Source: Chondrosia reniformis
Taxonomy: Eukaryota; Porifera; Demospongiae; Chondrillida; Chondrillidae
Direction: 5' to 3'
Length of the DNA stretch: 64,000 nt
Assembly (NCBI GenBank): GCA_947172415.1
Contig: OX359190.1
Span: forward strand, 5,580,001 to 5,644,000
Numbering within the stretch: position 1 is the stretch's first letter; the number at the start of each line of letters is the position of its first letter. A model generated the notes under the pieces. The model searched no databases. It had not been told where the DNA came from and saw only the letters and a list, made by a program, of their open reading frames with translations. Shown piece by piece: positions 1 to 64,000 of this stretch. Both the position numbers and the translations under genes were made by a program.

Positions 1-929
1 TCAAATACCAAGGTAAATGTGACCCGCATTAGTTCAATTTATGAATCCACTGATGGGTTGGAGAGTGACAGTTTGAAGGAAGTTCAAAGAGAATCAACCC
101 AAAGTGATGATTCAGTCATGGATGATACTGGTAAGGAAAATCTTATCAGCCAAAGTCTGAAGAGGTGGACATGGAAGTGGGTGGAAGTGTAATTGAGTCT
201 GGTGTTGTTACTGCATCTGCTGTGCAAGTACCAAGACTTGAGATTTCAATACCATCAAAACAAGCTTTAAAGTTGAAAAATAACTTACATAAATTTGAAA
301 AAGCAATTCTTAAGGGGCCGACCCATAAGTGTTTTTCATGTAAAAGGTCGTGCTCTGACCAGTTGGGTGCCCTGTACAGCTGCGATGTGGCAAATGATCT
401 ACTTGCTGTGGTGAATGAATCAGTTCAAGAAAGTATAGAAAGTGTTTGGTTGTGTAACAAGTGCAAGAGTGCTATGGAAAGAAAGAAAATTCCAGCAGGA
501 TCACAGATTAATAAAATGAAAGTACCAGAGGTCCCTTCAGTGTTCATTGGACTAAACACATTAGAGCAGCGTTTGATTTCAAAGGCTACTGTTTTCATGA
601 AAATGACCAATTTGCCAAGGGGTGGAAAAAGGGCTGTTAGAGGCCAGGTAATCACTTTTCCCTCTAATGTTGACTGTGTCATTTCAGAGCTCCCTCGTTT
701 ACCCAGTGGTGAAGATATTCTTTACATTCAGCAGCCAGACTCTATTGGAAGTAAACCAAATGGCTCTGTCCCTGATACAATTTACCAAACCTGTCGATAC
801 TCCAATGTGATGCAAGCTCTGAAATGGTTAGAGCAACATAACCCCTTGTATGGTGACATCACCATCACTAAGATGTCAGAAGACATGTTCAACCATAAAG
901 AAGAAAAGTCACTGACGGTGAAAATGTGA
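1..929 (+). pseudogene. Helitron N-terminal DUF6570-type zinc-ribbon-like region, frameshifted
   Basis: N-terminal part of the Helitron polyprotein. It is open in frame 1 from the window edge to about base 155, where one A is missing relative to the right copy, and continues in another frame from 165. The ATG at 165 is therefore not a real start. Counting from 165, there is a cysteine cluster HKCFSC (C56, C59), then C63 and C73, and a second pair CNKC (C97, C100), which looks like a zinc-binding fold. Next comes the family signature LNTLEQRLISK...LPRGGKRAVRG, residues 131-160, as in DUF6570 regions found upstream of Helitron Rep domains. The role of this domain is unknown. The frame ends at a TGA shared by both copies. 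Confidence 0.8.
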
Positions 930-1106
930 ATGAAGATATTTTAGAAATGGATGAAACATAAATTGTTAGGTTGGATGCTCTCCAGCCTGTTGTAGAGGCT
1001 GTTAACTTGATACAAGGTAGTATACCAATAGAACAACAGATACATAAGTTACAGAGTAACAACCACACCACTAAGTATATTTGAGAATCAAAATGATTTA
1101 GAAGTA
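930..1106 (+). pseudogene. Decayed linker between DUF6570-type region and Rep domain
   Basis: Protein-like sequence (for example RLDALQPVVEAVN) can be read here but is interrupted by TAA at about 960, TGA at about 1081 and TGA at about 1093. The right copy carries equivalent stops at about 20160-20335, so this decay predates the split of the two copies. The text leads directly into the AFPTLYPNG motif of the next segment. Confidence 0.6.
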
Positions 1107-1490
1107 TTGGCTTTTCCGACCCTTTACCCCAATGGTGAAAATGGTTTTGGCACCATCAGAGAAGTCAAAGTTACACCTCTAGAATATTTGCAAAGAAGAA
1201 TGCTTAATGCTGACTCAAGATGGGCATGTCATCCTGCTAATATCTTTTGGGCCTGTAAAATTGTAGAAGCCCTGAAGTTGCAGAGCAGCATTTCCATTGC
1301 TATGAGGATGCGATCATTCAGAATAGGCCACTGTGAGAAGTCTAACAAGGAAACCAATGAGAAGGAGCTACTCACAGCTGGTTTGCTGCTAGGATGCCTG
1401 GAAAATAACCCTCACTTGCGTGAAAATTGTTATAGCTTCATGAGAGATATTCGTGGCACAAAGGCTTATTGGAACTCAGTAAAGATCTAG
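1107..1490 (+). pseudogene. Helitron Rep domain, N-terminal segment
   Basis: This begins with LAFPTLYPNGENGFG, the usual opening of Helitron helicase-like (Rep) domains, where the family reads FP.LFP.G.G, followed by the segment ending RRMLNADSRWACHPANIFWA. It ends at TAG 1488-1490 just before the segment reading LFA. The right copy has CAG (Gln) at that site, so this stop is private to the left copy. A second, shared frame break lies a few bases on, between the LFA and LGPPTFF segments. The ATG at 1107 reflects the preceding stop, not a true start. Confidence 0.8.
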
Positions 1491-1494
1491 CTAT

Positions 1495-2016
1495 TTGCTA
1501 GGTCCTCCCACATTCTTTGTCCCACTGAGTGCTGACGATAATAATTGGGTGGACTTGATGATAGTGCTAAGCAGGAGTATGGGTCAGAATCTGTCAGAGG
1601 AACAGGCAGCTAATTTATCAGCCAGTGAGAGGAGAGAACTGATGAGGACAAATCCAGTGGTTACAGCTAGGCATTTTGCACATCGCTTTCAGTGCTTCCT
1701 CAGGGAAGTGATTAAAGGATCTGGGCAACCTATTGGTGAGGTAGTTGACTACTTTTGGAGAATTGAATTCCAGTTGAGGGGATCTCCACATATCCATTCC
1801 ATGTGGTGGATAAGGGATGCTCCAAACTTAGATACTACAGCTGGAAGGCAGATTGCTCCACAGTACATTGATAGGTACATTTCTGTGAATATTCCAACAC
1901 AAGGTTGCAAAGATGAAGAACTTCATTCATTGGTGTTGAGAGTGCAGCAGCACCATCATACATCAACTTGCAGGAAAGCAACACAAGGGGAAAAATGTGG
2001 CAGACTGCCGATTTGA
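1495..2016 (+). pseudogene. Helitron Rep nuclease, HUH motif segment
   Basis: Central part of the Rep endonuclease that nicks one strand for rolling-circle transposition. It opens with LGPPTFFVPLSADDNNW (Helitron Rep motif around FxTxSxADxxW) and carries RHFAHRFQCFLREV (residues 59-72). The metal-binding HUH motif is H99-I100-H101 in RGSPHIHSMWW, encoded at about 1789-1797. Both histidines are intact. The frame is lost near 1990, just before the CRFDFP motif continues in the next frame, and the right copy has the same break. The nominal start at 1495 is a TTG inside the coding region. Confidence 0.88.
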
Positions 2017-2650
2017 TTTTCCTCAACCTCTGTCAGAAGATACACGGCTGAAAAGCCATGATGATCCTGGAAACAAGTCCAGGTTCTATGTCTTGAAGAG
2101 ATCAGCAGGGGAAGAAAATTGCAATCCATACTATACACACCTTCTGAAGGCATGGAAAGCTAATATGGATATACAATTGATTGGATCAGTATATGGCACA
2201 GCTGCATATGTGTGTTCCTACATGTGTAAATCAGAAAGTGAAGAGGTCAGGAAAGCTATCCGAGATGCATCGGAAAGCTTGCCTCCTCAGGCTTCAACAA
2301 GAAAGCGTCTGTCAAAGATTGGCAACACAATGCTGACCCATCATGAGTTGAGTGCCCAGGAGGCAGCATATCGATTGTGTCACTTGCCTCTGAAAGAAAA
2401 TTCAAGAAAAGTTGTATTCCTTAACACTACCAGACCAGAAAAGAGAACGCGGTTACTCAAGAGTAGGTCTGAATTGCTTGAATTGGAGGATGATTCCTCT
2501 GATAGTTTTGCCCCTGGTATCTTTGATAGATATGCCTTTAGACCTGACACACCAGAATTTGCAAGCATGACCTTGGCTCACTTTGCAGTGTGGTATGATG
2601 TAGATACACGGGTGTTGGGAAAGTTGGAATGGACCAGCACAGTCTCGTAA
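1997..2650 (+). pseudogene. Helitron Rep nuclease, Y2 catalytic segment
   Basis: C-terminal part of the Rep domain. It starts with CRFDFPQPLSEDTRL, the usual CRF.FPrP block of Helitrons. It contains AAYVCSYMCK, where Y71, Y75 and K78 match the paired-tyrosine motif that attacks and holds DNA 5' ends in Helitron Rep proteins (about 2207-2230). Both tyrosines are present. After the Rep domain comes the helical linker ARKRLSK...LTHHELSAQEAAYRLC typical of RepHel proteins. The frame stops at TAA 2648-2650 and continues four bases later as NDTGWVYLRRKQ; the right copy breaks at the same place. Confidence 0.87.
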
Positions 2651-2654
2651 CCAG

Positions 2655-3236
2655 TTGCAGAATGACACGGGATGGGTTTATCTGAGAAGGAAGCAAGCCT
2701 GTCTTCAAATCCCAGTACAGACAGTAGAAAGTCATGGTGATGACTATTACTACAGTTTGCTGCTACTATACATCCCTTGGAGGAAGGAACCTGAGGATCT
2801 GTTGAAAGGTCACTCTTCTGCAATGCAGGCTTTCATTGTACGAGAAGGAGAAATGGTTGTTTTTAATGCTCACAATCATGCCTTTGCAGATGAAGTGCAG
2901 AAGGCTGTTGTGCAATTACAAGCCTTGGAAGACGATGCCTACCAAGATGTTGTTGCCCCAATGGCACAGCAGGCTCAAAGGGAGGATGCTGCACAACCCT
3001 TTATTGAGGCTGAAGGAGGGTTGATGAACCCAGAGCATTTCATGGACCCAGCATGCCTTGATGATGACAATCTGAGTGCAATAGATGAAGAACATATGCT
3101 CTTAAATGACAATGATGACGACATTGGAGCTATCAGTAGACACTCCCTTATGGATAGGGCATTTAGGCAACTCATTGCAAGTTTGAATACAAAGCAGCGT
3201 ATTCCATTTGACATTGTTGTGCACCACACTCGTTAG
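2655..3236 (+). pseudogene. RepHel linker region between Rep and PIF1 helicase
   Basis: Helitron proteins have a long connector between Rep and helicase. This one carries the recognisable block DYYYSLLLLYIPWRKEPEDL (residues 30-49), which matches the family pattern YY.SLLLLY.PWR.E..LL. An acidic stretch rich in D and E follows (about residues 135-172). An in-frame TAG (3234-3236) separates it from the helicase in the same frame. The same TAG is in the right copy, so it is an old lesion, or much less likely a readthrough codon. Confidence 0.8.
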
Positions 3237-4196
3237 TTGCACAAACACAGAATGAAAATACGCCACAAACCTCCAGAACCATTTCATCTGTTTGTGACAG
3301 GTGGAGCAGGCACTGGAAAATCACATGTAATTAGGGCTATTAAAGAGCATATGGAACGTTCTATGTCAGGGAGTCAAGAGATGCATGCCTGTATGTTGAT
3401 GGCACCCACCGGGGTTGCAGCCTTCAACATTGGAGGCCTCACAATCCATAGAGCATTGCGGCTTCAGGTGGAGCATGGCAGAACTGCTCATCAATTGCAG
3501 CTGAATGCCCTAGCCCTGCATGACTTGAGGAATCTGTGGCAAGGAGTGCACACCATCATCATTGATGAAATCAGTATGGTGTCTTACCAGATACTGAAGT
3601 CAGTTCACAGTCGACTGTGTGAGATTTATGGCAATGATGAGATCTTTTGTGGCTTGAATGTCATTGCAGTGGGTGACTTGTACCAGCTATCTCCAGTGAA
3701 CCGTAGTTTTATATTCAGTCAGAAACCTGGACGCTCATTGGGGCAACTGGCTTCACACCTTTGGAGGGATTTCTTCAAGGTGATTGAACTGGAAGTGAAC
3801 ATGCGTCAGCAGAATGATGTTTCATTCTCAGAGATACTTAATCGGATCAGGACGGGAGTGCACACCAATGAAGATGTGAAAGTTCTTCAAACACGTTTGG
3901 TTTCGGGTGGGACTGTGGATTTGCTGGCTTCCCCATTTGATACAGCTCTGACATTGTATCCTCGTAGAGTAGATGTTGATGGGCACAATGAAATGCAGAT
4001 AAAAAATCTAGCAAAGAGCAGTCAAATCTATAGTATTGATGCCGAGCATGCAATATTAGAGAGTCGAGGGCAAATTTATGCCAATATTAAATACAATGAG
4101 GTTCGAGAATGTCTCATTCCACAAGATGATAAAGACTGCGCTGCACTGCCCCGTATACTGAGGCTAGCAGTTGGTGCTAGATTAATGTTGCGATGA
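3237..4196 (+). pseudogene. PIF1-family helicase, N-terminal half
   Basis: SF1B 5'-3' DNA helicase core that unwinds the displaced strand. The Walker A motif is GGAGTGKS (residues 22-29), motif Ia is MAPTGVAAFNIGG, Walker B is IIIDEISMV with DEIS at 110-113, and motif III is GDLYQLSPV at 146-154. A PIF1 signature LEVNMRQQND follows. All catalytic residues of these motifs are intact. The frame ends at TGA 4194-4196, where the family expects an amino acid within LMLR.NIN...GLVNGARG; the right copy has the same stop. Confidence 0.92.
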
Positions 4197-4217
4197 AACA
4201 TTAACTGTGGTGATGGC

Positions 4218-5109
4218 TTGGTGAATGGTGCCAGAGGAACAATTGTAGGCTTCAAGTGGTCAAGAAATGCAAGGCATCAGAGTATGCCTGGTGAATTACC
4301 CACAGAGGTATATGTGAGATTCTTAGATACCAATGTGGGGAAATTGTCAAAGGTACCATGTTGTCTCGGGGGAACAGCATGTTGTACCAATTCAGCTTAT
4401 TCCTGCACGTTTCTATGGAAAGGAAGGTACACTCCTGCAGAGAACACAGATTCCCTTGATTTTGTGCTGGGCAGCAACTATTCACGAGGTGCAAGGATTG
4501 TCTCTTGATGCAGCAGTCATGGATTTAGGGAAGGATGTAGTTGAACCTGGAATGGCCTATGTAGCTCTTAGTCGTGTGTGCACACTGAATGGAGTGGGCC
4601 TCCTGAACTTTCAGCCAAAGAAGATGACAGCAAACAAGAGAGTCCATGAGGAAATGGCAAGGCTACGACAAGAATCTGCTCATAGTGGTGAGGAATCAGA
4701 AAAGGAGGAGCTAATATCAGGTCATTTTGTCCAGAATTGTAGTCAAAATGAGGAGAAATCAAGTGCTGCAGTAAAGGGTAGTAGTGCTTTGGTACACAAT
4801 GACAAGTGTATGTCACAATCTTATGTTAAGATTGCGGATAAAGGGACACATGGCAAGGAGTATACATCGGAACCATTGGTGGTTGGCAGTCAGTCTGTGC
4901 ATTCAGACATCCCAATTACTTATGTTGACACACTTGTGTTGTCACTGAAAACAACACTTAAAGCTTTAGTGACTAGTAACACTTTGAATAGTGAATCAAT
5001 AGTGAGGTGGTCAAAGTGTCATCACAGTGAATTACAGACTATTTGTAAAGTGGTCAGTCGTCCTTCCGGGCAACTTTCAGTAATATGCATCATCAAGTGG
5101 ATGTTGTAG
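4218..5109 (+). pseudogene. PIF1-family helicase, C-terminal half, frameshifted
   Basis: The helicase continues with GLVNGARGTIVGF in the frame of 4218, then shifts near 4340 to the frame running 4333-5109. The second frame carries RTQIPLILCWAATIHEVQGLSLDAAV (residues 38-62) and YVALSRV (76-82), which are PIF1 motifs V and VI. From about residue 100 the sequence becomes low-similarity and Ser/Glu-rich, a spacer of about 150 residues before the OTU-like domain. At about 5067 one C is missing compared with the right copy (CC instead of CCC). That break separates helicase from OTU here, whereas the two are fused in the right copy. Confidence 0.88.
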
Positions 5110-5756
5110 TAAAAGACAAAGTCTTTCCAGCTTTTACGTCACAGTATATGCCAGTTTGCACTAAAGGAGGTGGAAATTGTAGGTATCATATGCTATCTTT
5201 GGCCCTTTGTGGAACAGAGCAGTACATGTGCCACTTGAGATTGTTGACCACTTATAGCCTCATTATGCATCAACAACATATGCTAAAAGCCATTCAGCCA
5301 ACTGCTAGGATACTTCTACCGTTGCAGAAACGAGATACTGCTTCAGTTGCTAAAGCAGCAGAAGTACAGTTGCTGGAACTACTTCGCAGTTCGATCACTG
5401 ACAAGTCATGGGGAAACCGATTTCATCTGTATGCACAGGCAATGATTTTGGAGAGGTCCATTTGGTTGTATGGTGTGATGTACAGCAGATGCCTTCAAGA
5501 TGAAGGAAAGCAGCTCCAACAAATTAAGCAGGATTTAACACCTACTGAATTGCAAGATCTGTTTGAAATGAGAGACAAGAGGTTGAATAACAGCGTTTGC
5601 TATCGCTCTGATGCAGTCCCAGAAGAGCATGTTCCCCTTTTAGGATTTCTGGATTCCTCTCATTTCACTGCCATTCTTCCAATGGTGTCTGCAAAATGTT
5701 CCTTATGGTTTGCTCCATTTACCACCTTCATGTCACAGTGGGCTCCTGAAGAGTGA
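5085..5756 (+). pseudogene. OTU-like cysteine protease domain of the Helitron
   Basis: C-terminal domain of the polyprotein. It has the OTU pattern: nucleophile motif GGGNCRYHMLSLALCGTEQ with Cys32, and a C-terminal histidine motif SSHFTAILPM with His193. OTU proteases remove ubiquitin; their job in Helitrons is not known. The canonical DGNC is GGNC here in both copies, so the acidic residue next to the Cys is lost, and activity may already have been gone before the copies split. At 223 residues this is the complete domain; the right copy lacks the last two thirds. Translation originally entered from the helicase, so the ATG at 5085 is internal. Confidence 0.72.
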
Positions 5757-5805
5757 TATACACAAATGTGCCAACTACCATCATCGGTGGCAGTCTTTGT
5801 GTATC
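5754..5805. repeat. Hairpin just after the OTU stop
   Basis: An inverted repeat with arms GATATACACAAA and TTTGTGTATC and a nearly self-complementary loop (CTACCATCATCGGTGG) sits immediately after the OTU stop codon. It could form an RNA or DNA hairpin at the 3' end of the coding region. It is missing from the right copy because the deletion there ends at the base corresponding to 5808. Confidence 0.6.
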
Positions 5806-6801
5806 ATGGCAAGTGAATGGTAGAATACGGTGACTGCAAAGGCTGACGTGGTGATGTCAAGTTATATAGAATTTAGTATTTGAGGCTACTTTCAACTCAT
5901 GGAAGTATTTTGAAGTTTACGTATAATGTATTTTCTAAGTGTTTGTAAATTGTCTACATCAATAATGTATTTTGACAATAAGTCACACTCTACAGCAATA
6001 CAGGGTGTTAGTATGAGTTCATATGTATTTTGTAATTTTGAATGTTTTCTCTGATGTGTGGTTGGCAGTGTCACAGTTATTGTCCTCTTTTGTGCTTTAC
6101 TAAGAAGCAAGGATGCATGGAGCAGGCAATTTAAAAGCTTTCTGGTAAGTCAACAGTTTCAATTTCTTTAATTGTATACCTCATTTGGCTTTCACTTACA
6201 AAATTCATTGCAAATTTCTAATTGTTCTCACATCACTGCAGGTCACTCCTTACCTTCACAACTAGAGAGAAAAAAATATTATAGAAGAAGATACATGTTT
6301 TGAATCACTATAGAACGCATAACTTAGACCTGCATCGGGGAAACATGAGGAGTGAGAGAGCATTTCATTAGCAAGTCTAACAAGTAAGTGTACATATAAT
6401 ATGATTGCTAATTAACTCATGCACACTACTGCGAAGTGCTGTTAATATGTAAGTGTACTCTTTTCCTTCAGGTATCCACATATTCCTTCCAACAAATCAA
6501 TGCATTTCTGAGAAGCACTGGATGAACATGTTTGGAACCAATGAAAGAAACCATACCCATGCCATATCTGTCATATCTCATTTATTGCACTATTAACTTA
6601 CAAGTCATTATAGTGCATACTTCAGTGTTCCTGCAAAACACATGCTTGATAGTACCAAGAGCTAATACTCTTCCCTCACACTCTTTTTTCTGTTTCTAAT
6701 GTACTTATTAATTGATAATTGACCATAGAAGTGTTTAATAGAGTATACCAGTAGGATGAATATGATTGGTAATAATAAGGCCACAGCGACCGAAGGGAGC
6801 C
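5806..6801 (+). other. Non-coding 3' region of the left Helitron copy
   Basis: AT-rich sequence conserved with 14929-15896 of the right copy in inverted orientation, so it belongs to the element. It contains no convincing gene. A 72-codon frame on the minus strand (5892-6110) has a twin in the right copy only because the arms are alike; it has no recognisable motif. The segment ends with a block (6780-6800) reading GGCTCCCTTCGGTCGCTGTGG on the minus strand, which borders the hairpin unit. Confidence 0.6.
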
Positions 6802-7080
6802 AAGTAGTTTGAGTTCATTCGGGGGGCGGTAGCCCCACGAGTTTTTTAACTCGAACTACTTGTTTATGCAACTAGCACATATAACTACAAAACACTACTA
6901 GTTTATGACTAGTTCATATAACTAATACATACAATTAGTACATATAACGAGTACATACACTAGTACATACAATGAGTACATCCAACCAGAAAAAACAAGT
7001 ATTTCGAGTTTAAAAACTTGTGGGGCTGTGCCCCCCAAATTAACTCAAACTACTCTGCCGCTTCGTTGGGATTTAATATA
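6781..7080. repeat. Palindromic unit: two inverted GC-rich hairpins around satellite-like DNA
   Basis: Hairpin H1 (6802-6861) has arms AAGTAGTTTGAGTT and AACTCGAACTACTT and a G-run/C-run core (GGGGGGCGGTAGCCCC). Hairpin H2 (6996-7055) is the same sequence in inverted orientation. Between them lie about 135 bp of degenerate satellite monomers (for example ACTAATACATACAATTAG). Flanks CGAAGGGAGCC and, inverted, CGAAGCGGCAG are also partly matched, so the whole 300 bp is a large imperfect palindrome. Helitron 3' ends typically contain a hairpin, and Helentron-type elements carry inverted repeats and internal tandem repeats, so this may be the element's terminus. Confidence 0.65.
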
Positions 7081-8394
7081 TATATTTGTAAAAGGAACGA
7101 TTGAGGACGCTTAAATGTCCTGAACTTTATAAATAACAATGGAAAAGCTTCGTAAACTAAAGCTTCCTGAACGCCACCATTTGTAAAAACGATGTATTAA
7201 CGTATAAAATAAGTGTTATAATACTTGTGCATAAAATGTATTATATATATATATATATATATATATACAGTGCAAGTTACAATATACTAAGGTAATCTAA
7301 TATAAATAATTAAAGAATTCATATGGCTCCAAGAAAGAACCTAAAAACAAAATGGGCATATCATCATTAAGTTTAGGGTATAAAACTCGTTTAAAATTAA
7401 GCGATTTTTTATTTAGGCCTCCGTTTGTTAGAAAACGGAGGACAAAGTTTGCATATAAAAGGCCATAGGACTATAGAAAGCCTATGGGAAATTTATATGC
7501 TAACCATGTGTTATATTGATAAAAATTTTCAGTTTGTCAGATAACTGTGAAATCAACGTATATCATGGTACATGTGTATAAGAAACGTCTGGTGAAGTTT
7601 TGCTTAATTAAATGAGCAAAATAATCAAGATATAATGAAGAATTCAAAGTTACGATTGCACAAGCTGGTGATGTTTTGTGATGTTTTTCTATTGCGTCAC
7701 CAACACCTTCGTATGTCGCTCCGTACACACATTTTGTGAATCATGTGACGTTGCGTAAACGTCATCGACTCGTTGCTAAAAAAGATCATCTTTTGAGAAT
7801 GGCTAGGACAAGTCGACGCTCTCCTACGAGAAGGAGCTACCGAATAAGCGAGTTGTAGCGAAGGTTAGATAAAACGTATTTGTATACGTTCATGCTAAGT
7901 TTAAGCCAAAAGTGTTGCTATATATATTGATGTAAAGAAATAAAAGAAATTCGTTTAGACGACCGTATGAAAACTGTGGTACTTTAAGCTCCGTCATCTC
8001 TGCTTATGTTTTCTATTACTTATCCATGTGTGTACGTGTGCAGGAGTGTAATTGAATACGTAGGGGTATATAATTGTCCATGTGTAGGAATAAGGAGTGC
8101 TATATTAAGCATGTTTAAATACAATCAAGTACTACACAATGCAAGTTACAAATTTATACACGGATGCAAGTGACTCCCAAGATAATCACACTGAGGTATA
8201 TAATATAATACGGATGCAAATGACTCCCAAAATAATCACAATCAGGTATATTAAACGCTACAAGACTTTAGCCACACTGAAAAACTGCTGCATACAGAGT
8301 AGTAGTCTCTACAGATCATATAAGGTTAAACGCATGGCCTTCCATGACCTTGTACATACAACTACTACATATCACTAATATATACCTATCACTA
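7056..8394. other. AT-rich spacer without a supported gene
   Basis: Not shared with the right arm. It holds a (TA)n tract at 7242-7267, the nested hairpins listed separately, a hairpin-forming CTCCTACGAGAAGGAG at about 7821-7836, and a 50-bp tandem duplication starting at 8161 and 8211 (unit begins CGGATGCAA.TGACTCCCAA). A short frame at 8139-8378 covers that duplication and has no recognisable domain. Satellite monomers begin at about 8395. Confidence 0.55.
7417..7500. repeat. Two adjacent perfect hairpins, the second nested
   Basis: First hairpin: CCTCCGTTT and AAACGGAGG with a short loop (about 7417-7442). Second: outer arms GCATATAAA (7451-7459) and TTTATATGC (7492-7500), inner arms CCATAGG (7463-7469) and CCTATGG (7481-7487). 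This is a strong cruciform candidate in the spacer between the Helitron arms. No gene function is apparent; it could be a remnant of a small palindromic element. Confidence 0.6.
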
Positions 8395-11300
8395 AAGATT
8401 ACAACTAGTACATACAACCAGTACATAAAACTAGTACATACAACTAGTACTAATAACTAGTGCATACAGCTAGTACATATATCTAGTACATGCAACTAGT
8501 ACATATTACTAGTACGTATAGCTAGTACATTTAACTAGTAAATGCAACTAGCACATGCAACTAGTACATATAACTAGTACATACCACTAGTACATATAAC
8601 TATTACTTACAACTAGTGCATTCAACTAGTACATACAACTGGTATTTATAATTAGTACATAATACTAGTACATACAACTAGTACATATATAAGTTCATAA
8701 AACTAGTACATAGAAGTCGTACATACAACTTGTACATAGAACTAGGAAGGATAACTAGAACATACACATATAACTTGTACACATAAATAGTACATAAAAC
8801 TAATGCATACAACTAGTACATCCTACTGGTACAAACAACTAGTAAATACAACTAGTACATACAACTAGTAAAAACAACTAGTACATACAACTAGTACATT
8901 CAACTTTTACATGTAACTAGTACATTTACTTGTTCATACAACTAATACATACAACTCTTACATAAAACTTGTGCATAGAACTAGTAAGGATAACTGGAAC
9001 GTACACATATAACTTGTACGCATGAATAGTATATACAACTAATAAGTACAACTAGTACATGTATCTTCATCTAAAGCTCTCTTTACGTTTAGTTCCCCTA
9101 TAGCCTCTTTTTACAGAATAGGCATATAGCATGTAGGAAAATGGTATCTTCGATTTTTCATGCAACTGGTACATACAACTAGTATACACAACTGGTACAT
9201 ACAACTATTACAAACAACTAGTACATACAACTAGTTCATACAACTAGCACTACAAGTAGTACATACTACTAGTACATAAAACTAGCACATACAACTAGTA
9301 AATATAACTAGTTCTATTACATAGAACTAGTACATAAAACAAGTACATACAACTAGTACAAAGAACTAGTAACTAGGTCCAACAACTAGAATATACAACT
9401 AATACATACAAGTACATGCAATTAGTACATACAACTAGTAATGAGTACATACAACTAGTACATATACCTAATACATACAATTAGTACCTACAACTAATTA
9501 ATAAACCAATACATACAACTAATACATAAAACTAGAACATAAAACTAGAACATAAAACTAGTATATACAATCAATATGTAAAACTTGTACCTACAACAAG
9601 TAAATATAACTACTACTAGTACACACAAAAAACTAGTACATACAATTAGTAGCGAATACATACAACTAGTAACTACACCTAGCACATACAACTAGTACCT
9701 ACAACTAGTTCATCCAAGTAGTACATACAACTAGTACATACAGCTAGAACATAAAACTACTTCCTACAACTGGTAAATATATCTTGTATTAGTACATACA
9801 ACTAGTAAATAAAGCTAGTAACTAGTTCCTACATCTAGTACAAACAACAATTACATACAATTAGTACTTCCAATTAATAAAATGAACTAGTACTAGAATG
9901 TACAACTAGTACATACAAAAAGTACATACAACTAGTACTTTCAACTAATAAATGTAACTAGTACTAGTACTTACAACTAGTACATAAAACTAGCAGATAC
10001 AACTTGTACATATTACTAGAACATATAACTAGAACATTCACATAAAACTAATACCTACAAGTTGTTCCTACTACTAGAAAAGATAACTAGTACTAGTATG
10101 TGCAACTAGTACATACAACTAGTAACGAATACATACAACTAGTACATAAGCTTAGTACATACAATTAGTAACGAGTACATACAACTAGTGCATATACCTA
10201 ATACATACAATAGTATCTACCACTAATTAATAAACCAGTACATACAACTAATACATAAAACTAGAACATAAAACTAGTATATACAACTAATATATAAAAC
10301 TTGCACCTACAACAAGCAAATATAACTACAACTAGTACATACAAAAATCTATATAGTACATTCAACTTGTAGCGAATACATACAACTAGTAAATACACCT
10401 AGTACATACAACTAGTACCTACAACTAGTTCATGCAAGTAGTACATACAACTAGTACATACAGCTAGAACATAAAACTAGTTCCTACAACTGGTAAATAT
10501 AACTTCTATTAGTATGTACAACTAGTATTTCCAACTAATAAACATATCTATGACTAGAACGTTAAACTAGTACATCAAACAAGTACCTACAACTAGTACT
10601 TCCAACTAATAAACATAACTAGTACTAGAACGTACAACTAGTATATACAACTAGTAACGTGTACATATAACTAGAACATACACATATGACTAGTACATAT
10701 AAACAGTACATTCTACCAGTACATAAAAGTAAAACAAACAACTAGTACATACAACTTGTACATACAACTAGTACATATAACTAGAACATTCACATATAAC
10801 TAGTACATATAAATAGTACATACAACTAGTACATATAAATAGTACATAAACCAAGTACATACAACTTATACATACAACCAGTACATACAACTAGTCCACA
10901 CCACGAGTACATACAATTAGTACAAATACCTAGTGCATACAGTTAGTACATATATCTAGTACATGCAACTAGTACATATTACTAGTACGTATAGCTAGTC
11001 CATTCAATTAGTAAATACAAATAGTACATACAACTAGTACATACCACTAGTACATATTACTAGTTCTTACAACTAGTACATACAACTAATAAATATAACT
11101 AGTAATCATAACTAGTGATTACCACTAGTACATAATACTAGTACACACAACTAGGGCATATAATAAGTCCATACAACTATTACATACAAATCTAACATAA
11201 ACCTTGTACATAGCACTAGTAAGGATAACTAGAACATACACATATAATATAAAGTACATACAACTAGTATATATAAATAGTACCTAGAACTAGTACCTAT

Positions 11301-14300
11301 AACTAATTCATACAACCAGTAGGTACAACTAGTACATACAACTAGTACATACAGCTAGTACATTTAACTAGAACGTAGACATACAACTGGTGCACACAAC
11401 TACTACATACAACCAGTACATACAACTCGAATACAAACCTAGCATATACAAGTAGTACCAATAACTAGTGATTACAACTAATACATATAACAAATTCATA
11501 AAACTAATATATATAAGTAGTTCATACAACTAGTACATACACCTACTACATACGGCTAGTACATAGAACTAATATATAGAACTAGTTCATACAACTAGTA
11601 CATACAACTATTACATAAAACTAGTACATACAACCAGTACATACAACCAGTACATACAACTAGTACATACAATTAGAACATAACTAGTATATGCAACTAG
11701 AACATATAACTAGTAACTATAACTAGTGATTACCATTAGTACATTCAACTAGTACATACAACTAGTACATATAACTAGATCATACAACTAGTACAAAAAC
11801 TTGTACAAACAACTCGTATATACAACTCATACATACAACTTGTACATAGACCTACTAAGGATAACTAGAATATGCGTATATAACTTGTACCTATAACTAT
11901 TGATTACCACTAGAACCTACAACTAGTACATACGACTAGTACGTACAAACAGTACATACAAACAGTACATAAAACTAGTCCATACAACTAGTACATAACT
12001 AATATATGCAACTAGTACATATAACTAGTACATACAACCAGTACACATTACTCGTATATACAACTAGAATATACAAATAGTATGTACAACTAGTACCTAC
12101 AACTGGTACCTATATCTAGTACCTATAACTAGTGATTGCCACTAGTACATACAACTAGTACATATAACTAGTTCATAAAACTAGTACAGACAAGTCGTAC
12201 ATACAACTTGTACATACAACTAATAAGGATAACTAGAACATACACATATAACTTGTACATACAAATAGTACAAACAACTAATACATACAACTAGTACATG
12301 CAACTGGTACATACAACTAGTGCAGACAACTGGTACATACAACTAGTACATACATCTAGTACGCACAAATTGTACATACACCTAGTATATTTAACTAGTA
12401 CTTACACATATAACTAGTTCATATAGATACTACATACAACGAATACATAACTAGTACATACAACTAGTACATACAAACAGTACATTCAACCAATACGTAC
12501 AACTAGTACAAACAACTTGTACATAAACCCAGTACACATAAATAGTACATACAACCAGTACATACAACTACTACATAAAACTAGTAGATACAGCTAGTAC
12601 ATACAACTAGTACATACAACTAGTACATACAACCAATACACACAACTAGTAGATACAACTAGAATATACAACTAGTACGTACAACTAGTACATACAACTC
12701 ATAGATACAACTTGTACAAAAGAACTAGTAAGGATAACTAGAACATACACATATAACTTGTACATATAAATAGTACATACAACTAGTAAATACAACTAGT
12801 ACATGCAACTGGTACAAACAACTAGAACATACATCTGGTACATACAAATTTTACATACACCTAGTATATATAACTAGAGCATACACATATAACTAATACA
12901 TATAAATACTACATACCACTAATACATAACTAATACATACAACTTGTACACACAAGTAGAACATATAACTAGAACATACAAATATAACTAGTACATAAAC
13001 TAGTACATACAAACAGAACATTCAACCTATACGTATAACTAGTACATCCAACTAGTGCAAACAGTATATACTATTTTTACATACAACTAGAATATACAAA
13101 TAGTATGTACAAATGGTATCTACAACTAGTACCTCTAACTAGTACCTATAACTAGTGATTTCCACTAGTACATACAACTACTACATAGAACTAGTTCATA
13201 CAACTATTACAAGCAACTAGTACATACAACTATTCCAGACAACTGGTAAAAACAACTGGTACATACATCTAGTACGCACAAATTGTACACACACCTAGTA
13301 CATATAACTAGTACATGCACATATAACTAGTACATATAGATACAACATACAACGAATGCATAACTAGTTCTTTCAACTTGTACATACAAGTGGAACATAT
13401 AATTAGAATATACATCTATAACTGGTACATACAACTAGTACATACAAACTGTACATTCAACCAATACGTACAACTAGTACCTACAACTTGTACATAAAAC
13501 CAGTACATACAACCAGTACATACAACTAGTACATAAAATTAGTAGATACAACTAGTACATACAACTAGTACATACAATTTGTACAAAGAACTAGTTAGGA
13601 TAACTAGTACATACACATATAATTTGTACATATAAATAGTACACACAACTATTAAATACAACTAGTACATGCAACTTGTACAAACAACTAGAACACACAT
13701 CTAGTACATAGAAATTGTACATACACCTAGTACATACAGCTAGTACATAGAACTAGAACCTATAACTAGTGATTACCATTATTAAACACAACTAATAAGG
13801 ATACTCCGAACATACACATATAACTTGTACATATGAATAGTACATACAACTAGTACATACAACTGGTACATACAACTAGCACATATCAATAGTACCTATA
13901 AGTAGTGATTATAGCTAGTACATGCAACTAGTACATATAACTAGTAGATACAACTAGTACATACAACTAATACATACAACTTGTACAAAGAACTAGTTAG
14001 GATAACTAGTACATACACATATAATTTGTACATATAAATAGTACACACAACTATTAAATACAACTAGGACATGCAACTTGTACAAACAACTAGAACACAC
14101 ATCTAGTACATAGAAATTGTACATACACCTAGTACATACAGCTAGTACATAGAACTAGAACCTATAACTAGTGATTACCATTATTAAACACAACTAATAA
14201 GGATACTCCGAACATACACATATAACTTGTACATATGAATAGTACATACAACTAGTACATACAACTGGTACATACAACTAGTACATATCAATAGTAACTA

Positions 14301-14675
14301 TAAGTAGTGATTATAGCTAGTACATGAAACTAGTACATATAACTAGTACATGCAACTAATACATATTACTAGTACATACTAATAGTACATTCAACCAGTA
14401 CAGAAAACTAGTAAATACAACTAGTACATATAACTAGTACAAACACTAGCCAATAGAACTAGTACATATGTCTACAACATACAACCAGTGCAAACAAATA
14501 GTACATATAACTGGTTCACTATAGCTAGTGTTTACAACTATTACAAAAAACTAGTACGTACACCAAGTACATATAACCAGTACCTACAACTACTACATAC
14601 AACTATTACATAAAACTTGTACATTCAAGAAGTAGAGATAACTAGAACATTCACATATAACTGGTTCATATAAAC
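8395..14675 (-). repeat. 13-bp satellite array, monomer ACTAGTACATACA
   Basis: About 6.3 kb of degenerate tandem monomers of 13 bp (ACTAGTACATACA on the plus strand). ACTAGT is itself palindromic. Variant monomers recur in blocks, for example AACTAGTGATTACCACTAGT and AAGGATAACTAGAACATAC. Larger duplications overlay the 13-bp period: about 720 bp (9435-9770 resembles 10165-10500) and 402 bp (13580-13800 resembles 13982-14200). No gene is present. Orientation is opposite to the satellite right of 26 kb. Confidence 0.93.
9063..9158. other. Non-satellite insert in the left array
   Basis: About 95 bp unlike the satellite interrupts the monomers (starts CTTCATCTAAAGCTCTC, ends ATGGTATCTTCGATTTT). 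The word GTATCTTC occurs near both ends (about 9061 and 9144) as a possible flanking direct repeat. No coding potential or known family recognised. Confidence 0.45.
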
Positions 14676-14928
14676 AAGTAGTTCGAGTTAATTCGGGGGG
14701 GCACCCCCACGAGTTTTTAAACTCGAAATACTGTTTTTTTCTAGTTGGATGTACTCATTGTATGTGCTAGTGTATGTGCTCGTTATATGTACTAATTGTA
14801 TGTATTAGTTATATGAACTAGTTATAAACTAGTAGTGTTTTGTAGTTATATGTGCTAGTTGCATAAACAAGTAGTTTGAGTTAAAAAACTCGTGGGACTA
14901 CCGCCCCCCGAATGAACTCAAACTACTT
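14676..14928. repeat. Right-arm copy of the hairpin pair
   Basis: Hairpin H3 (14676-14732) and hairpin H4 (14869-14928) are the inverted counterparts of H2 and H1 and enclose the same satellite-like stretch, here reading TGTATGTACTAATTG-like monomers. H4 contains a nested GAGTTAAAAAACTC mini-hairpin and a core of GGGACTACCGCCCCCC. Similarity to the left arm starts exactly at H3, so this unit marks the inner end of the right Helitron copy. Confidence 0.65.
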
Positions 14929-15896
14929 GGCTCCCTTCGGTCGCTGTGGCCTTATTATTACCAATCATATTCATCCTACTGGTATACTCTATTAAACACT
15001 TCTATGGTCAATTATCAATTAATAAGTACATTAGAAACAGAAAAAAGAGTGTGAGGGAAGAGTATTAGCTCTTGGTACTATCAAGCATGTGTTTTGCAGG
15101 AACACTGAAGTATGCACTATAATGACTTGTAAGTTAATAGTGCAATAAATGAGATATGACAGATATGGTATGGGTATGGTTTCTTTCTTTGGTTCCAAAC
15201 ATGTTCATCCAGTGCTTCTCAGAAATGCATTGATTTGTTGGAAGGAATATGTGGATACCTGAAGGAAAAGAGTACACTTACATATTAACAGCACTTCGCA
15301 GTAGTGTGCATGAGTTAATTAGCAATCATATTATATGTACACTTACTTGTTAGACTTGCTAATGAAATGCTTGCTCACTCCTCATGTTTCCCCGATGCAG
15401 GTCTAAGTTATGCGTTCTATAGTGATTCAAAACATGTATCTTCTTCTATAATATTTTTTTCTCTCTAGTTGTGAAGGTAAGGAGTGACCTGCAGTGATGT
15501 GAGAACAATTAGAAATTTGCAATGAATTTTGTAAGTGAAAGCCAAATGAGGTATACAATTAAAGAAATTGAAACTGTTGACTTACCAGAAAGCTTTTAAA
15601 TTGCCTGCTCCATGCATCCTTGCTTCTTAGTAAAGCACAAAAGAGGACAATAACTGTGACATTGCCAACCACACATCAGAGAAAACATTCAAAATTACAA
15701 AATACATATGAACTCATACTAACACCCTGTATTGCTGTAGAGTGTGACTTATTGTCAAAATACATTATTGATGTAGAAAATTTACAAACACTTAGAAAAT
15801 ATATTATACGTAAACTTCAAAATACTTCCATGAGTTGAAAGTAGCCTCAAATACTAAATTCTATATAACTTGACATCACCACGTCAGCCTTTGCAG
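14929..15896 (-). other. Non-coding 3' region of the right Helitron copy
   Basis: Inverted counterpart of 5809-6801, with only scattered differences. The frame at 15620-15838 is the twin of the minus-strand frame at 5892-6110; I see no motif in it and do not call it a gene. Confidence 0.6.
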
Positions 15897-17022
15897 TCAC
15901 CGTATTCTACCATTCACTTGCAGAAGTATCCTAGCAGTTGGCTGAATGACTTTAAGCATATGTTGTTGATGCATAATGAGGCTATAAGCGGTCAACAACC
16001 TCAAGTGGCACATGTACTGCTCTGTTCCACAAAGGGCCAAAGATAGCATATGATACCTACAATTTCCACCTCCTTTAGTGCCAACTGGCATGTACTGTGA
16101 CGTAAAAGCTGGAAAGACTTCATCTTTTACTACAACATCCACTTGATGATGCATATTACTGAAAGTTGCCCGGGAAGGACGATTGACCACTTTATGAATA
16201 GTCTGTAATTCACTGTGATGACACTTTGACCACCTCACTATTGACTCACTATTCAAAGTGTTACTAGTCACTAAAGCTTTAAGTGTTGTTTTCAGTGACA
16301 ACACAAGTGTGTCAACATAAGTAATTGGGATGTCTGAATGCACAGACTGACTGCCAACCACCAATGGTTCCGATGTATACTCCTTGCCATGTGTCCCTTT
16401 ATCCGCAATCTTAACATAAGATTGTGACATACACTTGTCATTGTGTACCAAAGCACTACTACCCTTTACTGCAGCACTTGATTTCTCCTCATTTTGACTA
16501 CAATTCTGGACAAAATGACCTGATATTAGCTCCTCCTTTTCTGATTCCTCACCACTATGAGCAGATTCTTGTCGTAGCCTTGCCATTTCCTCATGGACTC
16601 TCTTGTTTGCTGTCATCTTCTTTGGCTGAAAGTTCAGGAGGCCCACTCCATTCAGTGTGCACACACGACTAAGAGCTACATAGGCCATTCCAGGTTCAAC
16701 TACATCCTTCCCTAAATCCATGACTGCTGCATCAAGAGACAATCCTTGCACCTCGTGAATAGTTGCTGCCCAGCACAGAATCAAGGGAATCTGTGTTCTC
16801 TGCAGGAGTGTACCTTCCTTTCCATAGAAACGTGCAGGAATAAGCTGAATTGGTACAACATGCTGTTCCCCCGAGACAACATGGTACCTTTGACAATTTC
16901 CCCACATTGGTATCTAAGAATCTCACATATACCTCTGTGGGTAATTCACCAGGCATACTCTGATGCCTTGCATTTCTTGACCACTTGAAGCCTACAATTG
17001 TTCCTCTGGCACCATTCACCAA
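15897..17022 (-). pseudogene. PIF1 helicase C-terminal half fused to a truncated OTU-like domain
   Basis: Counterpart of left 4218-5756. After the shared frameshift near 16900 the frame 15897-16907 runs without interruption from PIF1 motifs V and VI (TIHEVQGLSLD, YVALSRV), through the Ser/Glu-rich spacer, into the OTU-like motif GGGNCRYHMLSLALCGTEQ. This shows the protease domain was originally the C-terminal part of the RepHel polypeptide. The domain is cut 46 residues after the Cys by the 491-bp deletion; translation then runs into 3' non-coding sequence and stops, so the catalytic His is missing. Confidence 0.85.
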
Positions 17023-17043
17023 GCCATCACCACAGTTAATGTT

Positions 17044-18003
17044 TCATCGCAACATTAATCTAGCACCAACTGCTAGCCTCAGTATACGGGGCAGTGCAGC
17101 GCAGTCTTTATCATCTTGTGGAATGAGACATTCTCGAACCTCATTGTATTTAATATTGGCATAAATTTGCCCTCGACTCTCTAATATTGCATGCTCGGCA
17201 TCAATACTATAGATTTGACTGCTCTTTGCTAGATTTTTTATCTGCATTTCATTGTGCCCATCAACATCTACTCTACGAGGATACAATGTCAGAGCTGTAT
17301 CAAATGGGGAAGCCAGCAAATCCACAGTCCCACCCGAAACCAAACGTGTTTGAAGAACTTTCACATCTTCATTGGTGTGCACTCCCGTCCTGATCCGATT
17401 AAGTATCTCTGAGAATGAAACATCATTCTGCTGACGCATGTTCACTTCCAGTTCAATCACCTTGAAGAAATCCCTCCAAAGGTGTGAAGCCAGTTGCCCC
17501 AATGAGCGTCCAGGTTTCTGACTGAATATAAAACTACGGTTCACTGGAGATAGCTGGTACAAGTCACCCACTGCAATGACATTCAAGCCACAAAAGATCT
17601 CATCATTGCCATAAATCTCACACAGTCGACTGTGAACTGACTTCAGTATCTGGTAAGACACCATACTGATTTCATCAATGATGATGGTGTGCACTCCTTG
17701 CCACAGATTCCTCAAGTCATGCAGGGCTAGGGCATTCAGCTGCAATTGATGAGCAGTTCTGCCATGCTCCACCTGAAGCCGCAATGCTCTATGGATTGTG
17801 AGGCCTCCAATGTTGAAGGCTGCAACCCCGGTGGGTGCCATCAACATACAGGCATGCATCTCTTGACTCCCTGACATAGAACGTTCCATATGCTCTTTAA
17901 TAGCCCTAATTACATGTGATTTTCCAGTGCCTGCTCCACCTGTCACAAACAGATGAAATGGTTCTGGAGGTTTGTGGCGTATTTTCATTCTGTGTTTGTG
18001 CAA
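17044..18003 (-). pseudogene. PIF1-family helicase, N-terminal half (right copy)
   Basis: Same 319-residue segment as left 3237-4196, with Walker A GGAGTGKS, Walker B IIIDEISMV and GDLYQLSPV intact and no amino-acid difference noticed. It is bounded by the same TGA downstream and the same in-frame TAG upstream. Perfect protein identity here, against several differences elsewhere, points to recent duplication or gene conversion between the arms rather than independent selection. Confidence 0.92.
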
Positions 18004-18585
18004 CTAACGAGTGTGGTGCACAACAATGTCAAATGGAATACGCTGCTTTGTATTCAAACTTGCAATGAGTTGCCTAAATGCCCTATCCATAAGGGAGTGT
18101 CTACTGATAGCTCCAATGTCGTCATCATTGTCATTTAAGAGCATATGTTCTTCATCTATTGCACTCAGATTGTCATCATCAAGGCATGCTGGGTCCATGA
18201 AATGCTCTGGGTTCATCAACCCTCCTTCAGCCTCAATAAAGGGTTGTGCAGCATCCTCCCTTTGAGCCTGCTGTGCCATTGGGGCAACAACATCTTGGTA
18301 GGCATCGTCTTCCAAGGCTTGTAATTGCACAACAGCCTTCTGCACTTCATCTGCAAAGGCATGATTGTGAGCATTAAAAACAACCATTTCTCCTTCTCGT
18401 ACAATGAAAGCCTGCATTGCAGAAGAGTGACCTTTCAACAGATCCTCAGGTTCCTTCCTCCAAGGGATGTATAGTAGCAGCAAACTGTAGTAATAGTCAT
18501 CACCATGACTTTCTACTGTCTGTACTGGGATTTGAAGACAGGCTTGCTTCCTTCTCAGATGAACCCATCCCGTGTCATTCTGCAA
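18004..18585 (-). pseudogene. RepHel linker region (right copy)
   Basis: Counterpart of left 2655-3236 with the block DYYYSLLLLYIPWRKEPEDL; one residue differs (GWVH versus GWVY near the start). Ends at the shared in-frame TAG. Confidence 0.8.
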
Positions 18586-18589
18586 CTGG

Positions 18590-19243
18590 TTACGAGACTG
18601 TGCTGGTCCATTCCAACTTTCCCAACACCCGTGTATCTACATCATACCACACTGCAAAGTGAGCCAAGGTCATGCTTGCAAATTCTGGTGTGTCAGGTCT
18701 AAAGGCATATCTATCAAAGATACCAGGGGCAAAACTATCAGAGGAATCATCCTCCAATTCAAGCAATTCAGACCTACTCTTGAGTAACCGCGTTCTCTTT
18801 TCTGGTCTGGTAGTGTTAAGGAATACAACTTTTCTTGAATTTTCTTTCAGAGGCAAGTGACACAATCGATATGCTGCCTCCTGGGCACTCAACTCATGAT
18901 GGGTCAGCATTGTGTTGCCAATCTTTGACAGACGCTTTCTTGTTGAAGCCTGAGGAGGCAAGCTTCCCGATGCATCTCGGATAGCTTTCCTGACCTCTTC
19001 ACTTTCTGATTTACACATGTAGGAACACACATATGCAGCTGTGCCATATACTGATCCAATCAATTGTATATCCATATTAGCTTTCCATGCCTTCAGAAGG
19101 TGTGTATAGTATGGATTGCAGTTTTCTTCCCCTGCTGATCTCTTCAAGACATAGAACCTGGACTTGTTTCCAGGATCATCATGGCTTTTCAGCCGTGTAT
19201 CTTCTGACAGAGGTTGAGGAAAATCAAATCGGCAGTCTGCCAC
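18590..19243 (-). pseudogene. Helitron Rep nuclease, Y2 segment (right copy)
   Basis: Counterpart of left 1997-2650. CRFDFPQPLSEDTRL and the paired-tyrosine motif YVCSYMCK are intact. One visible substitution (DASGSL versus DASESL). Same frame breaks at both ends as the left copy. Confidence 0.87.
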
Positions 19244-19745
19244 ATTTTTCCCCTTGTGTTGCTTTCCTGCAAGTTGATGTATGATGGTGCTGCTGCACTC
19301 TCAACACCAATGAATGAAGTTCTTCATCTTTGCAACCTTGTGTTGGAATATTCACAGAAATGTACCTATCAATGTACTGTGGAGCAATCTGCCTTCCAGC
19401 TGTAGTATCTAAGTTTGGAGCATCCCTTATCCACCACATGGAATGGATATGTGGAGATCCCCTCAACTGGAATTCAATTCTCCAAAAGTAGTCAACTACC
19501 TCACCAATAGGTTGCCCAGATCCTTTAATCACTTCCCTGAGGAAGCACTGAAAGCGATGTGCAAAATGCCTAGCTGTAACCACTGGATTTGTCCTCATCA
19601 GTTCTCTCCTCTCACTGGCTGATAAATTAGCTGCCTGTTCCTCTGACAGATTCTGACCCATACTCCTGCTTAGCACTATCATCAAGTCCACCCAATTATT
19701 ATCGTCAGCACTCAGTGGGACAAAGAATGTGGGAGGACCTAGCAA
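19224..19745 (-). pseudogene. Helitron Rep nuclease, HUH segment (right copy)
   Basis: Counterpart of left 1495-2016. The HUH motif RGSPHIHSMWW is intact. It overlaps the next segment by 20 bases because of the shared frame break before the CRFDFP motif. Confidence 0.87.
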
Positions 19746-20133
19746 ATAGCTGGATCTTTACTGAGTTCCAATAAGCCTTTGTGCCACGAATATCTCTCAT
19801 GAAGCTATAACAATTTTCACGCAAGTGAGGGTTATTTTCCAGGCATCCTAGCAGCAAACCAGCTGTGAGTAGCTCCTTCTCATTGGTTTCCTTGTTAGAC
19901 TTCTCACAGTGGCCTATTCTGAATGATCGCATCCTCATAGCAATGGAAATGCTGCTCTGCAACTTCAGGGCTTCTACAATGTTACAGGCCCAAAAGATAT
20001 TAGCAGGATGACATGCCCATCTTGAGTCAGCACTAAGCATTCTTCTTTGCAAATATTCTAGAGGTGTAACTTTGACTTCTCTGATGGTGCCAAAACCATT
20101 TTCACCATTGGGGTAAAGGGTCGGAAAAGCCAA
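19705..20133 (-). pseudogene. Helitron Rep domain, N-terminal segment (right copy)
   Basis: Counterpart of left 1107-1490 but 15 codons longer: the codon that is TAG in the left copy is CAG here, so the frame continues through QLFAR before meeting the shared frameshift. Other differences include RRMLSADS versus RRMLNADS and ACNIVEAL versus ACKIVEAL. Confidence 0.8.
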
Positions 20134-20587
20134 TACTTCTAAACATTTTGATTCTCAAATATACTTAGTGGTGTGGTTGTTACTCTGTAACTTATGTATC
20201 TGTTGTTCTATTGGTATACTACCTTGTATCAAGTTAACAGCCTCTACAACAGGCTGGAGAGCATCCAACCTAACAATTTATGTTTCATCCATTTCTAAAA
20301 TATCTTCATTCACATTTTCACCGTCAGTGACCTTTCTTCTTTATGGTTGAACATGTCTTCTGACATCTTAGTGATGGTGATGTCACCATACAAGGGGTTA
20401 TGTTGCTCTAACCATTTCAGAGCTTGCATCACATTGGAGTATCGACAGGTATGGTAAATTGTATCAGGGACAGAGCCATTTGGTTTACTTTCAATAGAGT
20501 CTGGCTGCTGAATGTAAAGAATATCTTCACCACTGGGTAAACGAGGGAGCTCTGAAATGACACAGTCAACATTAGAGGGAAAGTTGA
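20134..20587 (-). pseudogene. Decayed region between DUF6570-type domain and Rep (right copy)
   Basis: Continuation of the DUF6570-type region. The text SELPRLPSGEDILYIQQPDS and MQALKWLEQHNPLYGDITI is readable but out of frame with the segment upstream because of a one-base deletion at about 20594 (GGACGG versus GGCCAGG in the left copy). Shared stops between about 20335 and 20155 match those at 927-1095 of the left copy. Confidence 0.6.
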
Positions 20588-21313
20588 TTACCGTCCTCTA
20601 ACAGCCCTTTTTCCACCCCTTGGCAAATTGGTCATTTTCATGAAAACAGTAGCCTTTGAAATCAAACGCTGCTCTAATGTGTTTAGTCCAATGAACACTG
20701 AAGGGACCTCTGGTACTTTCATTTTATTAATCTGTGATCCTGCTGGAATTTTCTTTCTTTCTATAGCACTCTTGCACTTGTTACACAACCAAACACTTTC
20801 TATACTTTCTTGAACTGATTCATTCACCACAGCAAGTAGATCATTTGCCACATCGCAGCTGTACAGGGCACCCAACTGGTCAGAGCACGACCTTTCACAT
20901 GAAAAACACTTATGGGTCGGCCCCTTAAGAATTGCTTTTTCAAATTTATGTAAGTTATTTTTCAACTTTAAAGCTTGTTTTGATGGTATTGAAATCTCAA
21001 GTCTTGGTACTTGCACAGCAGATGCAGTAACAACACCAGACTCAATTACACTTCCACCCACTTCCATGTCCACCTCTTCAGATTTTTGGCTGATAAGATT
21101 TTCCTTACCAGTATCATCCATGACTGAATCATCACTTTGGGTTGATTCTCTTTGAACTTCCTTCAAACTGTCACTCTCCAACCCATCAGTGGATTCATAA
21201 ATTGAACTAATGCGGGTCACATTTACCTTGGTATTTGAAACAATGCTAGTACATGGCACACTACTGGTTATTTCTCCTTCTGAGTTACGTTTTTGCCTCC
21301 TCCATGCTTGCAT
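20588..21313 (-). pseudogene. DUF6570-type N-terminal region (right copy)
   Basis: Complete through the point where the left copy is frameshifted: the A run is AAAAA here, so the frame passes from an acidic Ser-rich stretch (QRESTQSDDSVMDDTGKEN) into the cysteine clusters HKCFSCERSC and CNKC. It ends prematurely at RAVRGR because of the private one-base deletion. Upstream it reads on, without a stop, to about 21340 as a basic stretch (RLRMQAWRRQKRN) that continues the helical repeats of the 2A-bearing frame; the ATG at 21313 is therefore probably internal. Confidence 0.8.
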
Positions 21314-21351
21314 TCTTAATCTTGCTTGCTCTTTTTCTCTCTCCAGTCTTA

Positions 21352-21897
21352 GAGTATTTTTTGTTTAGATTCATTAATCAATCTTGTTTTCTTAAATTTG
21401 TTACTGCTGCTCAGTCTTGACTCCTGTTTTTTAGTCGATTCAGACTGCAACCTCTTCCTCTGATTTTCAGAGAGGGTACCAAGTCTTTCAGCACGATCTT
21501 CATTGCTTTCTGACTGCAACCTCTTACTCTGATTTTCAGAGAGGGTGGTAAGTCTTGCAGCACCATCTGCACTGCCTTCTGACTGCAGCCTCTTACTCTG
21601 ATTTTCAGAGAGGGTGGCAAGTCTTGCAGCACGATCTTCATTGCTTCCTGACTGCAACCTCTTACTCTGATTTTCAGAGAGGGTGGCAAGTCTTGTTGCA
21701 CGATTTTCCTTGGTTTCTGAGTACAGCCATTTCCTGTTATTTTCAGTGAGTGCAGCAAGCCTCACAGCACCTTGCTTCTCAGTCTCATATTGCAGCCGCA
21801 GTCTCTGGTTCTCTGACATTTTTAATAATCTTATACGGTGCTCTTCAACTGTTTCAGCATCTAGCCGCTTTCTCTGACATGCTGACAGCATGGCCAG
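21352..21897 (-). repeat. 69-bp coding tandem repeats
   Basis: About seven tandem copies of a 69-bp unit encoding 23 residues (core LSENQSKRLQSES..DRAAR). The three central units are nearly identical at the DNA level, the outer ones diverged, as expected for repeat expansion by unequal exchange. The first and last copies blend into single-copy protein sequence. Confidence 0.8.
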
Positions 21898-22017
21898 TGT
21901 AGAACATTTCTTTATTGCACTGTCCATGTATTCTTGACTGCCAATTCCAGTTTGGTCCATAACTGGATTAACAGCTGATGTAGGCATTGTCAATTCATCA
22001 TGTATCTCATTCTGACG

Positions 22018-22041
22018 TGGGCCTGGGTTCAGTTCAACATC
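22018..22041 (-). other. 2A-like ribosome-skipping motif DVELNPGP
   Basis: The eight codons read DVELNPGP and are preceded by LLLLGR. In 2A peptides the ribosome fails to join the final Gly and Pro and continues, releasing the upstream peptide. The upstream part here is basic then hydrophobic, which in some invertebrate 2A proteins doubles as a signal sequence. Motif match is exact for D, V, E, N, P, G, P; activity is inferred. Confidence 0.75.
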
Positions 22042-22403
22042 TCTACCCAGCAATAGCAGTATACTTAATGAACAAGCTAAGCGAAAGTTGCCCTTACAGT
22101 AGCGCCTTCTGCGTAGCAGGTGATGCAATGTACACCTGAACCATTGTCTTCGTTGATGGATGCACATATTCTTGTGCAATACAAAAACCAAATGATAATG
22201 CTTCATTGGAATGTCATGGTACTCCAAGGAATTAGTTGTAAAATGACCATGGCAAGGCTCATATGTTACTGACATAAGGATGGTGAAACCATCAAGGTTC
22301 ATTTCATTCAGGTCAGTGTACATTTTTATTTCATGGATCATACTGTAAGTAGAAGTACATATTTCAGATTGCCAAACACAAGACAATCCATTCCAGATAC
22401 AGC

Positions 22404-22618
22404 GTGAGTGACCCCAGAATGAGGGTGCAGGACCCCGGCAGCCTGGTCCAGGACCCCAGTCACAGGGTGAGTAACCCCAGCTACAGGGTTGGCAACCCTA
22501 ACCACAGGGTAATTGACCCCAGCCACAGGGTGTGCAACCCCAGCCACAGGGTAATTGACCCCAGCCACAGGGTGAGCAACCCCAGCCACAGGATAATCAA
22601 CCACAGCCACAGGGTGAT
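22404..22618. repeat. 21-bp minisatellite
   Basis: Roughly ten tandem units of 21 bp (CCACAGGGTAATTGACCCCAG and variants). Because 21 is divisible by three, frames stay open on both strands: PVAGVNY repeats on minus (22338-22610) and HRVxDPS repeats on plus (22404-22652). Neither has start or homology support, so I call it a repeat, not a gene. It abuts the 5' region of the right Helitron copy and may be part of it. Confidence 0.8.
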
Positions 22619-24786
22619 TTACTTTGATTCCAGAAACAGAGCCAAGAAATGACAGACTGAGTGTAATTATGTTTGTAGATAGTGCCTATCATGACCGTCG
22701 GTTCATGTGAGATGTATGCAAATGGAGTGGTGTTAGAGTGCATACATACTATATATTGTTCATGTTTCAGACATCTATAGCCTGGAATAAAGAATAGAAA
22801 GGCAGCTAATATATATACAAAAGAACACCCTGTCACACAGCATAGAACAACTTAAAGATAAAGATACAATTGTTTGCATGTGAAAAAATTATTGAGATTT
22901 TCGAAAATTTTGGCCTCAAAACACATTAGTCCCTTTAATATGCATTCGATCTTGTCTATCAAGATTAGCGCCACCCCTTGAGCAGCTAGCTGCCCCACTC
23001 ACCACCTCTAGACAACTGCCCCACCCACAGTCTTCTAGAATCACATGAAGGCACAATTCTGAACTAATAATAACCATTATATAGTAGACAGAAGTGATGA
23101 TTTTGACTTACTCAAAAAAGGCCACTTCAACATTATTGCCGCTGTCGCTGATTCTTCCACAAACACGTTCAGTAACAACGCTTGAAGAAGTAATTCGTTG
23201 CAACGTGCTTGAAGTTAGTGTTGTTGATTTTTATAAATACAGTAATTAAATAGTGCAATAGAAATTCGTGCGCCCAGTTATTGCCTCGCATAATTATCAA
23301 TAAAACTCACCCATACAATATTGTCACTTTATCGAATCAATGATGGCTTAGTTGGCTTGTGTTCTGTGCAGCCTTTCTTACTGTTTTTTCCATGTTGACT
23401 GTTCTGGGATGATTCCTTCTGCATAGGGTAAAAAGGATGTAGTGTTAATGTTGCATGCAATTTATACATAAAATTAACTTGTGAGCTAGCCAGTTCTGGC
23501 TGCATTGTGCATACCATAAATGCAGTTTCATAAACAACTAAATTCAGTTTTTCACTCATTTATAAACCTTGGAAAGCTATATATATATATATATTGAAAT
23601 AAAGAATGTCGTTAATTACATTCGAATTGGTAAATATGGGAGGTGTCCGTACGTTTTCCAAAGGCAATTAAGTATTGCATAATAAGACTAGGTTTGTATA
23701 CAACCCTTAAATGTATTGGAAACAACATGATGTGAGCAAGGGTTGTTTTGCTTCCAAATGTTTGTCTTAGAAGTGTAAAGAGGGCCGTAGTCAGACACAC
23801 TTTATCGTTTGTTTTTGACAGTGTATATAATCTGGAACCACATTTTGTGTTACTATAATTTAAAAAGCATATATTTCTCATATTATTAATCAAGTGAGAG
23901 ATACATTGTAACGATGAGTTCAGAGAGTAACTCTACTTTAACAGATTTATATCAGTAGACTCCATGTTCTAAGATAAAGACACTCAAAGGACAATTTACC
24001 CATCTGAAGCGTTTTTCTTTACTGTACTAAAAGGATAGCCTATTTTACTTCTCTTCTATTAACTAGTGGAGTCAGTTTAGTACATGACAATGTTATTAGG
24101 GATATGCTGTATTCATTGAAGAACATAGCGGTGCTACTACTACAGATACATAAATGATTTACGTGATTCTTTGTATATAATGGCAAGTTCCTGTCTTTTC
24201 TCCCTTCTATGCCTATATTACCTAGCAAGGTAACCTTTTGATCGACAGCTTGAGAAACTTGGCATCATTGCTGACGCTATATAGCTTATTCTATACAACC
24301 GGAAGCGTTACCACCTCAATCGCTCTATATCATATGTTATCTATAGGAATTGGACTTGAATCTGCTCCCCTTATCGTGCCATGACCCTAATACTTGTGCT
24401 AATCGCCGAACGAATTGGTAACGTTCAAAGTGATATACGAGAATCATATGAAATCCTTTATTGTATCCCTCTTCAAAGGCTTTTCGACGTATCAAGTCAT
24501 TTATAAAAGCGTTTTAACTCATCATACGTCCCTACCCAAAAACGAAATTTCAACAAACATGGTGACAGCCACGCGTAGGCGGATACCAATCCATAGTCGT
24601 TGTTCTTTTCCTAAGTAGAAGTCGGATTAAAGTATTAATTTAAGATGAATCTTAGCAGTTTAAGAAAGTAGGAGGAAAAGGAAGGGAATCCGAATGAATA
24701 AATACAACTCTTTCAAATGGATAGATGTGCAGCTGAAACTTGGTGTCAGCATTCACAAACCGACAGATAAGTGTACATTTCTGTAG

Positions 24787-24875
24787 GTTCAGATGATGGT
24801 ACTGTAAGGTTGTGGGAGGTGGACACTGGTTATTGTTCATCCCTAAATCATATCCAAAGAGTTTCACACAAAGGG
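24787..24875 (+). pseudogene. Isolated WD40-repeat exon
   Basis: The plus strand reads GSDDGTVRLWEVDTG, an archetypal WD40 repeat (the GSDDGT turn, then a V-R-L-W-E strand). It is preceded by an acceptor-like ACATTTCTGTAG and followed by a donor-like AAAGGG/GTAAGAT, giving an 89-bp exon; the first codon is split after its first base. No neighbouring WD40 exon was found within several kb on either side, so this is either one exon of a gene with long introns or a fragment copied by a transposon. The repeat resembles those in ribosome-biogenesis and splicing WD40 proteins, but one repeat cannot identify the parent. Confidence 0.5.
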
Positions 24876-25660
24876 GTAAGATTTTCTTGTCATTCACGTG
24901 GCTAAAAAACTTTGGTACCAGCCGTCCTTGGCATAGCAAGGGAACATCACCAAAGGAATTATGCCTATATTAAACCATAGATTATCTATACTACGTAACG
25001 CTATATAGTATACATAATCTATGATTAAACCTCACTGTCTCATCCTTACAGTACCATCATCTTTATCACTATCATTGTAATATTGGCCCTTGTTTATTGA
25101 TAACATAATTTGAAAAAGTATATTAAACGTTATAGTAAAGGTATTACTACGCATAGATATAATTTGTCGTAAACAAAGACAAAATGATAACGTACGGCGC
25201 TTGACATAATTATGGATATCATGTAATATGGCTAAAAATCAAAAGAAGGCCTTCAGAGCGCAAAAGACTAGTGTATTCATTTGGCAGGCGCCGTGAGTGT
25301 CTTTGCCGTACGCTTCTTATTACTGATTAGCATGATTATCAATAGATGATACAAACATTACAGTGTTTATTATAAACAGTTTATAAACAAATACTGTCAC
25401 GTTTGTAAACACGGAAATCTAATTTAAGTTAGAAGTAAACTTACAGCCTAAATGTACTGTAAGACTTTAGTAGAGGGAAGTCATGAGCTGTAAGACTATA
25501 AGACTAACAGAAAAGTGTAGGTACCGTGAAATCCCTATGATGTATTTCAAATAAAATTTTGATATGGCTTCCATCTTCGAATACTTGTAAACAAAATGCC
25601 CAACGCTTAGGCCAACTTCGGCATACTATTTTAAGCTTTAATTAGCTTTCTCTTCACCAG

Positions 25661-25842
25661 TGTCACTGATGAAAATGGCACTGATGAAAACTGAACTGAT
25701 GAAAACCCAAGTAAAGCCTGCGTACAAGGTTTTAAAGACTTACAGACTTCAAACGACGAATTGGAACCGGTGAAACATACGCTTGATGCCTTAATACTGA
25801 AATATGAGCAAGTAGCTCGAGTACAGGGCTGCCTCCTATAAC
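25661..25842 (+). other. Doubtful exon with 15-bp triplication
   Basis: A good acceptor-like tract (TTTCTCTTCACCAG) precedes three tandem 15-bp units CACTGATGAAAA... (25664-25708). One frame then reads FKDLQTSNDELEPVKHTLD and on to a TAA, and looks helical, but it has a TGA inside the triplication; a second frame is open through the triplication only. No homology recognised. It may be a decayed exon or chance. Confidence 0.2.
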
Positions 25843-26034
25843 TTGATAATGTGTTTCCCTCCCTCTACAGTGTAGCACCCTACGTCTTTGTGTTCACCGA
25901 TTCTTGACATGGAGTACTGTAAATAAAAATCTTTATATCGATTGTACACTGCTGTTTGTTTAGAGACGGCAATCAAAGGCCCAAACCGTCTTTACATAAT
26001 TGTAAGTTACTGTATAAGCAGCGCGTATATAATA

Positions 26035-29000
26035 TAGTATGTACTAGTTAAAAACACTAGTTATAGGGCACTTGTTATATGTACTATTTTTATGTACTGT
26101 TGGATGTACTAGTGTATGTACTAGTTATATGAACTTGTCCTATGTACTAGTTTTATGTGCTAGTTATGTACTAGTAGTATTTACTAGTCGTATGTACTGG
26201 TTGATTGTACTGGTAGTGTGTACTAGGAATATGTAATAGTAGCATGAATTAGTGATATCTATTAGTTGTATATACTGGTTGTAATCACTAGTAATAGGTC
26301 CCAGTTTTATTTACTAGTTCTATATACTAGTTGTATATACTAGTTGTATATACTAGCTGTATGTACTGGTTGTATGTACTAGTTGTATGTACTAGTGGTA
26401 ATCACTAGTTATAGGTACTAGTTATATGTACTAGTAGTAGGTACTAGTTGTACGTACTAGTTGTATATTCTAGTTTTATGTACCAGTTGCATATACTAGT
26501 TATGTACTAGTGGTATGTACTAGTTTTATGTACTCATTGTATGTGCTAGTTGTATGTATTGGTTGAATTTAATGTTTGTATGTACTAATTGTATGTACTA
26601 GTTTTATGTACTCGTTGTATGCGCTAGTTGTATGTATTGGTTGAATTTAATGTTTGTATGTACTAATTGTATGTACTAGTTTTGTATTAGTTGTATATAG
26701 TATTTATATGTACTATTTATATGTGTATGTTCTAGTTATCCTTACTAGTTCTATGTACAAGTTGTATGTACTAGTTGCATGTATTACTTGTATGAACTAG
26801 TTGTAGGTACTAGTTGTATGAACTAGGTCTATTTCGGGTTGTATGTATTTGCTACTAGTTGTATGTACTAGCTTTTAGTATATGCTAGTACTAGTTATAT
26901 TTCCTAGTTTTAGTAACTTGTGTGTACTAGTTGTATGTACTAGTTGTATGTGCTAGTTGTATGTATTCGTTGAATTTATTGTTTGTATGTACTAGTTGTA
27001 TGTACTAGTTATATGTGTATGTTCTAGTTATATGTTCTACTTGTATGTACAAGTTGAATGTACAAGCTATGTATTAGTTGTATGAAATATGTATTTGTAC
27101 TAATTATATGTGAATGTTCTAGTTATCCATACTAATTCTATATACAAGTTGTATGCACGCGTTGTATATACTACTTGTATAATTAGTTCTATCTACTAGT
27201 TGTATGTACTAGTTATAGGTACTAGTTGTAAATACCAGTTGTGTATTCTAGCTGTTTGTACTTCTAATATGTACTGGTTGTATGTACTAGTTATATACTA
27301 GTTGTATGTACTAGTTGTATGTACTAGTTGTATGTACTAGTTGTATGTACTAGTTGTATGTACTGGTTGTATGTACTAGTTGTATGTACTGGTTGTATAT
27401 ACTATTTATATGTACTAGTTGTATGTATGTACTTTTTATATATACTAGCTATATATCCTTTTTATATGTACTAGTTATATGTGTATGCTCTAGGTATATG
27501 TACTACTTCTATGTACAAGTTGTATGTACTAGTTGCATTTACTAGTTGTAAGTGCTAGTTTTATGTACTAGTTGCATATCGTAGTTGTATGTACTAGTTG
27601 TAGGTGTTATTTATATGTACCAGTTATATGTGAATGTTCCAGTTATCTGTACTAGTTGAATGTACAAGTTGTATGTAATGGTTGTATGTAGTAGTTGTAT
27701 GTACTAGTTATATGTACTAGGTGTATGTACTAGTTATATGTACTAGGTGTATGTACTAGTTGTATGTACTAGTTTTATGTACTAGTTAAATGTACTAGTT
27801 GCATATACTAGCTGTAATCATTACTAATAGGTACTAGTGATATGTACTAGTTGTATGTACTTGTGGTAAACACTAGTTATAGGTACTAGTTAAATGCACA
27901 AGTTTTATACACTAGTTGTATGTACTAGTTGTATATTCTAGATTTATATACTTGTTGCATATACTGGTTATGTACTAGTTGTAAGGTCTAGTTGTTGTAC
28001 TGGTTGTATGTACTTGTTGTATGTACTAGTTGCATGTACTAGTTATATGTACTATTTTAATGAACTAGTTATATGTATTATTAATATGACAAGCTATATG
28101 TGTATGTTCTAGTTATGTGTACTAGTTGTATTTACTTGTTGTATGTACTAGTTTTATGTACTAGTTGTATGTACAAGTTGTACGTATTGGTTGAATGTAC
28201 TGTTATTATGTACTAGTTGTATGAACTTGTATATTCTTGCTATATGTTCTACTTGTATGTATAAGTTGTAACTACTAGTTATGTATTCGTTGTATGTAGT
28301 ATCTATATGTTCTAGTTGTATGGACCAGTTGTCTGTACTAGTTGTATGTACCAGTTGCATGTACTAGTTGTATGTATTAGTTGTTTGTACTATTTGTATG
28401 TACAAGTTATATGTGTATGTTCTAGTTATCCTTACTAGTTTTATGTACAAGTTGTATGTACGACTTGTCTGTACTAGTTTTATGAACTAGTTATATGTAC
28501 TAGTTGTATGTACTAGTGGCAATCACTAGTTATAGGTACTAGTTATAGGTACCAGTTGTAGGTACTAGTTGTACATACTATTTGTATATTCTAGTTGTAT
28601 GTACGAGTAATGTGTACTGGTTGTATGTGCTAGTTATAGGTACTAGTTGCATATATTAGTTATGTACTAGTCGTATGGACTAGTTTTATGTACTGTTTGT
28701 ATGTACTGTTTGTACGTACTAGTCGTATGTACTAGTTGTAGGTTCTAGTGGTAATCAATAGTTATAGGTACAATTTATATGCGCATATTCTAGTTATCCT
28801 TAGTAGGTCTATGTACTAGTTGTATTTACCTGTTGTATGTACTAGTTTTATGTACTAGTTGTATGAACTAGTTGTACGTATTGGTTGAATGTACTGTTAG
28901 TATGTACTAGTTGTATGAACTTGTATATTCTTGCTATATGTTCTACTTGTATGTACAAGTTGTAACTACTAGTTATGTATTCGTTGTATGTAGTATCTGT

Positions 29001-30210
29001 ATGTTCTAGTTGTATGGACCAGTTGTCTGTACTAGTTGTATGTACCAGTTGCATGTACTAGTTGTATGTATTAGTTGTTTGTACTATTTGTATGTACAAG
29101 TTATATGTGTATGTTCTAGTTATCCTTACTAGTTTTATGTACAAGTTGTATGTACGACTTGTCTGTACTAGTTGTATGAACTAGTTATATGTACCTGTTA
29201 TATTTACCTGTTGTATGTACTAGTGGTGATCACTAGTTATAGGTACTAGTTATAGGTACTAGTTGTAGGTACTAGTTGTACATACTATTTGTATATTCTA
29301 GTTGTGTGTACCAGTAATATGTACTGGTTGTCGGTACTAGTTATAGGTACTAGTTGCATATACTAGTTATGTACTTGTTATATGGACTAGTTGTATGTAC
29401 TGTTTGTATGTACTGTTTGTATGTACTAGTCGTTTGTGCTAGTTGTAGCTTCTAGTGGTAATCACTAGTTATAGGTACTAGTTATATGTACAATTTGTAG
29501 GTACTAGTTGTACATACTAGTTGTTTATTTTAGTTGTATGTACTAGTAATATGTACTTGTTGTATGTACTAGTTGTACGTAATGGTTGAATGTACTGTTT
29601 GTATGTACTAGTTTTATGTACTAGTGGAAATCACTAGTCATAAGAAATAGTTATATGTACTAGTAGTATCTACTATTTGTATATATGTACTATGTGTATG
29701 TACTATTTATAAGTACCAGTTATATGTAGTAGTTTATGTTTGTGAACTAGTTATATATACTAGTTGTATGCACTGGCAGTATGTTCTAGTTGTATGTACT
29801 ATTTATAATTACAAGGTATATGTGTATTTACTAGTTATATGTAGTTGGTGAATGTACTAGTTATATGTCCTAGTTGTTTGTAATAGTTGTATGTACTAGT
29901 TGGATGTACTAGTTAAATGTACTAGTTACTAGTTGTATGAACTAGTTGCATGAACTAGTTGTATGACCTAATTGTAAATACCCGTTGTATGAACTAGTTG
30001 TATGTATATACTATTTGTATGTACTAGTAGTTTTATGTATATATTAGTTGTATGTATCAGTTTCTAGTTGCCTGTACTAGTTTTATGTACTAGTTATAAG
30101 TACTATATTGATGCACTATTAATATGTACTAGTTATATATTTTTGTACTAGTTATATGTAGTAGGTGTACTAATTATAGGTCCTAGTTTTATGTACCCGT
30201 TCTATGCACT
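26035..30210 (+). repeat. 13-bp satellite array, monomer TGTATGTACTAGT
   Basis: About 4.2 kb of the same satellite in the opposite orientation to 8395-14675. Best-preserved runs lie at about 27280-27400 (five near-perfect monomers). A duplication of about 694 bp is superimposed (about 28115-28770 resembles 28810-29465). Frames such as 27354-27545 or 28154-28360 arise only because three monomers make 39 bp; they are not genes. Confidence 0.93.
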
Positions 30211-30308
30211 GGTACCTTATGGCTGTTCCTTAGGGATAGGCTGCCTTATAGGGATCAACACGTAACAAGCGCTAATTAATAAAGAATTTTTGTTTTCAAT
30301 CGTTAAGA

Positions 30309-30638
30309 GTGAATGCGTTATTTAGTGTTATCGTTTACACACCGGAAGAAATCAAAACTGTAATCCAGTGTTACCAGGTATTCAATCTCAAACACGCGGT
30401 GTGTGACCAATCGAAGCCTCTCCAGTCAGTGAAGAAGCCTCGCCAGCCAGCAAAGAAGAAGCCTCGCCAGCGAAGAAGAAGAAGCCTCGCCAGCAAAGAA
30501 GAAGAAGCCTCGCCAGCCAGTGAAGAATTTATCCCTTCAATTGGTGAGTTCGCTCTTACTTTGACACGGTGTTGTTTTAAGGGCTTCATAGTTTTAGTTC
30601 ACGCCGTTTTTTATATTTCTTCTAGTAAATGCCTTTAG
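30309..30638 (+). CDS. Hypothetical frame over a 24-bp-type minisatellite
   Basis: A 109-residue frame of unknown nature. Its centre (30413-30527) is an imperfect minisatellite built from GAAGCCTCGCCAGC plus runs of AAGAAGAA, giving a Lys/Arg/Pro-rich then Glu/Ala/Ser-rich stretch (EEEASPASEEF). In another frame the same repeat reads EASPASKEEASPA. A donor-like CAATTG/GTGAGTT lies at about 30547, inside the frame, and might end an exon. No homology; low complexity; could be non-coding. Confidence 0.2.
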   Translation: MNALFSVIVYTPEEIKTVIQCYQVFNLKHAVCDQSKPLQSVKKPRQPAKKKPRQRRRRSLASKEEEASPASEEFIPSIGEFALTLTRCCFKGFIVLVHAVFYISSSKCL

Positions 30639-31051
30639 GAAATGTATATTCTGTTTCTTCATATTGTTTGTGTGTATTCTATTAAAGGTTTTCTGGCCAA
30701 TTTTTATGTTGTTGTTTTAAAGTGCTTTCCGTGTTATTGATAGCATGTGTTATTTGGATATCATCAAAAGGCTTTTTTGAAAGCCACTACTGACAAAGGA
30801 CTACACTAATATTTTATCTGTTTATTATACTTCTATACTTATACTTGGTATATATATGTTGTTTATATGATGCTTAGGGCCTTTACTTTTATTAAAAAGG
30901 CTTTTTTAAAGCCATTACATTCAAAAGATGGACTTAACTGGGACTTGATGTATAATAAAGGTTGTAATGTAAAATATATTACGTAATAGACATGCAAGTA
31001 TTAAGTTAGTAGTATAGTTCCTATTTGTTACTTATTTCTCTGAGGACTTAC

Positions 31052-31664
31052 TTAATTAGTGTTTTCAATAGCTGAGCCCGATTTTCCTGTTCTTCCTTTT
31101 CTTTTTGTTTTTTCTCTTTCTCTTCCTCCTCTATCTGCTCCATTCGTATCTTTTCTTCCTTTTCTTTTCATGCTTCTTCCACTAGTCTCCTCTCCTCTGC
31201 CATCTAAAAGACTATTTATGGTAGTCTCTCTGTCTTCCGTGTTAGGTTTGCAACTATTGAACACAGGCTTAAGTGGGAAAACCTCTTGTACTGACAGGTA
31301 TTCCATGCCACAAGCCTCACAGTAGCTCAGGGAAAGTCTTATTTTGTTACATTCACTTAGAGCCTCCCATATCACTATGGGGAAAGTTTCTAGATAAGTC
31401 TCCCTAGCCTTAGACAATCTCCAGCCACTTTTTAAACCTTTTAGAATATTCTCAAGTAACTTGTCAAAAGGAGTGGACTTACAGGAGTAATAGTCTGTAA
31501 ACATAGAATCGTCTAGACCAAATTTGGGGTTCCTATATAAATAAATCTCTGAACCTTTGTATCTTTTGCTTGTAGGTAAGTTCTGTTTGAGTGTCTTCTA
31601 TACTTGATTTTGTGGTTTCCTGAGTTGGAGTGGCTTCATCATTTGTTGGAGAATTTGCTTTTTT
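31052..31664 (-). pseudogene. Unrecognised protein-coding segment, frameshifted
   Basis: The minus strand reads protein-like text over about 200 codons: ETTKSSIEDTQTELTYKQK, then a one-base frame break at about 31535, then NPKFGLDDSMFTDYYSC, then WRLSKARETYLETFPIVIWE and CEACGMEYLSVQEVFPLK, ending in a Lys/Arg/Gly-rich low-complexity tail. An acceptor-like CACAAAGACAG lies at 31665. Residue composition is that of a folded domain followed by a disordered tail, but I do not recognise the family. It may pair with the exon-like segment at 32085-32278 on the same strand. Confidence 0.4.
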
Positions 31665-32084
31665 CTGTCTTTGTGAATATATCTATAATAATTTCAATGA
31701 ATATCATTTGTTTAACTATCTGATCTATTCTGTAGGTTGCCAATATGCAAGACAAAGATTTTTTTAAATCTATTTTTGTATTATTTATCTGTTTATTAAT
31801 TTATTTAAAATCATCCATTGTTAAATTGGTTATAGGATATAGACTTAAAACAGCAGGCATCCTTTGGCTTAATTGATTTATATATTGTGTATAATCGTCT
31901 CACTTCGTATCCTTGTCTTATAATCGTCTAACTTAGTACCTTATAAATGTTTTATTTAATCGTCTCACTTCGTACGTTTTGTATAATACAATTAATGTCT
32001 AATATAAGTGAAAACGGCTTTTCAGGGCTCTTTGCATAGAAGCTATAACATGATTCACTACTGGACTACTTATTTTTTACATAC

Positions 32085-32278
32085 CTTTTGTTAACGAATA
32101 GTTCGTATGCAGCAACTCTTGCAAAGCCGCAGTTGAACTTCAGAGCAATCTGATTATCGACTGATATCCCTCTTGACTTTTTGGGGGCATAATCTTCTCT
32201 GTTGTAGACGAAATTTTGAAATTTGGCGATACTTAGCGTGAATAACACCTTACGGCGATCCTCAATCACTTGCTTCAA
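32085..32278 (-). CDS. Exon-like segment of unknown protein
   Basis: Minus-strand frame reading RRKVLFTLSIAKFQNFVYN...NQIALKFNCGFARVAAYELF, which looks like a globular protein. It ends at a textbook donor AACAAAAG/GTATGT (exon end 32085). The upstream boundary is unclear: an in-frame TAA lies two codons before the first TTG and I see no ATG start. Family not recognised. It lies 5' of 31052-31664 in the same orientation, so both could belong to one decayed gene. Confidence 0.3.
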
Positions 32279-32540
32279 CGTTTAGTATACATGTATATAA
32301 TATCCTAGTTACACAACTTAGGATTTGCGCAATACTAACAGCCGGCTATAAACTTCCACCGTTTGCGTTTCAAATGTGTAAATCATCCCATGAATATACT
32401 TATTTGCTAATGAATATGATTTAAATGTTGAGAAATGGCGTCTATTGCAGAAGTGAAGGAAAATTGTCTATGCGCTTAAGTTAGAAGATCCTCATAGTCG
32501 TGTAGTCAGCTTCAATGGATTCAGTGAGTGTCATTCAATA

Positions 32541-32680
32541 AAAATTAAGAAGTCCGTTGGCGTCTGAGCTTTATTTCCCAAGATATGAAAGATTAAATAG
32601 CATTTACTAATCTATTAAAAGTGTATTTTCACAGTTTTCTTCTCAACGGATGGGCGAATCGAAACGGACTTCTTAATTTT
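32541..32680. mobile_element. Small TIR (MITE-like) element
   Basis: 140 bp bounded by perfect inverted repeats AAAATTAAGAAGTCCGTT (32541-32558) and its complement (32663-32680). The interior is AT-rich and non-coding. No obvious target-site duplication (flanks TTCAATA and GTTAGC), so it may be a MITE with decayed flanks or a simple hairpin. Confidence 0.5.
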
Positions 32681-32965
32681 GTTAGCATACACTCTAACTT
32701 TTTCAATGAAGTATAGAACGTAGTTCTAGCTTTTTCCTAGACTAAGCGAATAGTGTCTGAGAGTTTTAAAATCGGCCATTTTTAACACGTTATATCTTCG
32801 ACATTGCTTGTTCAATCTCGCTCAAATTTTGGATTATGCTGATATATAAATAAGCACTTCGATGTATACCAGGTAGCAAATCATTTCTGTTAGAACGAAA
32901 CTTACTCTTAAAGGTGTTTATAAAAAAACGTAAAAACACGCAGATCAGTCATATGGCGCCTGTGA

Positions 32966-35900
32966 TGTACTAGTAGTTGTATGAACTACTAGTATGTACT
33001 ATGTATATGTACATTTATATGTACTAGTTATATTTTTATGTATTAGTTATATTTTGTAGATGTGTGTACTAGTTATATGTGCTAGTGGCAGGTCCTAGTT
33101 GTATCTACTGGTTGTATAGATTAGTACTAGCTATATTTACTAGTTGTAGGTACTAGTTGTATGTACTAGTTGTATGTATACACTAGTTGTATGTACTAGC
33201 TATGTACTGGTTGTATGTTCTAGTTGTATCTACTAGTTGTATGTACTAGTGGTAGATTATTGTACTAGTTATACTAGGTGCTAGGAAGGTACTAGTTGTA
33301 TGTACTAGTTTAATGAACTAGTTGTATGTACTATTTATAATTACTAGGTAAATGTGTATGTACTAGTTATATGAAGTAGGTGTATGTACTAGTTATATGT
33401 CCTAGTTGTTTTTCCTAGTTGTATGTAGTAGCTATGAACTAGTTGAATATACAAGTTGTGCGTTCTAGTATTATGTACTCGTTCTGTTAGATATTTGTAA
33501 ATACTAGTTTCTATATAGTTGTAGGTACTAGTTGTATGCACTAACTGTAGGTACTAATTGTATATATAATTTATAATTACAAGGTATATGTGTATTTACT
33601 AGTTATATGTAGTAGGTGTATGTACTAGTTTTATGTCCTAGTTGTTAGTCTTACTTGTATGGACTAGTTGAATGTACTAGTTGTATGTACTAATTGTATG
33701 TACTAGTTGTGTACTCTTTGGTATGTACCAGTTGTTTGTACTAGTTGCATGTACTAGTTGTATGTACTAGTTGAATGTAATAGTTGTATGAACTAGTTGT
33801 ATGTACAAGTACAAGTTAAATTTACTAGTTGTAGGTGCTAGTTGTTTGTAGAAGTTGTATGTAGCAGTTGTATGTACTAATTGTTTGTAGTAGTTGTATG
33901 TGCTAGTTGTATATACTAGTTATAAATATTAGCTATGTACTAGATGTATATACAAGTTGTATGTTCTAGTATTATGTACTCATTCTATGAACTAGTAGTA
34001 TTTACTAGTTTCTAGTTGTATGTACTAGTTGTTTGTACTAGTTGTATGTACTATGTGTATGTACCAGTTGTTGATTCTTGTACTAGATATACTAGGTACT
34101 AGGTAGGTTCTAGTTGTAGGTACTAGATATGTTTTGCATGTACTAGTTGTATGAACTAGTTTTATGAACTAGTTGTACGTACTATTTATATGTACTAGTT
34201 ATTTGTACCATTGATATGTACTAGTTTTATGTTCTAGTGGTATGTACTAGTTATATTTACTAGGTGAATGTACTATTTGTGTGTACCAGTTGTATGTACT
34301 AGTTGTATGTACTCAATACTATTTGTATGTATTAGTCGAATGGAGTAGTTATATATACTAGTTGAATGTATTTGTAGTGTGTAATTGTTGTATGTACTAG
34401 TTATATGTACTAGTTGTATGTACTAGTTGTATGTACTATTGCCTAATTGAATGTACTAGTTGTATGTACTAGATGTTTGAACTAGTTGTAGGTTCTAGTA
34501 CAAGTTATACTAGGTACTAGGAATGAACTATTTCTGTGAACCACTTGTTTGTTTGTGTGAACTAGTTTTATGTACAAATTGTATATACTATATTTATGTA
34601 CTTGTTATATGTGTATGCACTAGTCATAATGTAGTAGTTGTGTTTACTAGTTAGATGCACAAGTTGTTTGTACCAGGTGTATGTACTAATTGTATATACT
34701 AGTGGTAGGTTCTAGTCCTACTTACAATAGGTACTAAGGAGGTACTAGTTTTAAGTACTAGACACTAGTTGTATGTACTAGTTATATGTACTAGTTATAT
34801 GTACTAGTTGTATGTACCAGTTGTGTGTAATTCTTGTATGTACTAGTTGTATGTACTACTTATATGTACTCGTTACATTTGTATGTACTTGGTGTTTGAA
34901 CTAGTTATTTGTACTAGTTATATATACTAGTTGTACGTACTATTTATATGTGTATGTACTAGGTATATGTACTACTTGTATGTACTAGCTGTATGTGCTG
35001 GTTGTATGTTCTAATTGTATGTACTAGTTGTATGTACTAGTTTTATAAACTAGATATGATCCGTTGTATGTTCAAGATGTATGCACTGGTTCTTTTTACT
35101 ATTTACATACTAGTTTTATGACCTAGTTGTATGTACTAGTTGAATGTACTAGTCACATGTACTAGTTATATATATATGTGCTTGTTACTAGTTGTATGAT
35201 CTAGTTGTATCTATTAATTTAAAGTACTAGTTGTATGTATATGCCAGTTGTATGTATTAGTTAAATGTAGTACATTTAACTAATGTTCTAGTTGTATGTA
35301 GTTATATGTACTAGTTGTATGAATAATTGTTGTGATAATCAAACCACAAGTAATTATAAATCAAATATCATAAGGAGGGAAAAACACAAAAGAAACAATT
35401 GCTGGGAATCGAACCAAGGACAGCTGGTTATGACCACCAGTTGCTCTCCCACTGAGCTACAACTGCCACAGCAGTATGTACTAGTTGTGTGTAATTGCTG
35501 CATGTACTAGTTATAAGTACTAGTTCTTTGTACTAATTGTATTTACAGGTTCTATGTGCTAGTCAGTAATTGCATGTACTAGTTATATCTACTAGTTGCA
35601 TGTACTAGTTGTATGTACTAGGTGTAAGTACTAGTAACAATGTGTATTTAGTAGTTGCATGTACTAGTTATGTGTACTAGTTGTATGCACTAGTTGCATG
35701 TACTAGTAACAATCTGTATTGAGTAGTTGTATGTAGTTATATGTACTAGTTGTATGAACCAGTTGTGTGTAATTGTTATATGTACTCACTATATGTACTA
35801 GTTCTATGTACTAATTTTATGTACTACCTGTATGTACTAGCTGTATCTACTAGTCGTAAGTAGTAGCTGTTTGAACTAGTTGTATGTAGTTATATGTACT

Positions 35901-38900
35901 ACTCATATGTACAAGTTTTGTGTAATGTTTGTATGTACTAGTTATATTTACTAGTTGTAGTTACTAATTGTATTTACCAGTTGTATCTACTAGTTGTATG
36001 CACTCGTAAAAAGATGTATGTACCAGTTGAATGGACTAGTTTTATGTACTAGATACTTGTTGTATATACTGGTTGTATGTACTAATTGTGTATACTAATT
36101 GTGTGTAATTGTTGTATGAACTATTTTATTTACTGGTTGTAGTTACTAGTTGTATGTACTAGTTTTATGTAGTAGTAACTAGTTGTATGTACTACTTGTA
36201 TGTACTAGTTGTATGTACTTGTTGTATGGACTAGTTGAATGTACTAGTTGTATGTACTAGTTGTGCGTAATTCTTCTATGTACTAGTTATATGTACAATT
36301 GTATGTCCTAATTGTATGCACTAGTTGTAAATACTCTTAAGTAGTTGCAGGTACTAGTTGAAAGTACTAGTTCTATGTACTAGTTGTATGTACTAGGTGT
36401 ATGTACTTGTAACAATCTGTATTTACTAATTGTATAGACTAGTTGCATGTAGTTATATGTACGAGTTGTATGCACTAGGTGAATGTACTAGTAACAATCT
36501 GTATTTACTAATTGTATGGACTAGTGTATGTAGTTATATGTACGAGTTGTATGTACTAGTTGTGTGTAATTGTTGTATGAACAAGGTATATTTACTAGTT
36601 GTAAGTACTAATTGTATTTACTAATAGTATGTCCAAGTAAGTTGTTGCATGTGCTAGTTTTATGTACTAGTTCTATGTACTAATTTTATGTACTAGCTGT
36701 ATGTAGTAGTTGTATATACTAGTTGTAAGTAGTAGTTGTTTGAACTAGTTGTATGCAGTTATATGGACTACTCGTATGTAAAAGTTGTGTATAATGTTTG
36801 TATGTATATACTAGTTATATTTACTAATTGTAGTTACTAAATGTATGTAATAGTTGTATCTACTAGTGGTATATTCTGATAACTAGATGTATGTACTAGT
36901 TGCATGTAGTAGTTTTATGTACTAGTTATTAGAACTGGTTGTCTGTAGTTATATTTACTACATGTTTGTATTAGTTGTGTGAAATTTGTGTATGCACTAG
37001 TTATATGTCCTAGTTGTATGTACTAATTGTATGTACTATTAAGTAGTTGCATGTACTAGTTATATGTACTAGTTGTATGTACTAGCTGTATGTTCTAGGT
37101 GTAAGTACTCGTAACAATATTTATTTACTAGCTCCTTGTACTAGTTGTATATTCTAGTATCAATCTGTATTCAGCAGTTGCATGTACTAGTTATTTGTTC
37201 TAGTTGTTTGAACTAGTTGTATGTACAAGATGTATGTAATAGTAACAATCTGTATTTACTAATTGTATGTACTAGTCGAATGTAATTATTTGTACTAGTT
37301 GTATGTACTAGTAGTGTGTAATTGTTGTATGAACTAGTTATCTATACTAGTTGTATGTAATAATTGCATGTACTAGTTGAATGTACTAGTAAGTAGTTGC
37401 ATGTACTAGTTATTTGTATTAGTTTTTTGTACTTGTTGAATTTACTAGGTGTATGTTCTAGTAACAATCAGTTTAACTAGTTGTATGTACTAGTCCTATG
37501 AACTAAGTGTATGTAGTAATATGTACTAGTTATATGTATTAGTGTGTGTAATTGTTGTATGTACTAGTTATATGTATTGGTTGTGTGTACTAATTATATG
37601 TAATAGTTGTATATTCTAGTAAGTAGTTGTATGTACTAGTTGTATGTACTAGTGAGTAGTTGTATGTACTAGTTGTATGTACTAGTCGTAAGCAGTAGTT
37701 GTTTGAACTAGTTGTATGTGGTTATATGTACGACTGGTTTGTAATAGTTGTGTGTAATTTTTGTATGTACCAGTTATATGTACTAGTTGTAGTTACTAGT
37801 TGTATGTAATAGTTGTATGTACTGGTTGTATGCACTAGTAACTAGATATATGTACTACTTCTATGTACTATAGTTCTATATACTAGTTGTATGTAATAAT
37901 TGTATGTACTAGTTGTATGTACTAGTTATATGTACTTGTTTGTTCTAGTTGAATGTACTAGATGTATATATGTTCTAGTTAGTAGTTGTATGTACTAGTT
38001 ATATGTACTAGTTGTGCGTACTAGCTGTATGTAGTAGTGGTATTTACTAGTAACTAGATATATGTACTAGTTCTATGTACTAGTTCTATGTACTAGTTTT
38101 ATGTACTAGTTATTTGTACTTGTTGTATGTACTGGTTGAATGAACTAGATGTATATATGTTCTAGTTAGTAGTTGTATGTACTAATTATATGTACTAGTT
38201 GTATGTACTAGCTGTATGTATTAGTTGCATGTACTAAATGTATGTACTAGTAACAATCTGTATTTACGAAGTAGTTGCATGTATTAGTTGTATGTACTAG
38301 GTGTATAGTCTAGTAACAATTTGTGTTTACTAGTTGTTTGTACTAGTTGTATGTGCTAGATGTATGTAGTAATATATACTAGTTGTATGTACTAATTTTG
38401 TCTAATTGTTGTATGAACTAGTTATATGTAAACGTTGTATGTACTATTTGTATGTACTAGTTGTATGTACTATTAAATAGTTGCATGTACTAGTTATATG
38501 TACTGGTTGTATGATCTAGCTGTATGTACTAGGTGTAAGTATTAGTAACATTCGGTATTTACTACCTCTTTGTACTAGTTGTATGTTCTAATATCAATCT
38601 GTAATTAGTAGTTGCATTTACTAGTTATTTGTACTAGTTTTTTTTACTTGTTGTATTTACTAGGTGTATGTTCTAGTAACTATCAGTATTAACTAGTTGT
38701 GCGTACTAGTCCTATGAACTAGTTGTATGTAGTTATATGTACTAGATGTATGTACTAGTTGTATGTAGTTGTATGTACTAGTTCTATATACTAGTTGTAT
38801 GTACTGGTAAATAGTTGTATGTATTAGTTGTTTGTACTAGTTCTATGTGATAGTTTTATGTACTAGCTGTATGTACTAGTTGTATTTACTATTTGTAGTT

Positions 38901-41514
38901 ACTAGTTGTATGTAGTAGTTGTATGTACTAGGAACTAGATAAATGTACTAGTTCTATGTACTAGTTCTATGTACTAGTTGTATGTACTAGTTGTATGTAC
39001 TAGGTATATGTAATAGTTATATGTCCTTGTTGAATGTACTAGTTGTATTTATATACTAGTTGTTTATAGGTTCTAGTTAGTAGTTGTATGTACTAGTTAT
39101 ATGTACTAGTTGTAAGTACTAGCTACATGTACTAGTTGTATTCACTAATAGCATGTACTAGTTACATGTGCTAGTTGTATGTAGTAATTGTATGTAGTAA
39201 ATGTATGTACTAGTAACAAACTGTATTTATTAGTTGTGTGTAAAAGTTGTATGTTATTATATACACGAGTTGGATGTACTAGTTGTGTCTAATTGTTGGG
39301 TGAACTAGTTATATGTAAAAGTTGGATGTACCAATTGTTTGTACTAGTTGTATGTACAAGTAAGTAGTTGCATGTACTAGTTATATGTAATAGTTGTATG
39401 TACCGGTTGTATGAACTAGGTGTGTGTACTAGTAACAATATGTATTTACAAGCTCTTTGTACTAATTGTATGTTCTAGTATCAATCTGTATTTAGTAGTT
39501 GCATGTTCTAGTTATATGTAATAGTTGTATGTACTAGTTGTGTGTAATTGTTGTATGTACTAGTTATATGTATTAGTTGTGTGTACTAATTATATGTAAT
39601 AGTTGTATGTTCTAGTAAGTAGTTGTATGTACTAGTTGTATGTACTAGTAAGTAGTGTAGTTACTAGTTGTATGTACTAGTTGTATGTACTGGTTGTATG
39701 CACTAGTAACTAAATATATGTACTACTTCTATGTACTAGTTCTATGTACTAGTTGTATGTAATAGTTGTATGTACTAGTTGTATGTACTAGTTATATGTA
39801 CTAGTTGTATGTTCTAGCTGTATGTACTAGTTGTATGTACTAGTAACTAAATATATGTACTAGTTTTATGTACTAGTTGTATGTCCTAGGTTTAAGTACC
39901 CGAAACAATATGTATTTACTAACTCTATGTACTAGTTGTATGTACTAGCTGTTTGTACTAGTTGTATGTTCTAATTGTATGTACTAGTTGTTTGAACTAG
40001 TTGTATGGAGTTATATGTACTACTTATATGTAGTAGTTGTGTGAAATTTGTGTATGTACTAGTTATATTTACTAGTTGTAGTTACTAGTTGTAGTTACTA
40101 GTTGTAGTTACTAGTTGTACGTACTAGTTGTATGTTCTAGTTGTATGTACTAGAACAAGATATATGTACTAGTTCTATGTACTAGTTCTATGTACTAGTT
40201 CTATGTACTTGTTGTATGTTCTACTTGTGTGTACCAGTTGTATGTACTATTTATATGTACTTGTTTTATTTACTAGTTGTTTTTACTAGTTGTATATATG
40301 TTCTAGTTAGTAGTTGCATGTATTAGTTATATGTACTAGTTGTTTGAACTAGTTGTATGTACTAGTTGTAGGTACTAGTTATATCTACTAGTTGTATGTA
40401 TTGATTATATGTACTAATAAGTAGTTGTATGTACTAGTAAGTAGTTGTATGTACTAGTTGTATGTACCAGTTGATTGTACTAATTTTATGTACTACCTGA
40501 ATGTACTAGTCGTAGGTAGTAGTTGTTTGAACTAGTTGTATGTACTTATATCTACTACTGGTTTGTAATAGTTGTGTGTACTTTTTGTAAATACTAGTTA
40601 TATATACTAGTTGTAGTTACTAGTTGTATATACTAGTTTTATGTCCTAGTTCTATGTATTAGTTGTATGTAATAGTTGTATGTTCCAGTTTTAAGTGCTA
40701 GTTTTATGTACTTGATGTATGTTCTAGTTGAATGTACTAGATGTATATATGTTCTAGTTAGTAGTTGTATGTACTAGTTATATGTACTAGTTGTATGTAC
40801 TAGCTGCATGTACTAGTTGTATGTACTAGTAACTAGATATATGTAGTAATTCTATGTACTAGTTTTATGTATTAGTTGTATGTACTAGTTATATGTACTA
40901 GTTATATGTACTAGTTGTATGTACTAGCTGTTTGTACTAGTTGTATGTACTAATTGTATGTACTAGTAACAATCTGTATTCACTAGTTGCATGTACTAGT
41001 GGTATGTACTAGTTGTATGTAGTAGGTGTAAGTACTAGTAACAATCTGTATTTACTAGCTCTTTGTACTAGTTGTATGTTCTAGTATCAAACTGTGTTTA
41101 GTAGTTGCATGTACTAGTTGTTTGTACAAGTTGTATGTACTAGTTGAATATACTAGTTGTATATGTCCTAGTTAGTAGTTGTATGTACTAGTTATATGTA
41201 CTAGTTGTATGTACTAGCTGTATGTACTAGTTGTATGTACTAGTTGTATGTACTATTTGTATGTACTAGTAACAATCTGGGTTTAATAATTCCATGTTAT
41301 AGTTATATGTACTAGTTGTATTTACTAGTTGTTTGTAATTTTGTATCTACTAGTTATATTTACTAGTTGTAGTTACTAGTTTTATGTACTAGTTGTTTGA
41401 ACTATTTGTATGTACTAGTATCCAGATGTATGTTTTAGTTGTAGTTACTAGTTTTATGTACCAGTTATATGTACTAGTTATATATACTTGTCGTATGTAC
41501 TAGCTGAATGTACT
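32966..41514 (+). repeat. 13-bp satellite array, second block
   Basis: 8.5 kb of TGTATGTACTAGT-type monomers, interrupted only by the SINE at 35320. From about 35 kb onward a variant spacer AGTAACAATCTGTATTTACTAG and the variant TAGTTGTGTGTAATTGTTGTATG recur every few hundred bases, indicating higher-order units. No gene. Confidence 0.93.
35320..35474 (-). mobile_element. tRNA-derived SINE, truncated copy
   Basis: On the minus strand a 72-nt tRNA-like head lies at 35395-35466: acceptor arm GCAGTTG paired with CAATTGT, A box TAGCTCAGTGG, B box GGTTCGATTCC, a five-pair anticodon stem CTGGT/ACCAG, then an AT-rich tail. The anticodon loop is GGTCATA without the usual U at position 33, and near-identical copies occur elsewhere, so it is a SINE with a pol III promoter rather than a working tRNA gene. 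It lies within satellite; the 5' extension seen in the 60-kb copies is missing. Confidence 0.75.
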
Positions 41515-42606
41515 CGCTAGTGGAACATGTCCACACTTCCGGAAATATTTGATAAAAGTCACTAAATAACACTCTTTTTAAAATTATTCTATTTTACTTT
41601 AGAAACATCATATCACTTAACAAATTATATAGAATTGAATTCTTTCTTAATATTTTGGCTACAAGAGCGTCACGATTGCAGGCTTAAAGGAGAACATAAG
41701 CAGCCGTAAGTGATAGGTGCCAAATCCCCAAAAATGTTTTATTAGACAGTGGAAAATACGAATATATAATAAATGGTGACACCCATCTATGAAGGATAAT
41801 GATATCTAATGATGGTATGTATACTCCTTTTAAATTCCCTTTAGTTTTTGAATTATAATTGAAAACGTATTTTCGTACCTTTATCAGGCGCCTCTAGTAC
41901 TTAATATCTCAGTTAAACAAGGGAATATTCCAGGAGTATACATACAACTTTTAGGCTGTTACTTACTGAAGAGATTGATGTCAAAAAATGGTTAGATATA
42001 TAATTCTCCACTGTCTAATAATCGGTTCGTTTTCCATTTGTCTCTTCTCCTTCGAGTAATGGTATTGTCATGTGATTGTCAGCCAAAATTAGTAGTATAG
42101 CTTAGCCATCATACAATGACGTCTTATGACATTGCATATGCACCCAAATATTTGGTACAAACATTAGACTTCCGAAGTTGATATATCAAGTAAGGCTTCT
42201 CGGTAGCGATACAGTTTCTTTGATCGGAGTTTTTGTTGTTGTAAGAGGTAAGTGGAAACCGTAAGCATATTGCATGTCTACTAATATATATGTAATTATC
42301 AATGGCGAAAATGTATGAGAAGTATAATCAAAAGAAAATAGAACATTTCGGTCACGTAGGCCTTTATTGGCCTTCCTTTGGAGCTGGCCTTCCTCCACTA
42401 TACTATATAAATTGCACATAAGTTTTCACAATTGATAATTTAACATGGTAATGACTAGTGATGACTCGTGACGTTTCAGTGGCTGGTGCTCCGCTTCACG
42501 CGCAGGTCACATGCTAGAGACACATCCGCCTGGGATGTGACACCTCTGAAAGCGCTAATATGGCAATTTACAAAAATCGGAAATTTGTAGACATGTTACA
42601 CATGCG
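41515..42606 (-). mobile_element. TIR element, copy A
   Basis: 1.09-kb non-autonomous DNA transposon inserted in the satellite, inverted relative to copies B and C. Ends are CGC(TAG/ATG)TG then AACATGTCCA or close variants at each terminus. It lacks the internal duplication of about 170 bp found in B and C, so it represents the shorter, probably ancestral form. Flanking TA is imperfect (ACT on the left, CTAG on the right). No transposase; the 77-codon minus-strand frame at 42186-42419 has no motif. Confidence 0.7.
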
Positions 42607-45600
42607 CTAGATGTATCTATGATCTAGTTAGTAGTTGTATGTGCTCAATATATGTTCTAGTTGTATGTACTAGCTGTGTGTACTAGTTGTGTGTACTAAT
42701 TGTATGTACTAGTAAAAATCTGTATTTAATAGTTGCATATACTAGGTATATGTACTAATTGTATGTACTTGCTGTATGTACTAGGTGTATGTACTAGTAA
42801 CCAATCTGTATTTACTAATTGTAAGTACTAGTTTCATGCAGTTTTATGTACTAGTTGTATGTACTAGTTGTGTGTAATTGATGTAGGTACTGGTTATATG
42901 TACTAGTTGTATGTACTAATTATATATACTAGTGGTATGTACTAGTCAGAAGTTGTATGTTCTAGTTGTAGGTACTAGTTGTGTGTATATAATTATTGTA
43001 TCTACTACTTATATGTACTAGTTGTATGTACTAGCTGTATGTACTAATTCTATGTACTAGTTGTATGTACTAGTTGTATGTACTAGTTATACGTACTTGT
43101 AACTAATTGTATGTACTAGTTGAATGTACTAGTTATATGTATTACTTTTATGTAGTAGTTTTATATACTAGATGTATGTACTAGTAATATTTACTATTTG
43201 TATGTAGTAGCTGTATGTACTAGTTGTTTGTAGTTATAGATACTACTTGTATGTACTAGTTGTCTGTAATTTATTATATTAGTTAAATTTACTAGTTGTA
43301 GTTAGTAGTTTTATATACTAGATGAAGGTAATGGTAACTAGATATATATACTAATTGTATGTACTAGTTGTATGTTCTAGTTGTATGTTCTAGTTCTAAG
43401 TAATTGTTGTATGTACTTGTTATACGTACTAGCTGTTTGTACTAGCAATATGTACTAGTTGTGTGTACTAGTTGTATGTACTAGTTGTATGTACTAGGTG
43501 AATGTACTAGTTGTGGGTAATTGTTGTATGTACTAGCTGTATGTACTAGTTGTATGTACTAGTTGTATGTACTAGTTGTATGTACTACTTGTATGTACTA
43601 GTTTTATGTACTAGTTGTATGTACAAACTGTATGCACAGAGTTTTAGGTTCTAGTACTAGTTATACTAGGTACTAGGTAGGTACTAGTTGTACCTACTAA
43701 TTGTTTGTACTAGTTATATGTACTAGTTGCCTGTACTAGTTGTGGGTAATTGTTGTGTGTACTAGTTGTATGTACTAGTTGTATGTACTAGTTGTAGGTA
43801 CTAGTAACTAGTTGTAATTGCTAGTTGTATGAACTAGTTGTAAATATTACTTGTATGTAATTTTTGTATCTACTAATTATACTTACTAGTTGTAGTTACT
43901 ATTTTTATGTACTAGTTCTATGTAATAGTAACTGGTTGTACGTACTTCTTGTATGTACTATTTGTATGTACTATTTGTATGTACTAGTTATATGTACTGG
44001 TTATATGTACTAGTTCTATGACTTAGTTGTAGTATTAATTGTATGTACTAGTTGTGTGTAATGTTTGTATGTACTAGTTATATTTTCTAGTTGTAGTTAC
44101 TAGTTTTATATACTAGTTGTTTGTACTAGGTGTATGTACTAGTATCTAGATGTATTTTTAATTGTAGGTACTAGTTATATGTACTAGTTGTATGTACTAG
44201 GAAGTAGTTGTATGTACTAGTTATAAGTAATAGTTGTATGTACTAGTTGTATGTCCTAGTTGTATGTTATTATATGTACTAGTTATATGTACTAGTTTAA
44301 TGTACTCATTGTATGTACTAGTTGTATGTAGTTCTATGTACTACTTGTATGTACTAGTTGTCTGTAATTGTGATAACTACTACTCGTTGTATGTACTAAG
44401 TGTATGTATTAGTTGTGTACTAGTAAGTATATAGTTGCATGTACTTGTTGTATTTACTGGGTGTATGTTCTTGTAACAATCAGTATTAACTAGTTGTATG
44501 TACTAGTACTGTGAACTAGTTGTATGTAGTTATATGTACTAGCAGAATGGACTAGTTGTGTGTAATTGTTATATGTACTAGTTATATGTCCTATTTGTAT
44601 GTACTAGTTGTATTTACTAGTTTTATGTCCTAGCTCTATGTACTAGTTGTATGTACTAATTTTATGTACTAGTTGTTTGAACTAGTTATATGTACTATTT
44701 GTATGTACTAGTTGTCTGTAATTTTTGTATGTATTAGATATATTTACTAGTTATAGTTACTAGTTGTATGTACTAGATGTATGTACTAGGTGTATATACT
44801 AGTAACAATCTGAATTTACTAGTTGAATGTGCTAATTGTATGTACTAGTTGTATGTAGGTATAAGTACCATTTGTACGTACTAGTTGTGTGTAATTGTTG
44901 TAACCACAAGTTATATGTACTAGTTGTATGTACTAATTGTATGTATTTGTTGTATGTAGTTATATGTACTAGTTGTATGTACTAGTTGTGTGTAATTTTT
45001 GTAACTACTAGTTGTATTTACTCGTTGTATGTACTAAGTGTATGCATTAGTTGTATGTACTAGTAAGTATAAAGTTGCATGTACTAGGTGTATGTTCTAG
45101 TAACAATCTGAATTTACTAGTTGAATGTACTAATTGTATGTACCAGTTGTATGTAGTTATATGTACTAGTTGTATATACTAGTTGTGTGTAATTTTTGTA
45201 ACTACTAGTTGTGTTTACTCGTTGTATGTACTAAGTGTATGTATTAGTTGTATGTACTAGTAAGTATAGAGTTGCATGTATTCGTTGTATTTATTAGGTG
45301 TAAGTTCTTGTAACAATCAGGATTAACTAGTTGTAGGTACTAGTACTAGGAACTAGTTGTATGTGAGTTATATATATGTACTAGCAGAATGGACTAGTTG
45401 TGTGTAATTGTTATATGTACTAGTTATATGTCCTATTTGTATGTACTAGTTGTATTTACTAGTTTTATGCACTGGCTCTATGTACTATTTGTATGTACTA
45501 GTTTTATGTACTAGTTGTTTCAATTAGTTGTGTGTAGTTACATGTACTACTTGTATGTACTAGTTGTCTGTAATTTTTGTATGTACTATATAGTTATATT

Positions 45601-47207
45601 TACTAGTTATAGTTACTAGTTGTATGTACTAGTGGTATGTTTTAGGTGTATATACTATTAACAATCTGTTTTTAGTAGTTGAATGTACTAATTGTATGTA
45701 CTTGTTGTATGTAGTTATATATACTAGTTGTATGTACTAGTAAGTATAAAGATGCATGTACTAGTTGTATTTACTAGCTGTATGTTCTAGTAACCATCTG
45801 TATTTACTAGTTTTATGAACTAATTGTTCGAACTAGTTGTATGTAGTTATATGTACTGCTTGTATGTACAAGTTGTGTAAAAAGTTTGAATGTACTAGTT
45901 ATATTTAATAGTTGTAGTTACTATTGTATGTACTAGTTGTATATACTAGTTGTATGACCTAGTAACTACTAGTTTAATGTACTGGGTTTATGTAATAGGT
46001 GTATGTATTAGATGTATGAAATAGTTGTTTGGACTTGTTGTATGTACTAGTTGTATTTACAAGTTGTATATATGTTCTAGTTAGTAGTTTTATGTACTAG
46101 TTATATGTACTAGTTGTATGTACCAGCTGAATGTTCTAGTTGTAGGTCCTAATTGTATGCACTAGTAAAAAACTGTATTTACTTGTTGCACGTACTAGTT
46201 ATATGTAAAAGTGGTATGTACTAATTGTATGTACAAGTTGTATGTACTAGTAAGCAATTGTATGTACTATTTGTATGTACTAGGTGTAACTACTAGTAAC
46301 AATATGTATTTATAAGCTCTTTGTACTAGTTGTATGTTCTAGTGTGAAACTGTATTTAGTAGTTGCATGTACTAGTTATATGTACTAGTTGTTTGTACAA
46401 GTTGTAGGTACTAGGTGTATGCACTAGTAACAATTTGTATTTGCAAATTGTATATATTAGTTGTGTGTAGTTATATATACTAGTTGTTTGTACTAATTGT
46501 AGGTAATTGTTGTATGTACTAGTTATATGTACTAGTTACATCTACTAATTATATGTACTAGTTGCATGTAGTAGTTGTGTGTACTAATAAGTAGTTGTAT
46601 GTACTAGTAAGTAGTTGTATGTACTAGTGGTATGTATTAGTTGTATGTACTAATTTTATGTACTAGCTGTATGTAGTAGTTGTATGTACTAGTCGTAAGC
46701 AGTAGTTGTTTGAACTAGTTGTATGTAGTTATATGCACTACTGGTTTGTACTAGTTGTGTGTAATTTTTGTATGCACTAGTTATATATACTAGTTGTAGT
46801 TACTAGTTGTATGTAATAGTTGTATGTAGCAGTTATATGTACTATTTATATGTACTTGTTGTATGTACCAGTTGAATGCACTAGTTGTAGGTACTAGTAA
46901 CAATATGTATTTACTAGCTCTTTGTATTAGTTACATGTTCTAGTATCAATCTGAATTTAGAAGTTGCATGTATAAGTTGTATGTACTAGTTGTTTGTGCT
47001 AGTTCTATGTTCTAGGTGTATCTACTAGTAACAATCTGTATTTACTAATTGTATGTACTAGTTGTATGTAGTTATATGTACTAGTTGTATGTACTAGTAG
47101 CGTGTAAATGTTGCATGTACTATTTGTATGTACTAGTTATATGTACTATTTGTAGGTAATAATTATATGTACTAGTTGTATGTACTAGTAAGTAATTATA
47201 TGTACTA
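42607..47207 (+). repeat. 13-bp satellite array, third block
   Basis: 4.6 kb of TGTATGTACTAGT-type monomers with the same variant spacers (AACAATCTGTATTTACTAG, GTGTGTAATTGTTGTATG). Segments at about 44400-44650 and 45040-45500 repeat one another as a higher-order unit of about 0.65-0.85 kb. No gene. Confidence 0.92.
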
Positions 47208-48467
47208 CGCATGTGTAACATGTCCACAAATTTCCCATTTTGTAAATCGTCTTATTAGCGCTTTCAGAGGTGTCACATTCCAGGCGGAAGTGTCTCTAGC
47301 ATGTGACCTGCGCGTGAACCGAAGCACCAGCCACTGAAACGTCACGAGCCATCACTAGTCGTTACCATGTTAAATTATCAATTGTGAAAACTTATGAGCA
47401 AATTATATAGTATAGTGGAGGAAGGCCAACGACGGAGGAAGGCCAAAAAAGGCCTACGTGACCGAAACATTCTATTTTTCTTTTGATTATACTACGTTAA
47501 TAATCAAAGGAAGAATAGAACGTTTTTCTTTTGATTATACTACGTTAATAATCAAAAAAGAATAGAACATTTCTGTCACATAAGCCGTATTATAATAGCT
47601 GAGGAATTGAGGCTTACGTGACCGAAACGTTCTATTTTCTTTTGATTATACTTCATTAATTGCTCATACATTTTCGCCATTGATAATTACGTAGATATTA
47701 GTAGACATGCATTATGCTTACGGTTTCCACTTACCTCTTACAACAACAAAAAACTCCGATCAAAGAAACTGTATCGCTACCGAGAAGCCTTACTTGACAT
47801 ATTAACTTCGGAAGTCTAATGTTTGTACCAAATATTTGGGTGCCTGTTAAACATCATAAGACGTCATTTTATGATGGCTCAACTATACTACTAATTTTTG
47901 CTGACAATCACGTGACAATACCATTACTCGAAGGAGAAGAGACAAATGGAAAACGAACCGATTATTAGACAGTGGAGAATTATATATCTAACCATTTTTT
48001 GACATCAATCTCTTCAGTAAGTAACAGCCTAAAAGTTGTATGTATACTCCTGGAATATTCCCTTGTTTAACTGAGATATTAAGTACTAGAGGCGCCTGAT
48101 AAAGGTACGAAAATACGTTTTCAATTATAATTCAAAAACTAAAGGGAATTTAAAAGGAGTATACATACTATCGTTAGATATCTTTATCCTTCATAGATGG
48201 GTGTCACCATTTATTCTATATTCGCATTTTCCACTATCTAATAAAACATTTTAGGGGATTTGCACCTATCACTTACGGCCGCTTAAGTTTTCCTTTAAGA
48301 CTGCATTCGTGACGCTCTTGTAACCAAAATATTAAGAAAGAATTCAATTCTATATAATTTGTTAAGTGATATGATGTTTCTAAAGTAAAATAGAATAAAT
48401 TAAAAAAGAGTGTTAGTTAGCGACTTTTATCGAAACTTTCCGGAAGTATGGACATGTTACACTAGCA
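47208..48467 (+). mobile_element. TIR element, copy B
   Basis: 1.26-kb element with TIRs CGCATGTGTAACATGTCCA (left) and its near-complement (right end GGACATGTTACACTAGCA). It is flanked by TA on both sides; removing it with one TA restores an unbroken satellite monomer GTACTAGTTATA, which defines the insertion site. Inside, a block containing TTCTTTTGATTATACTACG is repeated three times. Non-coding. The TA target fits Tc1/mariner-like and some other superfamilies; I cannot assign it further. Confidence 0.78.
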
Positions 48468-50361
48468 TAGTTATATTTACTAGTTTTATGTACTAGGTGT
48501 ATGTACTAATTGTATTTACTAGTTCTATGTACTAGTTGTTTGAACTAGCTGTATGTAGTTATATGTACTACATGTGTGCACTAGTTGTGTGTAATTGTTT
48601 ATGTACTAGTTATATATACTAGTTGTAGTTACTAGTTGTATGTACTAGTTGTATGTAGTAGTTGTATGTACTAGTTGTACGTGCTAGTAACTAGATAATT
48701 GCACTAGTTCTATGTACTAGTTCTGTGTACTTGTTTTATGTACTAGTTGAAAGTACTAGTTCTTTATAAGTTCTAGTTAGTAGTTGTATGTACTAGTTAT
48801 ATGTACTAGTTATATGTACTAGCTGTATGTACTAGTTGTATGTACTAGTTGTTTGAACTAGTTTTATGTAGTTTTATGTACTACTTGTTTGTACTAGTTG
48901 TGCGAAATTTGTGTATGTACTAGTTACTAGTTGTATGTACTAGTTGTTTGAACTAGCTGTATGTAGTTATATGTACTACATGTGTGCACTAGTTGTGCGA
49001 AATTTGTGTATGTACAAGTTATATATACTAGTTGTAGTTACTAGTTGTATGTACTAGTTGTATGTACTAGTTGTAAGTGCTAGTAACTAGATAAATGAAC
49101 TAGTTCTATGTACTAGTTCTGTGTACTTGTTTTATGTAGTAGTTGAAAGTACTAGTTCTTTATAAGTTTTATTTAGTAGTTGTATGTACTAGTTATATGT
49201 ACTAGTTATATGTACTAGCTGTATGTACTAGTTGTGTTTACTAGTTATATGTACTGTTTGTTTGAACTAGTTTTATGTAGTTTTATGTACTACTTGTTTG
49301 TACTAGTTGTGTGAAATTTGTGTATGTACTAATTATATTTACTAGTTGTAGTTACTAGTTGTATGCACTAATTGTATGTACTAGTAACAATCTGTATTTT
49401 CTAGTTGCAAGTGTTAGTTATACGTACTAGTTGTATGAAGTAATTGTATAAACTAAATGTATGTACTAGTAACTATCTGTATTTATTAGTTGTATATATT
49501 AGTTGTAAGCAGTTATATTTACTAGTTGCATGTACTAGTTGTGTGTAATTGTTGTATGGACTAGTTATAAGTATTACTTCTATGTACTAGTTGTATGTAC
49601 TAGTAAGTAATTGCATGTACTAGTTATATGTACTAGTTGTATGTACTAGTTGTATGTACTAGGTGTATGTATTAATTGTATGTACTAATTGTATGTACTA
49701 GATGAAAGTACTAGTAACAATCTGTATTTACTAACTCTTTGTATTATTGTACTTACTAATTGTATATTCTAGTATCAATCTGTATTTAGTGGTGGACATG
49801 TACTAGTTATATATACTAGTTGTATGTACTACTTATATGTACTAGTTGAATGTACTAAATTTATGTACTAGTTGTACGTACTAGTAAGTACTTGCATGTA
49901 CTAGTTGTATTAACTAGTTGTTTGTAGTTATATGTACTAGTTGTATGTGCTAATTGTGAATATATAATTGTTGTATGTACTAGTCATATGTACTAGTTGT
50001 ATATACTAATTGTATGTACTAGATGTATGTACTAGTAGGTAATTGCATGGCATAGTTGAATGTACTAGTTGTTTATACTAATTTTATGTACTAGCTCCAT
50101 GTACTAGTTGTATGTACTAGTCGTAAGTGGTATTTGTTTGATCTAGTTTTATGTAGGTATGTGTACCACTGCTATGTACCAGTTACATTTACTAAGTATA
50201 GTTACTGATTGTATGTACTACTTGTATATACTAGTGGTGTGAATTTCTGTATGTACTAGTTACATATACTAGTTGTAGTTACTGGTCGTATGTACAAGTT
50301 GTTTGTACTAGATTTATGTACTTATGTATAGATATATGTAGTAGTTATATGTACTAGATCT

Positions 50362-50484
50362 ATGTATCTTTGTAAAGATTCATTGGCAGAAAGAAGAGTC
50401 CACTAAACTTTGTTTCTAGACACTCCCAAAGTCGCAAGATAAACCTTTACAAAGATAAGTTCGGCGCATTTAGAAGATTCCATT
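50362..50484. mobile_element. 123-bp insertion flanked by 8-bp direct repeats
   Basis: A non-satellite block bordered by CTAGATCT on both sides (50354-50361 and 50485-50492), as expected for an 8-bp target duplication (hAT-like size). It contains an inverted repeat TATCTTTGTAAAG (50365) and CTTTACAAAGATA (50445), which is not strictly terminal on the right. The identical 123-bp insertion occurs at 59271-59393. Confidence 0.5.
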
Positions 50485-53400
50485 CTAGATCTGTGTACTA
50501 GGTTTATGTACTAGTTGTATGTACTAGTTGTATATATGTTCTAGTTAGTAGTTGTATGTGCTAGTTATATGCACTAATTGTATGTACTAGCTGTATGTAC
50601 TAGTTGTATGTATTAATTGTATGCATTAGTAACAATCTGAATTTACTAGTTGAATATACTAGTTGTATGTAGTAGTTGTGTGTAATTGTTGTATGTACTA
50701 AGTATATATGTACTAGTTTTATGTATATATACTAGTTATATGTACCAGTTCTATGTACTACTTATATTTACTAGTTGTAGTTACTAGTTGTATGTACTAG
50801 TTGTATGTACTAGTAACTAGTTGTATGTATTAATTGTATGTACTAGTTATATGTACTAGTTGTAAGAGCTACTTGTTGTATGTACTAGTTGTATGTACTA
50901 GTACCTAGTTGTATGTACTAGTTAGATATACTAGTTGTTTATAATAGTAACTAGTTGTATGTACTAGTTAGATATACTAGTTTTATGTACTAGTTGTATG
51001 TACTAGTTAGTTGCATGTCCTAGTTGTAGATAGTAGTTGCATGTACTACTAACTAGTTGAATGGACTAGTTATATGTACTAGTGGTATTTACTAGTTGTA
51101 TACACTAGTTGTATATACCATTTCTATGCACTATTCCTATGTACTAGTTGTAATAGTTGTATGTACTAGTAACTAGTTGAATGGACTAGTTATATGTACT
51201 AGTGGTATTTACTAGGTGTATGAAGTAGTTGTATGTATTAGTAACAATAAGTATTTAATACTTGAATGTACTAGTTGTATGTACTAGTTAGATGTATTAG
51301 TTGCATGTACTAGTTGTATGTACTATTTGTATGTACTATTAGCCATCTGTGTGTACTATTTGTATGCCCTAGTTGTATGTATTAGTTGTATGTACTAGTT
51401 GTATATACAAGTTATATGTACTGGCTATATGAACTAGTTCTATGTAATACTTATTGTACTAGTTGTTAGTACTAGTTGTATGGAGTAATTGTATGTTCTA
51501 TTTGTGTGTAGTAGTAACTAGTTGTATGTACTAGTTATATGTACTCATTGTATGTACTAGCTGTATGTACTAGTTGTATGTACTAATTGTTTATTATACT
51601 TGTATGTAAAGGTTGAATTTACTAGTAACTAGTTGTATATACTACTTGTAAGTACTAGTTGTATGTACATGTTATATGTACTAGTTGTATGTATTAGTTA
51701 TAGTAATAGTTGTACGTACTAATTGAATGCACTATTTGTATATTCTAGTTTTATGTACTAGTTGGATGTAGTAGTAACTAGTTATATGCAGTAGTTATAT
51801 GTACTATTTGTATATAATAGCTTTATGTACTAGTTGAATGTACTAGTAACAAACTGTATTTACTACTTGTATATACTAGTTGTATGAACTAGTTTTATGT
51901 AGTTATATGTACTAAATATATATTCTAGTTATATTTACTAATTGTAGTTACTAGTTGTAGGGACTAGTTGTATGTACTAGTTGTATGTACTAGTTAGATA
52001 CACCAGTTGTATATACTAGTTCTATATATTAGTCCTATGTACTAGTTATATCTTCTAGTTGCATGTACTAGTTGTATGTACTAGTAACTAGTTGAATGTA
52101 CTAGTTATATGTAGTAGTTGTATGTACTAGTTGTACAAACTAGTTGTATGTACTATATAGTAACACTCTGCATTTAATACTTGTATGTCCTAGTTGTATG
52201 TACTAGTTGTATTTACCAGTTGTAGTTACTAGTTGTATATACTAGTTGTATGTACTACTTGTATGTACTACTTGTATGTACTAGTTGTGTGCAATTGTTC
52301 TATGTATACTTATTTGTACTAGTTGTATATACTAACTTTTAGGTACTAATTATATGTACTAATTGTATGTACTAATTGTGTGTAATAGATGTGTGTTCTA
52401 GTTATTTGTACTAGTTATTTGTACTAGTTGTAGTTATTAGTTGTAACAATTGTATGTACTAGTTGCTTTTATTAGTAACTATCTGTATGTCCTAGTTGTA
52501 TGTACTAGTTTTATGTCCTAGTTGTAGGACTAGTTGTATGTACTAGTTGTATGTACTGGTAGTTGTTCTAGTTTATGTACTATTTATATGAACTAGTTAT
52601 ATGTATATGTATTGGTTAAATATAATAATTGTATGTACTAGTTATATGTACTCGTTATATGTACTAGGTCTATGGACTAGTTGTAGTTCTAGTTGTATTT
52701 ACTAGTTGTATGTACTAGTCGTATGTACTAGTTGTATGTACTAGTTGTTTGTACTCATTGAATGTACTATTTAAATGTACAATGCAGTTGTATGTACTAG
52801 TTGTAAGTACACACTAATAGTTGCTTGTTCTAGTTGTATGCACTAGCATTTGTTGTATTTACTAGTTGGAGGTTCTATTTGTATTTACTCAATTGTAAGT
52901 AGTGGTTGCATGTTGTAATTATTTGTAGTAATTTTAGGTACTACTTTTGTGCTAGTTGTATGTTCTGATCGTATGTAATAGTTTTATGTACTTGTTATAT
53001 ATATTAGTTGCATGTATAAACTAGTTCTATGTACTAGTAGTATGTTCTAGTTTTATGTACTATATATAAGTACTAGTTATATGTATAAGTACTGGTTGCA
53101 TACACCAGTTGGATGTATTAGTTATATGTACTAGTTATATGTACTGGTCATATGTACTGGGTATATGTACTAGCTCTATGCCTTAGTGTTAGTACTAGTT
53201 GTATGTACAAGAAACTATCTGTATGTCTTAGTTGTATGTGCTAGCAAGCTAGTTGTATGTACTAGCAGGCTAGTTGTATATAGTTATATGTACTAGTTGT
53301 ATGTACTAGTTATTATGTACTAGTTGTACCTACTAGTTCTATGTACTAGTTCTATGTACTAGTTCTATGTATTAGTAACTATCTGTATGTACTAATTGTA

Positions 53401-53954
53401 GGCACTAGAAGTATGTACTAGTGGTATATAGGTATACGTTCTACTTGTATGTTCTAGTTGTGCGTAATTGTTGTATGTACTATTTATATTTACTAGTTGT
53501 ATGTACCAGTTGAAGTCCTAGTTGTATGTACTAATAACTAGTATTTGTACTAGTTATATGTACTAGTTGTATGTACTAGTTGTATGTACTAGTTATATGT
53601 ACTAGTGGTATTTACTAATTGTATGTACTAGTTGTATATACTAGAAACAATCTGTATTTACTAGTGGTATGTACTAGTTTTATATACTAGTTCTAGGTAA
53701 TAGATCTATGTACTAGTTGTATATACTAGTTGTATGTACTAGTTGTATGTACTAGTAACTAGTTGTATGAGCTAGTTATATGTACTAGTTGTATGTACTA
53801 CTTGTATGTACTAGTTGTATTTACTGGTTACATGGACTAGTTGTATTTACTAGTTATATGTACGGGTTATATGTACAAGTTCTATGTATTAGTTCTATGT
53901 ACCAGTTGTATGGACTAGTCGCATGAACTAGTCGTATGTACTAGTTGTATGTAC

Positions 53955-55360
53955 TAGTTGTGGGTACTACTTGTATGTACTAGTTGTATGTACTAGTAAG
54001 TCATTGTATGTACTAGTTGTATGTACTAGTAAGTCATTGTATGTACTAGATGTGCATAGCGGATGACTGTAGTAGTAACCAGTTGTATGAAATAGTTGTA
54101 TGTATTAGTTCTTTGTACTAGTTATAGTAATAGTTGTTCGTATTAATTGAATGTACTATTTGTATATACTAGTTGTGTGTACTAGTTGTATGTGCTATTA
54201 ACTAGTTGTATGCCATAGTTATATTTACTATTTGTATATAGTAGTTTAATGTACTATTTGAATGTACTAGTAACAATCTGTATTTACTACTTGTATATAC
54301 CAACTGTATGTACTAGATGTATGTAATTATATGTACTAAATATATATACCAGTTATATTTAGTAGTTGAAGTGACTAGGTGTATGTACTAGTTGTAGGGA
54401 CTAGTTGTATGTGCTAGTAACTAGTAGTATGGGCTAGTATCTAGTTGTATATGTACTAGTTAGATATACTAGTTGTATGTACTAGTAACTATCTGTATGT
54501 ACTAATTTGTTATACTATTTGTGTGTACTAGTTGTATGCAGATATATGTACTACTTTTATGTATTAGACGTGTGAAATGGTTGTATGTACTTATTATATT
54601 TACTAGTAGTAGTTATTAGTTGTATGTACTAGTTGTATTTACTAGTTGTATGTTCTAGTTGTGGGTACTACTTGTATGTACTAGTTGTATGTACTAGTAA
54701 GTCATTGTATGTACTAGTTGTATGTACTAGTAAGTCATTGTATGTACTAGATGTGCATAGCGGATGACTGTAGTAGTAACCAGTTGTATGAAATAGTTGT
54801 ATGTATTAGTTCTTTGTACTAGTTATAGTAATAGTTGTTCGTATTAATTGAATGTACTATTTGTATATACTAGTTGTGTGTACTAGTTGTATGTGCTATT
54901 AACTAGTTGTATGCCATAGTTATATTTACTATTTGTATATAGTAGTTTAATGTACTATTTGAATGTACTAGTAACAATCTGTATTTACTACTTGTATATA
55001 CCAACTGTATGTACTAGATGTATGTAATTATATGTACTAAATATATATACCAGTTATATTTAGTAGTTGAAGTGACTAGGTGTATGTACTAGTTGTAGGG
55101 ACTAGTTGTATGTGCTAGTAACTAGTAGTATGGGCTAGTATCTAGTTGTATATGTACTAGTTAGATATACTAGTTGTATGTACTAGTAACTATCTGTATG
55201 TACTAATTTGTTGTACTATTTGTGTGTACTAGTTGTATGCAGATATATGTACTACTTTTATGTATTAGACGTGTGAAATGGTTGTATGTACTTATTATAT
55301 TTACTAGTAGTAGTTATTAGTTGTATGTACTAGTTGTATTTACTAGTTGTATGTTCTAGT
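53955..55360 (+). repeat. 701-bp tandem duplication of satellite
   Basis: Two nearly identical head-to-tail copies of about 701 bp. The distinctive marker GTGCATAGCGGATGACTG and all variant monomers repeat in order. A single related copy of the marker occurs near 63840 in the downstream unit, so the local duplication followed or was lost after the large 9-kb duplication. Confidence 0.85.
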
Positions 55361-55383
55361 TGTATATACTAGTTCCATATACT

Positions 55384-55664
55384 AGACCAGAGATCATCCA
55401 CAAAATCAGCTTCAGAGAAATGCTTAAATGATTGAACATCGAGCAGGTTTAGTGACAGGAAGGGCAAGATCTAGAAGGATAGGAAGATGATTGGAGATAA
55501 CACAGTCAAGTACCATTGATTTGGAGATTGGGACATCGGGCGTGGTAAGGAAGAGGTCAATGAAAGAATTGGAAGATTCAGAGATTTTTGTAGGCTGGGA
55601 GATAGGTTGAATTAAGGAGTGGAAACTAGGAAGCCATACAAAAGTTTAGTGTTAGGTTTCGCCA
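55384..55664 (-). pseudogene. Non-LTR retrotransposon endonuclease (APE) fragment
   Basis: A 281-bp non-satellite block. On the minus strand 55645-55424 reads 73 residues ending at TAA, with LIQPISQPTKISESSNSFID, then LFLTTPDV and VISNHLPILLDL. This matches the C-terminal half of AP-type endonucleases of CR1/L2/RTE-like retrotransposons, where the pattern is (Q)L...PTR....S.S.IDL..T........V....SDH..., the His being catalytic. Here SDH is SNH, so the Asp paired with the catalytic His is lost. No reverse transcriptase follows. It is a dead fragment trapped in satellite. Confidence 0.6.
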
Positions 55665-56057
55665 AGTACTAGTTGTATATACTAGTAAGTAGTTGTATGT
55701 AGTAGTTATATATACTAATTTTATGTACTAGCTGTATATACTAGTTCTATGCACTAGTTGTATGTTATAGTTGTATGTACTAGTTGTATGTACTAGTTAT
55801 TTGTACTAGATGTATGTACTAGTTGGATGGAATAGGTGTAAGTAATAGTAACAATATGTATTTACTAATTGTATGTACTAGTATGTACTAGTTGTATGTA
55901 GTTATATGTACTAATTTTATGTACTAGTTGTGTGTAATTGTTGCATGTACTAGTTATATGTACTAGTTGTATGAAACAATTTTATGTACTAGTTGTATGT
56001 ACTAGTAAGTAGTTGTATGAACTAGTTGTATGTACTAGTAAGTAATTGTATGTACTA
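55665..56057 (+). repeat. 13-bp satellite, short block before copy C
   Basis: About 390 bp of TGTATGTACTAGT-type monomers between the endonuclease fragment and TIR element copy C. It resembles the satellite immediately before copy B, marking the start of the repeated 9-kb unit. No gene. Confidence 0.88.
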
Positions 56058-57324
56058 CGCATGTGTAACATGTCCACAAATTTCCCATTTTGTAAATCGT
56101 CTTATTAGTGCTTAAAGAGGTGTCACATTCCAGGCGGAAGTGTCTCTAGCATGTGACCTGCGCGTGAACCGAAGCACCAGCCACTGAAACGTCACGAGCC
56201 ATCACTAGTCGTTACCATGTTAAATTATCAATTGTGAAAACTTATGAGCAAATTATATAGTATAGTGGAGGAAGGCCAACGACGGAGGAAGGCCAAAAAA
56301 GGCCTACGTGACCGAAACATTCTATTTTTCTTTTGATTATACTACGTTAATAATCAAAGGAAGAATAGAACGTTTTTCTTTTGATTATACTACGTTAATA
56401 ATCAAAAAAGAATAGAACATTTCTGTCACATAAGCCGTATTATAATAGCTGAGGAATTGAGGCTTACGTGACCGAAACGTTCTATTTTCTTTTGATTATA
56501 CTTCATTAATTGCTCATACATTTTCGCCATTGATAATTACGTAGATATTAGTAGACATGCATTATGCTTACGGTTTCCACTTACCTCTTACAACAACAAA
56601 AAACTCCGATCAAAGAAACTGTATCGCTACCGAGAAGCCTTACTTGACATATCAACTTCGGAAGTCTAATGTTAGTACCAAATATTTGGGTGCCTGTTAA
56701 ATGTCATAAGACGTCATTTTATGATGGCTCAACTATACTACTAATTTTGGCTGACAATCACGTGACAATACCATTACTTGAAGGAGAAGAGACAAATGGA
56801 AAACGAACCGATTATTAGACAGTGGAGAATTGTATATCTAACCATTTTTTGACATCAATCTCTTCAGTAAGTAACAGCCTAAAAGTTGTATGTATACTCC
56901 TGGAATATTCCCTTGTTTAACTGAGATATTAAGTACTAGAGGCGCCTGATAAAGGTACGAAAATACGTTTTCAATTATAATTCAAAAACTAAAGGGAATT
57001 TAAAAGGAATATACATACCATGGTTAGATATCATTATCCTTCATAGATTGGTGTCACCATTTATTCTATATTCGTATTTTCCACTATCTAATAAAACATT
57101 TTTGGGGATTTGGCACCTATCACTTACGGCCGCTGACGTTCTCCTTTAAGACTGCAATCGTGACGCTCTTGTAGCCAAGATATTAAGAAAGAATAGCGCT
57201 TCAATTCTATATAACTTGTTTAGTGATACGATGTTTCTAAAGTAAAATAGAATAAATTAAAAAAGAGTGTTAGTTAGCGACTTTTATCGAAACTTTCCGG
57301 AAGTATGGACATGTTCCACTAGCG
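56058..57324 (+). mobile_element. TIR element, copy C
   Basis: 1.27 kb, almost identical to copy B including the internal triplication, the TA on both sides and the surrounding satellite variants. It therefore arose by duplication of the whole satellite block with its insertion, not by a new transposition. The right TIR reads TGGAACATGTCCA when inverted. Non-coding. Confidence 0.78.
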
Positions 57325-59270
57325 TAGTTATATTTACTAGTTTTATGTACTAGGTGTATGTACTAATTGTATTTACTAGTTCTATGTACTAGTTGTTTGA
57401 ACTAGCTGTATGTAGTTATATGTACTACATGTGTGCATTAGTTGTGTGTAATTGTTTATGTACTAGTTATATATACTAGTTGTAGTTACTAGTTGTATGT
57501 ACTAGTTATATATACTAGTTGTAGTTACAAGTTGTATGTACTAGTTGAATGTAGTAGTTGTATGTACTAGTTGTACGTGCTAGAAACTAGATAATTGCAC
57601 TAGTTTTATGTACTAGTTCTGTGTACTTGTTTTATGTACTAGTTGAAAGTACTAGTTCTTTATAAGTTCTAGTTAGTAGTTGTATGTACTAGTTATATGT
57701 ATTAGTTATATGTACTAGCTGTATATACTAGTTGTATTTACTAGTTGTATGTACTAGTTGTTTGAACTAGTTTTATGTAGTTTTATGTACTACTTGTTTG
57801 TACTAGTTGTGCGAAATTTGTGTATGTACTAGTTACTAGTTGTATATACTAGTTGTTTGAACTAGCTGTATGTAGTTATATGTAGTATATGTGGGCACTA
57901 GTTGTGCGAAATTTGTGTATGTACAAGTTGTATACACTAGTTGTAGTTACTAGTTGTATGTACCAGTTGTATGTACTAGTTGTATGTACTAGTTGTAAGT
58001 GCTAGTAACTAGATAAATGAACTAGTTCTATGTACTAGTTCTGTGTACTTGTTTTATGTAGTAGTTGAAAGTACTAGTTCTTTATAAGTTTTATTTAGTA
58101 GTTGTATGTACTAGTTATATGTACTAGTTATATGTACTAGCTGTATGTACTAGTTGTGTTTACTAGTTATATGTACTGTTTGTTTGAACTAGTTTTATGT
58201 AGTTTTATGTACTACTTGTTTGTACTAGTTGTGCGAAATTTGTGTATGTACTAATTATATTTACTAGTTGTAGTTACTAGTTGTATGCACTAATTGTATG
58301 TACTAGTAACAATCTGTATTTTCTAGTTGCAAGTGTTAGTTATACGTACTAGTTGTATGAAGTAATTGTATAAACTAAATGTATGTACTAGTAACTATCT
58401 GTATTTATTAGTTGTATATATTAGTTGTAAGCAGTTATATTTACTAGTTGTATGTACTAGTTGTGTGTAATTGTTGTATGGACTAGTTATAAGTATTAGT
58501 TCTATGTACTAGTTGTATGTACTAGTAAGTAATTGCATGTACTAGTTATATGTACTAGTTGTATGTACTAGTTGTATGTACTAGGTGTATGTACTAATTG
58601 TATGTACTAGATGAAAGTACTAGTAACAATCTGTATTTACTAACTCTTTGTATTATTGTACTTACTAATTGTATATTCTAGTATCAATCTGTATTTAGTG
58701 GTGGACATGTACTAGTTATATGTACTAGTTGTATGTACTACTTATATGTACTAGTTGAATGTACTAAATTTATGTACTAGTTGTGCGTACTAGTAAGTAC
58801 TTGCATGTACTAGTTGTATTAACTAGTTGTTTGTAGTTATATGTACTAGTTGTATGTGCTAATTGTGAATATATAATTGTTGTATGTACTAGTCATATGT
58901 ACTACTTGTATATACTAATTGTATGTACTAGATGTATGTACTAGTAGGTAATTACATGGCATAGTTGAATGTACTAGTTGTTTATACTAATTTTATGTAC
59001 CAGCTCCATGTACTAGTTGTATGTACTAGTCGTAAGTGGTATTTGTTTGATCTAGTTTTATGTAGGTATGTGTACCACTGCTATGTACCAGTTACATTTA
59101 CTAAGTATAGTTACTGATTGTATGTACTACTTGTATATACTAGTGGTGTGAATTTCTGTATGTACTAGTTACATATACTAGTTGTAGTTACTGGTCGTAT
59201 GTACAAGTTGTTTGTACTAGATTTATGTACTAATGTATAGATATATGTAGTAGTTATATGTACTAGATCT

Positions 59271-59393
59271 ATGTATCTTTGTAAAGATTCATTGGCAGAA
59301 AGAAGAGTCCACTAAACTTTGTTTCTAGACACTCCCAAAGTCGCAAGATAAACCTTTACAAAGATAAGTTCGGCGCATTTAGAAGATTCCATT
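59271..59393. mobile_element. Second copy of the 123-bp insertion
   Basis: Same length, same flanking CTAGATCT repeats and same position within the repeat unit as 50362-50484. It was duplicated together with the surrounding satellite. Confidence 0.5.
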
Positions 59394-60211
59394 CTAGATC
59401 TGTGTACTAGGTTTATGTACTAGTTGTATGTACTAGTTGTATATATGTTCTAGTTAGTAGTTGTATGTGCTAGTTATATGCACTAATTGTATGTACTAGC
59501 TGTATGTACTAGTTGTATGTATTAATTGTATGTATTAGTAACAATCTGAATTTACTAGTTGAATATACTAGTTGTATGTAGTAGTTGTGTGTAATTGTTG
59601 TATGTACTAAGTATATGTACTAGTTTTATGTACTAATTTTATGTCCTAGTTGTATGTGTACTAGTTCTATGTACTAGCTGTATTCTCTAGTTGTATGTAC
59701 TACTAGTAACAATGTGTATTTACTGATTGTATGTACTATTTGTATGTACAAGTTGTCTTTGCAAGGTATTTGTACTGGTTATATGTACTAGTTCTAAATA
59801 CTACTTATAGAACTAGTTGTATGCACTAGTTGCATTTAGTAGTTGTATGTATATACTAGTAACCAGTTGTATGTTTTTAGTTGTACGTACTCGTTGTGTG
59901 TACTAGTTGTAGGAACTAGTCGTATGTACTAGTTGTATGAACTAGTAACTAGTTGTATATAATAGTTAGATATACTAGCTGTATGTACTACTAGTAACAA
60001 TCTGTATTTAATACTTGTATGTACTAATTGTATGTACAAGTTGTAAGAGCAAGTTATATATACTAGTTATATGTACCAGTTCTATGTACTACTTATATTT
60101 ACTAGTTGTAGTTACTAGTTGTATGTACTAGTTGTATGTACTAGTAACTAGTTGTATGTATTAATTGTATGTACTAGTTATATGTACTAGTTGTAAGAGC
60201 TAGTTGTTGTA

Positions 60212-60387
60212 TGAATAATTGATGTGATAATCAAACCACAAGTAATAATCAATGAAACATCATAAAGAGGGAAAAACACGAAAGAAGCAATTGCTTGGAA
60301 TTGAACCCAGGACAGCTGGTTATGACCACCAGTTGCTCTGCCACTGAGCTACAACTGCCACAGCAATGCCTCCCCCATGTTCTCCCT
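60212..60387 (-). mobile_element. tRNA-derived SINE, first of a pair
   Basis: Minus strand: 5' extension GGGAGAACATGGGGGAGGC, tRNA-like head at 60287-60358 (acceptor GCAGTTG with CAATTGC, A box TAGCTCAGTGG, B box GGTTCAATTCC), and an AT-rich tail. One T-stem base is changed (CCAAG instead of CCCAG), weakening that stem. The anticodon loop again lacks U33. Followed by 165 bp of other sequence and a second copy. Confidence 0.75.
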
Positions 60388-60552
60388 CTTAAACTAACTA
60401 CAACAAATAATCAGTGTACATTCTTAATTAGTGGTGATTCACTTCATCAGACAAGCTGATAATCGGAGACCCAGCCCATTTCCAGTGGGAGGGGCCATCT
60501 TAACCAATGGGTCGCTGGCCACCATCAACCACTGGAGAGCTGGGTAAATCTA
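60388..60552 (-). other. Spacer between the two SINE copies
   Basis: 165 bp of non-satellite DNA containing CTCCAGTGGTTGATGGTGGC on the minus strand. Because it lies between two SINE heads in the same orientation, it may be the 3' body of the downstream-facing copy, so that the full SINE is about 340 bp and the array is a tandem of one complete and one partial unit. Not found elsewhere in the window. Confidence 0.4.
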
Positions 60553-60728
60553 TGAATAATCGATGTGATAATCAAACCACAAGTAATAATCAATGAAACA
60601 TCATAAAGAGGGAAAAACACGAAAGAAGCAATTGCTGGGAATTGAACCCAGGACAGCTGGTTATGACCACCAGTTGCTCTGCCACTGAGCTACAACTGCC
60701 ACAGCAATGCCTCCCCCATGTTCTCCCT
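60553..60728 (-). mobile_element. tRNA-derived SINE, second of the pair
   Basis: Best-preserved copy. The tRNA-like head is 60628-60699 on minus: seven-pair acceptor stem, four-pair D stem GCTC/GAGC, five-pair anticodon stem and five-pair T stem CTGGG/CCCAG. A box 60682-60692 and B box 60638-60648 form an internal pol III promoter. The anticodon loop GGTCATA is non-canonical. The matching satellite position in the first repeat unit (about 50885) has no insertion. Confidence 0.78.
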
Positions 60729-63700
60729 ATGTACTAGCTGTATGTACTAGTACCTAGTTGTATGTACTAGTTAGATATACTAATTTTATGTACTAGTTGT
60801 ATGTACTAGTTAGATATACTAGTTTTATGTACTAGTTGTATGTACTAGTTAGTTGCATGTCCTAGTTGTAGATAGTAGTTGCATGTACTACTAACTAGTT
60901 GAATGGACTAGTTATATGTACTAGTGGTATTTACTAGTTGTATACACTAGTTGTATATACCATTTCTATGCACTATTTCTATGTACTAGTTGTAATAGTT
61001 GTATGTACTAGTAACTAGTTGAATGGACTAGTTATATGTACTAGTGGTATTTACTAGGTGTATGAAGTAGTTGTGTGTATTAGTAACAATAAGTATTTAA
61101 TACTTGAATGTACTAGTTGTATGTACTAGTTAGATGTATTAGTTGCATGTACTAGTTGTATGTACTATTTGTATGTACTATTAGCCATCTGTGTGTACTA
61201 TTTGTATGCCCTAGTTGTATGTATTAGTTGTATGTACTAGTTGTATATACAAGTTATATGTACTGGCTATATGAACTAGTTCTATGTAATACTTATTGTA
61301 CTAGTTGTTAGTACTAGTTGTATGGAGTAGTTGTATGTTCTATTTGTGTGTAGTAGTAACTAGTTGTATGTACTAGTTATATGTACTCATTGTATGTACT
61401 AGCTGTATGTACTAGTTGTATGTACTAATTGTTTATTATACTTGTATGTAAAAGTTGAATTTACTAGTAACTAGTTGTATATACTACTTGTAAGTACTAG
61501 TTGTATGTACATGTTATATGTACTAGTTGTATGTATTAGTTATAGTAATAGTTGTACGTACTAATTGAATGCACTATTTGTATATTCTAGTTTTATGTAC
61601 TAGTTGGATGTAGTAGTAACTAGTTATATGCAGTAGTTATATGTACTATTTGTATATAATAGCTTTATGTACTAGTTGAATGTACTAGTAACAAACTGTA
61701 TTTACTACTTGTATATACTAGTTGTATGAACTAGTTTTATGTAGTTATATGTACTAAATATATATTCTAGTTATATTTACTTATTGTAGTTACTAGTTGT
61801 AGGGACTAGTTGTATGTACTAGTTGTATGTACTAGTTAGATATACTAGTTGTATATACTAGTTCTATATATTAGTCCTACTAGTTGTTCAAAATAGTCGT
61901 ATGTACTAGTAACACTCTGCATTTAATACTTGTATGTCCCAGTTGTATGTACTAGTTGTATTTACCAGTTGTAGTTACTAGTTGTATATACTAGTTGTAT
62001 GTACTACTTGTATGTACTACTTGTATGTACTACTTGTATGTACTAGTTGTGTGCAATTGTTCTATGTATACTTATTTGTACTAGTTGTATATACTAACTT
62101 TTAGGTACTAATTATATGTACTAATTGTATGTACTAATTGTGTGTAATAGTTGTGTGTTCTAGTTATTTGTACTAGTTATTTGTACTAGTTGTAGTTATT
62201 AGTTGTAACAATTGTATGTACTAGTTGCTTTTATTAGTAACTATCTGTATGTCCTAGTTGTATGTACTAGTTTTATGTCCTAGTTGTAGGACTAGTTGTG
62301 TGTACTAGTTGTATGTACTGGTAGTTGTTCTAGTTTATGTACTATTTATATGAACTAGTTATATGTATATGTATTGGTTAAATATAATAATTGTATGTAC
62401 TAGTTATATGTACTCGTTATATGTACTAGGTCTATGGACTAGTTGTAGTTCTAGTTGTATTTACTAGTTGTATGTACTAGTCGTATGTACTAGTTGTATG
62501 TACTAGTTGTTTGTACTCATTGAATGTACTATTTAAATGTTCAATGCAGTTGTATGTACTAGTTGTAAGTACACACTAATAGTTGCTTGTTCTAGTTGTA
62601 TGCACTAGCATTTGTTGTATTCACTAGTTGGAGGTTCTATGAGTATTTACTCAATTGTAAGTAGTGGTTGCATGTTGTAATTATTTGTAGTAATTTTAGG
62701 TACTACTTTTGTGCTAGTTGTATGTTCTGATCGTATGTAATAGTTTTATGTACTTGTTATATATATTAGTTGCATGTATAAACTAGTTCTATGTACTAGT
62801 AGTATGTTCTAGTTTTATGTACTATATATAAGTACTAGTTATATGTATAAGTACTGGTTGCATACACCAGTTGGATGTATTAGTTATATGTACTAGTTAT
62901 ATGTACTGGTCATATGTACTGGGTATATGTACTAGCTCTATGCCTTAGTGTTAGTACTAGTTGTATGTACAAGAAACTATCTGTATGTCTTAGTTGTATG
63001 TACTAGCAGGCTAGTTGTATATAGTTATATGTACTAGTTGTATGTACTAGTTATTATGTACTAGTTGTACCTACTAGTTCTATGTACTAGTTCTATGTAC
63101 TAGTTCTATGTATTAGTAACTATCTGTATGTACTAATTGTAGGCACTAGAAGTATGTACTAGCGGTATATAGGTATACGTTCTACTTGTATGTTCTAGTT
63201 GTGCGTAATTGTTGTATGTACTATTTATATTTACTAGTTGTATGTACCAGTTGAAGTCCTAGTTGTATGTACTAATAACTAGTATTTGTTCTAGTTATAT
63301 GTACTAGTTGTATGTACTAGTTGTATGTACTAGTTGTATGTACTAGAAACAATCTGTATTTACAAGTTGTATGTACTAGTTGTATATACTAGTTCTAGGT
63401 AATAGATCTATGTACTAGTTGTATATACTAGTTCTAGGTGATAGATCTATGTACTAGTTGTAAATACTTGTTGTATGTACTAGTTGTATGTACTAGTTTT
63501 ATATACTAGTTCTAGGTAATAGATCTATGTACTAGTTGTATATACTAGTTGTATGTACTAGTTGTATGTACTAGTAACTCGTTGTATGAGCTAGTTATAT
63601 GTACTAGTTGTATGTACTACTTGTATGTACTAGTTGTATTTACTGGTTACATGGACTAGTTGTATTTACTAGTTATATGTAGGAGTTATATGTAAAAGTT

Positions 63701-64000
63701 CTATGTATTAGTTCTATGTACCAGTTGTATGGACTAGTCGCATAAACTAGTCGTATGTACTAGTTGTATGAACTAGTTGTATGTACTACTTGTATGTACT
63801 AGTTGTATGTACTAGTAAGTCATTGTATGTACTAGATGTGCATAGCGGATGACTGTAGTAGTCACCAGTTGTATGAAATAGTTGTATGTATTAGTTCTTT
63901 GTACTAGTTATAGTAATAGTTGTTCGTATTAATTGAATGTACTATTTGTATATACTAGTTGTGTGTACTAGTTGTATGTGCTATTAACTAGTTGTATGCC

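Follow-up and report, generated by a model that had tools for sequence, protein, structure and literature searches.

The window, a stretch of 64,000 nucleotides (C2:5580001-5644000), was found to contain on its minus strand the codons GAT GTT GAA CTG AAC CCA GGC CCA (22041-22018), translated as DVELNPGP. The 2A-like motif of the initial annotation was confirmed at exactly this position, and its reading as such was right in kind, the interpretation built on it being supported in part. The peptide directly upstream was SILLLLGR and the longer upstream peptide ended in ...RLACSLSILLLLGR (in another rendering, ...RRRRYCKGNFRLACSLSILLLLGR); the basic and then hydrophobic character attributed to it was seen in the window copy as well as in its relatives. 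The motif was contained in a frame of 382 amino acids (22497-21349), in which STPR repeats were the only Pfam match (E <= 0.01) and which stopped before the DUF6570 domain. The first in-frame ATG of the proximal leader was codon -100. The window copy of the Helitron was found to be split over several frames, which carried the 2A and STPR repeats, a partial DUF6570, a partial Rep and a PIF1 domain, respectively, and it is a broken pseudogene. The features are collected in Table 1.

Table 1. Features of the window Helitron copy and its 2A region (window coordinates)
Feature	Position	Strand	Basis
2A core DVELNPGP	22018..22041	-	Sequence, translation, exact match to the genome-wide pattern
Predicted skip point, between the Gly codon and the last Pro codon	22023-22021 / 22020-22018	-	Expected position
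AGA (Arg) codon preceding Asp	22042..22044	-	GGA (Gly) in other families and in 23/28 family-1 copies
Leucine-rich SLSILLLLGR adjoining the core	22042..22071	-	Compared with the LLLLSG-like viral class
Proximal leader, ~100 codons, RRRR (basic) then leucine-rich	22042..22341	-	Purifying selection in relatives
Distal stretch of the frame, of uncertain coding status	22342..22497	-	Pairwise constraint tests
Stop-to-stop frame, 382 aa: leader, 2A and STPR repeats	21349..22497	-	Frame scan, Pfam
Best STPR repeat stretch (PF21107)	21622..21837	-	Pfam, residues 221-292, converted to window coordinates
Partial DUF6570 (PF20209), other frame	20594..20758	-	Pfam, residues 203-257 of frame 20591-21364, converted
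Partial Rep (Helitron_like_N, profile 109-190)	19437..19742	-	Rep match C2:5599437-5599742, converted
PIF1-like helicase domain	17368..17955	-	Pfam, residues 17-212 of frame 17047-18003, converted
3' terminal palindrome, window Helitron copy	14866..14931	-	Homology of dispersed copies stops just past the palindrome
Same 3' palindrome, second inverted Helitron copy	6799..6864	+	2A of the second copy 872 bases before the window start

The genome (117,379,552 bases in 15 contigs) was searched with GAYRTNGARNNNAAYCCNGGNCC, a codon pattern for D(V/I/M)ExNPGP, and with the reversed pattern as control. The codon pattern was found 126 times (69 + 57) in the whole genome and the reversed control once (0 + 1), and all 126 sites were recovered by two split searches (91 + 35). 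With 117 listed DUF6570 matches and 72 Rep matches as the reference, a Helitron DUF6570 or Rep match was found within 6 kb after the 2A, on the same strand, at 73 of the 126 sites, of which one, C5:5976460 (L040), contained a PHD-like sequence after the 2A and may be no Helitron. In 300 trials of random placement (2.4-5.5 Mb, same contig), such sites numbered 1.4 on average and never more than 6; as family copies are not independent, this comparison tests association and not origin. A chance occurrence of the motif was ruled out by the pattern counts and by the random placement.

The N-terminal 334 amino acids of the window copy gave 139 matches in the genome, from which 20 loci, none longer than 9.9 kb, were taken. 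Among the 133 Rep matches listed, four frames of at least 2,300 amino acids were found (2,523, 2,312, 2,510 and 2,555), and the 2A was in frame in all four (L009, L010, L011 and L012). Its Asp followed the last upstream stop by 264, 263, 290 and 290 codons, respectively, so that the N-terminal placement proposed initially holds only loosely. All four frames contained DUF6570, Helitron_like_N and PIF1 domains, and two of them (L009 and L010) contained STPR repeats. An OTU domain, also part of the initial annotation, was found in L009, L011 and L012 but not in L010, and the last of the window frames scanned (15900-16913) gave no match to it. The HUH motif of the Rep was PHVH or PHYH, and the HUH Rep and the PIF1-type helicase were contained in one protein in the four intact relatives and as fragments in the window copy. 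Pfam detected neither endonuclease nor reverse transcriptase in the four intact frames, and no endonuclease with reverse transcriptase was found after the 2A in the window frames tested. In the intact relatives the 2A was placed in frame between two translated parts, the upstream part being constrained over ~100 codons. The long main frame of L013, L014 and L015 was cut off from the 2A frame by a stop or a shift, which in L013 was a single in-frame stop, and a family-3 copy (C2:4156686) contained an open frame of 707 amino acids spanning the 2A.

The search for the motif among related Helitrons, suggested with the initial annotation, revealed it in five families, which were numbered for this report. 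Family 1 (window copy; L010) contained GG/DVELNPGP in its Gly form, family 2 (L009) AG/DVELNPGP, family 3 (L013) SG/DVEVNPGP, family 4 GG/DIESNPGP (L011, L012, L027 and L028) or GG/DVESNPGP (L022), and family 5 (L037) HG/DMEQNPGP. The assignment of L037 to the Helitrons was based on DUF6570 and a Rep match 2.8 kb past the 2A. The StopGo/2A core D(V/I)ExNPGP (expanded form, (D/G/C/N)(V/I)ExNPGP) was found in the window copy and in families 1-4, with DMEQNPGP of family 5 lying outside it. An alignment of six representatives, with 23-46% identity to the first row over the region, contained the invariant columns R36, L52-L54, G57, D58, E60, N62, P63, G64 and P65. Relatives outside the genome were sought by Rep-alignment scans of viral and of bacterial and archaeal contigs and none was confirmed by tblastn, a negative result that weighs little because these sets contain no animal genomes. 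Three family-3 2A sites (C5:4587408, 4599373 and 4611338, the first in L013) were exactly 11,965 bases apart and represent a recent tandem triplication of ~12 kb.

Of the 133 Rep matches, 61 were dropped and 72 kept, namely those starting no later than profile position 20. An exact 2A was found upstream on the same strand at 0.55-3.4 kb, mostly 1.9-2.8 kb, in 46 of the 72 and was absent from 26. It accompanied 44 of the 55 Rep matches with DUF6570 just upstream versus 2 of the 17 without (Fisher p 6e-7), and the Helitron lineage without DUF6570 probably lacks the 2A. Among the 26 matches without an exact 2A, 7 were preceded by a region related to that of the 2A but degenerate, 1 retained just the sequence that follows the 2A, and in 18 nothing was recognised; six of the 11 that had DUF6570 belonged to the 19 of the last two kinds. 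Intact relatives devoid of the motif had been named initially as a refuting case. The 26 matches do lack an exact 2A, but no intact Helitron was seen among them, the longest frame there being 1,770 amino acids.

Selection was estimated by Nei-Gojobori counts (own script). In the pairs L010-L009 and L011-L027, dN/dS of the 2A (20 codons) was 0.11 and 0.15, that of codons -100 to -9 was 0.35 in both pairs, and that further upstream was 0.77-0.89. Pooled over the two pairs, differences per sites were 16/33 (synonymous) and 8/87 (nonsynonymous) in the 2A (p 7e-6), 55/102 and 122/414 in codons -100 to -12 (p 7e-6), and 54/196 and 184/782 beyond codon -100 (p 0.26). The distant pair L010-L011 gave dN/dS of 0.37 (distal) and 0.31 (mid) at a synonymous distance of 1.3-2.4, which is near saturation. 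A poorer fit to constraint was found for L011-L028 (0.73 distal, 0.58 mid, 0.50 proximal) and for L027-L028 (0.65, 0.92 and 0.69, respectively), and among young copies of the same family the ratio of several segments was close to 1 or higher. Purifying selection clearly acts on the 2A and the preceding ~100 codons but is unsettled further upstream, and the 2A motif is kept by selection in these Helitrons.

The in-frame ATGs upstream were found at different codons in each family and none was conserved; a possible 3' splice site directly ahead of codon -100 of family 1, inspected by eye, was not clearly conserved. Between codon -263 and about codon -134, families 1 and 2 (L010 and L009) were 89-99% identical at the DNA level, followed by 50-59% identity to codon -12, as if their 5' region, which holds a CGWG minisatellite, had been shared or exchanged. 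In L005, L009-L012 and L023 the open frame contained CGWG heptad repeats, with a hydrophobic stretch close to its beginning; this part may be coding or a 5' minisatellite. A long secreted leader, with a signal peptide and Cys/Trp-rich CGWG repeats read from the open frame, was considered. The upstream ratios of the pair L010-L011, taken near synonymous saturation, and the distal and mid ratios of L011-L028 would favour it; the want of a conserved ATG argues against it, as does the lack of nonsynonymous constraint beyond codon -100 in L010-L009 and L011-L027. The 5' end of the Helitron was not found in the comparison of dispersed copies. L004, L005, L007 and L008 shared sequence past window position 25475, where the window copy diverges, and a stretch of ~1.8 kb in its 5' region (23418-25195), absent from the same four loci, is probably an insertion.

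The residue preceding Asp was encoded by GGA (Gly) in 23 of 28 family-1 copies and by AGA (Arg) in 5 (matches to a 26-base pattern), the window copy belonging to the Arg subfamily. The other Helitron families contained GGA before GAT or GAC, with Gly at p11 and Asp at p12. Viral 2As that have Asp at p12 strongly favour Gly at p11, and almost every change tested among the characteristic residues upstream brought activity close to zero (PMC12846837). Since Arg replaces the Gly favoured before Asp, skipping by the window copy is doubtful, and this copy may skip poorly. That skipping has been lost or weakened in the window subfamily by the Gly to Arg change is rather probable, given the Arg codon in 5 copies, the broken frames and the viral preference; it is a narrower claim and compatible with skipping in the Gly forms. 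Against it stand the presence of the Arg form in 5 copies and the range of tested changes, among which Arg at p11 does not figure in the accessible text of PMC12846837. In a tree of 15 copies the Arg copy L008 clustered with two Gly copies, and the change was therefore not a simple single event, which also speaks against this claim. With its broken frames and its Arg, the window copy alone is no fair basis for judging the 2A.

Homology between dispersed copies was found to end at ACTTGTT just after the 3' palindrome, which is followed by TT. Both window copies as well as L016 and L020 contained a CTAG ~12 bases further, which was absent in L009, L014, L017, L018, L019 and L023. The ends of Helitron1 (3' CTRR after a hairpin, 5' TC) were not found at the homology boundary of the dispersed copies. 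Of the features of Helitron2 (asymmetric terminal inverted repeats, hairpin ends), the 3' palindrome was present, and the endonuclease fused to Rep/helicase that marks Helentrons gave no Pfam match in the four intact frames. The 3' end appears nearer to Helitron2/Helentron ends (PMC5148889, PMC4067079). The union of Rep and PIF1 in a single protein, the OTU domain of three of the four intact frames and the 3' palindrome with TT also resemble that group, whereas its endonuclease domain was not found in the intact frames, and no 2A leader is described in the accessible text of the two papers.

The same genome contains 2As in other elements, and CR1/L2-like retrotransposons with a 2A were found to be common in it. 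The 2A/StopGo sequences of APE-type (CR1/L2-like) non-LTR retrotransposons were reportedly treated by Odon et al. in 2013. Of 15 other 2A loci, all but L040 and L043 were scanned, and one or more of the chosen frames matched reverse transcriptase or endonuclease at 11 (at L032 below the curated cut-off), DUF6570 at L037 and, again below cut-off, a PHD finger at L035. The CR1/L2-like elements resemble the Helitrons in that an N-terminal D(V/I)ExNPGP follows a leucine-rich stretch in a mobile element; their frames, however, continue to PHD, endonuclease and reverse transcriptase, and those of the Helitrons to DUF6570, Rep and PIF1. At L040 (C5:5972700-5977100) a 2A was followed by PHD-like sequence, as in retrotransposons, and by two DUF6570 matches ~2 kb on; this locus is either a chimera or a set of nested elements.

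StopGo is described as widespread among RNA viruses but rare in the genes of cells (PMC12846837), non-LTR retrotransposons of other animals and sea-urchin NLR genes being the known exceptions named (PMC4981915). The Helitron motif resembles the viral LLLLSG-like class in its D(V/I)ExNPGP core, in the leucine-rich sequence upstream and, in the Gly forms, in the Gly before Asp. Leucine-rich upstream motifs 2 and 6 end in (A/S/C)G, and motif 6 is one of four motifs tested and active in lysate with viral examples (PMC12846837). LLLLAG of family 2 and LLLLSG of family 3 fit motifs 2 and 6, and LLLLGG of families 1 and 4 is close to them; the viral class comes from RNA viruses, and the Helitron sequences depart from it in the GG end of families 1 and 4, the M at p13 of family 5 and the Arg at p11 of the window subfamily. 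In sea-urchin NLR proteins, N-terminal 2As act as recoding element and signal sequence, unskipped protein entering the secretory route and skipped protein staying cytoplasmic (PMC4981915). They share with the Helitron motif a place near the N-terminus behind a hydrophobic stretch, and a dual-targeting model has been given for them, but NLRs are immune proteins and their 2A stretch is 26 amino acids at the very N-terminus (PMC4981915), as against the constrained Helitron leader of ~100.

A motif present and in frame, recurrent in five families, under purifying selection and like a viral class active in vitro is best explained as a StopGo/2A of DUF6570-type Helitrons, at which the ribosome in all likelihood releases a leader and then makes a separate Rep-helicase. 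Intact elements would be read as one long frame of leader, 2A, repeat region, DUF6570, HUH Rep nuclease, PIF1 helicase and usually OTU. The leader, whose clearly constrained part is about 100 amino acids, basic and then leucine-rich, would be freed when the ribosome, as is most likely, omits the Gly-Pro bond at the 2A, and the Rep-helicase would then be made as a separate protein beginning with Pro. We infer skipping and a function of the leader from these sequence features, and skipping is highly probable in the Gly forms. Several points count against this explanation: the GG ends of families 1 and 4 in place of (A/S/C)G, the M at p13 of family 5, outside (V/I), the Arg at p11 of the window copy, the leader's unconserved start codon and the 26 of 72 Rep matches without an exact 2A. 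As the leader ends in a leucine-rich stretch, membranes or secretion may be the destination of unskipped protein, and the skipped product would be free to reach the nucleus, comparable to the sea-urchin 2As. By this analogy the leader may have a localisation of its own, as proposed initially, and dual targeting of the Helitron protein is a tentative possibility. It is rather doubtful that DUF6570-type Helitrons use StopGo as a standing expression step in which a membrane-directed leader is released and the unskipped share keeps transposase from the nucleus, a translational brake on transposition.

Three other accounts of the motif were weighed. The window copy by itself, with 2A and Rep in separate frames, could suggest a 2A belonging to another element nested beside the Helitron; this was rejected on the four intact frames, which unite the 2A with DUF6570, Rep and PIF1 and bear out its initial attribution to the Helitron. 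The regular position of the 2A upstream of 46 of the 72 Rep matches also speaks against nesting, which is extremely improbable. A 2A acquired along with part of a CR1/L2-like retrotransposon and carried as a passenger without a role in the Helitron would fit the abundance of such elements in this genome and the endonuclease that Helentrons are reported to have gained from a retrotransposon (PMC5148889). The selection on the 2A within Helitrons and its recurrence in five families argue against a passenger, and by eye the Helitron leader resembles retrotransposon leaders in the 2A only. Capture is possible as the origin of the Helitron 2A; the absence of a role is the disfavoured part, and the passenger account as a whole is very unlikely. 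The constrained leader with its leucine-rich end could alternatively serve as a hydrophobic signal or membrane anchor only, the NPGP core being non-skipping. A signal alone would need no G-D-x-E-x-N-P-G-P core, and it is there that the invariant columns are concentrated and that nonsynonymous change falls below that of the preceding leader; this alternative is improbable.

No description of a 2A or StopGo in Helitrons was found in the literature searched, which left out relevant surveys, and the terms Helitron and 2A peptide co-occurred in PMC10288884 and PMC6647327, papers unrelated by title. What appears to be new is a 2A in a DNA-transposon lineage, that of CR1/L2-like retrotransposons being known. 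If true, the conservation of a 2A in rolling-circle DNA transposons would extend StopGo to mobile elements that replicate quite differently and would suggest that a wider range of mobile elements profits from the splitting of leader and enzyme. Whether 2As are exchanged between Helitrons and CR1/L2-like elements of the same genome, and whether the destination of the transposase is controlled by skipping, would become testable questions.

Window positions 1097-5070 and 16170-20143 contained two inverted Helitron copies, whose arms of 3,974 bases were reported as 100% complementary, the neighbouring arms being at 98-99%, which is either a recent inverted duplication or gene conversion. Large arrays with a 13-base period (about 8330-15000 and 26149-63000) flanked and separated the Helitron copies, and repeats similar to these arrays adjoined the Helitron 3' ends.
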